From Isoetes taiwanensis (Eukaryota > Streptophyta > Lycopodiopsida > Isoetales > Isoetaceae), in the NCBI GenBank assembly GCA_021234155.1, contig JAJEKV010000186.1:389359-453358 (forward strand): 64,000 nucleotides of DNA, given 5' to 3'. Made by a program: the position numbers and the translations under genes. This document shows, piece by piece, positions 1-64,000 of the stretch (positions are counted from its first letter, which is position 1; the number at the start of each line of letters is the position of its first letter). Below the pieces are notes generated by a model that saw only the letters and a program-made list of their open reading frames with translations, ran no database searches and was not told the origin of the DNA.

Positions 1-13
1 TAGAAAGTAAATT

Positions 14-82
14 GACCCGAAACCGGGTCGCGTCGCGAAAAACCACCCTGCGTCCCCGACGCAGAGCTGATTCTCGCGACGC
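14..82. repeat. Nested dyads upstream of the ORF-B TATA box
   Basis: Three inverted repeats lie within 70 bases. GACCCG and CGGGTC pair at 14-29. GCGTCGCGA (30-38) pairs with TCGCGACGC (74-82). A perfect 7 bp stem CTGCGTC/GACGCAG with a 3-base loop sits inside at 48-64. The same structure is found in copy 2 near 52790-52862, and a degenerate second version lies at about 52981-53060. It is about 190 bp before a TATA box, so it may be a regulatory or structured-RNA element; the function is not known. Confidence 0.55.
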
Positions 83-265
83 CACCCGATTTCGCCCAAT
101 CTTGCCTAGATTGACCAATTTTGACCCAACAAACTCTCATGTAGTGTTTCTTGCTTTGCTTTGTCTAGAATTGCACTTCATGGTAGCTCATTTGGACACC
201 TGGGGCCATAGATTTGAGTCGTCCCACCAAGAACCTTGTGCCCGCGGAACGAGGCATCCCTAGTC

Positions 266-274
266 TATAAAAGG
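266..274 (+). promoter_or_regulatory. Internal TATA box before ORF-B (copy 1)
   Basis: TATAAAAGG lies 118 bp before the ATG at 384. Copy 2 keeps the same box on the minus strand (52595-52604), 108 bp before its ATG at 52487. A good TATA box inside a retrotransposon, well downstream of the LTR, suggests ORF-B can be transcribed separately from the genomic RNA. This is inference from sequence only. Confidence 0.5.
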
Positions 275-383
275 GCCCTCATTTGTCATTTTCTCCCCAT
301 CGGAACTGCTCCCCTAGCTCCCCGTGGGCAATTTTCTAGCCCTTTGCTCAATTTCAGACCATTTTTCATAGCCATCTCGCTCA

Positions 384-1903
384 ATGGCCATCAAGCTTTG
401 TTAGATGGTACAATGACTCTAATCATATCCGTGAACTCCTGGCGAGTAAGCCTTTCATGTCTTGATCATCTCTTTGATCTTCATGCCACCTTGACCAGAA
501 CCCCCTATTACACCGACATCATTTGTCAATATGATCAAACAAATTTGCCCTCTCGGAAGTTAGCTTGCCACCTAGGGGAGGGAAATGGGTTTCTCTAGAT
601 TCTCTTGCTCAAGCCATAGGTGGGGATCGGGGGCAAGAACAAGCTGTGGGATAGAACCGTAAACATGCCGGACTACATGACTGTAAGCATCATAGACATA
701 GGTATATCTCGGGCCAAGCGGCCTTAGCATTGTTCATGCGGTATAGGCGGTTAACCAACCCGGGGAGCCGTCAATTCAACCCTTGGATTTGGCACCTCTC
801 GACACTTTCTGGCAGCAGCAGATAAACATCCACGAGATCGAGACCTCAAAGATACCTAACACTACGGCCCACATCGGAAACACCTATGTTGCAGATCGAA
901 CACGACTCAATAAGAGGAGGAGGAGGAAGAGAACCCAAGTTGGGAGATGAGGGAGGCAAGAAGGATGGAGAGGCGATAGCTCGACAACAGGAAGTTCTAA
1001 AGCGAGACTTTGAGCCACCAAGAGGTATTACGGCCCTTACCCAGTTGATTATCGGCTCGGCGAGGAGTACATATTCGCCACCGACATCCTCAACCTTCCC
1101 TACTGTCAAGAGGAGGGCCTCAGGATCGACGAGCTTCTAAGCCTCATAGCACAAGAGCAGGGCAGTGACTTCATCGACTACTCCTACCAAGAGATTCCAC
1201 GGGAGGTAGCCGGCGACACTCCCTATGTGGGGAAACCATGTCGACATCCGGGCATATCAACAGATTAGGTACATGTTTCAAAGCAGAGGAACCCATCATC
1301 CCGTAAGAAGAATTTCGTGAAATCCAAAGCGAGTTGTACAAAGCGGGGAAGAGGCCCAAGCTCGGCCGAGCGGTCGCGCTCCAGGAGTATCGCGCGAATC
1401 ATCTAGCAGCATCAACTTGGAGAACGCAACGACTATGTGGAGGGATCACGAAGATCTGATCGCATTAGATGTGTTCGGCGAGGCGGCTCAAAGGAAGGGT
1501 ACGGGAGGCACGGGGCAGCACAGGGGCAAATCACTCAGGTACTATCTTCCGGCCCTTAGTCAAGGTCAGATGATAGTCTTCCACAAGGAATTCAGCCCAA
1601 GGGGTGAAGAATCCGTGGCGCTCCTCATAGCACTCTCAGGGTTTGGACAGCATGCTAGGATAGATTTTGGGATGGACCATGTGATACTCTTCAAAAGATC
1701 AGTAGCCCTTCATGCCCCGACGAAGCAAGGGCCACCTCGGGAGATGCGCACTTGTCAGTAGTGGCGGCAACTGCACCAGAACTCCCAGCACCACAAGTGG
1801 CAAGAGCATTGGAGGGAGGATCGACGGCCAGAATCCTACAGAATATGAGCAAGGGCTCACGATTCAAGAAAATCAAGAACTTCTTCAAGCGACATCATTG
1901 ATG
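384..1903 (+). pseudogene. ORF-B, extra open region before gag (copy 1, frameshifted)
   Basis: An extra coding region lies between the LTR/ORF-A region and gag. I do not recognise the family. Copy 2 gives the cleaner start, with residues MAYQALLDGTMTLIISVNS from its ATG at 52487; copy 1 is frameshifted after the first codons. Later blocks shared by both copies include INLENAT.MWRDHED, a stretch reading QGQMIVFHKEFSPRGEE, and a basic C-terminus FKKIKNFFKRHH. An AT-rich 3' flank (1920-2050) follows before gag. About 500 residues would be expected if the frame were intact. It does not resemble an RNase H, envelope or gag knuckle domain. Conservation in both copies and its own TATA box argue it is a real element gene. 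Confidence 0.5.
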
Positions 1904-2192
1904 GAAGAATTGCTTTGCTAACTTAATTAAAGTACATTGTAACTCCTTTTAAATATTATCATGAAGTCCATTAAATGTATTCCTATATACTAATTAATGT
2001 ATTACTATGATGTTGACTTATAAATGAAATTTCCATGTGATTTCTTTTGGTACCTAACAACAATTTAATTGTAAGCAAAAATGACTATTGTCTAAACTTA
2101 ACATTATGTATTGATGATCGACCCTTGCAGCAAGGAACTCAAGTGCAGGATCTCAGGACCAGCACCGACCACGCAATTGGGTTCCAAGGAAT

Positions 2193-3364
2193 TTGTTTGG
2201 CAGAGAACAAGAAGACTTTGAGCAGGATATGTCACCAGAGGCAATTAACGCAAGGCTGGTGCAGATGAGGAACCAGATGCAAAACCTGATCAACTGGGCG
2301 GCACCTCTGATGAATGAGCAGGAAGATGGTCCTCCACCTCCACCTTGCCTTCCAGGCGGTGACGAGGTCCCTCAGCAGGAAGGGGAGGGCAACCAAGGGC
2401 ACGTCAGGGATAGGAGAAGGAAGAGGAGAACCAAGAGCCCATCGCCATCTAGCTCTAGCTCATCAGATAGTTCTTCCAGTGAGGACAGCTCTAGCTCCGA
2501 CAGTCAGTCTGGCACACCTAAGGCAAGGAAAAGGGCAAGAAAGACAGGATGACTACCGAAAAAGGTGGATAGTGCTATGAGCAATGTGTGGAAGACAAGG
2601 AAGGCGGGCGGTTCTCGGGGAAAGACGGTCGGGCATGGAAGCTGAAGCATGGCTTGATGAAATGGAAGAATTTGGTAACTCTTACGGTATGAAAGACAAA
2701 GATATAGGGAAAGTTGCTACAGCTAACCTTATTGGACGGCAAGGATCGGTGGAAGGGATATGCTAAGTCTAACAATGTCAAGAAGAACAATTGCAGATTT
2801 AAGACTTTTAGCAAGGCTTTCCGTAAGCACTATGTGCCAAGGTCCCATACTAGTAGACGAGATCAGCGGTTTTACAAGTTGAATCAGGGTAGCTTATCGA
2901 GTGGCTAAGTATAGAAGAATTCATGAGGCTTAGGCTTCATGTCCGGGAGTATCGAGAAAGGCAGGCAGTGGATACTTATATTGAGGGGTTGAACGGCAAT
3001 ATCAAGAGGCTTGTGAGAGCAATCAACCCAATTCGATGCAGAGGCCCGAAGATAAAGCTATAAGTTTGGAAGAGGCACGGCAACTCCAGCAGAGAAGCGA
3101 TCAACCGGGGGTAAGAGTTGAGGCGTGATCGGGGACAATACGGGGTAAGCAATCAGCTGGCTACACCATGGGGAGTCGGCGGCAAGGTAAGGGTCAGAAC
3201 AAAGCTTTTGGGGACCCGTAAGCCCTGAGAATGCATCGAGGGGCAGTGCTCTTAAAAGCGTCTCCTAGGCGATGTAGAAGGAAAAGAGACAGGAATGCAT
3301 TGAGAAAAAGTTATGCTTCAGGTGCTTCCAGCCAGGGCACCGAACACATGATTGTCCATTCGTC
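2193..3364 (+). pseudogene. gag: Ty3/gypsy gag (copy 1, frameshifted)
   Basis: Capsid/nucleocapsid precursor that packages the element RNA. The frame around 2193 carries a Met/Asn/Gln-rich start, a proline run, a basic stretch and a long Ser/Asp/Glu tract (2440-2510) of SR-like composition. The retrotransposon gag core follows in shifted frames (2640-3000; blocks such as AWLDEMEEFGNSYG and FRKHYVP). A zinc knuckle [14 protein letters not shown] at about 3316-3357 runs in frame into the pol start. A possible acceptor (cccttgcag at 2122-2130) suggests gag may be spliced, so the true start is uncertain. Several frameshifts are present. Confidence 0.8.
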
Positions 3365-5230
3365 ATGCAGTCAGCCTTGGCAGAGCTTATGGATTGGGAT
3401 TCCCCAACAGAAGCAGATGAAGACGACGACCAGCAGGAGGCCCAGGACTTCATAGATGGTGAGTGCCACATATGTGCAAACATTGAGTCAGATGATATTG
3501 AGAGTCAGTCGACTGTCATCGCGGCTGATGGGATCATAGATAATAAGCCATATGTAGTCCTCATAGATACAGGTAGCTCTCACAATTTTGCATCTCTTAG
3601 ATTGGCTGCCTTAATGAAGAACAAGGTATTGAAGTCTAAGCCAAGGCCAGTAGCTATGGCAAACGGCGCCATTCGGCACACTAAGGGGAGGAGGATCATC
3701 TTTGATATAGACCTTAGTGGGGCTAAGTGGCCGATGGGAGCGGAAGTCATGGATATCGGAAGGTATGATCTTATTGTGGGAATGGAATTCTTGAAGCCAG
3801 CGAAAGCAGTAATTGATTGTGACCGGAACGAAGTCACCATGACGGCACCGGACGGCAACAAGTTGATAGTCAAAGGTAAGAAGCTAGATTCTCCCATGCA
3901 GTGTATTTCTTTGAAGCAGCTAAGGAAGAGTATAGAAAGGAATAAGGTGGACTACATCCTGAGGATGGAATCAGTTGAGCCAAGCAAGCAAGATGGAAGT
4001 GACCCAAAGGGAAATCAGCTGCCCAAGCAAATAGCGAGGCTTATTTCAGAGTTCAAGGATGTATTTCCGGATGAAATCCGGCAGCTGCCACCTTATAGGG
4101 GTGTGGAATGTGAGATAACATTGGCTCCAGATGCGAAGCCTACCAGTAAGGCACCATATAGAATGAGCACCCCAGAATTGATTGAGCTTAAGAAGCAGCT
4201 TCAGGAATTGCTCGAGCTTGGATTCATAAGGGCAAGTGTGTCTCCTTTCGGAGCACCTATACTCTTCGTAAAGAAGAAAGACGGGAGGCTAAGAATGTGC
4301 ATAGACTATCGTCAGCTTAATAAGCAAACGATAAAGAACAAATATGCATTGCCAAGGGCAGATGACCTAATGGATCAGTTACAAGGAGCAAAGGTATTCT
4401 CTAAAATTGATTTGAGATCAGGATACCATCAGATAAGGATAAAAGAAGAGGATATCCACAAGACTGCTTTCAGAACGCGGTATGGTCATTTTGAGTTTAC
4501 AGTAATGCCCTTTGGATTGTCAAACGCTCCTGCAACATTTATGCGCCTTATGAATGACATCTTCAGAAACTTCTTGGATGAGTTTGTCATTGTCTTCTTC
4601 GACGACATTCTAGTCTACAGCAAGTCCCTTGAAGAGCATTGTCAGCATCTCAGGAAAGTGTTGGAAAAGTTGAGACGCCATCGGTTGTATGGAAAGCTCT
4701 CTAAGTGCCACTTTGCAACAGGCCGAGTGGAGTATTTGGGGCATGTAGTAACATCCGAGGGAATCTCCACAGATCCATCGAAGATTGAGGCAATAGTTGA
4801 TTGGCCTGCTCCAAGGAATGTGGCAGAAGTAAGAAGCTTTCTCGGGTTGGCGGGATATTACAGAAAGTTCGTGAAGGACTTTGCTAAGTGGGCGTCCCCT
4901 TTGTCGGACCTCACTAAGGCCAAGAAGATTAAGGATTGGACTAGCCATTGGTTAGAGAAAGTCCAAGCTTCCTTCGAGAAGCTTAAAGAGGCCTTGACAA
5001 TAGCACCAGTCCTTGTTCTTCCGGACCCGAGTAAAGATAAGTTGGTAGCAACAGATGCGAGCAAGATAGCAACAGGGGCAGTCTTGATGCAAGAAGGAAG
5101 GGTAGTCGCCTACGACTCAAAGAAGATGAACGACGCCGAGCAACGCTACCCAACCCATGATCAGGAGCTGCTAGCCATTGAGGATATAGAGGCATTATTT
5201 GCTGGGAAGGAAGTTTCAGTTAGATACTGA
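3365..5230 (+). CDS. pol: Ty3/gypsy pol, first part: protease, reverse transcriptase, RNase H start
   Basis: Makes cDNA from the element RNA. With residue 1 at 3365: an aspartic protease with DTGSS (Asp at residue 68), a reverse transcriptase whose active-site block is FFDDILVY (Asp413, Asp414), and the start of RNase H with DAS at residue 564. The frame is open upstream through the gag knuckle, so gag and pol probably form one polyprotein and the ATG is only the first Met in this frame. The reading ends early at 5230 because, compared with copy 2, 11 bp are missing at the 5180/5181 junction inside RNase H. The remainder continues in another frame from 5199. Confidence 0.92.
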
Positions 5231-6926
5231 TCACCAGAGCCTTCAGTATCTCTTTACCCAGCCACTCCTCAACTTAAAGCAAAGGAGGTGGATGGAATTC
5301 CTGGAGGAGTATGATTTTGATATTATATATAAGCCTGGCAAGCTTAATGTTGTAGCAGATGCCCTCTCCAGGAGACCATTTCAGACAAGGACGCATTGTA
5401 ATGCGATTTCCACTCTTTCGAGTCAGTTTGGCAAGAAGATTGAGGAGTCCTTGCCAACAGATGTGGACTTCAAGGAGGTATGGGAAAGTCTTTCCAAGGA
5501 AGCCAGAACAGATAAGGAGCGGGAAGCCTTCAAGCATTATAAGAAGGAAGGCAACCTGTTGTATCACAAGCATAAGTTGTGTGTACCCGAATCATCAGGG
5601 GTAAGGAAGTTAATTCTTCACGACACACATAACAGCCCAATAGCAGGGCATGCTGGCTTCATGAAGACCTATTTCAAGATTCGAAGTAGCTACTTCTGGC
5701 CAGGTATGAAGAGGCAGATAGCTGCATATATTCGAGATTGCCAGTTATGTCAGCAGACCAAAGCGGAGCAACTTCGGATTCCAGGTGCTCTTGAGCCATT
5801 GGGGGTGCCAAATGCAAAGTGGGAGGTCATAAGCATGGATTTCATCACAGGTCCCCCTAGAACTCTTCGAGGCAAGGATGCATTGATGGTTGTCGTAGAC
5901 AAGTTATCTAAGATGGCACATTTTGTGCCTTGCAAGACTACGGACACCGCATTAGATACTGCCAAGTTATTTGTAAGGGAGATTTTTAGACTCCATGGCA
6001 TGCCTCGGGAGATAATATCTGATAGAGATTCTAAGTTTATGAGTGCCTTTTGGCAGGATCTCTTTAGCACCATTCAGACGAAGCTCTCCATGAGCACGGC
6101 ATATCATCCCCAAACAGATGGCCAGACGGAAAGGACGAATCGGATCATTGAAGACATGCTTCGAAGTTATGTGTGGAACAAGCAGTCCAAGTGGGATGAG
6201 TACATCCACTTGGTGGAATTCGCCTACAACAGCGCCAAGCAGGAGTCTTCTCAGATGTCTCCTTTCATGGTAAATTACGGGTACCAGTGCTTAACCCCGG
6301 ATACCTGGCACAATCCTGTGTCCAAGGTAGAAGTATCCCAGCAGATGTTAGGGGATATGCAGCAGTTAGTGGAGGAGGTAAGGGGTTATTTATTGGCAGC
6401 AAGAAGTCGGCAGAAGAGTGTAGCCGACAAGCACAGGACCGTAAGGGAGTTCAAGGTAGGCGATAGCGTTTGGTTGAAGATCAAGGTGAAGCAAGCCAAG
6501 CTGCGGATTGGGAGTTGTAAGAAGCTTGCCCCTAGGTGGGCTGGTCCGTTCAAGATTTTGGAAAGAGTGGGCTCTCAAGCCTACAAGTTGGATCTTCCAG
6601 CCCATCTCAAGGTTCACAAAGTCTTCCACGTAAGTTTATTAAAAAGGCACAATCCTAACCCTGAGGAGGTTTTGGATACTCCAACCTTGTTGGAAATGAC
6701 GGAGGAGCAAGTAGAAATAGTGCCTGAGTTACTTCTTGATAAGTCATTCAAGAAGACTAGGAGGTCTCAGTTCCTCCAATATTTGGTTAAGTGGAAGCAC
6801 TTACCCATGGAAGATGCGACATGGGTATTGAAGCAAGATTTGGAGAAGCAATACCCAGAATTTATGAAGGAGTTTGATGGGCGAGTCGTCTCCGACTTGG
6901 TCGACCACGACTTGCCAGGTGGTTAG
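5199..6926 (+). CDS. pol: Ty3/gypsy pol, second part: RNase H end, integrase, chromodomain-like tail
   Basis: With residue 1 at 5199: the end of RNase H, then an HHCC zinc domain ([16 protein letters not shown]), and the integrase core with catalytic Asp214, Asp275 and Glu311 (exact 35-residue spacing between the last two). The C-terminal part contains the GPF/GPY-like module ([19 protein letters not shown]) and a chromodomain-like segment with LVKWKHLP and DATWV around residues 520-545. Chromodomains of this class bind methylated histone H3 tails and steer integration into heterochromatin. The stop is at 6924-6926. It is separated from the first pol part only by the 11 bp loss, so the element is probably not autonomous as sequenced. 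Confidence 0.92.
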
Positions 6927-7007
6927 CTAGTATGTTGTTAGTTAGCCTTAAGCCTGGCGCATGCATTCTAGTTAGTAGGGTGCATGTGCCAGAACCTTGC
7001 ACCGTGT

Positions 7008-7325
7008 GGGCGATGATGGGATACGCCTTTAGGGCATTCTCTAGGCCACACGCACCAAGAGGTGCGCATGACCATTAGGGTCATGTGAGTGAGGAATGAG
7101 GCATGGTGGGCGATGATGGGACATCGATCGGATGATCTCTATGCCACGATGCGGGGTACGCACACCTGACCGTAGGAGGGTCATGGTGAAGGGTAAAGTG
7201 ATCATGCGCGATGATGGGATCGTGAGACGTTCCCTAGCTGAAACCCTCGGGGCATGAGGCACTGGGGTGTACTCGATCCGGGGGATCGTGTACAAGGTAG
7301 CACTCGATCATGGGCAATGATGGGA
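7008..7325 (+). repeat. Four ~100 bp tandem units after pol (copy 1)
   Basis: A 14-base core GGGCGATGATGGGA and close variants occur at 7008, 7108, 7206 and 7312, a spacing of about 100 bases. The regions between carry related words around CGATC and GGGTCATG. Copy 2 keeps the same four cores in inverse order at about 45570, 45674, 45775 and 45876 (read as TCCCATCAT..C). Non-coding and conserved between copies; a structured RNA or protein-binding array is possible. Confidence 0.7.
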
Positions 7326-7746
7326 GCATCTTAAATGATCCCTAAGCTCAAATCTGAAAGGGCCATGATCTTGGGCAAGGTAGGACAACCTTGAGCCAGT
7401 GATGGTTCGGCTCAAGGAGGTAAGGGGGGTGGTCCCCTAAAACCACAAATTATTAACTAAACTAACGTAATGTGCTCCTTTTGCAGGCAAGTAGAAGGAG
7501 GACCTCAACGAGGAGCGCGTTACGAGAAGATAGGGGGAGCCATAATTTAGATTATGAACCCTACTAACTCTTATAATAGTATTTTGAATTATTATAAGAA
7601 ATAACTGTGTTAAGGCTATATAATTTTGTATAAGTACAAATATAGCCTAAATTTTGACCTTTAATTAATAAAACTTGATTGCTAAAGTAAACTAAAGGTT
7701 ATGGTATGTTGTTGTTGTTTTTGCAGGCATAAGGTAGGTTCGTCAC
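7326..7746. other. Non-coding stretch between tandem units and polypurine tract
   Basis: No open frame with recognisable content. It is AT-rich from 7440 on, with two acceptor-like sites (ttttgcag at 7478-7485 and 7719-7726) each following a pyrimidine-rich run. Copy 2 keeps both in the same places, so this may be a spliced 3' untranslated region of the element. Confidence 0.4.
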
Positions 7747-7790
7747 CTTAGCGCAATGCTGAGGACAGCATTGTCCTAAGGGGGGGAGAA
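7747..7790 (+). other. Hairpin and polypurine tract before 3' LTR (copy 1)
   Basis: CTTAGCGCAATGCTG (7747-7761) pairs with CAGCATTGTCCTAAG (7766-7780), a near-perfect 15 bp stem with a 4-base loop. The polypurine tract aagggggggagaa (7778-7790) abuts the LTR and is the expected primer for plus-strand cDNA synthesis. The same arrangement is found at the 3' LTR of copy 2 (45108-45120 on the complementary strand). Confidence 0.85.
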
Positions 7791-9435
7791 TGTGACGGTC
7801 CAGGGGAATATACGCCATAAATACGTATATTCCTGGATCCGTCACTATACAAGTCTAGCTTCATAGCCTTGTATACCATAGATTGTGGCACTAGGGGGCA
7901 TGGCCAAGTTATTCCCATAACTTAGCCAACCATAGGTTTAGACCATTATCCACGTGGCCTTAACCTATTGGGCACCCGCCACACAGGACTCACCCGATTG
8001 GTGCCACGTGGCATCCTAGGTGGACCTAACTTATATAGGCCTAAACCCTAACCCTAGGCCTTTTTCCAGCCCTAGCACCCAGAGACTCACCTACTCGTTC
8101 GAAACCCCGTTTCGAACATCGTTTGTTGTGGCATAGGCTGGTGCAGCAGCCCCAGCAGGGTAGACTCGTTCTTGGAGTAGGAGCAGCATCTTGTGAGTCG
8201 AAGACCATGGAGGCGCACGGATCTGGAGGGAGAGCATCAGGAGCAGGTATGTAGAGTAGTAGTCGTGATAGCTTATCTGGAATTAGCATTCTAGATATGC
8301 TAGTATCTTGTATCTAGAGTAGAGCCATCCTAGAGCCCATATTCAACATCTTGAACCCTAATCAAGGAACCCTAACTATTAGTTAGATTTGTATGATTAG
8401 GTTAAGATGTTCTTCTTATGATTATTCTCAGGATGTGATGATTATGGATGATGGTTGATCATGTTTGCTCCTCTTGTATTGGGAAGGGGGTAGAGACCTA
8501 GAGCCATATGTAGTATGCTCCTAGATTAGATCCCTTAGTTCCTATTAGATGCGGCTGTGCATAGGAGCCCACCGTGCTATTGAGGCTATGATCACGACTC
8601 AGCACCATACAACGGGGCTAGAGGGAAAGTGGAGGGAGGATCCCCGCCGAGTGGGGGGCGGGGGGGATCCCATAGTGGGCTAGGCTTATGGCCTGGGTCA
8701 CTGTGTGGGCCGAGCATGGGTCCCACACCTCCCGGGGCAATGGTGTGCCGCCTGCCGAGAGCTGCAAGTGTCAGCTTGGCTCTCGTTTTGGGGGGTTCAG
8801 TCGGGTACGAATCGTGTGTCGCCACGATTCTCTAGCCGCCCACAGCACCTCTAGATCCTGGGAAGGGGAGATGCAACCCTTCCTGCCTCATCGGACCAGG
8901 AGATGCAACACGGAGTAGTCCCGATGGGTGATGCCATGGGATTGCGTGATCAGGAAGGCTAGAGTCCTGTCGGAGAGCCTGATTTAGCCCATCCGCAAAG
9001 TATGCATGGGGAGGGGCAGATGGAGTGGTCAACCCTAGCCATTGTTCTATGCCAGCCCTCGCCATTGCCATGACTCGGTCTGCTCTATCTTGAGGCCTAG
9101 CCGGTCAGTCATCCTCCTTATGAGTCTGAGCCGGGGTAGGAGCTCTCATGTTTCACGGTTTGTGCTTATCATCTTTGTACTGGCATATGCGTGATGCACT
9201 ACCCTTCGAGGTAGTATTTGTATATGTTTGATGCTAGTTCTGACGTGTTATCGCTTCCGCTGTTATAGAAGCCCATAGGGGAAGGGCGCGCAAGACACCT
9301 TCGTGTTCCCTCCCCGCACTAAGGGTCACCTCAGAGTGCGGGGTAGACGAAGGGCCCGTGCGGTTGCTGAGCCGGATGGGGGATTTCTTGCCGAGTGTAC
9401 GGCTGGATGCCGTATGTTTAGCAGGGAGCGTCACA
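7791..9435 (+). repeat. 3' LTR of gypsy copy 1
   Basis: Starts TGTGACGGTCC and ends GGGAGCGTCACA, so it has the TG..CA ends with a 7 bp terminal inverted repeat TGTGACG/CGTCACA. Length is 1645 bp, the same as the 5' LTR of copy 2. It contains G-boxes, a TATA box and a telobox in the promoter part. Open frames inside it are on both strands and are not supported as genes. Confidence 0.95.
7950..8051 (+). promoter_or_regulatory. LTR promoter: two G-boxes, TATA box, telobox
   Basis: CCACGTGG at 7950-7957 and a perfect 12 bp palindrome TGCCACGTGGCA at 8002-8013 are G-box/ABRE cores, bound in plants by bZIP and bHLH factors. TATATAGG follows at 8032-8039, then AAACCCTAA (telobox) at 8043-8051 inside a short telomere-like run. 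The same set is in both LTRs of copy 2 (44865-44950 and 56335-56430, inverse). The spacing fits a Pol II core promoter; stress- or ABA-linked expression is inference. Confidence 0.65.
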
Positions 9436-9651
9436 GCTATGGTGGATTACAAAGGCGCTCGGATGAATTTCAAGGCATCCAGGCATATTTGACGTTGTAG
9501 AATTCATTGAAGGCCAAAGACAGGCAAGTACATTCATTAAACTGTGTTTTCAGTTAAATCTACCGCATGCACCCCTTTTTTGTGACTGGTAAATAAAATC
9601 CCGTTCAAATTTGGGAATATAGACTGCCTCTATCAACAATTCTTAAGATGT
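9436..9651. other. Short host segment between LTR and LINE
   Basis: About 216 bases between the gypsy LTR and the first LINE flanking repeat. No convincing gene. An acceptor-like ttcctgtttgcag ends in the direct repeat just downstream, which hints that this was intron/exon sequence of a gene before the insertions. Confidence 0.3.
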
Positions 9652-10073
9652 TCCTGTTTGCAGGCGTTGATGCCATTCATCACCAACAGATTCAGGCAAG
9701 AGCAAGGAATTTGAAAATATCTGGAATTGCTGAACATGAAAGTGAAGATATCAACCAAATTGTGGAAGACTTTTTCAAAGACACTATGAAACTGCATGAA
9801 CCCCAAGTAGTTCAGAGCAGACGCATTGGTAAACCAGGGGGATACAGACCCATCTTGGTTACATTTCGAAGCACCGAGGCTAAAGATCGGGTCATGCACA
9901 ATAGAGCCGTTCTAAAAGGGCATAAGATTTGGTTAGACCAGGATCTAACACCAGCACAACAGGAGATCAGGAAGGTTGAATGGGCAAAGGTTAGAACTGC
10001 TAGAGATGAAGGTTTCATGGCATTTCTAGATAGAAGCGGGAAAGCTGTAGTCACAAACAAGAGAAGGAAATAG
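9648..10073 (+). pseudogene. LINE ORF1-like RNA-binding protein, truncated
   Basis: The open frame of 141 residues starts in the flanking repeat, so its first residues (about 11) are host sequence. The body has the look of an L1-type ORF1: NLKISGIAEHE, a fold with VVQSRRIGKPGG..RPILVTFRS resembling an RRM/transposase_22-like module, and a basic C-terminus ending KRRK. Such proteins bind the element RNA as a chaperone. Family assignment rests on this pattern and on its position 21 bp before ORF2. Confidence 0.65.
9652..9681 (+). repeat. 30 bp direct repeat, left target duplication of LINE
   Basis: The 30-mer beginning tcctgtttgcaggcgttgat recurs at 13411-13440 with one difference (g/a at its 21st base). 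The length suits target-primed reverse transcription. About 90 bp of non-LINE-like sequence lies between the LINE tail and the right copy, so a duplicated exon is an alternative explanation. Confidence 0.6.
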
Positions 10074-13000
10074 GGAATACGGACCCTAAAGATCATGGCA
10101 TGGAACATCCATGGTCTCAATCAAGCAAAAGTAGATGCACTGCATGACACATGGAATACTGTTGATCTGCTGCTCCTCTCTGAAACTTGGGAACACGGAG
10201 TAAACATCCGCCGTAAAATACATGGATTTCAACCGCTAGATTCTTCTTTGGAATTGGAAAAAGAGCCGGGGGTAGGCGGGGGGATTTGGAGGTCTAGCGG
10301 TTTATGTAAAGCATCATCTCAAATGAGACATATCGGTGAAAAAAGAAACATCTTGCCAACCAATACATATGGCTCAGTTTAAAACGAGATACAAAATGTG
10401 GTACTTAGCATCATGCTATTTTGCTCGCTTTCTATATGCGTGTATCATAATAGAGAGTTTGATTCGAAAAACCTCTACATGAGCTCACAAAGGATGTTCT
10501 ACAATTTAAAGAACAAGGCTATGTAAGCGTGGTTGGGGATTTTAATGCGGAACAAAAAGGAAAACAAACAGCCTCATATGTGAATGATGGAGATATACTT
10601 TTAGAAGAGGAAATTGCAACGGAACACGAAAGAAAATCAGTTGATAGTGTTAAGAATGCCATGGGAAACTATTTAGTGGAATTTGGCACAGTATGTGGAC
10701 TCAAAATTCTGAATGGCATCAACAAATTCTGCAACACTAGCAGATCAACATGCTTAAACCATATGGGAGAAAGCACGGTTGATTACTTGCTAACATCAGA
10801 GATAGATGGAGTATATAATTTCCAACTTGGAAACAAGGTGATAGAATCAGATCACGTTCCCTTGGTCTTTGAAATAGAAGGATATATGCAGGAAGAGTTG
10901 CTGACAAAAACATGGTCATTAAAACTTAAACTGGATCATAAGAAAAGGGACAATTACAAGGCAGCGTTGGAAACAAGGATGCAACAAATGTCTTGGACAG
11001 GTGAGATACAACAGATATCAAGCAAACTAATTGAAATAATGAAAGATGCAGCTATGGTAGTGTTTGGTAGCACTAGGAAAAGACGCAAAGGACGCCCTTC
11101 AAATAGTTGGTGGGACGAAGAGTGTGCTGCAGCACGCGCACAGCTCCCTAAAGGATGTATCTTGAAACCAAAATGGTATAAGAAACTGGTCCGAAGCAAG
11201 AAAAGGCTCTACATGAGATCTAAGAATGAAATGTTAGGACAGATGTTCATAGAGAATCCGAGATCCTTCTATTCCATCCTGAAAAAGAAATCCTCTCAGC
11301 CAGAACTCTCAATGGAGGATTTGACCCAATTAGTACATTCCTTGTACTACAAAGAATCTGCAAAAGGGATGCCACCAGAGGCAGTAACAGAAGGATTGTT
11401 CACAATTGAGGAAGTAGAGAGCAAACTTTCAGAGATGCAGAATGGCAAGGCAACTGACCTGTACGGAATCTCAACAGAGCTATTAAAGTGGGGCGGAGAT
11501 GAATTGTTAAGAAACGTAACAGATCTTATTAATAAGGCAGTATGTTACGGTCTACCAAGAGAATGGAAGGAAAACAAGGTTGTACCAGTTCATAAGTCTG
11601 GCAGCAAGAAGGTGAGCACTAATTACAGGACAATTATGGTAGGAAACACCTTTGCAAAGCTTGTAGGTGGACTGTTGGAACGAAAAATCAGCATATGGGC
11701 AGATGAAAAAGGTGTAAGAGCAAAATGCCAAGCAGGATTCCGGAGAGGCCACTGCACCTTAGATCATGCTTTAACACTGAGAGTGATGATAGAGAGAGCT
11801 AAAGGTCCGAGAAAGGTGGTATGCTTGGCATTTGTAGATTTTTCTAAGGCTTTCGATACAATTCCCCGTGACAAATTAGGTACAAGGATGGAACAAATTG
11901 GGGTTCCTATCACGTTAAGAGGTGCGGTAGCAAGACTATATGAAGAGGTGATAGCTAAGATTTCGGTGGAGATGAAGTCGAGATTAGAGCACCATCGGGT
12001 CGGGGCAAGAGTGCCCGCTTTCGCCTACATTATTTGGCCTTTACATAGATGAATTGGAGACATGGCTCCGAGATAGAAGCATAGAAGGCACCAGGTTGGG
12101 AGAATTTGTGGTGCAGCTGCTTCTTTATGCAGATGATGTGGTACTTATGTCGGATAATCCGATCGGGTCTACAATCTCACCTGGATGCATTAGCATCTTT
12201 CTGTGAAGAGAAACAAATGAAAGTCAACTTGGAGAAGACAAAAGTCATGATATTTGGCACAGTGCAACGTCCAGATTTCTGGTATAAAGGGGAGACGGTG
12301 CAGGTTGTGGAAGTTTATAAATACTTGGGGCTGGAATTCAATTCAATTACGATGGGCAGAGTGCATTAAGAAGAGGGATAGCGGAAAAAGGTATGCGGAA
12401 TGTTGAGAAGATGCCAAAAAGTCTCACTTAACAATTGGGGATTGAGGAAGATGTTGTTTAAAATATTTGTTCAAACGGTTGTGTTGTATGGCGCGCCTAT
12501 TTGGGGAGCTCTAATTTCTGAAAAACAGTGGCAGCAACTTGAGAGTATCCTTAAAACATTCATACAAGAGGAACTTGGGATAAAGAAACAAACCCCTTAT
12601 GCGATCATGTTGGCTGAAGTGGGCTTCATCCCTCTTGAGGCAGAAGCTCTCTGTATGACAATAAATTATGTAAATAGAGTGCAGCAGATGGATGATGACA
12701 GATTACCAAAGATGGCTTTACTTCAATCCGCACAAAAAGGTTGGTACAAAGAGGTGAAAGATTGGGTCTCCAAATGGGGATTGATGCCGACCGGCCAACA
12801 AATGAAATTGGAATTAGAGAACTTGTTCAAGAAAAAGTGCTAAACAAGATGTGGCATAATCCAGGATCAAGGATGAAGATATACAGAGAAGAAATAAATC
12901 CGATGGTGACATACACAAGCTCGGAATACTTAAATGCACACATATCAAGATACAACAGGCACCTGATAGCAAAGTACAGGACAATTTCACATCAATTAAG

Positions 13001-13410
13001 GGTAGAAACAGGAAGGTGGGAAAAGCTCCCCAGAGAAGACCGAGTTTGCACGGTTTGTGTAGATAAGGTTGAAGACGAGTCACATGTTTTTCTGCACTGC
13101 CCACTTTATTCAGACATAAGGAGACGATTTGGCATTGATTATCCAAACTTTTACACTCTACTCCAGATAGAACCTACCAGACTAAGCTGCTTCTTTAGAG
13201 AAATTGAAAACTTTAAACATTTACATGATTGACATTGTATGTTTCTTTTGTCGCTCTATGACCTTTTAGGGTCCTAAAGAGCGTGATCAATATATTTTCA
13301 TTTTCATTTTCAATAATAGAATAATATGCATGAATAATAGAAGAGAAAACTATTACAGATCTTGCTGTTACAGGCTTCTTGTTGCAGATCCTTTTGCCTT
13401 GTTGCAGATC
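9682..13410 (+). mobile_element. LINE (non-LTR retrotransposon), 5' truncated and frameshifted
   Basis: Two-ORF LINE with an ORF1-like protein, an endonuclease/reverse transcriptase ORF2 with a C-terminal CCHC zinc finger, a short 3' hairpin (gaccttttagggtc, 13260-13273) and a hexamer tail of attttc units at about 13293-13313 in place of poly(A). It has YADD in the reverse transcriptase and no RNase H seen. The body appears to start inside ORF1. Confidence 0.85.
10095..13232 (+). pseudogene. LINE ORF2: endonuclease, reverse transcriptase, zinc finger
   Basis: Cuts target DNA and copies the LINE RNA. The endonuclease start MAWNIHGLNQAK (10095) and later GDFNA (about 10535) and SDHVPLVF (about 10848) are the exonuclease/endonuclease/phosphatase signatures. 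The reverse transcriptase has FVDFSKAFDTIP (about 11830) and YADD (12126-12137). The thumb block KVNLEKTKVMIFG follows, and then a CTVC..H....HC zinc motif near 13049-13100. Frames break at about 10380, 12050, 12155, 12370 and 12840, so it is inactive as sequenced. The YADD box and absence of RNase H distinguish it from the common L1 elements of flowering plants. Confidence 0.88.
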
Positions 13411-13440
13411 TCCTGTTTGCAGGCGTTGATACCATTCATC

Positions 13441-13660
13441 TTCCTCTGATACAGGTGACCCTTACGGCACAGCTAGCAGTCATCAGGATCGCGAAGGCGA
13501 TCTTGCCGAACATATTCTAGACTAAGGTACCATTTGATGCTCTCACATAAAGTTACCATCAATGCTTATTGATTCATCTACTTCTCCCGCAGGTTATCCC
13601 TACGACACAGCTACTACTCGTCAGGATCGTGAAGGCGATCTTGCGCAGCATAATCTATAC
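13441..13660 (+). repeat. Duplicated exon-like module (two copies)
   Basis: Two similar blocks at about 13446-13508 and 13587-13655. Each follows an acceptor-like cag, contains CCTACG(A/G)CACAGCTA, then GTCAGGATCG.GAAGGCGATCTTG, and ends ctaag|gta as a donor would. Each reads without a stop to a TAA two bases before the putative donor, with shared words Q-D-R-E-G-D-L-A. They look like tandemly duplicated alternative last exons of an unknown gene, or simple repeats. No identification is possible. Confidence 0.4.
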
Positions 13661-13856
13661 TAAGGTATGTGTAATCTAGACTATGGTATCTGCTTGCTCT
13701 AGGAGATCGCGGCCGCGATCCTGCTAACCACGTCCTTGCTTGAACTTGCTTTGTCTGGCTAACGTGAAGTTGTCTTGCTTGAAGTTGGTTGCTTGAAAGT
13801 GCTCTGTGACATCGCGGTGGCGTTTTCTCTGAGCAATAACGTCCATTGTGCTTGCA

Positions 13857-14174
13857 GACATGGCTGCCTCGAAGTCCATACTGTTCCATGGAGTCAAAGT
13901 GGGCGAGGGAAAAGTACATGCCTTCGACAAGCACCACAACTTGCCCTTGCCGAGAGATAGCGTTGTAGTGTCTATGGAAGTTATTCTCGACGGAAGCATT
14001 GGTTTGCCATTTCCTGAACCGGAAGTGGCAACACTTGGGGATTCGCGAGGGAGTTTTATTTTGTGGCCAGCGCAGTGGATAGCTAACCTTACACAAGAAC
14101 CTGAAATATCCACACCACCGCCGCAGTTAAAAAAATTGATTCTTTGGGGTTGCAAGCACCGGAAAGCCCTTTAG
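13857..14174 (+). pseudogene. DUF8039-like domain fragment (transposon-associated)
   Basis: From an ATG at 13860 the frame shows HGVKVGEGKVHAFD, then LPLPRDSVVVSMEVILDG, PFPEPEVATLGDSRGSFILWP. This matches my memory of the DUF8039 pattern (V..G...VH...LP..VVV.V......P.P.....L..A.G.FI.WP) found in plant transposon proteins that often carry Ulp1 proteases. It breaks at about 14130, and related reading continues in another frame to about 14420 (DELVEKSCTLLHDCCNIPY). An acceptor-like cttgcag lies just before the ATG. It sits directly before a transposase on the same strand. Confidence 0.5.
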
Positions 14175-14227
14175 TGAATAACCTTCGAGGCATTTCAAGG
14201 GACGAGCTAGTAGAGAAAAGTTGCACA

Positions 14228-14770
14228 CTACTCCATGACTGCTGCAACATTCCGTATGCCCTTGGGGTAATCATCTTCATTGACCCTAATCAGGCTGTTG
14301 GTGACATGAGATTGGGAGAAGACTACTTGGCAGCAACCATAATGAAGACATTCCCTATGCCAGATAGGCCGACCATGCGATGCCAAGCTTTGTCTTTGAA
14401 ATGCCACGGTTGCACGACACGGTGAGGTGGCGATTGCTTTGGTGTTAGTAGACAATGTTGTTGTGTCAACACTCATGAAGACTGCTGAAAGCAGGGCGGT
14501 CATTGAAAGCGAGAACCCTATGCCATGCAAATTGAGCACGAAAAAGGCAACAAAGAGGATGTACAGAATGGTGAACCGGACCCCACGTTCACCTCCTGTG
14601 GCCACTAAAGCAAAGAGAAAAATCACAGCAGCTTCCATTTTAGACTTCAAGTCTTCGCTCTGCTGCATGCGAAGATGTTGCGCAAACTTCTCAACAGTAG
14701 GATTGCGTCTATCGTAGGTTCTCTTTGGAACTTTGCGAGCTTCAGACAGGACCACATTTGTTTTCAACAT
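14228..14770 (-). CDS. Hydrophobic open frame, possible captured membrane-protein fragment
   Basis: 180 codons on the minus strand. An N-terminal polar part (RKVPKRTYDRRNPTVEKFAQ) leads into at least two hydrophobic segments (AAVIFLFALVA; FTILYILFVAFFVLNL followed by GIGFSLSMTALLSAVFMS). The layout N-x3-GF-x-LS-M after the second helix recalls PGG-type membrane domains, but this is weak. The opposite strand here carries nothing convincing. It may be a gene fragment captured by a DNA transposon; it overlaps transposase-like sequence at its 5' end. Confidence 0.3.
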   Translation of the reverse strand: MLKTNVVLSEARKVPKRTYDRRNPTVEKFAQHLRMQQSEDLKSKMEAAVIFLFALVATGGERGVRFTILYILFVAFFVLNLHGIGFSLSMTALLSAVFMSVDTTTLSTNTKAIATSPCRATVAFQRQSLASHGRPIWHRECLHYGCCQVVFSQSHVTNSLIRVNEDDYPKGIRNVAAVME

Positions 14771-16991
14771 GTTAGATGTCTGTTCACAAAACGGCCTGGT
14801 CCAGAAGCTGATGCTAAATAATAAGCAGGTTTGCTTGAAAGCATGGCATAGAGCCTATGGTATTCCAATGTCCACATTCTATAAGTGGCGAAGACTTTTC
14901 CTTGCTGGTCACAGAGTTGCTGAGCATGGTAACATGGGCACGAAAAGCCGAGGCCTCACACTTTATAGGGAAGGCCATACTCTCTATGTACATAGATGAG
15001 AATGCGAGACGATGCCCCACGGATCGAAAAATCACCTCTTGAAGGGGTGAGAGAGAATGTCAAGAGGCTCCCCTCTGTCCTAACTAAAAAGGACATTCTT
15101 CAAGAGGTGGACGCCAATGTGATGGAGATGACGGGCAAGCACATCTCACATTATTCATTCTCACGTAGGTGGAAGCAAAATCACCCAGAGGTTGCAATAG
15201 CAAAGAGGACAGACTTTCTCCAAGTGCAATACACTGTATTGTAATAAAAAGAAAATGGCTAAAACCGAGAGATCCACGGGAGAGAAGAGAATTGTAGATG
15301 GAAAGGAAGGAACACATGACAGCCCCGGATCTCTTGTAGGAGCTGTCTTGGTCATGGAGAGCTTTGTCCCATCGATCATAGGACCCGGGCGCTCACTATC
15401 ATACATGATAAGATGGACCAAAACAAGACTATGATTCCAAAGGCTGGAGAAATTAGCCAAATCGGTATGGAGAGGTGAGCGCTTGAAAGTTAAGCGTGGT
15501 GGTGGTGCGATGCATGGCCATGGCACAGTGCCTTGGGACATTTCTCACTTTCGACCTTTGGAAGGATGATTCAAATTTTCATGTTGGTTCCTTGAATCAT
15601 GCTATCAAAACACTCTTGGAGGACACTTCCAAGACAATTGGGGCCATTTGAGAGAAGAAGCTCGGCCGAGGGTGTGGGGGAACCGCGACTCCTAAGCAAT
15701 CTTGAGGGTTGAGTTGAAAAAAAAAACAATTGCCTTTGGGGTAGACTTTGTAGCACCTCCTAAGCACCCGGCGCAATTTAAGAGGTTACCTAGGCGGCTC
15801 TACTTGCAAAACTAGACAATTCTTGGGTCGAACAAGAACATATATCTCTTCTCTTATCTATCCTATCTTGTGTGGTTGGGTGTTTTTGATCAAATACTGA
15901 GGTTGGCTTCATGATGGTAGGCCACACTCATGATGACATTGATGCGCTCTTTGGTAACTATTCAACGTTAATGCGCAGGTCGGATGCTCTTACTATTCGG
16001 AACTAATGCAACTCTTCCGAGAATGTAGCACGAAGGCACCGACACCATACCTTGTTACCAGGTTCCGATTGGAAGGGGTTCATAAAGGTTACATTCGGAT
16101 AAGAAGGACCATTTGGTTGGTCACTTGGAGCCCTTATTATTTAAGTTACGCATGAATGATGGGTGGCCATTAATGTATTACAAGATGAGACCTGGTCATA
16201 GAGAATGGTTGCGAAAAAGGGTATTAGGATGTGGAAAGCGGATGACAATGGTTTGCCAAAGATACTGGATTGGCTCGCCCAAAGACTGTCGAGGCCATAT
16301 GCATGCCTCAAGGACATAGGAGCATTGAGGTCGCCCATTCTGAAGTACATGATGCATTGGGCTAACATCTCCGGGGCTGGTGTGAACTCGTGGTCTAATA
16401 CCTACATGAGCGAGGTCATGGACTACTTGTCTTGCGGGTGATGATCGTGTGCTAGGGTGAAGTACCCCCGGGCAATCCAAAAATTCAGAACTTCCGGCCT
16501 CAAACAAGGCAAGTTACGCTTCAAGAGTTCTGAATCTATTCAGTCGATCCATATGACTCCATTTTGCCTATGTTGGACGCCAAGGATAAACCCAAGAATG
16601 CAGTGGAGATATTTGACCCATACCAAGATGTACAGAAAGGTATGTTTCTTCTTGTAAGACCAGCAGATGCATGTCCTACATGGGTAGCCTATGCGGAAGA
16701 GGATCCAATACAAGATCCCACTGCCCCTCATTATAACGAGGTTTTGTTTCTTGGTGGGAGCCTCGTGGCTAGGAAAGGCACCCCGTGACGCTCAACAAAG
16801 ATCGGGACCGGCTGGCATAAAAGTGGAGGCGAATCCTAGTGACGCATTAACGTTATCGACCTCCGAAAACGATAGACTATGCTTGGATGGAGGATCCGAA
16901 GCCATTATTCGTTGTGATATCTCCTATTGTAGGAATCCAGCTACAGGAATTGCTTGCTAAAGAGGCATCTGAGGAAGGAGATGAAACTTGA
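14710..16991 (+). pseudogene. DUF7869-type transposase-like protein, broken
   Basis: The N-terminal part (14733-15230) shows KQVCLKAWHRAYGIPMSTF, then a RLPSVLTKKDI block and FSRRWKQNHPEVAIAKRTDF, the arrangement seen in large DUF7869 proteins. The catalytic-like part has an LDNS block at about 15808, then FMMVGHTHDDIDALFG with GHTHDDID at 15920-15943, the most diagnostic DUF7869 motif. The C-terminal part resumes at 16560-16740 (PYQDVQKGMFLLVRPADACP, WVAYAEED) and ends at a TGA at 16989-16991. Many frame changes occur between. I infer a DDE-type DNA transposase; terminal repeats for this element were not found. Confidence 0.6.
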
Positions 16992-17135
16992 GTCTTACAG
17001 GTACATTAAAGCATTTCACAATAGACTATTTATTATCCATAACATCACTACAATAGACTATTTATTATTCATTACGTCTCGCATTTTTCATCTTAACACA
17101 AGAGCTCTTACACTATAACATGTTGAACAGGTGAT

Positions 17136-17366
17136 TCATTCATCTTCAGGATCTGTAGTAGTGATCCCTGATATCTCATAGCTCATGCGCTCAGGAAGCC
17201 AAATCAAATGGATCATCACACGAATTGACGCAGGGCAGCGAATCTCAGCGCCCAAACCTAGGCGTCGCAGGTAGGGATCAAGAAGAAGATGCCTGTCTAG
17301 GCAACCAACAAGATCAGAGCACTTGATCGCCTCGATGTGGTGAACTGATGACGGCGAAAAATCCAT
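17136..17366 (-). CDS. Small acidic-tailed protein, tandem copy 1 (76 aa)
   Basis: Intact frame from an ATG in CCATGG context to TGA. It shares with the next copy the pattern H-I-x-x-x-K-C, LDP-x-L, then R-V-x-x-H-x-x-WLP-x-x-x-x-YE-x-x-x-IT-x-x-D-x-(E/D)DE. No known family comes to mind. A TATA box (17401-17409, minus) lies 35 bp upstream of the ATG, implying a very short leader. A third relative lies at 33962 on the plus strand. Alternatives are a small transposon-carried gene or a small host gene family. Confidence 0.55.
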   Translation of the reverse strand: MDFSPSSVHHIEAIKCSDLVGCLDRHLLLDPYLRRLGLGAEIRCPASIRVMIHLIWLPERMSYEISGITTTDPEDE

Positions 17367-17400
17367 GGGAGATGAATGAACTTTAGCCCCGAAGTGAGAA

Positions 17401-17409
17401 GTTTTTATA
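17401..17409 (-). promoter_or_regulatory. TATA box of small gene copy 1
   Basis: TATAAAAAC on the minus strand, 35 bp before the ATG at 17366. The second copy has the identical box at the identical distance, and the bases between are similar (both include TCATTCATCTCCCATGG). Confidence 0.6.
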
Positions 17410-17735
17410 GTGAGGTAGAATTATTGGGGTAGACTTTACCCCAATTATTATTTGCGATGTATAAGATTTGTTGTATACATACAAGTATAATACATCTTTC
17501 GTATGGATATGTTTTGTGGATTCATGATGGTAGAAATTTTTGTGCTTTAGTAATACAAGTGTGATTGAAAAGCTTGCAGATATAGTGGAAGTCGAAGAGC
17601 TCAACCCTACACTACACTCAGGTATGATACATCAAACAATATTCATTGTGCTATTACATCCTTACATAGTTTATAGGTGCTCATAGCATTATTGTATCAT
17701 AAACAGATACAGTAGTCATCACTGATAACATTGAT

Positions 17736-17978
17736 TCACTCATCATCAACATCAAAGCTCGTGATGCTATTCAGCTCATAGATCTCCTGATCAGGAAGCC
17801 AGTAAATGTGGACTTTAACACGAGTGAGCTTCCTGCAAGCACTAGCAGGACTATCAGCCTTAGATTGGAGCCATGGATCAAGATTAACACCATTTCTTGC
17901 GCATTCATTCAGATCGTTGTAGCTCAAGTAGCACTTGAAAGATCGGATGTGCTATGGACGAGGCATGGAGGAAGCCAT
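17736..17978 (-). pseudogene. Small acidic-tailed protein, tandem copy 2 (one in-frame stop)
   Basis: ATG at 17978 in the same CCATGG context; the frame is open to 17736 except for a TAG at codon 9. The remaining residues align with copy 1: KC near the start, NLDPWL, VKVHIYWLPDQEIYELNSIT and a terminal DVDDE. The single stop may be a mutation or a sequencing error. Confidence 0.5.
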
Positions 17979-18012
17979 GGGAGATGAATGATCTCTACCC
18001 CCGAGTCGAGAT

Positions 18013-18021
18013 GTTTTTATA
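18013..18021 (-). promoter_or_regulatory. TATA box of small gene copy 2
   Basis: TATAAAAAC on the minus strand, again 35 bp before the ATG at 17978. Confidence 0.55.
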
Positions 18022-18499
18022 GTGAAGTGAAAATTATTGATGTGAATTATTGGTGTAGAATGTAGGGCCATTATTGGGCTTCTACAAGTATCATGTACCC
18101 GTACAAGTATAACACATAATTTGTATGTATATGTGTATGTTAATTACCTCATGTTTTGTTGGGCTCGAGAACTAGGTGAAAGTATTCGTGCTTGAGCAAA
18201 TAAGGTGTGCTTAAAATTCTCAAAATTGCGTTATTTTATCCAATTAATGAAATCATGCTTAAGAGGAAGAAGAGTCATGACCCTGCAACTAGATCCCTAT
18301 ATCAAATGCATGGAACTTTAGTGTTCAAGAGGAAGAAGAGTACCCTTTATAAACCTCTTAGCGTCATCACATCATACATTCATATTATTATTCGTCAAAT
18401 AGTTGTCCTGTTTATCAGCTTATGAATGAACGTGAACTTTGGCATTCTATTATGTGTTTCCCTTCGTGCTATGTTGGCACTTTTGTATAGTCGTCACTG
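18022..18499. other. Intergenic, no gene seen
   Basis: AT-rich sequence without a supported gene. A short repeat aagaggaagaagagt occurs at 18260-18274 and again at about 18330-18344. Confidence 0.4.
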
Positions 18500-18576
18500 A
18501 GATGATGTTACTTCCATATGTAGACACTTCATGTTTTCTCAGGCTCTTCTCCTCTCCTTTTACAACAATCACTTAG
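18500..18576 (+). repeat. Left flanking copy of a direct repeat around the TIR transposon
   Basis: A segment with ttacttccatatgtagacac and cttcatgttttctcag resembles 28325-28400 immediately outside the right end (ttccatat..taggcac, cttcatgttttctcag). The transposon seems to have inserted at a TTAG between two old tandem units of about 75-80 bp. Confidence 0.55.
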
Positions 18577-18597
18577 GGGTATAAGCACGCTAGGGTG
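18577..18597 (+). repeat. Left terminal inverted repeat
   Basis: GGGTATAAGCACGCTAGGGTG, preceded by TTAG. It pairs with the right end at 28298-28318 with two mismatches. Confidence 0.75.
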
Positions 18598-19087
18598 ATA
18601 AAAAAAAGGGCCATTCGAATACATTACATATAACGTTATGTATTTTAATTATAGCAAGTTTTTGATTGCCATCATTAAAGAAAATGTCATTATTCGAGTG
18701 TACCAATCCCTCCATTTTGTTCCCCCTGTTTCTTGGCTAACCGAGTGGAGCAAGAATTGGTTTGTTTTCCGAAAATTGGCACTGCTAAAAACGTTTGAAC
18801 CGGCTCGGAACACTGCATATCCGTGTGATCTGCCCTGTAAGTTTTGTTTTCTTTATTTTGTAGTTTTAATTTTTACGTGATTTCGGTCGAAAATGAATTC
18901 AAGAAGTAATAGAACTGGTTCTATGGATTAAAAATCGAAAAGCGGTATTTTTCAAGCTAAATCGATGTAGGTTTAACATGAATATAAACAATGCGTTTGG
19001 TTTACGGTCTGATCTTCAAATATTTCGGGCAAATTTATCTTATGAAATCAAATTTGTTGCTTTGTTCATTTTGCAGGTACTGTAAAC

Positions 19088-20276
19088 ATGGCAAAGACCC
19101 CAAAGAAGACACCAATCAAGGGTTCAAGAAAGTCTCCAAGGACCGGAAAGCCTCCAGCAAATAAGAAAGCTTCAAGTTCGCATGCCAAAAGGGAAATTTT
19201 ACCTCCTGATGATACCAGGTTTTCTGTAAGACAGCTCAGACAACTGAATTTTTGTGATGTTTCGGCGGTATGATGCTATGGTAAGAGAGATATGGGGTGA
19301 TGAAGCACCAAGCAGGTATGGCTATAAGGATGACAGAATTGATATGAAGTGGACAGAAGAATTCTGCAAATGGTATGAGTTTGCTTTTGGAAGAAAAGAT
19401 GTTATGAATCACTATGTCCCTCTGTACTTCGCAAGGGCATTTGCATTGCATCTGAAAGGTGCAGAAGTGGACTGGGAAGATGTCAAAGCATGGGCCAGAT
19501 CGAAGCAAAAGGATTCGGATCTATCTAGTGAGGTGGTGACAGTGAAATCTAGCAATGCAAATGCAAAAGCCCCAAGAACTTCAGCTAAGAGTTACACAAA
19601 GGAGCAATTAGAAGTTTTCAGTAACTTCTTAGACAGCAGATCTATTGTGAACACGTCTTTAAGCAAGAAATTAACTGAGTTAAAGGAAAGAAGGCAAGAG
19701 ATCCTTGATACATTGAAGCACAAGGAAGGGGAGAGAGCGGTTTATATCAAGGTTGGTCCAGGAAGCAGAGAGGAATGTTGAAGCAAAAATGGCAGCATTG
19801 GAGGATCAACAATCAAAGCTGGACCAAACATCTGAAAGTGCCATAAGATTTCAGCACCTAAAATGGAAAGTTGAGGATGCTATCGAGCAAAAGGAATCAA
19901 GAATGCGAGGATCGGTGAGCTCTCGAAACATAATATTGACATGAATCTTACCGAATTGAAACATGTAGATGCAAAGATTGAAGCTACATCTGTTGATATG
20001 AGCTCAGCTGAGGCAGGAGACAAAAAAATTATGGAACTCAGGGAATTTTTAGAACATTCCTCGATCCTTACTTTACAGCCCCCTCCTCTCCAGTCTACAA
20101 TTCTTGCAGATCAGATTATTGTTCAGCCTTTTTCTTCATGTACATATTGTGAGCAATCTTTTGGTGTGAATCCGGTGGTTACGGCACCCCTTGAGACACC
20201 CTTATTGTCTGCTTTGTGTATATCCTATCTTGCTATCACAAAGATTTCATGTGTTGATCATTTGCTCATGGAATAG
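19088..20276 (+). pseudogene. N-terminal part of Ulp1-like transposon gene (basic start, coiled coil)
   Basis: The ATG at 19088 begins a Lys/Pro/Ser-rich basic stretch (MAKTPKKTPIKGSRKSPRTG). After one frameshift near 19250 comes a folded-looking segment with EEFCKWYEFAFG, YFARAFALHLKGAEVDWEDV. A long charged coiled coil follows (about 19580-19920; LTELKERRQEILDTLKHKEG) with another frameshift near 19745. The gene starts 490 bp inside the left terminal repeat and runs toward the C48 domain at 22.0-23.2 kb. The region 20276-21030 is probably intronic. Role: probably DNA or partner binding; not proven. Confidence 0.5.
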
Positions 20277-20639
20277 CAATTTGCACTGTAGCACTTGGAT
20301 TTGCTTGCAACAAAAGGTTAGTAGATGTACATTTAATTTACAATTTCTTTTCTTATTTTAATAGTTAGATTCTTTTTTGCATGAAGGTTTTAGGCTTGCA
20401 TTTACATTGAGTATTTAGATACATAGTTTTTGTAGTTGGATAATGTGGGTTCAGTCATGTATAATCTGCCAAATAGACTACTTATTTTTAAAGATGAGAG
20501 TTTTTAATTTCATGTGCTCATCAGCTCAGTAATGTAGGTAGCTAATTACTTGTTATTGAGAACTGTATAGTGTAGCAATTGACAGATACATTGCTATTGT
20601 TGCTGTCAAAATTACATTTTGAGTTATTATTGAATACTT

Positions 20640-20860
20640 CATGACTCATCGATTAGGCGAGTACAATATCAGCTAGCTTTGTTACATTGATTGTACTTGA
20701 GAACAATGCATTTTGAGTACATTCAATTACATTTCAACGATTACATTGGGTACATTTACATGATAAATCAGAGTACATTATCAGATGGATACATTGGAGT
20801 ACATTGTCAGTTAATTTTTTCATTGACTGTACTTGTAGAGTACATTGAGAATACATTTCT
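20640..20860 (+). repeat. TACATT-rich intron-like array
   Basis: GAGTACATT and related words recur many times without strict period. The other gene of this transposon holds a similar array, in its own sense orientation, at 26636-26760. Confidence 0.5.
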
Positions 20861-21634
20861 TAGTTGATGATCTGATATACTCAATGTTTGGTCGATGCGG
20901 TGATTTTGGTAGCATAAGGAAACCAGAAAAGGGTATGATATTGTAGTCTTGTTAATCATGCATATTCCTTTTCTTATCTCAAGTCTTTTTCTACTCTTTA
21001 TTGTAGATGATGACAAAAAGCCAATGACACTTTCTTCCAAGGTGTTGGATTTGTGAGGAAGGAAGGAGGAGGATTTGGGAAATACTTCTACATGGGCATC
21101 ACACTGTAAACCTTGTAAAGTCTTTTGAGGAAGAGCTTGAGGTACCGGTGAAGTCCTCGGATACATGTAAGTAAATATCACATTTGATTGATTTACAATC
21201 CACGGAATTTAATTTTCATGTCATATGAGCTTGATATGTCACTTGGAATTCCATATAGCCACGAGCATACCGATTCGAACATTTGTGGATTATGCGTGAG
21301 AGGTTGAAAAGTTAAAGCGAGAAGGCGGTAGTTAATCTTGCGGGTATGTTGCATCTTCTTTTTGTTTGTGTGTCTTTGCAATTATTAAACACCATTTTTT
21401 GTAGGTTCTTCAAGTTTTTCTTCACAAATATAAAGTTCGAGTCCATGAGGTCTTTCTTCACAATACAAATTTCGAGGAGAAACCAATTTGGAAACCTATT
21501 AAGCCAATGCCATCATTTCATTGAGGAAATTCAAATCTTTGTTGGTGATGATTCAACAGGTATACCATTAACTTAAAATTAGGATTCACAATCTTGATTA
21601 ACTTTGGTGACTAATTTATGCGAAGTGTTGGAAA

Positions 21635-21931
21635 TTGGTGAATTTTTCTGCGACCTTTGTTCGGGCAACCATTGAAAAGATAGAGGATAGTAGCCATATT
21701 AAGGGAGAGGAAGAGATGGTGGAGGTACAAGAGATCCAAAAAGATGATGTGGCGATGGAGGAAACGGGGGTTGAGGAAACAAAGGTTGAGGCCACTAAGG
21801 TTGATGACATAGAGGAAATCAAGGTTGAGGAGACCAAGGTTGTTAAGCAGGGAGAAGCGGAGACAAAGAAAAAGGAAGGAGTGCATGCAAAATACAACTT
21901 CAACCAAAAGGGTGAATATTTATTATGTTAA
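21635..21931 (+). pseudogene. Acidic Glu/Lys-Val repeat linker of the Ulp1-like gene
   Basis: An open stretch with repeated units of the type E-E-T-K-V (GVEETKVEATKVDD, KVEETKVVKQGEAE) following EEEMVEVQEIQKDD. It is a low-complexity acidic linker, as often found between the N-terminal part and the protease of plant transposon-borne Ulp1 proteins. It ends with a probable donor after NQKG at about 21912. Confidence 0.4.
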
Positions 21932-22080
21932 TTGAAGCTTTTAAAGTGTAATATCTCGAACAATTTTATGATGACTTCTGCGGGACTAGAAGCCAAACAT
22001 CATCCGAAAGTGCTTTCGATCCGGAGATGACATGACCACGGGGAGTAAGTAAGATTACATTTGTAGTTGCAATTCATTTG

Positions 22081-23204
22081 TCTCTCAATAATGCAAGTAC
22101 GCTTTTACGAGAGACACGGAGAGCTTGTTGAAAATAGTTCCATGCTACCCTTTCCGGCAAAAGCCTCTAATCAAGGTGACTAAATATTGTGTGGAAGGTA
22201 TTTGCGAGAGAGCAGGGCACATGTCCAACAGGGCATATAGATATATTTGGAAGGTAACTTGATCAGATTCTTTTTGCATTATGGTTAACTCTTGAACATC
22301 TAACCTCACTTTCTTTGTGAATAGGTATCGATTAGCATTATGCGACAAATGGCGTGATGCATTTTTTTTCTTCCCTTGAGGAGAATTTCTTAGCCTCTGA
22401 GCGACCTTTAACAAAGCGTCATCGATGCAACCCGATGGTACGATGCGGATTGGTGTAGTTCAAAAGGGCTTCGGGGAATCATATTGAGCAAATGCCGGTA
22501 TATTATGATTCCAATCAGGATTGAGGATCCTATGCACCATGTCATCATTGTTTTAGATAAGGCCAAGAAGCGTAGCGGCACCCCTTTGTCTTCTCCGGCT
22601 ATCCTTATTACGAACTTCGCTAAAGAATGTGCGGTCGACGACACGAGGATGGTTATGATGTAAGTGCACTCACTATTAATTGGTGTAATGCTTCATAATT
22701 CTGATGTTATTTTCTATTGCGGGCTTCATAAAGATATCATTACAACATTTGACTAATTCCGGTTCTCGTAAGATTGATATTTATGTAAAAATTGGTCTGA
22801 GAAAGAAATTAGACACGAGGTTCCACAACAAGGTGACACGGCCTCTTGTGGTCTTTATGTCATGGCTTATATGCAAGCCTTTGTGGATGCCAGTGCAAGC
22901 TAAGAGCATGGTGAGATAACATATACACAATTGCTTTTTATATAATATTTAATTCTGAAAACTATTTGTTTTCATTCTTTCGATTCTCTTGATTGGTTTG
23001 ATCGCGGGTATGCATGCAGTCCGAAGACATGTGCTCATTAAGGCTATGATTAATTATAAGAGCCATCTCATGAAAGCAGGCACTACTAGCACCTGCGCAA
23101 AGAGAAGCATGGTAGTGCTTAACTTCTTTCATAACTCTTTATCAAATGAGGCCAATTGGCTTTTTCTTATTGGAAACAACACTAAGCCATTTGGCTTTAT
23201 GTAA
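22081..23204 (+). pseudogene. Ulp1/C48 SUMO-protease-like domain
   Basis: Cysteine protease fold that in cells removes SUMO or related modifiers. Exon-like pieces: 22090-22250 (KYCVEGICERAGHMSNRAY, then a GTAACT donor); 22480-22660 (YIMIPIRIEDPMHHVIIVLD, the strand that carries the catalytic His in this family); 22820-22890 (QQGDTASCGLYVMAYMQAF). The last is the Q-x-x-D-x-x-x-CG signature with the catalytic Cys codon at 22847-22849. A helical tail with RRHVLIKAMINYK follows at about 23018. Frames shift between pieces and introns are likely. Ulp1-like domains are repeatedly captured by plant MULE and CACTA transposons; here the carrier is a TTAG element. Confidence 0.7.
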
Positions 23205-23290
23205 TCTTGATAATGTAATCAATGAATGGTTGCAATCCTAGTGCTCTTTGTATGTTAATTATATTTTGCTTCCTTACGGGACTCTAATAT

Positions 23291-24486
23291 TTGAGATCCA
23301 AGGTGTTACGGGTTACTTTTATAGAACTCGGGAATGAATATTTCCTCTTACAAGCCCATAATTCTGAGAACATGGAGTTTTCTCTGCGGAGACCAACAAT
23401 GAAAGCAATGTTTCAATATGCCTCCTTTCATTGGGATTTGGCCATATGGTCAACTCTTACCTTAGATATCATAACATCAATTTTGGACAAGCTCTATGAA
23501 GATGGCATCCCAAAATTTAAACATGTTTATGGAAAAAAGAGATGTTGGGGACTTCCTTACACAAATTAGGTTGGTGTAACCCCTCAAGTAGTACCTATGG
23601 ATAGTATTGTCATTGAATATCCTAAATACAATGGTGGACTACGTGGTGTGTTTGAGTCTAAGCACAAAGCTCTTTTCAACAAAGAAAGTTATGTTTGTGT
23701 GCCACTATGGACACCTTTGATAGAAACAGCGACAACCATCTGTCCTTCTTATTTGATTGGTTGGTAGGGTTGAAATATGCACCAGATTTTACCAATTACA
23801 TAAAGGAGCATAAGTTGGATGACTCTTGGGACATATATGGTGACATTATCATCAAGACTATAGTGGATGAATCTGGCGAAGATATGAGCAGAATAAAGGC
23901 CCTATGTACAATGCCTTTGATAAAGCTGAATCTGTTTTTTGTAACTTTTCTTGATGTTGATTTGCTTTTCATAACTCTTTTGAGTACTTGTTAAATTATA
24001 TCTATTATTAATATTTAAGGTTGAGGAAGTTTTAGATTTAAAATGCTAATAATTTTTAACTTTTGTTATTGGATTAGAAGTTGAGGAAAATGAAATTGAA
24101 GAGGAATTTATACATGGGCGAGAGGTTGAACGAGAACAAAAGGAACTTGTACATGTACATGGAGTAGAGGTTGAACGGATGAACCACCTTCTACTTTAGG
24201 GGCTGAAGCGAGAATATGTTCGGATGTACCATTCTCTTGTGGCTTAATGTATGAAGCAAGATTCCTTACCGGCCTGCACTGGATTATGGGAACAGTCGAG
24301 CGGTCGAAGGCGAAGCACCGGGGGGATGAGATGCTAACAATACTTTGGGCAATTCACAAGATCTATGATCCTGATCCTTGGGGAAGGAATCAGTTGCCAA
24401 GTGCGCACGAGTCAACTGCGCTGCGTGAGGGCTGGAGTGGGCTTCCAATTGCAAGAGAAGTAGCGGTGGCCCTACGCCACGGCTAG
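23291..24486 (+). pseudogene. Unidentified open segments after the Ulp1 domain
   Basis: Several open stretches in shifting frames. One reads YNGGLRGVFESKHKALFNKE, continuing in another frame as HLSFLFDWLVGLKYAPDF and DSWDIYGDIIIKTIVDESG (23600-23920). A later GC-richer one (24247-24486) has no recognised motif. These may be C-terminal exons of the same transposon gene. No function can be assigned. Confidence 0.3.
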
Positions 24487-24694
24487 TCCTAACATTATAT
24501 GGGCTCAGGAAATCTTAGGAGAATGGATGCAATACCTATGAGATTTTTAGCCACCACGGGGATGTAATAGTTAGGCATAAAAGAAGTTGATATATTACGT
24601 AAAGTTATCAATAACAAGAAACATGTTTTGAAATAAGTTGATGTACTCAATTACAATGTAATATAAATCATGTTACTCCTGCACTTTTCTCTTT

Positions 24695-27600
24695 TCAGAT
24701 TTCTCTCCAACATATAATCTGTCCAACATATAATCTGTTCAAGCTATTCCAGATCATGTAGCATTTCAGGCAGACTTCCCAGTAGCATCTCATGCACATC
24801 GATGTAGACAATGCATAAGGCTGCGAAGCACCCTTCACCTTATGATTTACTTTTGGCATTGCAAACTTTGCTCCAATAAGGACTCTGCTGCGGTACAAGA
24901 ACTTCTTTGTCATCCAATAACTTATACTTGTGGTGACAACCAGGCAATTTTTTATAGTAATACGCGGATATGACTGTTTCACCTGTATGGTGATAATTTT
25001 TGTAATCGTCAATAACATTTTCCTGCAAAACAAATTTTGTTTTCTTGCAAAGAAGGATATAGTATGGCACATTTTCTTCATTTCACAGTGCGACAAAAGA
25101 AGCAAACATATCACCTACGTACTAGATCTTCTAGCTCTTCATTTTCATTTGCAAAAGCGGCGGTTTCCTCATTCTCTACTTCACAATGAGTACTTACTTC
25201 GGGGTACTAGCTTCTTTAATTGCCACTTCCCACGAGAATGAAATGGACTCACAAGCATCCCATTCAAAGTTAATGCAAGCATTGCGAAGCAAGATAATGG
25301 TCTCACCATTACTAAGGTGGGGTCAGTTGGACTTATAGAAGCTATAGCATGCAATTTGAATACCGGGGAAGAGGTTGCACATCAATGCATTGGTTCTATC
25401 AATATCGACTCCTTCACTTCCCGGTATACTCTGTTAACATTAGATTGCTTGCTCCTCAAGACAACACAAGCATCATGTGCACCTCTAATCTGTTCCATGT
25501 TCTCATAGCTGTTGGTGCAAGTACACTGCTTGGCCTTGGCGGACTCTCCATCATGTTCACCTTTTCCATACCCCGGAACCAAAGTAGTTCCATTGTAAGC
25601 GAATGCCATATTCAACATAGTACACGGTAATGAAATATGAATTTCTTACGGATTTGTATTGTGCGGCACAACCATCGAGACCACACAATATGATCGTACA
25701 TGAGATCCACCATTCTCTTTCACCATTTTAGATGAAGCTTAAATGCATGTTGTACAAAATGTGTATCATGATTTACGTCATCGAGAAATATACAAGTGAA
25801 ACGATCTTCTTCAAGATGCCATTTACCTTTAGCATGGTAATCTGTACCATTATAGTAACTTGGTGCGCATTCCAATGTTACATTTGAACCTCTTTGAAAG
25901 GCTTCAATGTATAATTTTACTGCAAAGTCAACCAGCGATATCTTTGAATCATCTCTCGGGTTTTGAACACATCTTACGAATTCCTTGCTTTGCCGGTGGC
26001 TGCAAAGTTGTGATGGATAAATGTCTTCATGTGACCAAACATGGCATCCAACATTACAGGTGCATTTGTTGTCTTCTCCACCAATCTGAGCCTTCTTGAG
26101 ACTCCTTTTTTAGACTTCTCATCCACATAAGAGTATATTTGCCAATTGACTTTACTTTCAATGTCATTTTCGGTTTTCTTTTGGACACAAGCTAATGTTA
26201 CGCTTACCACAGTTCTTGCAATCACTTGTAATACAATTTAATTTGTGCCACTCATCACTATCCCTGTTTTGGACAAACCATACTCCTCCATAGAGTCTTT
26301 GACATTACGGTATGTATGCTTGTGAGCCTGACAAATTCCATCATTTTTGTTAGCAGCACAAACTTCACAATTGCAGCTACAATTGATGTGAAGCTTAGCC
26401 CTCATAGAATTAAATGCCTTCCTGAAGTTCTCTGCTTGCTCATGCTTGACACAACAACATGTGTTTCTTTCCTTTAGCTTCCTTACACAATCAGGTTTGA
26501 GGTATTCGAACAATCTGATGCCAATGTCTGCCTCTGGGTGTTGCTCCACAAAGTTCTGGTACAGCTCAGCCTGTGCATTCAAATCATCATAGTTAATAAA
26601 AGATTTTGTATGTGCAATTGAGTACATGCGGAGTCAAAATGTACTAACATGTACTCATAATGTACTAATATGTACTCAGATGTACTCATATGCACTCATA
26701 TGTACTCATATGCACTCATATGTACTCAGAATGTACTCAGAATGTACTTACAATATACATAAGGACAACAGAATATACATTACACATGTACATTAAATAC
26801 GTGTGTAAGGATAAAGTAGCAGTGTGGGTACATTACTGTACCCTAGAGCATATTAATGTTCTAGAGTAGATTCTTGAAGTCCATAGGCACTATCTGAAAG
26901 TCTGAGTACAAGATATGTACTCTATAGACATGTATAACATACAATATTATGCAAATATCTAATCTGTACATTGCTTAAGAATTTTGGAGTCACTGCATAA
27001 ATAAGAAAGGAAGATTTAGTGTAATATACATGGTCAATAAATGTAAGCAAACCAATAAAGGTGATTGCATATGTAAAAGTAAGTAAAAGTGAATACATAA
27101 ATAATAGATCAGTCATTAGAAAGCATTCATACATCAAAACAAAGAAGATACTATAAATTCCAATAAAAATGAACATATACATGAGGGATCAGAAGCATTT
27201 CACAAAGTAAAGAATGAAATACCTGTGGTATATCAAAGCTGGATTGCACGATGCCTTTTCTTTCTTACATCCCCTGTATTTAGGTGAAACCTTGGTGTTG
27301 TTTAACCAAAATTGGATGACTAATTGCTTTGTGTCTTCGTCCAAACAATCGGATCTTCTCTTTTTACTTTGCTAATGCCCATATACTTGGACTGCAATTT
27401 TCATTCTCTTTCTTCTTACTGCGGCGTGTATGACAAATTTCGAGGATGGCGGTTCAACATTTTTGAAGCAACTCCTTTTTGCTTCAATTCCCCATTTTTC
27501 CCAACAATCATGGATAAAGCAGAGTGCTTGGTACGCCAACTTGTCCTTTGCTATTAGAAGATTTAACCTCTTCTAATCCATCTTTGAGATTTTGTAACAA

Positions 27601-28007
27601 TGAATGTTTCACCACCGCTACGAAGGTAGCCCAATCACAGGTTTAAACAACCCCAAGAGCTGTTATCTTGCAAGATCACGGAAACCAATACCTCTCTTTC
27701 ACCGAGGAGATAGAGAGCGGCTTCATTTCTAAAGCATTCAACAACCTTTTTACGCTCTTTTTCGATTTTTTTTGGTGAAGTACATGGAATATGATCGCCA
27801 TTCTCCGTTGTTGGTATCACTCTCTGTCACTTCATTCAACATGTCATTTAGAGTATCTTGTTCAACCATTTTACGCTTCACTTTGTCGATTTCGGTATCA
27901 CCGTCCTCATTTTGGACATCAGCCTGAGTAATTCTGTTCATACTTTGATTTTCTTGTGCCATGCCACTACTACTATGAAAACTGATATGCATGCAAAGAT
28001 CCGGCAA
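24695..28007 (-). pseudogene. Transposase-like protein with DGCAAQYK and GKGEHDG motifs
   Basis: Pieces in N-to-C order, falling coordinates. 28007-27635: polar start. 26627-26238: a Cys-rich block (ERNTCCCVKHEQAENFRKAF; CSCNCEVC). 26225-25974: SKVNWQIYSYVDEKSKKG. 25990-25745: VDFAVKLYIEAFQRG and FLDDVNHDTHFVQHAF. 25676-25650: DGCAAQYKS. 25618-25382: NYFGSGYGKGEHDGESAKAK. 25114-24695: HHKYKLLDDKEVLVPQ. The order Cys block, D..H, DGCxxQYK, GHGK..DG is one I associate with a widespread, poorly named transposase-like family of animals and some plants. Frames change repeatedly. The D/D/(D or E) catalytic assignment is inference. Confidence 0.6.
26636..26760 (-). repeat. TGTACTCATA short tandem array
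   Basis: About ten variants of a 10-12 base unit (tgtactcata, tgcactcata, tgtactcagaa). On the transposase-gene sense strand this reads TGAGTACA, the same word as in the array at 20640-20860 in the facing gene. Confidence 0.6.
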
Positions 28008-28297
28008 GAATTTGAAATTCTTTTCTTTGTTTTAGATTCTTAGACCGTAAATTGGAGGGAATTTGCTTGCTTCGGATGGATTGGAGGGAATTTGCTTGGA
28101 TCGGAGGGAATCCAGTGATTGTGCCCAAAATTTCGCAACAACCGTCGGCCACTTCATGTCATGATGACAAACAATCAAATATATTCCTTTTTTAAATATA
28201 TAACGACAAGCACGTGGCCTCCTACCATACATTCAAAATTACATAAAAAACGGGTTTCTAGTGCAAAATAGTACATGAATTTAGAACTAATGTATGA

Positions 28298-28318
28298 CAC
28301 CCTAGCATGCTTTTACCC
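28298..28318 (-). repeat. Right terminal inverted repeat
   Basis: CACCCTAGCATGCTTTTACCC on plus, followed by TTAG. It is the complement of the left end with two mismatches. Confidence 0.75.
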
Positions 28319-28322
28319 TTAG

Positions 28323-30153
28323 ATAATGTGATTTCCATATAATAGGCACTTCAACTTCATGTTTTCTCAGCTTGTTCTCTTCTTTCCCATGCTTACAACG
28401 AAAGTTAAGAAGTGTTTAGAAGGTTTTAGAACATTGCAACCTACCTTGGATTTGAAAACTTATAGTAAGGTACGAAATTAAAAGTAACTAGGTAGAATAT
28501 TATGCTTCAAAGAATGCATCCAGTGGCAATGTATATTGCCTTATGTCTCAATCTTCATTCACAAAACAATGATCCAAAAGACTATAATAAGCTCAGTTTC
28601 ATTATTGTTATCATTTTTGCAAGCACATTGTTACTAACATCAAATGAAATCCAGTTGCTAAGCCCAAAACATGACCGCATGAGAAATACGACCACAGTCT
28701 ACATGGACAACATAAACAATGATTTAGCCACCCAATCTTGAGCTCAAACGCATTTGAACTCCTCACTAAGCTGACAGCTGACAGCTGGCACGCAAGAGGG
28801 ACATATCACTAGACATACTGGTCTCTGATTTATGAAATTCCAGATGCGAATAACTACCTCTCTCATATAAGAGAAACAAAGCCACCTCTCCTTTCACCTT
28901 TCTCTGAGACCTTTCAGCCAAAGGTAAGTTGGCATATAAGGTTGGCCTCACCAAGCACCAAATCCATGTTGCATTGGATCAAACCCATGATTCCCGATCA
29001 GTCTACATTGATATATCCCAACTACTACATATTCTAACTCTAAATCATAGGGTAAAAGGCAGATGACCTCAACTGTGATTTTCAATGCCACAACCTTTAC
29101 CATTATATCAGACGACTTTGATTAAGAAATTTGTCTAAGTTTTTGGACTTTGATAAACTACAAACGAAAATGGATGGTTGTTGCTCAACCTTAGATTCAC
29201 CCAGTGAATCACCCAGTAAGCTCAGTGCCAGCCAAGTCAAAAGCTATTATCAGTCAATGATGTATCTCCATAGGCGACACATAGGCAGCTAGCTCCCTTT
29301 TCACATTTCTTTTCTGCCTTCATCCATATCTTTTGGCCAAAAAAGGATGTAGGAAGTGAGCATATCAATGTGGTTAACAGTATTAGGGCAAATACATCCT
29401 AATACCATGTCCGTCAAAGACATCCAAAGTATAGTGCCAATTAGCCCAGCTAATATCTCCTTAGGCACAAGGTAACTCCGAGGCAATTAGCCCAACTAAT
29501 GTATTTTTAGGCTCCCAGGACTAGATCCCCAAGATCTTAATCTATCCACAAGGCTATCGACCTACTCGTTAGGTCCCTGATCTGTCTACATAGATCATAT
29601 ATTTAGGATGTTTGTACTTATATGATATTTAGCTCATATCTATAACCCATGGTGTAAGAAACAAACAATTGTCCTTACTTGAAACTCCCAACAACTCCAA
29701 CTGGCCCTTTCTTAGGGTGGTGTTAAACTTCAGCTTGCAAGGACCGATACTTGAGAAGCATTGATTCGATCCTGACAAAACCCTTTCTTTTGTTCCTTTT
29801 TAAAAGATGTAATCAACAGGCTTCACCGGGTTCATGTGCAATTGAAGAAATTTTGTTCAAGTTCTAAGTTTTCTGAGGTTGATCAATATTGCCAGCCAGG
29901 GGATTCACACAGAAGACCCGTATAAACCAAGTGAATGTCTGGAAGGGGTTTTTTTTTTCAACGCTTTCGTACTTATACTAGCGGTTTAAACCCCCCTCTT
30001 ATTGACATTCTAGTGTATTTTCTCGATGGAAAGGGTGTTTTTCCAACAACCTCATGTGAAAAGGTGAATCCCCCTGGTATTGCTACAAAAGTTGTGACAC
30101 TGAAGGTGCTATTACATTTGTTGCTAATACCACCACCTATAATGTAACTCGTT
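28323..30153. other. No gene seen
   Basis: AT-rich DNA without a supported coding region. 28323-28400 is the right copy of the direct repeat described at 18500. A 10-base T run lies at about 29950. Open frames here are short and without recognisable content. Confidence 0.4.
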
Positions 30154-30410
30154 GGCAATGACACTAATATTGACGCTACATGTGTAACAACAATTAATGT
30201 TATAATTGCTGCTAATAACAACACTTATAATGTCACTAGCGGCAATGACACTAATACTGAGGCTACATGTGTAACAACAAGTAACATTATAATTGCTGCT
30301 AATAACAACACTTATAATGTCACATGGCACTGACATTATGATGTAATATGTGCAACAACTAGTGACACTATAATCGATGCTAATAGCAACATCTATAGCA
30401 TCATAACAAA
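30154..30410. repeat. Three ~87 bp tandem units (CACTA subterminal type)
   Basis: Units start at 30154, 30241 (period 87) and 30326 (degenerate, period 85). Each carries ggca(a/c)tgaca, ctacatgtgtaacaaca-like and ataacaacacttataatgt-like words. Such short repeats are typical just inside CACTA transposon ends. Confidence 0.7.
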
Positions 30411-30561
30411 ATTATTGACACTATAGGTGACACAAACAATGACTTTACTATTCTCAGAATTTTCACCTATAGCATCACCTTTCTATAAATGTCACCAATA
30501 TTGTCATAATATATATGTGGTGACGTTTTGCTGACACTAATTGACCTATTCTCTTGTAATG
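30411..30561. mobile_element. Right terminus of a CACTA (En/Spm) transposon
   Basis: The outer end reads, on the complement, CATTACAAGAGAATAGGTCA, one base off the CACTACAAGA start common to plant CACTA elements. It is followed inward by several GTGAC/GTCAC subterminal words and the tandem units. The element must extend leftward. I could not find the matching left end before 30154, so it may be a truncated or nested remnant. Confidence 0.55.
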
Positions 30562-30817
30562 TATCTGCACTCGTATAATATTGGCAACATTTCATAAAAT
30601 TAAGGTCTCAGCCTTTATGTCATATTTTTACATGCCTCTATGTCCAAAATTGAGGAATATATATGTATGTACTGAATATGAATAAACAAGAAGTATTCTT
30701 CTAGGGAATAGTTAGATATTTCTTCATCTGCTCCAACTGATCACGACTGAAAAGTTTACCAAAGGCATCCACCAACCATTGAATCTGACCTTTGCAGTAA
30801 GCTTTCACTAGTAGTTT

Positions 30818-31545
30818 CTACTTCTTGCCAATTTTCTGCTGAAAAAGTACATTAAGAACACCTAAGGATGTTTTTGTATAGGCTTCTGCGCTGGTACTTT
30901 TCTTCAATATACCAGAAAAGTCTTCAACATGTGCAACTTGTCTAATCATTGGAAGCAAGTAAGCATTCAGAATATCATCAAGAGTATTACTCATAATAGT
31001 AGGCACTATGATAGATGTAAATGGTGGGTACCTATAAGTCTTGTATACTTCATCATCTGCAAGAACTACATTGTTTCCAGGCACCTCATCACATATTTCT
31101 GGTCCCAAACAAAGACAAAATTGCCTTTGTTCACAGGACAGACAATATCAAGAACTTCGTGGATATTGAATACATTCATGGAGGACCAAATTGCAAGGTT
31201 GAACAATTTGGAGGCTTTCTGCAAGAATGTATTGAAACCTGGGCTCAACACAACCATTTTGTTAGTGGTGGATGATCTCAATAATTGAGAACTAATCCTT
31301 CTAAGATCTTCTCTTAATTGATTGGTTCTTCCATAATGCTTTACCAGCATGCCATTGAGATCTAGTAATAACCATAGGTACAACTTGCTTAATACATCTA
31401 ATAAGTGAAATAACATGCGATTCAGTAAATAAATCAAGAGAAGAGGACAAATGAAATATAGAAGTCTTAACCTCAAAGTTATACTGCTGAATTGAGTCAA
31501 GTCAGTTACAATTATACTTTGCAACTCGGTAGACCTACCATTCAA
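30818..31545 (-). pseudogene. Open segments of unidentified multi-exon gene (a)
   Basis: Two overlapping frames read as protein. The first, 31545-31066, contains FNTFLQKASKLFNLAIWSSM and NKGNFVFVWDQKYVMRCLE. It runs into 31108-30818, with YKTYRYPPFTSIIVPTIMSN and DDILNAYLLPMIRQVAHVED. The junction at about 31066-31100 needs a shift. No known domain. Same strand as the segments up to 36 kb; possibly one degenerate transposon-carried gene. Confidence 0.3.
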
Positions 31546-32130
31546 ACAATTAATTAAGTGAATACAGCTTGAATAGATCCATAAATATTGAATAGATTAA
31601 ATAGATTGAATTTAAAAAGTCATAAACCTAGAAGTTAAATTGGGCACATTTAAGTGGGATTACTTTGTCAATCCCTGAACATCAAAGTATTATTTATAAA
31701 TTAATGCTCTCAAATAGATGTTTGAATTTCCTCTAAGAGCATCCATAATTGTTGGAAGATTACGATTTGTACCTTCATTGTGTACAGATTTGTTACAGCA
31801 TTACCCTCTTGTTCAAAACATGTTACGAATGTGATCTACATTTGTAATATCTTCAAGGGTTGACTTTATATTCTCATAATATTCTTCTACCTTCTTCATC
31901 CTCTTCTTCATTCAGATCGATGTGCATTCTCCTTCTCAAAGGATACTTTCTAGTTTCCCCAATCTTTTTCTTATCAGGCTTGGCCTTTCTTGCTAGTCCC
32001 AACTTCAGTCACTTTGATCTTGCTATTATCCTTCCCTTTCTTCTTCTCAACTACATCATCTTTCTTGTGCAGATCTTGCTTTTGCTTCTTTCTAGTTGAA
32101 GTGTCTAACACACATTCAACTTCACTATCA

Positions 32131-33661
32131 TTAAAACCTGCTTCTGAACCATCTTGCCTTCTCCTCCCTAATTTTATCAGTGCTTCTCAAAATCCTTGGG
32201 CTCAACATCTTAGATTGATCCCCTAAATCTGCAAGATCTGGCTCATAATCAGCATCATCCCTTACACGTCTCAGCCTTCTCTTTCTGCTAGTAGAAGGTG
32301 ACTGCAACTGCTTAGATAGAACATCTAAAGTCCCTTGAACATTAGGCCGAACTGTATTTGATCCCAAACCAGGCTGAGCAATCTTTGACTCCAGGTCAGT
32401 TTTCTATGAGTTAATTTAGGATCAAAAGAAGCAACCTGCTCTATTCTTGCTGGAGTACTCATACCAAGTTCAACATAAAGGTCTTCAGGAATATTACGTT
32501 CCCATTTCAAGCATCTCCCTCCTTTAGCAATGCAGCTCATTTCATATAATATTCATATTTACGTTCAAGAAGTATGAACATCTTATATGTATCATGAAAA
32601 TTTAAAACACAAGAAACACAATAACTTTGCAAAAAACCTGGAAGCCTTCTTTTGATGGTGTTGATGTAGAAAGGAGAATTGGTGGTCTACTTTAGACTTT
32701 CAAGGTGGCTCGCATGTTCTTTTGCTGCATTATCTCAGCATCCTTTTCAATTAATTGAGCTTCCAATAACTCCTCCACAAGCAGATTAGGATCTACAGGT
32801 TTTTAACCAGACTCCAAAGATTCACATGCATACTCTTCAAACATCAATTTTTTTTTCAAGTCTGTGATTTCTACTCCAATTCTTTTGTCCTAACTAAAGC
32901 CCTCTTTTCGATAATACTAGACTTTAGCTTTTCCATATTGCTTCTTTTTTCAGCCAACCTTTTCAAAATTTTATCATTCGATTTCTCATCAGCAGCCAGG
33001 CTAATAATAATATCTTGCATTTCCTTTCCCATTTCCCTATATTTTCTGTCACTAACTGCAGGTTATGCTTCAAATTGGTCTGATCTAGAATAGACTTAGG
33101 AATTTATTAGCAGAAATAACAGGTTTGATATTAACTTCATTTTTTGCCTTTTGATCCTTTTTTCTCGGCCTGCATTTCTTGTAGATCATAGTCTGAGTGA
33201 CAAATGAAGCCCAATTTATATTATAACCTTCGGGATCAAGCAATCTTTCAAGGCAATTTTCCCAAGCAAAAGCATAAGCAACATATTTTCTTACTTCATT
33301 GTTACAAATGCCATCTAGGTAAAACAGTCTCAACAAGCTTTCGAATTTTTTCCTCAAATGTGGTTGAACAAAATGAACCTTGATTGCAGACTTTGAGTTG
33401 AAAGGTTCCTGCCAAACGGATTCCCATTGTTCCTTTGTAATTTGAGTTGTTATCCAATTCTACTTCATCCATTGTTGCTGCCTCTTCTACCATTTCACTT
33501 GATTGACGAAGATCAGTTTCGGATAAACAATCTACGTTGTGGGCGAGCAAAGGATTTGGGAATTGGGATACTCTGCTCTTGACTCTGCTATAGAAAAAGC
33601 AGATCAAATTTGGGATGTCAAATGATTGAGAAGAAGCTTTACTCGTGGGAACCGAGGTCAA
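32131..33661 (-). pseudogene. Open segments of unidentified multi-exon gene (b)
   Basis: The N-terminal segment (33661-33302) has FCSTTFEEKIRKLVETVLP; it shifts into 33357-33085 with EVRKYVAYAFAWENCLERLL and NINWASFVTQTM, then a basic RPRKKDQKAK stretch. Next comes frameshifted coiled-coil-like sequence, then 32540-32325 (GRCLKWERNIPEDLYVELG) and 32367-32131 (TSRKRRLRRVRDDADYEPDL). The (Y/F)xAxAFA...(I/V)DW-type pattern is loosely like the segment of the Ulp1-like gene at 19.4 kb (YFARAFAL..VDWED), so it may be a relative of that transposon gene on the other strand. Confidence 0.35.
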
Positions 33662-33961
33662 GGTAGTACGAGGTATTTACTACGGGCAGTCACGTTTTCT
33701 CTCGACTACAAGTGCTTTAGGTGCTAAGTGCTTTCGCGCTTTTTTGGGTAGCATTACTATATTCACACCCTCAGTTTCTAGTACTATTCATGTCCATCAT
33801 AAGTGATTTGGCTCTTGGTAAAACAATAGTAGATGTTGTCAAATCGCATCCACAACTTGATAGGACTACGGACATGAACCCCCTATCTTGAGTCTTATTT
33901 GATAAACTAGAGACATGTCCATCAAATTGCCGAATCCATCAACATTGGCCTCCATCTAGCT

Positions 33962-34201
33962 ATGGCACATTTTGGTCCTGAACGTGATTCCATTACTTGC
34001 AAGATGAACCATGAGGACCTCTTGCAGTGCCCCGAGCGAGGTATACCGCTTGAAGACTAGCTGACCACTGTTGCTCTCAATCCTTGCCATTATCCTGATC
34101 CCTTCGATGTTATCATCCATCTTATATGGAATAGAGAGCATCAAATGTTTATAATCGAAAGGATCTCTGGAGCGCCTGGTGACGATGATTCAGAAGAGTA
34201 A
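33962..34201 (+). pseudogene. Small acidic-tailed protein, third copy (one in-frame stop)
   Basis: 79 codons from ATG to TAA with one TAG at 34058-34060. The second half, FDVIIHLIWNREHQMFIIER, and the acid end GDDDSEE align with the two tandem genes at 17.1-18.0 kb. Upstream of the ATG the TATA box seen in those copies is not obvious. It is on the opposite strand and 16 kb away, so the family has spread. Confidence 0.45.
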
Positions 34202-34732
34202 TCGTACTTGTAATCTTGTTGTAATCTGGTTGTGTTAGTATACAACAGGTATACATAACCTTTTGTAATACACGTAACCGTACTGTAAGTATAGAGGTAT
34301 ACATAACCCTCCAAGGTATACTATATAAAATTATTCCAACTTGTCTTCAGAATTCCAAATTTAATGAAACTCTGCTTCATATAGTGTCACTTACTAGGTC
34401 ATGTCATTGTCAAACTAATGTCACCATTTATGTCACTTGTAAAGGCATATATAATGCCATTTACGAGTCAATTGCATTTCATGAATCATCTAAAACAACC
34501 ACTTAATTGATTGCAATATAGCAATGCATTCATATGAAATTTCCGAAAATGATTTAAAAAGCAAAATCATTTATTCTTGGCTTTGTAAGCATAATAATTC
34601 ATATATTTGAAATTTTGATACTGTATTTGAAACTCATAATCATTCGTATTTGAAAACCTAATAATGTCTATAGATCGAACACACAAAACGTAGAATCATA
34701 GGGAACGAATGAAAGTCAACTCGTTATCATTT

Positions 34733-35880
34733 CATAGGTAATGTAGGTTCTGGTTCCCCTCGCTTAAAATAGATGTCTTTACAGATAGATATCTTGCACC
34801 GTTTTTTTTCTTCCGAGGTGGTGTTCTTGCTCTTGTCTCGGAGTCAGTACTTTCGCTTTCATCATCATTGCTTTCACTCCCATCTTTATCATTATCATTT
34901 TCCGAAGAGCTGCCAGTAGCAGATGTACTGCCACTTAAAGACTCGTAACTGGAGGATGTACTTGTGTTGGTGCTACTCCCTAATTTATGGTGCTCAGTAT
35001 TACCATCTCCTCCTTCTTTGGGTATATATTCACCAAAATCAGTTTCCTACGCGTTCAAAAACGACATTTTATTATTGTTTTCTTAAACGCAAATAAAATT
35101 CAAAACATATAAATAAAAAACTAAACTGCACCTTTTCATCAAATAAGCCAACGATATCTAATTCTTCCGAATCTGATACAATACTGGGGACATCAACAGT
35201 TGCAATGGAATTACTCACTTCCATAACTAAGTTATTTCTTGAAGTGCCTGCTTCATCGTTCTATTAAAAAAATAGAGCGAAAATGAATTAAAAACATAGA
35301 GCGAATATAGTTTCAAATGTCAATAACTTCTTAGGAGTTTCCTTTACTCTAAACGTGCACTTTATAGGACCTTTTCCGCCATAATCCCTGGCATCAAACT
35401 TGTAAAGCAAAAATTTAATTTAGTCAAATAAATTGTTGTATTAATTATATGAATAACACATGTTCTTACCTTTACTTCAGAAACGTCTTGAAACTTAATC
35501 CACGTCTTAAACCCGCCTGCATTGATTATTTCTTCGAGTTGCATGGCAGTAGGGTATCCACGATAATACATGAACTAGAATTAGTAATGCTATGGTTCTC
35601 TTCTTATATAGAAGAGAACCATCATTCTGGGGAAAGGGACGTCTGTTTTGGCGTCACGCTATTTGGGACGTAGGAGTCATCTTTAGCCTGAGCTTTCTTT
35701 GGCACATGATTCCTTTAGCTCTGTCTGCTACATATATCTGTAGTTTCCAAACAATTCTCATCGGCGTTTCCTTTGAGCTGAATTCTCCTTGTTCCAGTGT
35801 TTCCCTACAGCTTATTCAAGCACAATTTCATTATATACGGACTTTTTCCAAGTCCATAAACATCCCAAAGTGATTTAAAC
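34733..35880 (-). CDS. 3' exons of an unidentified gene with a Ser/Asp-rich C-terminus
   Basis: Exon-like pieces with good splice sites. 35574-35470 reads YRGYPTAMQLEEIINAGG and FKTWIKFQDVSEVK, followed by GTAAG. A 71 bp intron (35399-35469) ends ACAAG, then FDARDYGGKGPIKCTFRVK (35398-35342). A further piece ends DSEELDIVGLFDEK (about 35255-35130). The last exon, after CGCGTAG (35045-34733), has ETDFGEYIPKEGG, a Ser/Thr/Asp/Glu tract and RTPPRKKK before the stop. Upstream, 35880-35640 reads GLGKSPYIMKLCLNKL with two stops. Reading phase is kept across the 71 bp intron. Family unknown; a transposon or host gene are both possible. Confidence 0.4.
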
Positions 35881-36525
35881 TGTGTAGAATACAAGGTTTG
35901 ACCATGGAATATAATAGCATCAGTCGATACTTTGGCAAGCTCCATACAAATATTACCTTATTCTCCAAGATTAAGGCAACCAATAAAAGAGAAACATTCC
36001 AACACATAAATTTCAGATTATATTTACAACATTCCAACACATAAACTTCAGATTATATTCATAGATAGTAGGAGTACCCAAAGACGTGTGTTGGAATCAT
36101 CATCCAGCATTTTGAATTATAACATAATATGCACTGATGATGACATGGCAAAACAAATGTCGATAATATTTTGTTGAAAAGGAAGATCTGAGCATGCAAG
36201 AAGGCGTGCACATGTGCAAAAGAATAAAATAGAGATCGTGGCTTGCATTTGGAGAGCGATGTTTTGGCAAACCGCTGGAAGTTAGAAACCGAAGTTAGAA
36301 TCTGTGGTCGGATTTGATGTAGATTTATGTGGCCTGGGTATTTGGCCTGATAGGTTCTCATTATGGGATTTAGTGAGAAAGGATTTTCTCTTGTAACCAT
36401 ATCTGGTCGGAAGTGCTATTGCCGAGTTTGTTAGCCGCTTTTTGATTCAAATATCAAGCTATATTCTGCTCTCTGCTATCAGACACATGCAACTCCCTGG
36501 CCAATAAAAGGTAAATCAATAGAAG

Positions 36526-36549
36526 GAAATTGGGCGATCGCCCAATTTC
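36526..36549. repeat. Perfect 24 bp palindrome GAAATTGGGCGATCGCCCAATTTC
   Basis: A perfect palindrome with core GGGCGATCGCCC. Related palindromes follow at 36955-36978 and, degenerate, 37118-37145, then in the foldback at 38.4-38.7 kb. Confidence 0.85.
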
Positions 36550-36954
36550 GTCTCCTCAAATTCATCTAAAACTTTATGTTATTGAAATCCCTTACACTTC
36601 AATTTCAATAGCCCAAGCTTTGCAGCAAACAACAGTTGCTCTGTATCTTCAAACAGGTAATTGATGCAGTGGCTCTCCAGAAAACCTAGATCCATCTGAA
36701 CTGATTCGCGTTCTTTTGCACCTACACTTCACAGACAAGCACTTGCACTCTAACAAAACAAGCTCTTTAGATGAGGATGTGCTTCTGTGAAAATACTTCA
36801 ACGAATTAGAATCTGCAATTTAAGGAAAGACATGAAGCCAATGAAGTCCGCCCAACTTACCGTCAACAAATGTAAAGCATAAGGTAAGCTTCGTTTCATC
36901 ATATTCGAAGGCACAAAATCTGAAGAATCCAAACAAAGCGTCTGTCTATGGAGT

Positions 36955-36978
36955 TAAATTGGGCGACCGCCCAATTTA
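36955..36978. repeat. Second palindrome of the GGGCG..CGCCC set
   Basis: TAAATTGGGCGACCGCCCAATTTA apart from the two central base pairs is a perfect inverted repeat. The flanking words (gtctgtctatggagtt) resemble those before the degenerate third copy at 37118-37145 (gtgtctgccgatacaagtt), so these may be diverged units of an older repeat. Confidence 0.8.
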
Positions 36979-37885
36979 GCCTCCATAAACTTCAAAAGAG
37001 AAGTTTCGCTGAGCAAATTTGGAACCCACTCCAAACATTTCCCTGCTATGTTTAACCATACAGTCAACAAATCTTTGTGTTTGGAAACAAAGTCAAAGAA
37101 AGTGTCTGCCGATACAAGTTAAATCCGGGGAACGCCCAATTTAACCACATCAAATCCAATCCTGCACTCTTCTCGCTTTACTTCACATAAAGCACAAGCT
37201 ATAGCCTTCAAAGTTCTAAGGATGAACTGTACCTTCTGCAATCATGAGGAAATGCAAGCATGTCAAATAAAATACCCCTGCAAGCACAAGCAACTTCTTG
37301 TATATCATGTATCTCCTGTATATTCCTTGTAGAATACCAGACGAATTCCAGCATACTCTTCTCTACAAAACTGAGTTGCTTCACCGGTTTCCTATTTGTC
37401 TTCGCTGCCCCAAATCCGCTATGTTCATTCTGCCTTGTCCTTCACCAGAATACTTCTATAGCGCCATTCACTATGCTTCATACAGCAATCCGCAGCTCCA
37501 GATCCATGTTCATCTCCTTTTCAAAGATCTTCAATCAGACAAGAACAAATCCAGCCAGCTTTTTTATTTTTTTGCCAGAAGCCGCTGGTGATAGAAACGC
37601 AGCACCTGGTGATAGAAGCCGCCCAAGATAGGGGCCATCGGAGATAGAGGCGCCCCTTCGTGGACGCATAGTATTTCCTCCCCTAATAAAAAAGGGGAGA
37701 GAAAATGGACACGTCATACGCATCTCTTTTAAATTTGAAATTTGAAAAGCAAACGTCACGTGACTTTAATTTTTCACGCGAGTGACACCTCCGTCAGTTT
37801 TTAAAATTTAAAATTTCTCCCTCGTTCAAAAGGTTCTTGGCAGCGAGTGCCAACTCTCTTAAGATTCTTGGGCACGGAAGAGCAA

Positions 37886-38005
37886 GGCGCGGAGGAGCAG
37901 CTGATCGCTTTGCATGTGGCGGACATTATACCAGTAAGTCTATTGGGCGCGGAGGAGCAGCTGATCACTTTGCATCTAACGGATATTATACCAGTAAAGT
38001 CTATT
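37886..38005 (+). repeat. 60 bp tandem duplication
   Basis: ggcgcggaggagcagctgat starts at 37886 and again at 37946; both units run through ttatacca(g)taa. One unit reads tgcatgtggcggaca, the other tgcatctaacggata. Not obviously coding. Confidence 0.75.
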
Positions 38006-38260
38006 TGAATGTTGACGAGAAGAGTACATTTGTACCATTGCAAGAATGTTTGTTACAGGCATGTTGCAGCATTCAAGAACGCACTGATGATGAGATGATG
38101 AGACGCACCTTCGTCTTCAAAATGAGGTAGGAGCTTTATTGTTCAAATCACGTAGCTAGAACAACTTGAATCAAAGATGTGCTAAAGATGCTGTTATTAG
38201 AAGATTGTTATGCTACTAGCTTGGATCAAATCTGGTGGTTGTAACTAAATAGGGCTCACC

Positions 38261-38590
38261 ATGCTGTCGACCAAATACGACAGGCACCCATTTTGACAGC
38301 CCAAATTTGTCCAGCGAGCTTGCAGGGGTGTAATTTCATGCAGGGCTGGTGCCATTTTGGTGACCCCGAACAGGGCCGTTGCTCACTTTGGTCGGCCCAA
38401 ATTGGGCGGGCGCCCAATTTTGGGGCAAATTTTATTTTTATTTTTTTTTTTGACCCCAAAATTGGGCGCCCGCCCAATTTGGGCCAACCAAATGAGTGTT
38501 TGAGCTCATCAAGCCCTGCACGATATTGGATCCCGGCAAGCTCGCAGAGCAAATTTGGGTTAGCAAAATGGGTGCTCATTGCATTTGGTC
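38261..38590. repeat. Long foldback (inverted repeat) element
   Basis: Left arm about 38269-38425, right arm about 38454-38590. The inner 27 bases of the arms, through AAATTGGGCGGGCGCCCAAT and ending TTTTGGGG, are perfect complements around a T-rich loop of about 28 bases. Further out, GAGCTTGC, CCCAAATTTG, GCACCCATTTTG and GACCAAAT recur in complement. A further degenerate palindrome with the same core lies at 38641-38662. It has the form of a foldback MITE or a hairpin-producing locus. The 150-codon open frame across it (38293-38745) is not credible as a gene. Confidence 0.75.
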
Positions 38591-38749
38591 AACCCAAATT
38601 GGACGGATTTAAGGGCAATTTCTATTTTTTTTGGGCCCTCAAATTAGGCGGGTGCCCAATTTGGAAGCACCAAACCCCAATTTGGGCTCACCAAATTAAG
38701 CCAACGCCCTCCCCCCTCCCTCCCTCTGTCTATCTCCCTTTTTAAGACA

Positions 38750-41700
38750 TTTTCACCAAGTTTTCATGTAATTTTCATGTGTGTTTTGTGCTTGAAAGCG
38801 ATGTAGGTACCCAATTTGTAATGGTGTATCTTTCATTGCTTTGCAGATATGAACGTGTCTAGTTTTAAGATGATTTCTTGCCATGACAATTCACTACTGT
38901 CTCATTTAGTCCTAACCGACTCATAGTGTTGAAGATGTGTTTGAATGTCAGGGAAATACACTCTAGGAGACTCTAAATGCTCACGATAGAGGTATGGCAT
39001 CACCTTCGGCCTAGCAATCTCAACTTTTATTTTTGGATTATTTCATTACATATGGACAACTACAATGCCAAAGCTATATGTGCACTATCTATTGTCAGTA
39101 TATAGGCAGACTCGCTGTAAGAACATGTATGTCCATTTGACAAGCCATCCATGAAGGTCTTACCGTGAAATTTCTCTTGCAACTGGACGATTCATTCGTA
39201 CAAAACAGAAATAGGTATGTGATTTTATATCTTTCATATCTTTCAATAAATATGTGCGCATCTCTGATGATGAGAGCTTGACCGGGAACACTGGGCACAC
39301 CGGGCCTCTAGTTTCTGAGCTTGAGAATACAGAGCGTCAAGCCATCACACTGAGGAACGTTGGTGCGTGGAAGGGTAAATCCATACCAGAATTCAATCCA
39401 TTCACTCCTCCCAATAAGAAGAAACTACTCAACAGTGTCAACATTCCAGTGCTTGTTTTTGAAGCATATGCAGCACTCGCTGGGGATGTCTGTTAGTGTA
39501 CGAAAAATGTCATTGAAGCAAGATCTCCAAAAAAAGGTCTATAAATTGCAAAAATAATGAAATTTTGTTTATTCTTTCATTCAGGTACTGTTTATAGTTG
39601 GTAGCTAAGAGATGGGTCTTTTATAACATGGTGTGTTTTTGTTGCTCTTCTTGTTATATGCTCGTAGGGTTGGCATGTTGGCTTGGGGTCTTGCTCCGTC
39701 GATCCCTTGTTTTTGCTGGATCTTTATAGGTTGGGGTGCGTGTCCCTTAATTTCGTGTTTTAAACCTGTCATGTTGTTTTGTTGGAAAGGTGTTCTTGCT
39801 TTCAGTTTGTCCTTTAAGTTAGATAAGGTTGGATTCTAGGGTCTTGGGTCTTACATTCCTAGATTAAAAGCATAGCTTAGATGCTTTAGATGTCTCTTGG
39901 ATGGTGTTGTTTGGTTTAGTTTTATAAGGCTTTGTTGGTTTTTGAGGCGTTTTGAGTCTAGGATCTGTTGTCGTGCTTCATGGGTCCAGTACAGCATAGC
40001 CTAGATACTTTTTTGTATTTTTGATGAACAGTCGATCCTTGTTCTTATACCATGTTTTCCTGTTTTTTCAGTTCGTTGCATAGATTGGTTTGTTTGGACA
40101 TAGCTTCATGAATCTTGTCGAGTTGTTAGGTCATAAAGGTTAGGCTTTTTTGGTGTGGGAAGGATTTTGGTTTTCTTGTGTTTCACTTTGAGGCAGGCTT
40201 GGTTTGAGGTATTCCCATGAGGGTTGTTAGTTCTAAGGGTTTCCTTTTTGGACGCCGGTATCCCACCCAATTTTTACATGTTACATGGTTTTCTTAATGG
40301 TTTGCTTGGTTATTTTCCACTGGATATGGTTGTTCCGGCTCTGGCTTGTCCCTTCAACACGAGGTTGCTTAAGGCCCAGGCATTAACAGGCTCGATGTTT
40401 ATTGAAGAACGAGATATGGCTTTTCATTCATCTTGAATTAGGCAAGTATGTTTTACATAGTGTTTGGTGCTTATATTGTCGACTCAACCACATCAGGCTT
40501 CATTTCTCGTAAGCTTTTATATTTTTAAGATTTCATTGTTGTTTGACATCTTAGTCTCAGTCCGACGGCTAGCACATAGGGTGCCTCGACCACTTATACA
40601 GGTTCAAGTTTTTTTGCTATCGAATGCCCTAAATTGAGCTCATATTTGTTTATATATTTCTTTTCCTTGAAATTGTATTCTGTGGATGCATGCTCTAGGT
40701 CCTTGTGGATTTCTTTGTTCCTTGAGTGTTCTCTATTCTCCAGTAGTGCGTCTATGCATGTGCTATAACCATGTACCAGTTCTAAGATAGGTTGGATTTA
40801 TGATGGCTTAGTCTTTTAGCTTTGTTTTTCTGGTTTTATCATGCGATGGTTTTTCTGTTATATGGAGTTTTTTAAAAAAGATGTATTCTACTTAACTTGG
40901 CTTGGTATCGGAAATCTCCCTCGAAATTGTAGCCCGTGCATGTACTATAGTCTCATCTTTGCCATGTTTTATTTCATTATCTAGACAGTTTATTTTAGAT
41001 TACATATTCTATTGTGAGCTCTATAGTTCATGTGTACATGCATCTTCTGCTACAACCTGGCATTTATCTCGGTAATTACATGGTTCATTTTTTAAAGTGC
41101 ATATCCATTTTATATTTTATCGGCTAAAATAGTTCGTTTGTAATAAAGTACATATGTACATGCACTTGTCAATTCCCGTTTGGCCCTCTTGTTATTCGCT
41201 AAATGATTCATTTTGATATTGCTCAACCCATGCATCGATTCCCTCATCTTGGACTTGTCAAGTACTTGCGATATACCACCTCATACAAGTGTTGCCAAAT
41301 CCTGAGCATGTTTAGTAAATGGCAGGGGTTTATATCTCCTCGATGACAGGATGGAAATTGGATGTGTTGGGAGACACTATTTTCACGGTTACGTATCTAT
41401 TTTGATTTGCTCTTTGGTTTTTGCATTTTCTACAGGTGAGTTCGCTTTGCACAGGAGCATTTTCACTAACATTTTTTCATTCTTTAGGGTGGGAGCATCC
41501 ATTTTGGCATAAAGTGTCGAATGTCTAATTCTTTGCTTGGCTATTTCATGTATTTCTATCTTTGCAGTCTATGGTAGCGTCCTTTGCACTATAGGTTTCT
41601 TAGTTGAGGGATGCTCATTTGTTTGTCCATTTCACATTGTTTTCTCTTCGTTCTGCAGGTTATGGGGTTCTCAGTCATCGAATTTAGTTTTGTGGTTATG

Positions 41701-42277
41701 CGGTTCGTTGGTTTAGTTAGAAGTGGCTCATTTCTCTCCATTCTCGCCTGCCTGTAGTTTCATTTCGTGCTCCCTATGTTTGCTCTACTTCTTTTACCTC
41801 ATGACTTTCCCTCCTTCTTCCTTTCCTTTTGCATAAATGTCTCGTCCCATTCAACCTTTGCTGCATCAATGGTACCAATTGCTCTATTTGTTCTTACTCC
41901 ATGTATCTCACGATGTCCCCTTCGTTTGGTTTTTCATTCCTTGATATCTTTTGATTTGTTGTGCTCTGGTTCCTTTGTCTTAATCCCATTTCTCCATCCA
42001 TTTCATTTGCTTCTATTTCCTTTTTTGCTCTAAGTTTCTTGTGCTTTATCTCTAGATGTATGTGTAGGTAGGTAAGTGCATGCTTCTTTCTCATATGTTC
42101 TCAGTTGTTCTCATGGATGCCCTTATAAGGGCCTATACTCTCTCTTTTATCATAGATTCTTAATATCTTATGAATGTCCGTGAGGGATTTTTAGACATTT
42201 GCATTTGTGACTTTAGCTCCTTTATTCCAGTTTGCTCAGTCCTCTATTTGCGATTCTTATTCCATCTATTTCATTAT
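38750..42277. other. T-rich DNA without supported genes
   Basis: 39206-39496 has one 80-codon frame (ENTERQAITLRNVGAWKG) with no recognised domain. From about 39600 to the copia LTR the plus strand is strongly T-rich with many TTTGTT/CTTTGG words. Its last part (42085-42277) is repeated at about 61920-62110, on the other side of the copia element. Confidence 0.4.
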
Positions 42278-42925
42278 TGTTAGTGTGTATCATGTTATAT
42301 TATATGCATCCTATATTCATGAGAAGCAGTGGCAGTGAATATATTGTAGCTACAAGAACAACCTATGAGAAGCAGTGGCAGTAGGTTGTACTGGTCTTAC
42401 AGGTTGAAGATTCGTATTGAACAGTTAGAGATGCAAGCAAATGAGTGCTTTATGTATATAAGTGCTTTATGTGCTTTATGTGCTTGATGGAAACGCTATA
42501 TTCCTTCTGTTGGCCTGTGGGATATAAGATGCAGATGAGGTTTCTATTCTGAGTCACTTGGATCTAGCCGTAACCGTCGTGCAAGAGATATATAGGAACG
42601 ATGAGAAGATGAATAATTATGAGGATCAAGTATTGATCAGATCAAAGGGTAGAGGGGTGCCGGGTTTGATGAATTCGAGCTCTCAATGCTTAAAACTATT
42701 ATTATCTATATTTTGAGCTTAGGAAGTACTCATTGATTAGAAGTGATGAAATGATTTTTAGCATATCAAGGAATGAATGACCATAACTTGGCTTCCTTGA
42801 TACTAGATGCTTTTGTACTTGAAGATGGTTTATTGATTTAATATTGCTAGACTGAAAGTACAAGGAAATCATTGTGTTGAATTTACATCCTTGCAAAGGA
42901 ATTGTCTTTCTTGATTAATCCAACA
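42278..42925 (+). repeat. 5' LTR of copia element
   Basis: 648 bp. It has a TATA box (TATATA, 42455-42460) followed by a short run of gtgctttat repeats. It is near-identical to the 3' LTR at 60358-61009; most visible differences sit at CAG/CTG words. Confidence 0.95.
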
Positions 42926-42926
42926 G

Positions 42927-42938
42927 TGGTATCAGAGC
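42927..42938 (+). promoter_or_regulatory. Primer-binding site of copia element
   Basis: TGGTATCAGAGC one base after the LTR, complementary to the 3' end of plant initiator-Met tRNA. Confidence 0.9.
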
Positions 42939-42958
42939 CTTAAAATTCCAAGTGCAGG

Positions 42959-43476
42959 ATGTCGACAAGATTTGGTGCAAATCTTCTAAATTCCATAGAG
43001 ACATTCAAAGGAGACAGTGGGTTTCAATTGTGGAAACAAAGTATAAAAGAGGTATTGGAATTTGAGAATTTGTGGTATTTATGTGATCCAACTAGTGCGG
43101 GAGGGGCGGTATAAATAGCTCGGGGGTAATGGCACGGGAGGATCTAGTGCTAGTGCTAGCTCATTGCGGTGGTGCCTGAGACGGAATCTCCAAGTCTTTG
43201 GAGGAGATACTAGTGCAAGTCTTTGGCAGGAGTGCAACCTTGAGAACAAGTGCAGATGAGAAAACAAAGATTATGGAGGCTCAGTCAATAATTAGCAACA
43301 AGGTTGGTACTGTGATTAAATTGAAGCTAAGGGGTAAGTCTCCAGCAGAAATGTGGAAATATATGATTGATAACTATGAGATAAAATCCTCATCTCAAAT
43401 AGATGTTCTGGAGAAGCAATTAAGAAGGTTAAAACTTTATGAAAAGGACAATATTACAGAATTTTTAGAGAAGTTT
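42959..43476 (+). pseudogene. gag: Copia gag, first part
   Basis: Starts MSTRFGANLLNSIETFKGDS, a normal copia gag start with the F-x-G-x-x-(F/Y)xxW motif (GFQLWKQSIKEVL). It is then interrupted by a stop and frameshifts at 43112-43200. It resumes around 43240-43476 as the UBN2-type gag core (ISNKVGTVIKLKLRGKSPAE, LEKQLRRLKLYEKDNITEFL). The frame is cut by the nested gypsy LTR at 43477 and resumes in phase at 56591 after one copy of the agttt duplication. Confidence 0.85.
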
Positions 43477-45107
43477 TGTGACGCTCCCTGCTAAACATAC
43501 GGCGCCTAGCCGTACACTCGGCAGGAAATCCCCCATCCGGCTCAACAACCGCACGGGCCCTTCGTCTACCCCGCACTCTGAGGTGACCCTTAGTGCGGGG
43601 AGGGAACACGAAGGTGTCTTGCGCGCCCTTCCCCTATGGGCTCCTATAACAGCGGAAGCGATAACACGTCAGAACTAGCATCAAATATACAAATACTACC
43701 TCGAAGGGTAGCGCATCACACATCTATCAATGCAAAGATGATAATCACGAACCATAAAACATGAGAGCTCCTACCCCGGCTCAGACTCATAAGGAGGATG
43801 ACTGACGGGCTAGGCCTCAAGATAGAGCAGACCGAGTCATGGCAATGGCGAGGGCTGGCATAGAACAATGGCTAGGGTTGACCACTCCATCCGCCCCTCC
43901 TGTGCATACTTTGCAGATGGGCTAAATCAGGCTCGGCGGGACTCTAGCCTTCCGGATCACGCAATCCCATGGCATCACCCATCGGGACTACTCAGTTGCA
44001 TCTCCCGGTCCGATGAGGCGGGAAGGGTTGCATCTCCCCTTCCGGGATCTAGAGGTGTTGTGGGCGGCTAGAGAATCGTGGCGACACCGCGATTACTGCC
44101 CGTGAACCCCCAAAGCGAGAGCCAAAGGCGACACTTGCAGCTCTCGAGAGGAGAGGCGACACCATTGCCCGGGGAGGTGTCGGACCCATGCTCGGCCCAC
44201 GCGAAGTGACCGACCATAAGCCTAGCCCACTATGGGATCCCCAAGCCCCCACTCGGCGGGGATCCTCCCTCCACTTTCCCTCTAGCCCGTTGTATGGTGC
44301 TGAGTGGTATCATAGCCTCAATAGCACTGGTGGGCTCCTATGCCTGAGCCGCATCTAATAGGAACTAAGGGATCTACTCTAGGAGCATACTACATATGGC
44401 TCTAGGTCTCTACCCCCTTCCCAATACAAGAGGAGCAAACATGATCAACCATCATCACATAATCATCACATCATGAGAATAATCATAAGAAGAACATCTT
44501 AACCTAATCATACAAATCTAACTAATAGTTAGGGTTCATTGATTAGGGTTCAAGATGTTGAATACGAGTTCTAGGATGGCTCTACTCTAGATACAAGATA
44601 CTAGCATATACGGAATGCTAATTCGGATAAGCTATCACAACTACTATCCTACATACCTGCTCTGAAGCTCTCCCTCCAGATCAGGTGTGCCTCCATGGTC
44701 TTGACTCACGTGATGCTTTGCTCTTGCTCCAAACGAGTCTACCCTTTGGACTCTTTGCAGTCTATGCTCTGACAAGCGGCGTTCAAAGCGGGGTTTCGAA
44801 CGAGTAGGTGAGTCTCTGGGTGTTAGGGCTGGAAAGAGGCCTAGGGTTAGGGTTTAGGCCTATATAAGTTAGGTCCACCTAGGATGCCACGTGGCACCAA
44901 TTGGGTGAGTCCTGTGTGGCGGGTGCCCAATAGGTTAAGGCCACGTGGATAATGGTCTAAACCTATGGGTGGCTAAGTTATGAGAATAACTTGGCCATGC
45001 CCCCTAGTGCCACAACCTATGGTATACAAGGCTATGAAGCTAGACTTGTATAGTGACGGATCCAGGAATATACGTATTTATGGCGTATATTCCCCTGGAC
45101 CGTCACA
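43477..45107 (-). repeat. 3' LTR of gypsy copy 2
   Basis: 1631 bp with TGTGACG/CGTCACA ends, 14 bp shorter than the 5' LTR. Differences from the other two LTRs are mostly small clustered indels, e.g. 44735-44790. The TATA, G-box and telobox of copy 1 are retained in inverse order (44865-44950). Confidence 0.95.
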
Positions 45108-45973
45108 TTCTCCCCCCCTTAGGACAATGCTGTCCTCAGCATTGCGCTAAGGTGACGAACCTACCTTATGCCTGCAAAACAACATAAGACAACTTTTAGT
45201 TTACTTTAGCAATCAAGTTTTATTAATTTAAAGGTCAAAATTTAGGCTATATTTGTACTTATACAAAATTATATAGCCTTAACACAGTTATTTGTTATAA
45301 TAATTCAAAATACTATTATAAGAGTTATTAGGGTTCATAATCTAAATTATGGCTCCCCCTATCTTCTAAATGCTTGGCGGCTCCTCGATGAGGTCCTCCT
45401 TCTACTTGCCTGCAAAGGAGCACATTACGTTAGTTTAGTTAATAATTTGTGGTTTTAGGGGACCACCCCCCTTACCTCCTTGAGCCGAACTACTGGCTCA
45501 AGGTTGTCCTACTACCTTGCCCAAGATCATGGCCCTTTCGGATTTGAGCTTAGGGATCATTTAAGATGCTCCCATCATTGCCCATGATCGAGTGCTACCT
45601 TGTACCACGATCCCCGGATCGAGTACACCCGATTGCCTCATGCCCCAGGGTTTCAGCTAGGGAGCGTCTCACGATCCCATCATCGCGCATGATCACTTTA
45701 CCCTTCACCATGACCCTCCTACGGTCGGCCAATGTGCGTACCCGCGCATCGTGGCATAGAGATCATCCGTCGATGTCCCATCATCGCCCACCATGCCTCT
45801 TTCCTCACTCACATGACCCTAATGGTCATGCGCACCTCTTGGTGCGTGTGGCCTAGAGAATGCCCTAAAGGCGTATCCCATCATCGCCCACACGATCCAA
45901 GGTTCTGGCACATGCACCCTACTAACTAGAATGCATGCGCCAGGCTTAAGGCTAACTAACAACATACTAGCTA
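45108..45973 (-). other. Polypurine tract and 3' non-coding region of gypsy copy 2
   Basis: The polypurine tract (aagggggggagaa read on minus) is at 45108-45120. The same hairpin and AT-rich stretch as copy 1 follow. The four TCCCATCAT..C cores of the ~100 bp tandem units lie at about 45570, 45674, 45775 and 45876. Confidence 0.8.
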
Positions 45974-48900
45974 ACCACGGCAAAGTCGGGTCGACCAAGT
46001 CGGAGGCGACTTCGCCCATCAAACTCCTTCATAAATTACGGGTATTGCTTCTCCAAATCTTGCTTCAATACCCATGTCGCATCTTCCACGGGTAAGTGCT
46101 TCCACTTAACCAAATATTGGAGGCGAGACCTCCTAGTCTTCTTGAATGACTTATCAAGAAGTAACTCAGGCACTATTTCTACTTGCTCCTCCGTCATTTC
46201 CAACAAGGTTGGAGTATCCAAAACCTCCTCAGGGTTAGGATTGTGCCTTTTTAATAAACTTACGTGGAAGACTTTGTGAACCTTGAGATGGGCTGGAAGA
46301 TCCAACTTGTAGGCTTGAGAGCCCACTCTTTCCAAAATCTTGAACGGACCAGCCCACCTAGGGGCAAGCTTCTTACAACTCCCAATCCGCAGCTTGGCTT
46401 GCTTCACCTTGATCTTCAACCAAACGCTATCGCCTACCTTGAACTCCCTTACGGTCCTCGGTGCTTGTCGGCTACACTCTTACTTGCGACTTCTTGCTGC
46501 CAATAAATAACCCCTTACTTCTTCCACTAGGCTGCTGCATATCCCCTAACATCTGGCTGGGATACTTCTACCTTGGACACGAGGATTGTGCCAAGTATCC
46601 GGGGAGTTAAGCAGCAGGTACCGTAATTTACCATGAAAGGAGACATCGAGAAGACTCCCGCTAATTGTGGCGAATTCCACCAAGTGGATGTACTCATCCC
46701 ACTTGGACTGCTTATTCCACACATAACCCGAAGCATGTCTTCAATGATCCGATTCGTCCTTTCCGGTCGCCGGCCATCTGTTTGGGGATGATATGCCGTG
46801 CTCATGGAGAGCTTAAATGCGAATGGTCTTTGAAGAGATCACGCCAAAAGGCACTCATAAACTTAGAATCTCTATCGGATATTATCTCGAGGCATGCCAT
46901 GGAGTCTAAAAATCTCCCTTACAAATAACCCAGCGATTATCTAATGCGGTGTCAAGTAGTCTTGCAAGGCACAAAATGTGCCATCTTAGATAACTTGTCT
47001 CGACAACCATCAATGCATCATTGCCTCGAAGAGTTCTAGGGAGACCCGTGATGAAATCCATGCTTATGACCTCCCACTTTGCATTTGGCACCCCAATGGC
47101 TCTAAAGCACACGGAATCCGAAGTTGTTCGCCTTTGTCTCTGTGACATAAGCGGCAATCTCGAATATATGCAGCTATCGCCTCTTCATACGGCGGAAGTA
47201 GCTACTTGAATCTTGAAATAGGTCTTCATGAAGCCCGGCATGCCACGCTATTGGGCTGTTATGTGTGTCATGAAGAATTAACTTCCTTACCCCTGAAGAT
47301 TCGGGCACACACAACTTATGCTTGTGATACAACAGGTTGCCTTCCTTCTTATAATGCTTGAAGGCTTCCCGCTCCTTATCTGTTCTGGCTTCCTTGGAAA
47401 GACTTTCCCATACCTCCTTGAAGTCCACACTCCTCAATCTTCTTGCCAAACTCACTCGAAAGAGTGGAAATCGCATTACAATGCGTCCTTGTCTGAAATG
47501 GTCTCCTAGAGAGGGCATCTGCCCAGGCTTATATACAATGTCAAAATCATACTCCTCAAGGAATTCCATCCACCTCCTTTGCCTTAAGTTGAGGAGTGGC
47601 TGGGTGAAGAGATACTGAAGGCTCTGGTGATCAGTATCCAACTGAAACTTCCTTCCCAGCAAATAATGCCTCCATATCCTTAATGCCCTGACAATGGCTA
47701 GCAACTCCTGATCATGGGTTGGGTAGCGTTGCTCGGCGTCGTTCATCTTCTTCGAGTCGTAGGCGACTACCCTTCCTTCTTGCATCAAGACTGCTCCCGT
47801 TGCTATTTTGCTTGCATCCGTTGCTACCAACTTATCTTTACCGGATCCGGAGAACAAGCAAGCGATCTTTGTTGTTAAGGCCTCCTTAAGCTCGAAGGAA
47901 GCTTGGACTTTCTCTAACCAATGGCTAGTCCAATCCTTAATCTTCTTGGCCTTAGTGAGGTCCAGACAAAGGGGCGCCCACTTAGCAAAGTCCTTCACGA
48001 ACTTCTGTAATATCCCGCCAACCCAGAAAGCTTCTTACTTACGCTACATTCCTTGGAGCTGGCCAATCAACTATTGCCTCAATCTTAGATGGATCTGTGG
48101 AGATTCCCTCGGATGTTACTCACGTGCCCCAAATACTCCCTTTCGGCTGTTGCAAAGTGGCACTTAGAGAGCTTCCCATACAACCGATGGCGTCTCAACT
48201 TTTCCAACACTTTCCCGAGATCGCGACAATGCTCTTCAAGGGACTTCTTTGTAGACTAGAATGTCGTCGAAGAAGACAATGACAAACTCATCCAAGAAGT
48301 CTCACGAAGATGTCGTTCATAAAGGCGCATAAATGTTGCAGGGCGTTTGACAATCAAAGGGCATTATTGTAAACTCAAAATGACCATACCGCGTTAAAGC
48401 GGTCTTGTGGATATCCTCTTCTTTTATCCTTATCGATGGTATCACGATCTCAAATCAATTTTAGAGAATACCTTTGCTCCTTGTAACCGATCCATTAGGT
48501 CATCGCCCTTGGCAATGCATATTTGTTCTTTATCGTTTGCTTATTAAGGCGGCGATAGTCTATGCACATTCTTAGGCTCCGTCTTTCTTCTTTACGAAGA
48601 GTATAGGTGCTCCAAAAAGGAGACACACTTGCCCTTATGAATCAAGCTCGAGCAATTCACGAAGCTGCTTCTTAAGCTCAATCAATTGCAGGGTGCTCAT
48701 TCTATATGGTGCCTTCTTGGTAGGCGGCGTGCGGAGCCAATGTGATCTCACATTCCACACCCCTATAAGGTGGCGGTGCTTTGGATTTCATCAGGAAATA
48801 CATCCTTGAACTCACGAAATAAGCCTTGCTATGCTTGGGCAGCTGATTTCCCTTTGGGTCACTTCCATCTTGCTTGCTTGGCTCAACTGATTCCATCCTC

Positions 48901-49515
48901 AGGATGTAGTCCACCTTATTCCTTTCTATGCTCTTCCTTAGCTGCTTCAAAGAAATACTTTGCATGGGAGAACCTAGCTTCTTACCTTTGACTATCAACT
49001 TGCTGCCGTCCGTCGGTGCGTCATGGTGACCGTTCGGTCACAATCAATTCTTTGCTTTTTTTTGGCTTCAAGAATTCCATTCCCACAATAAAATCATACC
49101 TTCCGATATCCATGACTTCCGCTCCCCCGGCCCACTTAGCCCCACTAAGGTCTATATCAAAGATGATCCTCCTCCCCTTAGTGTCGAATGGCGCCGTTTG
49201 CCATAGCTCTTGGCCTTGGCGTAGACTTCAATACCTTGTTCTTCATTAAGGCAGCCAATCTAGGAGATGCAAAATTGTGAGAGCTACCTGTATCTATGAG
49301 GACTACATATGGCTTATTATTTATGATCCCATCAGCCGCGATGGCGGTCGGGACTGACTCTCAATATCATCGACTCAATGTTTGCACATATGTGGCACTC
49401 ACCATCTATGAAGTCATGGGCCTCCCTGCTTTGGTCGCCGTCTTCATCCGCTTACGTTGGGGAATCCCAATCCATAAGCTCGCCAAGGCTATCGACCGCA
49501 TGACTGAATGGACAA
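45974..49515 (-). pseudogene. pol: Gypsy pol, copy 2 (protease, RT, RNase H, integrase, chromodomain-like)
   Basis: Same domain order as copy 1 in many shifted frames. The protease region is at about 49290-48960. Reverse transcriptase lies around 48720-48000, its FFDD block near 48270 being frameshifted. The longest clean piece is 47998-47174, covering the end of RT through RNase H ([12 protein letters not shown]) into the integrase zinc domain; it keeps the LLAIVRALRIWRHYLLG stretch that copy 1 lost. Integrase follows at 47157-46527, then the chromodomain-like end at 46419-46036 ([15 protein letters not shown]). Not translatable as one protein as sequenced. Confidence 0.9.
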
Positions 49516-50650
49516 TCATGTGTTGATTGCCCTGGCCGGAAGCACTGAAGCATAACTTTTCTCAATGCATTCTGTCTCTTTTCCTTCGGGGCGGTGTCTG
49601 GGAGGCGGCTTGAGAGCACGCCCCTTGATGCATGCGTAACTTACGGTCCCCAAAAGCTTTGTTCTGACCCTTACCTTGCTGCTGACTCCCCGATGGTGTA
49701 GCTGCTGATTGCTTACCTTGGTATTGTCCACGATCTTGCCACTGAACTCTTACCCCTAAAGGTTGGTTGCTTCTCTGCTTTGGAGTTCTTTGGTGCCTCT
49801 TCCAAACTTATAGCTTTATCTTCGCCTCTGCAATCTGACCTTGGGTTGATTGCTCTAACAAGCCTCTTGATATTCTTTGTTCAACCCCTCAATATAGGTG
49901 TCCCTTTGCTTTTGCCTTTTCGATACTCAGGGACATGAAGTCTAAGTCTCATGAATTCTTCGGTATACTTAGCCAGCGATAAGCTACCACGATTCAACCT
50001 GTAAAAGCTTTGGATCACGTCTACTAGTATGGGACCTTGGCACATAGTGCTTACGGAAAGCCTTGCTAAAAGTCTTAAATCTGCAATTGTTCCTCTTCAG
50101 CTTGTTAGACTTAGCATATCCCTTCCACCAGATCCTTGCCGGTCCAATAAGGTTAGCTGTAGCAACTTTCCCTATATCCTTGTCTTTCATACCGTAAGAG
50201 TTACCAAATTCTTCCATTTCATCAAGCCATCGTCGACTTCCATCCACGATCTGTCTTTCCCAAAGCGGCCCGACTTCCTTGTCTTCCACACATTGCTCAT
50301 AGCACTATCCACCTTTTTCTGGTAATCATCTGTTTTTCTTGCCCTTTTCCTTGCCTTAGGTGTGCCAGACTCACTGTCGGAACTAGAGCTGTCCTCACTG
50401 GAAGAACTATCTGATGTGCTGGAGCTAGATGATGATGGACTCCTGGTTCTCCTTCTTCGTCTCTTGTCCCTGACGTTGCCGTGGTTGCCCTCCCCTTCCT
50501 CGCCGAGGGAACCGTCACCCACGGAGGACAAGGTGGAGGTGGAGGACCATCTTCTGATGCATTCATGAGAGGTGTCGCCCGAGTTGATGAGGTGTTGCAT
50601 CACGGTTCCTCATCGCACCAACCTTGCATTGACGCCTCACGGTGACATAT
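49516..50650 (-). pseudogene. gag: Gypsy gag, copy 2
   Basis: 50603-50187 carries the Ser/Asp-rich tract (SDSSSSEDSSSSDSESGTP) and the WLDEMEEFGNSYGMKDKDIG core. 50289-49984 continues with IGPARIWWKGYAKSNKLK, FRKHYVPRSHTSRRD; here the capsid core is in better frame than in copy 1. The zinc knuckle near 49520-49560 is frameshifted. Confidence 0.82.
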
Positions 50651-50975
50651 CTGCTCAAAATCTTCTTGTTCTCACGCCAAACAAGTTCCTTGGAACCCAA
50701 TTCGTGGTGGTGCTGGTCACGAGATCCCGCACTTGAGTTCCTTCAGCGCAAAGGGTCGATCATCAATACATAATGTTAAGTTTAGACAATAGTCATTTTT
50801 GCTTACAATTAAATTGTTGTTAGGTACCAAAAGAAATCATATGAAAACTTCATTTACAAGTCAAAATCATAGTAATACATTAATTAGTATATAGGAATAC
50901 ATTTAATGGACTTCATGATAATACTTAAAAGGAGTTACAATGTACTTTAATTAAGTTAGCAAAGCAATTCTTCCA

Positions 50976-52487
50976 TCAATGATGTCGCTTGAAGAAGTTC
51001 TTGATTTTCTTGAATCGTGAGCCCTTGGTCATATTCTGTAGGATTCTGGCCGCCGATCCTCCCTCCAATGCTCTTGCCACTTGTGGTGCCGGGAGTTCTG
51101 GTGCAGTTGCCGCCACTACTGACAAGTGTGCATCTCTGAGGTGGCCCCTTGCGAAGTCGAGGGCGTGAAGGGCTACTGATCTTTTGAAGAGTATCACATG
51201 GTCCATCCCAAAATCTATCCTGGCATGATGTCCAAACCCTGAGAGTGCTATGAGGGGCCCGGAGTTCTTCACCCCTTGGGCTGAATTCCTTGTGGAAGAC
51301 TATCATCTGACCTTGACTAAGAGCTAGGAAGATAGTACACGAGTGATTTGCCCCTGTCTTTGCCCCGTGCCTCCCGTACCCTTCCTCTGGGCGCCTGCGC
51401 CCGAACACATCTAATGCGATCGGATCTTCGTGATCCCTCCACATAATCGTTGCGTTCTCCAAGTTGATCTTTGCTAGATGATTAGCGATACTCTGGGCGC
51501 GACCGGTAAATTTGGAGCTTGGGCATCTTCGGTTTGTACAACTGCTTTGGATTTCTGAAATTCTTCTTACGGGATGATGGGTTCCTGGCTTGCTGAAACA
51601 TGTACCTAATCTGTTGATATGCCCGGATGTCGACATGGTTTCCCCGCATAGGAGTGTAATTTCGGCTACCTTAGTGGAATCTCTTGGTAGGAGTAGTCGA
51701 TGAAGTCAACGCCCGCTCTTGTGCTATTAGGCTTAGAAGCTGCGTCGATCCACGAGGGCCCTCCTCTTGACAATAGGGAAGGTTGAGGATGTGATTGGCG
51801 AATATGTACTCCCTCGCCGTCGATAATCAGCGGGGTAAGGGCCGTAATACCCACTTGGTGGCTCAAAGTCTCGCCTTAGAACTTCTGTTGTCGAGCTATC
51901 GCCTCTCCATCCTTCTTGCCTCCCTCATCTCCCAACTTGGGTTCTCTTCCTCCTCCTCTTCGTAGTCATGTTCGATCTGCAACATAGGTGTTTCCGATGT
52001 GGAGCCGTAGTGTTCGTATGCTGAGGTCTCGATCTCGTGGATGTTTATCTGTGCTGCCCGAGTGTCGAGAGGTGCCAAATCAAAGGGTTGAATTGACGGC
52101 TCCCTGGTTGGTTAAGCGCCCTATCTTTGCATGAACAATGCTAAGGCTGCTTGGCACGAGAGATACCTATGCCTATGATGCTTACGGGTCATGTAGTGCG
52201 GCATGTTTACGGTTCTATCCCACGACTTGTTCTTGCCCTGGATCCCCACCTATGGCTTGAGCAAGAGAATCTAGAGAAACCCATTTCCCTCCCTAGGTGG
52301 CAAGCTAACTTCCGAGGGGCAGAATTTTGCGATCATATTGACACATGATGTCGGTGTAATAGGGGGTTACGGTCAAGGTGGCATGAAGATCAAAGAGATG
52401 ATCGAAGACATGAAAGGCTTGCTCGGCAGAGGAGTTCACGGATATGATTAGAGTCATTGTACCATCTAACAAAGCTTGATAAGCCAT
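50976..52487 (-). pseudogene. ORF-B, extra open region before gag (copy 2)
   Basis: Starts MAYQALLDGTMTLIISVNS at 52487 and stays open for 60 codons. After frame changes the downstream half is open at 51636-50956 (INLENATIMWRDHEDPIALD; SQGQMIVFHKEFSPRGEE) and at 51272-50976, which ends SRFKKIKNFFKRHH. Family unknown. TATA box at 52595-52604. See copy 1 entry; conservation of both ends of the region in two copies is the main support. Confidence 0.5.
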
Positions 52488-52594
52488 TGAGCGTAGAGAT
52501 GGCTATGAAAAATGGTCTGAAATTGAGCAAAGGGCTAGAAAATCGCCACAGGAGCTAAGAGCAGTTCTGATAGGGAGAAAATGACAAATGAGGG

Positions 52595-52604
52595 CCCTTT
52601 TATA
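52595..52604 (-). promoter_or_regulatory. Internal TATA box before ORF-B (copy 2)
   Basis: TATAAAAGGG on the minus strand, 108 bp before the ATG at 52487; conserved with 266-274 in copy 1. Confidence 0.5.
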
Positions 52605-52861
52605 GACTAGGGGTGCCTCGGGTTCCGTGCACAAAGGTTCTTGATGGGGAAGACTCCAAATCTATGGCCCTGGGTGTCCAAATGAACTACCATGAAGTGC
52701 AATTCTAGGCAAAGCAAAGCAAGAAACACTACATGAGAGTTTGTTGGGTCAAAATTGGTCAATCTAGGCAAGATTGGGCGAAATCGGGTGGCGTCGCGAG
52801 AATTGGCTCTGCGTCGAGGACGCAGGGTGGTTTTTCGCGACACGACCCGGTTTCGGGTCAA

Positions 52862-53268
52862 TTAACTTTCTACGAGGGGTTTTAGGAAAATTAAACATCC
52901 TAACATGACTTTCCAGCATGATTCTACCCTAACTAGCAACTTTTCTTACTTAAATTGGACATTTATCAGCATCAAAATGCCAAAATCGGGTGGCGTGGTC
53001 ATGAGAAGTAGCCCTCGGCCGATGAGACCCAATTTTCGCGACAGCGACCGGTTTAAGCCAATTTTTTTTTTTTTTTTTGGACTAATTAAGCTAGGGTTTC
53101 TAACTAATTAATTTTTTTCCTTCAACAATGCAATTTTAATGGTCAAAATTAAAGTGAAATTTGAGCTATTTAGACATAATTTCATACAAGAATTAAGGTC
53201 AATTTACAACAAAATTTTATATTTATAAGAGACTTAATAATTACATTACTTTGAACAAAAATGCATCC
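52862..53268. other. Spacer between ORF-A and ORF-B
   Basis: Non-coding. Contains a second, degenerate version (52981-53060) of the aaatcgggtggcgt..tcgcgac segment found at 52783-52862, and a T run at 53065-53080. The part next to ORF-A (53130-53268) is AT-rich, as expected of a 3' untranslated region. Confidence 0.45.
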
Positions 53269-54370
53269 TCAAGGGTATTTCTTGCGGATGCGGCGTAAGT
53301 GTATATCCTTGGGCATCAAGGTCACCCTCTTGGCGTGGATCGCAGCGAGAGGGTTCCCTTCCTCAAACAAGCTGGGTGAGCTTCGGCCTCGGCTACTTGC
53401 AACACCAGGAGTTGTGGCGGCGTCACTCTGTAGTGGGTGGCCGAACTCCGCCATCACCTCCTCGCATGAGCGCTCAAAGGTGCCTTCCTAATCGGGGAGA
53501 TTAGTGCCTTTGTTGAAAGTGTCTAATCTCGGGAAGACGAGATGCGGGGAATTAGGTCCATGGTGGACCTTCTTCGGCTTCTCCGGTGGTGGCGGAGGCG
53601 GCTTGGGCTGGTTCTTCGCTGGACGCCCCCCCTCCACGTACCGGTCGACATTCTGCCGGCAATACCAGTCATTATACCTCGTCCCGCAGGCGGAGGTATA
53701 CGAATGCGCCTTGAGGCGTCGAAGAAGAGACGATCCTCCTTCAGGGCGAAGGATCGCTCGCCCGCCTTCTGCTTCTTGACCACCTTAGGTGGCTTAGGCC
53801 ACTTTGGATAAGGTGGTCTGGCGTCGGGGTTTGAAGGTTCCCCGGCGCGCTCGTCCTCCTCGTCTTCCTCCTCTTCAACCTCCTCTTCCACCTCCTCTTC
53901 CACTTCCTCATTGCGGTTCCTCGATAGCGGCCGGTCCGTGAGGCCCGTCGTTTCTTCTCTTCGTTCTCTGCTCCTGCCGCCTCAGCTCCTCCTCCCGCTC
54001 CCTCTTCCTCCTCGCGGCCCTCTCCTCCGGCCACTCAGTGACCTTCTCCTTGCCTTTTTCTTTGGCCAGAAGGCCAAAGCCGTCCCTAGCTGCTGGACTG
54101 CTCTTCCTCTGCTCTTCCGCCGATTAATGCGTGTCCCGAAATGGCGAGTCTCGCCGGTTCTTTCGCGTTCTGCCGGCCCGAAGGGCTCACCGGCATCGTG
54201 ATATGTCACTGTCGGCTAGCTGCTGGCTGCTTGGGGGAAGCTCCTCTTCCCCCCTTCTTAGGTGAGGAGGTGCTCGGGGATCTTCTTCACGTGTCGCCCC
54301 GGTTGCTAAGTCGCCATCGAGAGTGTCGGCTCGCCACGGCTTCCTGGTCATGCTGCTTGGTTCTTGCCAT
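53269..54370 (-). pseudogene. ORF-A: retrotransposon protein with H3 N-terminus and histone H3-like C-terminal domain
   Basis: The ATG at 54370 begins MARTKQ, identical to the first six residues of histone H3. A basic Ser/Pro-rich tail (RRSPSTSSPKKGG) follows. Then comes a long charged segment (about 54070-53830: EERAARRKREREEELRRQEQ, then a Glu-rich run), a segment with RYNDWYCRQNVDRYVEGGRP (about 53680-53620), and a proline run. The end resembles the H3 core: KPKKVHHGP (H3 has KPHRYRPG), NLP then IRKAPFER (H3 LLIRKLPFQR) near 53492, EEVMAEFG, LQSDA, LFEEGN, AAIHAKRVTLMPKDIHL and RRIRKK, stop at 53269-53271. The conserved helix 3/C-terminus is nearly intact; helix 2 is poorly conserved. Frame changes occur at about 54290, 54120, 53700 and 53495. 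It lies on the element's coding strand between primer-binding site and ORF-B. Confidence 0.7.
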
Positions 54371-54458
54371 ACTTAACGGTTTAGAAAACGGGTGGGGATA
54401 GGCTGATCAAGAGAAAGAAGGTGGAGGAAAGTTTGGAGGAAAAATGAGGTGTCAGGGA

Positions 54459-54467
54459 TATTTAAAA
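54459..54467 (-). promoter_or_regulatory. TATA-like box before ORF-A
   Basis: On the minus strand CCCTTTTAAATATCCC, a TTTAAATA-type TATA box about 90 bp before the ATG at 54370. With the ORF-B TATA box it suggests internal transcription units in the element. Confidence 0.4.
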
Positions 54468-54932
54468 GGGAGGGTCCCTGGGAATATTCTCCTACCATAA
54501 TTACCCCTATTTATTAGCCCCCCTTATTAATTACACCCTATTTAATAGTTATTTAATTATTAAAATATATATTAAACCTATATTAGTTGATATTATACTT
54601 ATATTTTCAAATTTTCTAATGGTTTGAAGTGCAATTTATGAATTTGCGCCATTTTTCACCTGGGTCTCCGATTGGTATGATTCTTCGACCCCTTTTTAGG
54701 TGAAATTTGATGCAGATGCATAATTTTCACTCCAAATTTACTAGAAGATGAGTTTGACTCACTCAACCCTTTGTCTAACACTTAACCTAAATCCTGACCC
54801 ACTACCTAGGAGAAAAATTTTTCCCCCATTTTCGCGGTTCAATGGTGGAAACGTTCATTTCACACCTCTATAGGCCTGTTAGACTACTTCATGGTTATGG
54901 TCAGTGCTAGTTCTTGGTCAACCAAGAACATC
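54468..54932. other. Leader between primer-binding site and ORF-A TATA box
   Basis: AT-rich, no gene seen. It contains the sequence immediately 3' of the primer-binding site, where packaging signals would be expected. Confidence 0.4.
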
Positions 54933-54944
54933 GCTCTGATACCA
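54933..54944 (-). promoter_or_regulatory. Primer-binding site of gypsy copy 2
   Basis: TGGTATCAGAGC on the minus strand, one base from the LTR end, complementary to initiator-Met tRNA; the same priming class as the copia element. Confidence 0.92.
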
Positions 54945-54945
54945 T

Positions 54946-56590
54946 TGTGACGCTCCCTGCTAAACATACGGCGCCTAGCCGCATTATTTTCGGCAGGAAA
55001 TCCCCATCCGGCTCAACAACCGCCGCGGGCCCGCCGTCTACCCCGCACTCTGAGGTGACCCTTAGTGCGGGGAGGGAACACGAAGGTGTCTTGCGCGCCC
55101 TTCCCCTATGGGCTCCTATAACAGCGGAAGCGATAACACGTCAGAACTAGCATCAAACATATACAAATACTACCTCGAAGGGTAGCGCATCACACATCTA
55201 TCAATGCAAAGATGATAATCACGAACCATAAAACATGAGAGCTCCTACCCGGCTCGGACTCATAAGGAGGATGGACGGCGGGCTAGGCCTCAAGATAGAG
55301 CAGCCAGGAGTCATGGCAATGGCGAGGGCTGGCATAGAACAATGGCTAGGGTTGACCACTCCATCCGCCCCTCACTGTGCATACTTTGCGGATGGGCTAA
55401 ATCGGGCTCGACGGGACTCTAGCCTTCCGGATCACGCAATCCCATGGCATCACCCATCGGGACTACTCGAGTTGCATCTCCCGGTCCGATGAGGCAGGAA
55501 GGGTTGCATCTCCCCTTCCGGGATCTAGAGGTGCGTAGTGGGCTAGAGAATCGTGGCGACACCGCATTGCGTACCAGTGAACCCCCAAAAGCGAGAGCCA
55601 AAGTGACACTTGCAGCTCTCGAGGAGGAGGCGACACCATTGCCCGGGGAGGTGCCGGACCCATGCTCGGCCCCTGCGAAGTGACCAGACCATAAGCCTAG
55701 CCCACTATGGGATCCCGAAGCCCCCCTTTCGGCGGGGATCCTCCCTCCACTTTCCCTCTAGCCCCGTTGTATGGTGCTGAGTCGTATCATAGCCTCAATA
55801 GCCTGGTGGGCTCCTATGCACAGGCCGCATCTAATAGGAACTAAGGGATCTACTCTAGGAGCATACTACATATGGCTCTAGGTCTCTACCCCCCTTCCCA
55901 ATACAAGAGGAGCAAACATGATCAACCATCATCACATAATCATCACATCATGAGAATAATCATAAGAAGAACATCTTAACCTAATCATACAAATCTAACT
56001 AATAGTTAGGGTTCATTGATTAGGGTTCAAGATGTTGAATACGGGTTCTAGGATGGCTCTACTCTAGATACAAGATACTAGCATATCTGGAATGCTAATT
56101 CCAGATAAGCTATCACAACTACTATCCTACATACCTGCTCCTGAAGCTCTCCCTCCAGATCCGTGTGCCTCCATGGTCTTCGACTCACGTGATGCTGCTC
56201 TTGCTCCAAGAACGAGTCTACCCTGCTGGGGCTGCTGCACCAGTCTATGCTACAGCAAACGACGTTCGAAACGGGGTTTCGAACGAGTAGGTGAGTCTCT
56301 GGGTGTTAGGGCTGGAAAGAGGCCTAGGGTTAGGGTTTAGGCCTATATAAGTTAGGTCCACCTAGGATGCCACGTGGCACCAATTGGGTGAGTCCTGTGT
56401 GGCGGGTGCCCAATAGGTTAAGGCCACGTGGATAATGGTCTAAACCTATGGGTGGCTAAGTTATGAGAATAACTTGGCCATGCCCCCTAGTGCCACAACC
56501 TATGGTATACAAGGCTATGAAGCTAGACTTGTATAGTGACGGATCCAGGAATATACGTATTTATGGCGTATATTCCCCTGGACCGTCACA
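54946..56590 (-). repeat. 5' LTR of gypsy copy 2
   Basis: 1645 bp, TGTGACG..CGTCACA ends, same length as the 3' LTR of copy 1. Its promoter part (56335-56430) has the same G-boxes, TATA box and telobox. Confidence 0.95.
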
Positions 56591-57039
56591 AGTTTGAATC
56601 CATCATTGCTGACCTTGAAGGTGCAGGGGTTGTTCTTAATGAGGATTATCAATTACTAGCTATCTCTAGGGCTGTATCTCATAATGCACATCTTGCTACT
56701 CTTTTGAGAAATGTTGCTAGGTCCAAAGAACATGCCATAAGGATGATTCGTACAGAGTTTGAGCAAGGAAGAGATGCTGAGGAGGATGAGGCAGAAGTTA
56801 TGTATGCTGGAAAAAAAGGTAAGAAATCCTTTGACAAAGGGAAGATAGGTCCATGTTTTAAATGCAACAGTTATGGGCATTTGAAGATAAACTGTCCTAA
56901 GCAAGATAAAGAAATAGTGTGCTATAACTGTGAGGGAAAGGGGCATATGGCAAACAAGTGTTCCAAAGGTCAAAAAGAAATAAAGGAAAAGACAGAAAAT
57001 ATTTTGAAAGCAAGAGCAAAGGAGGAAGACATAATCTGA
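56591..57039 (+). CDS. gag: Copia gag, second part, with two zinc knuckles
   Basis: Continues the copia gag in phase from 43476 (the first five bases are the target duplication). ISRAVSHNAHLATLLRNVAR and a charged linker lead to CFKCNSYGHLKINC (about 56854-56895) and CYNCEGKGHMANKC (about 56920-56961). The tandem CCHC knuckles bind the RNA. The stop at 57037-57039 probably reflects a frameshift, because protease sequence follows in another frame. Confidence 0.9.
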
Positions 57040-58943
57040 GTCTGAATGTGGTTAAAGAATCTGAGGAGGAGGAGCTAGATGAAGATATAGAGGTAAATAT
57101 TTCAAACAATTGTTTTTCAAGGAAAGAAACTCATAAAAAGATGTTCTCATTCTAGATTCAGGGAGCTGAAAAATCAGTAGCCTCAAGTTCATGCTTGCTG
57201 AAAAATTGCAAAGGAGAAGCAAGAGGACATGTTCAGTTTGGGAATGGAGAGTTGAAGCAGATAGCAGATAGTGGAATGCTTGAATTGTTTGATTTGCAAG
57301 GGAAGAAGATTGTTCTAGAAAAAGTATTATGTGTGCCTGGTCTTGTAAGGAATTTGATTTCCATAGCTCAGCTAGTAGATCTTGGTTACAAGGTTGTTTT
57401 TGAAAGACTGCAATGTAATGTGATTTATGAAAATAAAGTGAAATTTATTGGAAGAAGAATTGGAAATCTATTTGGTCTTGATAATATTCATTGTCAACCA
57501 ACTAAGCTGAATCTTGTAACCTTGCCATCAGTTGATAGATGGCATGGGAGACTTGGGCATGCAAATTCTAAAATCATTGAATTATTGTGTAAGAAAGGGT
57601 TTATAGAAGCAGATTTAAACCAATTTGAAAAATCAGTATGTATGGGATGTGCACTTGGCAAACATACTCGGTTACCGTTTAGAAGATCTAATAAAAGATC
57701 ACAAGGGTTGTTGGATTTAGTGCACACTGATTTGTGTGGACCTATGAACATAATAGGGTTATCTGGGAAAAGATACTTTATGACTCTAATTGATGATTTT
57801 AGCAGACATACTCACATCTATTGTTTGAAAATAAAATCTAAGGCAATGGACACATTCAAACAATATGTAAATGAAGTAGAAACTGAAACTGGAAGGAAGA
57901 TCAAGTGTTTGAGATCTGATAGAGGTGGAGAATTCTTATCAGGAATAAGAAGACAGCTTACATGTAGGTATTCTCCTCAACAGAATGGAATTGCAGAAAG
58001 AAAGAATAGAACACTTCTTAATGCAGTAAGAAGTATGCTAAAATCATCAGGGCTTCCAAATTTTTTATGGGAAGAGGCTGTTCAAACAGCTACCATGATT
58101 CAAAACAGTTTGCCTTCAGTAAGCATAAAAGGGGCAATCCCTGATATGCTATGGTCAGGAAAAACCATAGATTATAGCAAACTAAGAATATATGGATGCT
58201 TGGCCTACACACACATTCCTGAAGAGCTCAGGAAAAAATTGGATGATAGAGCCATGATTACCTATCTAGTTGGATATGACACTCAGTCTAAAGCATTTAG
58301 ATTGTACAATCCGAGAACTAGAAAGATAGTGGTAAGTAGAGATGTAATCTTTGATGAATCTCAAGTGTATAAAGTGCAAGTCAAGGTGAATAAACAAAGG
58401 GAGATTGCTGAAAGCATAATCAATGATGATAATACTGGAAAATCTGTGCCTACTATTAAGCTGATTGATGATGATGATATTGCAGATGATCATAGAGTCA
58501 ATAATGCAGGGAATGATGAAAAGGTTAAGGAAGAGGTGGGAGATTCTGAAGATGTGCAAATACCAAATCAAGAGATCATAAATGAAGAACCTGAGACATC
58601 AAATGATGCAGACCTACCTCAAAGAAAGAAAAGAATTACTGAAGTAGAGAAACTACAACAAGCAAACATAAGAATTGATCCCTCAATTCATGGTCGTACA
58701 ACTCGAGGTAAGAGTAAGAGATTTCAGAATGTGGAAGGAGAAGTGAATAATGTGTTTGAAATATTAGCACATCTAGATCCGGACATTCCAAAACATATGA
58801 AGATGTGCTTGATTCAGCGAGAGAGGGATAAATGGCTAAATGCTATGAATGAGGAGATGAAGTCATTTCATAACACCAACACCTATGAACTTGTGGGACA
58901 GATCGATGGGAAAAATATTGTTGGTAACAAATGGTCATTTTAG
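57040..58943 (+). pseudogene. pol: Copia pol, first part: protease remnant and integrase
   Basis: The protease active-site block LILDSGS is at about 57140-57163, then a stop, so the protease is broken. From 57195: FGNG, a gag-pre-integrase segment with an HGRLGHAN..CxxC zinc part (WHGRLGHANSKIIELL; CMGCALGKH), and the integrase core LVHTDLCGP, RSDRGGEF and QQNGIAERKNRT. Only 25 residues lie between the second Asp and the Glu, instead of the usual 35, so a short in-frame deletion has removed part of the catalytic core. The acidic linker and the start of the reverse transcriptase (KWLNAMNEEMKSFHN) follow to the stop at 58943. Confidence 0.9.
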
Positions 58944-58959
58944 GATAAAAACAGTATAG

Positions 58960-60350
58960 ATGGAAAAGACACCTAGATACAAGGCCAGATTGGTTGCCCA
59001 AGGGTTTTTTTCAGAGAAAAAAGGTCAGGACTTTGATGAAACCTTTTCTCCTTTGGTTAAAATGAATAGCATTAGAATGCTCTTAGCAATAGCAAATGCA
59101 GAAAATTTAGAAGTGCATCATATGGATGTGAAAACTGCATTTCTAAATGCCATATTAGAAGAAGAGATTTTCATGAAGCAGGCCCCAGGATTTGAACAAG
59201 GGATGGACAAGGTGTGGAAGCTCAATAGAGCAGTATATGGGCTAAAACAATCTCCTCGAGAATGGTATAAGTGTATGGATGGATACCTAAGAGAGCATGA
59301 ATTTATAAAATTGGATAATGATGGGAATTTATATAAATTCCAATACGAAGAAGAGTGGTGTATAATAGCATTATATGTTGATGATAATATAATGGTAGCA
59401 AAGGGAACAAGATGCTTAAATATGTGCAAAGAGCTGCTAAAGCAAAGATTTGAGATGACTGATTTGGGGGAATTGAAGAATTTTCTTGGAGTTGAAATGA
59501 GCAGAAATCGAGCAGAAGGTATGATAACTCTTACTCAAAAGAAACAAATACTTGGAATGTTAAAAAAATTTAGCATGCAAGACTGTAAAATCTGCAATAC
59601 TCCTGCTGTACCTGGTCATAAGCTATCTGAAAGCAAGTGTCCACAGAATGAGGTTGAAAGAAAGGAGATGCTAGCAGTGCCCTATAGGTCCTTGGTTGGA
59701 TGTTTAGCTTATGTAGCTAATTGCACAAGACCTGACATTGCACATAGTGTTAATATCTTGAGTAGGTATAACACTGACCCTGGCAGGGAGCATTGGACTG
59801 CTGCAAAAAGAGTCCTGAGATACTTAAAGGGAACAGTTGAAGAAGGAATCAGATATACAACAGGGAACCTAACATTGGAAGGGTTTTGTGATGCTGATTG
59901 GGGTGGAGATGTAGATACAAGAAAGTCAACTTCAGGATATTTAGTTATGTTATGAGAAGCACCTATATCCTGGAAATGCAAAAAACAAACTGCCATAGCC
60001 ATGTCTAGTCAGAGAGGCAGAATATCTTCTTTGCCACTTTATGCTCAAAGGAAATTATTTGGGGGAGAAGACTAATTATGGAGCTAGGTTTTAAGCAACC
60101 ATTGGCCACAAAAATTTGGTGTGACAATTACAAAAGTGCATATGCTTGTCCAAAAATCCAGTTCTACATGAAAGGAGTAAACATATAGAACTGGAAATGC
60201 ATTTTATTAGAGATGTGGTCAAGAAGAATTTGGTAACCATGGAATATGTAAATCTGAGAAGAACAATTAGCAGACATTCTTACCAAGTCTCTGGCAGAGA
60301 AAAGATTTAACTATTTGAAGGAGAAAATGATGCATATAAACATAACATGA
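58960..60350 (+). pseudogene. pol: Copia pol, second part: reverse transcriptase and RNase H
   Basis: Open to 59955: YKARLVAQGFFSEKKGQDF, MDVKTAFLNAILEEEIFM, VYGLKQSPREWYK, the active site ALYVDDNIMVA (Asp codons 59380-59385), LNILSRY-type thumb, and the RNase H start GFCDADWGGDVDTRKSTSG. A stop at 59953-59955 and later frameshifts interrupt RNase H, whose remaining motifs (AISWK, SSQRGRI..) run to about 60340. Ends before the polypurine tract. Confidence 0.92.
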
Positions 60351-61009
60351 AGGAGGATGTTAGTGTGTATCAGGTTATATTATATGCATCCTATATTCAT
60401 GAGAAGCGTTGGTGATGAATATATTGTAGCTACAAGAACAACCTATGAGAAGCAATGGATGGGGTTTGCTTGGTCTTCTGAGTTGAAGATTAAGTATTGA
60501 ACAGTTAGAGATGCAAGCAAATGAGTGCTTTATGTATATAAGTGCTTTATGTGCTTTATGTGCTTGATGGAAACGCTATATTCCTTACATTGGCTTTGTG
60601 GGATATAAGATGCGAGATGAGGTTTCTATTACGAGTCACTTGGATCTAGCCGTGCCGATCGTGCAAAAGAGATATATAGGAACGATGAGAAGATGAATAA
60701 TTATGAGGATCAAGTATTGATCAGATCAAAGGGTAGAGGGATGCCGGGTTTGATGAATTCGAGCTCTCAATGCTTAAAACTATTATTATCTATATTTTGA
60801 GCTTAGGAAGTACTCATTGATTAGAAGTGATGAAATGATTTTTAGCATATCAAGGAATGAATGACCATAACTTGGCTTCCTTGATACTAGATGCTTTTGT
60901 ACTTGAAGATGGTTTATTGATTTAATATTGCTAGACTGAAAGTACAAGGAAATCATTGTGTTGAATTTACATCCTTGCAAAGGAATTGTCTTTCTTGATT
61001 AATCCAACA
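60349..61009 (+). repeat. Polypurine tract and 3' LTR of copia element
   Basis: The purine run gaaggagga (about 60349-60357) abuts the LTR (60358-61009, 652 bp), which begins TGTTAG and ends CCAACA and is followed by the attat target duplication. Confidence 0.93.
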
Positions 61010-61160
61010 ATTATAATCTCTTATTCCTCTCTTTTTCATCTTGCATTTTGTCTTTTTCCTCTTTATTCATTCATTTTATCCCTTGAACTGTCCTTGCTCT
61101 TCTATTGTCTTAACTCCCTCCTTTGTCTGCCTCTTGACTCATCATAGTTCTTTATTTTTT
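61010..61160. repeat. T-rich direct repeat (first part)
   Basis: 61070-61160 resembles 62160-62255 (shared ttttatcccttga, ctattgtctt, tttgtctgcctcttgactc, tagttctt). Together with 42085-42277 versus 61920-62110 it shows that the copia element inserted into one unit of an old tandem duplication. Confidence 0.6.
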
Positions 61161-61559
61161 GCCCTAGAGGTGTCTCATCATTATGCCATTTTACTATGTT
61201 GACCCCAGTTGTTTCCTATCTGCTCACTTTGTTTTCACTCGTTCTGCCATCTTAGACCTCCTCCTTATGCATGCCGCCTCCATTATGCCCTCTCGCTCGT
61301 TCTTCTGTTCTAAGGTCATCAAGTTGTTCTTTGAACTCTGCTTCTTTTGAAAACGTCATATAGTACCCTTTAAGTCCCTTGGATTCATTATTCCAATCTC
61401 CATCTTTCTCTCACCATAATGGGTTCTTTGGTCTAGTCCCCTAGATTATTCCTGAGTCTCAGGGTCCCTATCATTTTGTTTCAGTTCTAGATTATGTTCT
61501 TTTACATTTGAAAGTTCGCTTGGAACTGTTATGCATGTGGGTATATGTTCATGAATTTT
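61161..61559. other. T-rich DNA, no gene seen
   Basis: Pyrimidine-rich plus strand without a supported coding region. Confidence 0.35.
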
Positions 61560-61914
61560 AGTCCTTGATATTTATTGTTATTGCTCTATTTTGACCTTAG
61601 CATTCCATTCCACGCTTCCACAACTTCTCAGAGCACCATCTATGCATGACTTGGCATTATACATACTTGAGGTTCTAGATAAACGTCTGCAATTACTGAG
61701 CCCTCAGTAGTCATTATCTCTGCTTGTCTAGTATCATCATTACTGCAAAGGGTTTTCCCTTGAAAACCTTTCGAGGCAGGGGTTTTTTAATCCTAGTAGT
61801 AATGATTCTACTAGCCCATTGTATGGGTCCCATGACCTATTGGTCTCCGTGGACGTTAAAAAAACTATTCTATTCTATTCTATTCTATTCTATTCTATTC
61901 TATTCTTATTTTAC
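61560..61914 (+). mobile_element. Probable LINE 3' end with pentamer tail
   Basis: A hairpin-forming segment (aaagggttttcccttgaaaacctttc, 61747-61772, with arms AAAGGGTTTT and AAAACCTTT) precedes ttggtctccgtggacgtt and then a run of ctatt units at 61865-61908. A 3' hairpin followed by a short-unit tail is the same design as the LINE ending at about 13313. No coding sequence is left, so the call is an inference. Confidence 0.35.
61865..61908 (+). repeat. Microsatellite (CTATT)n
   Basis: About nine consecutive ctatt/attct units. Confidence 0.9.
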
Positions 61915-61919
61915 TCCAT

Positions 61920-62640
61920 ATATGGTCATATGTTCTCAGTGGTTCTCGTGGATGCCCTTATGAAGGCCTACGCTCGCTCTTTGTCATAGATTCTTAATGT
62001 CTCATTGCTCATTGGTGCCTTTGAGGGCCTTTGGCTATTTGCATTTTGTGTCCTTGGCTACTTTATCTCGTTTTGCTCTGTTCCTCTATTCTCGGTCCCT
62101 TTTTTCATCCATTTCATTTTGATCTCATGTTTGTCCTTTTTCACCCTATGTTTGTTCCTTTCCTCTTTTTTCCATTTTATCCCTTGAGAGATATCTTTGA
62201 TCTGCTATTGTCTTGCCTTCCTCTTTTGTCTGCCTCTTGACTCGACGTAGTTCTTCTTGCTTTGTTGGTCCAGTCATCATGTTTTGAACTAGAAGAGTTG
62301 TTTGGTATACGTGCATCCCGCATGATGTTCACACAACATTCCCCTTTTTTGCCTGCATTTTAAATTTCAAAACGTGGTTGCATCATCGCACATTCGGGCA
62401 TGTTGTAGTGGAGCCTATGGTAAGTTGTCTTGCTTTATTATATGGTCTTTGTTCTTGTTTCAGGTTGCACTCAGTTTTCTTCATCCATTCCTCATCTTGG
62501 CATTGACCTCATCCTCGCTGACTCTATGGCATTGCCTACCAGTGTTCTCAATTGCATAATTGTTTTGTCACAGTGTTCTTGTATCTTGGGGTCTCTTGTC
62601 TTGTTCCTGTGGGTTATGTTCTGATGATGATATTTGTGCA
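61920..62640. repeat. T-rich repeat region
   Basis: 61920-62110 is a diverged copy of 42085-42277 (shared catatgttctcag, gatgccctta, tcatagattcttaat, tgtcctt). 62160-62255 repeats 61070-61160. No gene supported. Confidence 0.55.
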
Positions 62641-62667
62641 TAAGGACCTCTTCCTAGAATGGATCAA

Positions 62668-64000
62668 TCATATGACGAGATGTAGAAGTTGCATGCACCA
62701 CAATCCAACAATCATTTTCTTTCTGGTTCTTGTGAAAAAAACTTGTTCAACTTGCCTTGGAAAAACAAAAGGCTCGTCCATGTCCCTCAAGAATTGCGTG
62801 CTGTTCACCTCATAAAAACCTGAAGGATGTTGCCTAATCGTGCGATTTCTTCCTCGATAAGATACTTTGAACCACCTTGCCTTCAAAACATTCACCTTGA
62901 AGGAACGAAAATCAACTTCCATAATGTCTGTTATTTGACCAACATAATTGAGGTCACTGTCTACTAGTTGGTTGTCTCTTATAGAGGATTGACGCGTTTG
63001 CTCAAAACACGCTGCAATGCCACAATCATATGTAACCCTGCCCCTGTCAATGCGCGCGACACGAAAATGTTGGCCGTATGCCCACATGGACGTATGGAAT
63101 CTTGCCTGCATGTACACATGTATTATGTCATCATGATCAACAATAAAAAACATATTAATGTAGTGCAAAAGATAGCAATATCCAACTGCTACATTATAAT
63201 CATCTGGTAAACTTTCAATGCCCTTTTCTTGATCCTCTTCCATCTGACTTATTAACCATTCATGTGGCATGATGTTAGGCAACTTCTCAGGCCCACATGT
63301 CTCCTTTAAATGTTTTCCATGATGGGGCCTTCTTGTTGGGACTTGGTGTCTTCTGTCATCCTCATTATTTTTTCGTGCAATTTCATACTTTTCTCGCCAT
63401 TTATCTAGACTATTACAATTTGCCATTACAAATTTGTTTATCTACATATATGTCTCATCATCAAGGCTGTGTTCAACCCCAAGGCCTTCAAGAACTTCTC
63501 CCATATCCTACACACGTTGCTCTTTCTTTCATATATGTGGAGCATCCACTTGTATTGATGTGGTGGCATCAGTCATGAAGAAAAGAATCTCCTGCACCAA
63601 ATATCCTTCTGCCATACATCCTTCTGGTCTAGCCATTTGACGAACAAAATCGTTTAAAACTTTCATATATCGTTCCAAAAAGAACATCCAATGTCTAGGA
63701 GCTGGTCCCACCAAACTAATCTCCTCTGGAAGATGTATTAGAAGATGTACTTGAAGATGAAAGAAGCTAGTAGGAAAGTCTCGCTCTAAGATGCATAATA
63801 ACTCAACAACTTCAATCTCCATCTTTGGTATGTCAGAGACATTAATTTCCTTCAATGAAACCCACCTAGATGAGAAATTTTATAAAGGAGAGTGTCATTA
63901 ATACAATTTTTTATAAGGAATCTAAAAACCATAGGTTTTTTACCTTGCCATTTTTCCAACCAATAAATGGCATCTCGTATTCTTGTTGTCAAGCAATTAT
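62668..64000 (-). pseudogene. CACTA (En/Spm) TNP2-type transposase, C-terminal part
   Basis: 63855-63529 carries the DUF4218 signature (HLLIHLPEEISLVGPAPRHW, ERYMKVLNDFVRQMARPEG, CMAEGYLVQE). 63426-62668 is a 252-codon frame with a DUF4216-type block (DDIIHVYMQARFHTSMWAYG, KARWFKVSYRGRNRT, GFYEVNSTQFLRDMDEPFVF). These two domains follow each other at the C-terminus of TNP2 transposases, which cut and join the element ends. The catalytic N-terminal part lies beyond the window. A frame break or intron lies between the two blocks (63426-63529). It is not clear whether the terminus at 30561 belongs to a related element. Confidence 0.88.

What the first reader, a model, noticed from the sequence alone, without database searches (positions are those of the whole stretch)
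53269..54370. A Ty3/gypsy retrotransposon carrying a histone H3-like gene (MARTKQ start, H3 fold at the C-terminus)
Seen: on the element's coding strand, between the primer-binding site and gag of a full-length copy, an ORF starts MARTKQ and ends with blocks that line up in order with the H3 core: KPKKVHH, IRKAPFER, LQSDA, LFEEGN, AIHAKRVT, MPKDI, RRIRKK. Known: ARTKQ is the H3 N-terminal epitope written and read at Lys4; IRK.PF and AIHAKRVT.MPKDI are the N-helix/helix 1 and helix 3/C-terminal blocks of H3 and CENH3. Inference: the element captured an H3 or CENH3-type gene and expanded its tail with a charged insert. The protein could join nucleosomes, mark element chromatin, or act as an H3K4 mimic. 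I know of no described retrotransposon family with this.
Basis: partly seen in the sequence, partly recalled or inferred. Interest (0 to 1): 0.93.

Follow-up and report, generated by a model that had tools for sequence, protein, structure and literature searches.

The report
Retrotransposon carrying its own histone H3
A large family of jumping genes, in a plant genome that fits a quillwort, carries as its first gene a long protein ending in a histone H3 that natural selection has preserved, so a mobile element seems to make its own chromatin protein.

Summary
The window's minus-strand Ty3/gypsy element (43477-56590, TSD AGTTT, inside a Ty1/copia gag gene) has a frameshift-ridden histone H3 ORF between primer-binding site and gag. 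Its genome (1,658,258,908 bases; fits Isoetes taiwanensis) holds many relatives. Of 24 close copies examined, 16 start exactly MARTKQTARK and 7 are fully open (365-375 aa). Four further lineages (A-D) carry 394-459 aa proteins: a distinct N-terminal domain plus an H3 core 84-88% identical to canonical H3. An exact LTR-PBS junction occurs 1249 times (control 0); 11 of the first 20 listed are followed by this gene. In the 13 best-kept window-family copies, changes shared between copies in the H3 core are 14 synonymous: 0 nonsynonymous. LTRs and gag-pol are more alike between lineages than the H3 module. It is a resident, selected gene of this retrotransposon clade. Most likely it pairs with host H4 as an element-encoded H3 variant; that function is inferred. 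The nearest precedent found is H3 in fungal hAT DNA transposons.

The parts
43477..56590 (-). Ty3/gypsy element (13,114 bp) bearing the H3-like gene, 5-bp TSD AGTTT (43472-43476 / 56591-56595), inserted in a copia gag gene
   Evidence: empty site reads through in frame
54946..56590 (-). 5' LTR (TGTGACG...CGTCACA)
   Evidence: LTR pair 94.5% identical over a 1656-column alignment
43477..45107 (-). 3' LTR
54933..54944 (-). primer-binding site TGGTATCAGAGC (initiator-tRNA-Met type, recalled)
   Evidence: an exact LTR-PBS junction of this type 1249 times in the genome
53269..54370 (-). H3-like gene, broken in this copy: H3 tip MARTKQ, charged insert, H3 histone-fold core at the C-terminus
53272..53580 (-). 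H3 blocks (KPKKVHH, IRKAP, LQSDA, LFEEGN, AIHAKRVT, MPKDI, RRIRKK) split over two frames
49371..50345 (-). gag-like region
   Evidence: tblastn with lineage-B gag-pol
46602..49360 (-). protease / RT / RNase H / integrase region, broken
   Evidence: tblastn with lineage-B gag-pol
46039..46479 (-). integrase C-terminus with chromodomain-like LQYLVKWKHLPVEDATW
   Evidence: Pfam Chromo on the other copy
1..9435 (+). second copy of the same family, 91% identical, cut by the window's left edge; its H3-like gene lies just outside (G000:C1003:387860-388970)
3278..6923 (+). RT, RNase H, integrase and chromodomain of the second copy in two long open frames
   Evidence: Pfam on 5190-6923 only
1450..1716 (+). 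remnant of the second extra ORF (ORF2) in the second copy
   Evidence: tblastn 1e-5

Best explanation
SHOWN: a clade of chromodomain Ty3/gypsy elements carries, between PBS and gag, a gene whose C-terminus is a histone H3. It exists in at least five sequence lineages, is still open in many copies, and was kept by purifying selection while the elements multiplied. INFERRED: the protein works as an element-encoded H3 variant. It pairs with host H4 and enters nucleosomes or H3-H4 assembly intermediates. The long, lineage-specific N-terminal part, held on the histone core, is the effector or address. Its tail lacks or rewrites residues the host uses for silencing (by reading: the stretches matching K27 and K36 in A-D, S10 in the window's sublineage), so element-made chromatin would be less readable to silencing or marked as the element's own. 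Identity of the gene about 0.97; H4 pairing about 0.6; the anti-silencing or self-marking purpose about 0.35.
For: Sequence: PF00125 at 3e-41 to 3e-43 in one protein each of lineages B, C and D; H3 chains at 4e-28 for the window family. Position: LTR end plus PBS upstream in 13 of 20 A-D loci, 596-779 bp before the start in the 10 where both are defined, 574-577 bp in 4 of 4 window-family loci with flanks; 11 of 20 junctions taken blind to H3 carry the gene. Selection: window family, shared single-step codon changes against a site ratio N/S of 3.5: 13 best-kept copies, 123 S: 29 N in the ORF and 14 S: 0 N in the core; 17 copies, 17 S: 2 N in the core; all 24, 24 S: 11 N in the core. Within-lineage dN/dS in A-D 0.03-0.04 in the core, 0.09-0.13 in the N-domain. 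Pairing, one copy per lineage: 9 of 9 residues of a recalled H3-H3' bundle list unchanged in all five; A-D keep 17-19 of 19 recalled DNA-contact and 21-22 of 23 recalled H4-facing residues. Insertion as a unit with TSD.
Against: No expression, protein or chromatin data could be reached. The window sublineage's core is diverged: 56 of 92 residues match H3; DNA-contact list 11 of 19, H4-facing list 15 of 23, in a right-anchored ungapped comparison. The A-D loci were picked from the best PF00125 hits, mostly with long open frames, which lowers their dN/dS; 10 of the 11 blind-sampled copies, dead ones included, give pooled pN/pS 0.42 in the core and 0.44 in the N-part. 9 of 20 blind junctions showed no H3, though one looks like a deletion and one holds a copia gag. 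No function of the N-domain is known.
Confidence: 0.6

Rival explanations
1. Histone mimic or decoy: the protein is never built into nucleosomes but titrates H3 chaperones or histone-modifying enzymes, in the window's sublineage with its exact ARTKQTARK tip.
For: 16 of 24 window-family copies keep MARTKQTARK exactly and the residue after K9 (S10) varies; tip dN 0.025 against dS 0.378 in 7 open copies.
Against: A-D lack that tip except the lysine at position 5 yet keep the core best; a pure tail decoy needs no histone fold.
Confidence: 0.2
2. Particle or pre-integration factor: the H3 core, with or without H4, condenses element cDNA in the particle or serves nuclear import or tethering of the integration complex.
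For: The gene lies before gag in the one element examined downstream for each of A-D and in the window element; highly charged linkers.
Against: Many charged proteins would do this; it does not explain 9 of 9 kept H3-H3' bundle residues or stronger constraint on the core than on the N-domain and linker.
Confidence: 0.15
3. Passenger: a captured gene fragment replicated without function.
For: Capture of host genes by LTR elements is described as frequent (PMC13317346, passages); 17 of 24 window-family copies are broken.
Against: 14 S: 0 N shared changes in the core of the best-kept copies, 24 S: 11 N even with all 24; open frames of 365-459 aa in five lineages.
Confidence: 0.03
4. The window's sublineage captured a CENH3-type gene separately from A-D, and acts at centromeres.
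For: Holding it with plant CENH3 gives a slightly better likelihood than the free tree (p-AU 0.60).
Against: The 60 PDB matches shown of 176 are H3s, none CENP-A; a single A-D plus window clade is not rejected either (p-AU 0.26); same place in a related backbone. The branch is long, so the tree is weak.
Confidence: 0.15

Closest known systems
H3L-bearing hAT DNA transposon of Pyrenophora tritici-repentis (PMC3538342, passages read)
   Same: A mobile element carries an H3-like gene in many copies (26), some open, with ESTs reported.
   Different: DNA transposon, fungus, very similar copies, H3L aligned with ordinary H3; no long fused N-terminal domain and no selection test in the passages seen.
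H3-like sequences in hAT elements of Pseudocercospora and relatives (PMC6710886, passages read)
   Same: Hundreds of TE-borne H3 sequences (784 in P. fijiensis), old capture.
   Different: Mostly truncated and inactivated by RIP; here open copies and purifying selection, and an LTR retrotransposon.
Additional ORFs in plant LTR retrotransposons (PMC7264820) and the AlkB ORF of orchid Ty3/gypsy elements (PMC9289625) (passages)
   Same: Extra gene fixed in LTR-element clades.
   Different: The word histone does not occur in the main text of the first, and twice in the second but not as a captured domain; here the gene is a histone and sits before gag.
Bracovirus histone H4 with extended tail, CpBV-H4 (PMC5423620, start of abstract in search listing)
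   Same: A parasitic element makes a core histone whose N-terminal tail, per that abstract, acts after joining host nucleosomes.
   Different: H4, insect virus; not a self-replicating retrotransposon gene.
Plant chromoviruses with group II chromodomain (PMC3350952, 12 passages)
   Same: Integrase chromodomain lacking the first and third cage aromatics.
   Different: No element-borne H3 gene in the passages shown.

Membership tests
Ty3/gypsy LTR retrotransposon (chromovirus branch) | LTRs, PBS, TSD | tested here: met
   window element
Ty3/gypsy LTR retrotransposon (chromovirus branch) | RT-RNase H before integrase, chromodomain at integrase C-terminus | tested here: met
   Pfam: RVT_1, RNase H and Chromo in lineage-D pieces, RNase H, rve and Chromo in the window's second copy; order by tblastn in the window
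Ty3/gypsy LTR retrotransposon (chromovirus branch) | RT groups with a named clade (Tekay, Galadriel, Reina, CRM, Tcn1) | not tested
   no reference RT set was at hand
Histone H3 | histone-fold core similar to H3 over its length | tested here: met
   one copy each: A-D 77-81 of 92, window family 56 of 92 residues identical
Histone H3 | canonical N-terminal tail ARTKQTARKS | tested here: inconclusive
   ARTKQTARK in 16 of 24 window-family copies, S10 variable; A-D keep only K at position 5
Histone H3 | pairs with H4 and enters nucleosomes | not testable with these tools
   recalled residue lists only
CENH3 / CENP-A | longer loop 1 and grouping with CENH3 | tested here: inconclusive
   by reading, loop lengths equal H3; tree tests reject nothing
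hAT-borne H3L (fungi) | TIR DNA transposon with hAT transposase | tested here: not met
   element has LTRs, RT and integrase

The most novel reading that the evidence does not exclude
A retrotransposon clade brings its own nucleosome subunit: an H3 whose fold is frozen by selection, whose silencing-relevant tail positions are rewritten, and whose N-terminal domain is a fast-diverging specificity module exchanged between element lineages by recombination, so that the element writes its own chromatin identity.
Probability: 0.3. Interest if true: 0.97.

Novelty: new variant of a known kind. Interest (0 to 1): 0.92.

Why it matters
Hosts silence retrotransposons through marks on histone H3. An element that has kept its own H3 gene under selection would be direct evidence that such elements fight, or exploit, silencing at the level of the nucleosome itself. 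It makes testable whether a mobile element can build or label its own chromatin, and gives a natural series of H3 cores with rewritten tails. Genome annotation is affected too: many H3-like open frames in this assembly are parts of elements.

Tried and rejected
Relatives in other species: the first two protein searches gave other H3-bearing proteins; no listed hit covered more than 27% of the query where a coverage is given, that is, the H3 part. The third was swamped by other H3-containing proteins (6229 matches of 7923 candidates, 120 listed), so it says nothing on whether the N-domain occurs elsewhere. A viral-contig scan with the N-domain found no relative. Long-insert H3 proteins from ENA (P0019, P0021, P0022, P0024-P0028; MARTKQTARK plus a long insert) look similar in build, but their host and context could not be reached.

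One capture or two: profile comparison of the window family with A-D aligns only the last ~105 residues, and the tree rejects neither one clade nor a CENH3 link. Unsettled. The recurring lysine at position 5 is a hint only, since my start patterns for A-D required it; six starts in the blind sample show it too.

Choice of window-family copies: of 40 scored matches, 28 reach the gene's first base; I used 24 of those 28 and none of the 12 others, 9 of which begin 4 to 50 bases in and 3 later. So the fact that all 24 begin MARTK is partly built in and is not used as evidence. The 14-copy set was hand-picked (L040 with 5 frameshift indels in, L048 and L056 with 5 out); one search repeats the count with 13, 14, 17 and 24 copies. 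Codons differing by more than one step were dropped there (62 in the 13-copy set, 334 with all 24).

Integrase reading the element's own tail: weakened, since the chromodomain lacks two of the three HP1 cage aromatics (HP1 sequence and cage recalled).

Structure prediction was not used: its stated list of accepted sources does not name loci from whole genomes.

Correction: an earlier count said 14 of 20 A-D loci show the PBS; the output shows 13 of 20.

Full report
What is in the window. The minus-strand element spans 43477-56590, with LTRs 94.5% identical, TG...CA ends, a PBS TGGTATCAGAGC one base after the 5' LTR and a 5-bp TSD AGTTT. Joining its flanks restores a continuous copia gag frame, so it moved as a unit, H3-like gene included. 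That copia element has its own LTRs at about 42278-42925 and 60358-61009. A second copy (1-9435, +, 91% identical) is cut by the window edge; its H3-like gene lies just outside. The H3-like gene at 54370-53269 is broken by frameshifts and stops, but its H3 similarity is beyond chance.

The genome. The window lies in a 1,658,258,908-base, 1110-sequence assembly. Isoetes taiwanensis is published as 1658.30 Mb in 204 scaffolds and 909 contigs (PMC8566536, passages). I take it to be that species: an inference from size and sequence count. 'Histone' does not occur in that paper's main text.

The family. A PF00125 search gave 8705 first-look candidates; the 150 scored all passed the cut-off. 15 of them score like canonical H3 (8 of these 15 were fetched and read as canonical), and the rest include open frames up to 494 aa. 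I fetched 20 of the 135 others, chosen mostly for long open frames: 20 of 20 hold a long frame ending in an H3 core. By start and N-domain they fall into lineages A (8 loci), B (7), C (3) and D (2); a start was assigned in 18 of 20. The window's own lineage (W) was sought with the window gene's DNA: 40 scored matches of 1483 candidates. I examined 24 of the 28 that reach the gene's first base (the window's own, three with flanks, 20 more): 16 begin MARTKQTARK exactly, 7 are open throughout. Among those 16 the residue after K9 is P, A, S, Y or F rather than a fixed S10.

Position, sampled without regard to H3. The exact junction AGGGAGCGTCACA-N-TGGTATCAGAGC occurs 1249 times, and 0 times in the reversed-pattern control. 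Of the first 20 listed, 11 have an H3-like gene downstream of the PBS (95% interval 0.32-0.77); one of these, L070, is weak (E=1.7e-8). Of the 9 without, one goes directly to gag and still shows what reads like the end of ORF2, one holds a copia gag, and 7 show nothing recognised (by reading and tblastn with ORF2 and gag-pol). Downstream come a second extra ORF (ORF2; seen in 16 of 20 A-D loci; a 465-aa example has no Pfam match) and gag-pol with RT, RNase H, integrase and chromodomain. Of the one element followed downstream per lineage, B and D have long pol frames, A is broken and C shows no RT match.

Selection. In W, single-step codon changes shared by two or more copies were counted against the commonest codon. 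In the 13 copies with at most 2 frameshift indels they are 123 synonymous to 29 nonsynonymous over the ORF and 14 to 0 in the H3 core; changes found once are 98 to 87 and 23 to 11. With 17 copies the shared core changes are 17 to 2, with all 24 they are 24 to 11 (a 14-copy count is). The site ratio N/S is 3.5. This is what selection during spread and neutral decay afterwards should leave. By pairwise dN/dS the core gives 0.27 over all 24 copies and 0.06 for the 7 open ones. In A-D, within-lineage dN/dS is 0.03-0.04 in the core, 0.09-0.13 in the N-domain and 0.12-0.25 in the linker. Those loci were chosen among the best H3 hits, a bias for the core and, through open frames, partly for the rest. 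In 10 of the 11 blind copies (L070 dropped as too weak), pooled pN and pS are 0.141 and 0.337 in the core and 0.217 and 0.495 in the N-part, with single-copy ratios from 0.04 to 0.69 in the core.

Anatomy. A-D: about 210 aa of a domain unknown to Pfam (B, C and D scanned), a charged linker, a rewritten H3 tail (for example ARHPATGGK where H3 has ARKSAPATGGVKK, by reading) and a core with 77-81 of 92 residues as in canonical H3, one copy each. W: the H3 tip, then about 270 aa of charged and proline-rich insert, then a core with 56 of 92. Nine of nine residues of a recalled H3-H3' bundle list are unchanged in one copy of each of the five lineages. A-D form one group in the H3-core tree (99/98); the place of W is unresolved.

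Module exchange. Between lineages, 5' stretches (LTR end, leader) are 83-90% and gag-pol stretches 78-86% identical in DNA, while the H3-like gene and ORF2 align only in parts, the H3 core at 73%. Synonymous differences agree: gag or RT pS 0.47-0.66 against 0.67-0.87 in the H3 core for the pairs B-C, B-D and C-D, while N-domains are 34-42% identical in protein and gag 96-97%. Recombination between element lineages explains this best; faster protein evolution of the module alone does not explain the synonymous excess. One element per lineage was compared, so this is a lead, not proof.

How it may work. The constant feature across lineages is the histone fold with its H3-H3' surface, in A-D also the H4-facing and DNA-contact residues, while the N-terminal part diverges fastest. 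That points to a protein that sits in H3's place with a variable effector attached, as an element-made H3 variant. Tail positions used in silencing are rewritten, which would suit escape from or relabelling of host chromatin; this step is inference. Decoy and particle-factor models remain.

What is known. Seven searches of the open-access library bore on this question (the other three were on the assembly, viral histones and chromodomains). I saw their listings and passages of nine papers, none in full; none of what I saw describes an LTR retrotransposon with a histone gene. H3-bearing hAT elements in fungi are described (PMC3538342, PMC6710886), as are viral histones (PMC9145170, where 'retrotransposon' does not occur). 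Subscription papers and preprints were not covered.

Noticed in passing
P0019, P0021, P0022, P0024-P0028: A separate multi-copy family of 365-424 aa proteins, MARTKQTARK + long insert + H3 core, from ENA contigs; by reading, P0027 seems to share the insert. Possibly another mobile-element H3; host unknown.
   Followed up: partly
16 of loci L009-L028, about 0.25 kb downstream of the H3 stop: ORF2, a second extra ORF of ~450 aa between the H3-like gene and gag, seen in all four A-D lineages; no Pfam match for the one example scanned; aligns only in parts between lineages.
   Followed up: partly
L058: Element whose gag follows the PBS directly and which keeps what reads like the last residues of ORF2: looks like an internal deletion that removed the H3-like gene.
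   Followed up: partly
window 9597-13229 (+): Endonuclease/reverse-transcriptase frames of a LINE-like element just past the second gypsy copy (by reading).
   Followed up: no
window 42278-61009: Ty1/copia element with ~94% identical LTRs, interrupted by the H3-bearing element.
   Followed up: partly
window 30111-30391: 87-bp tandem repeat, 3.3 copies.
   Followed up: no
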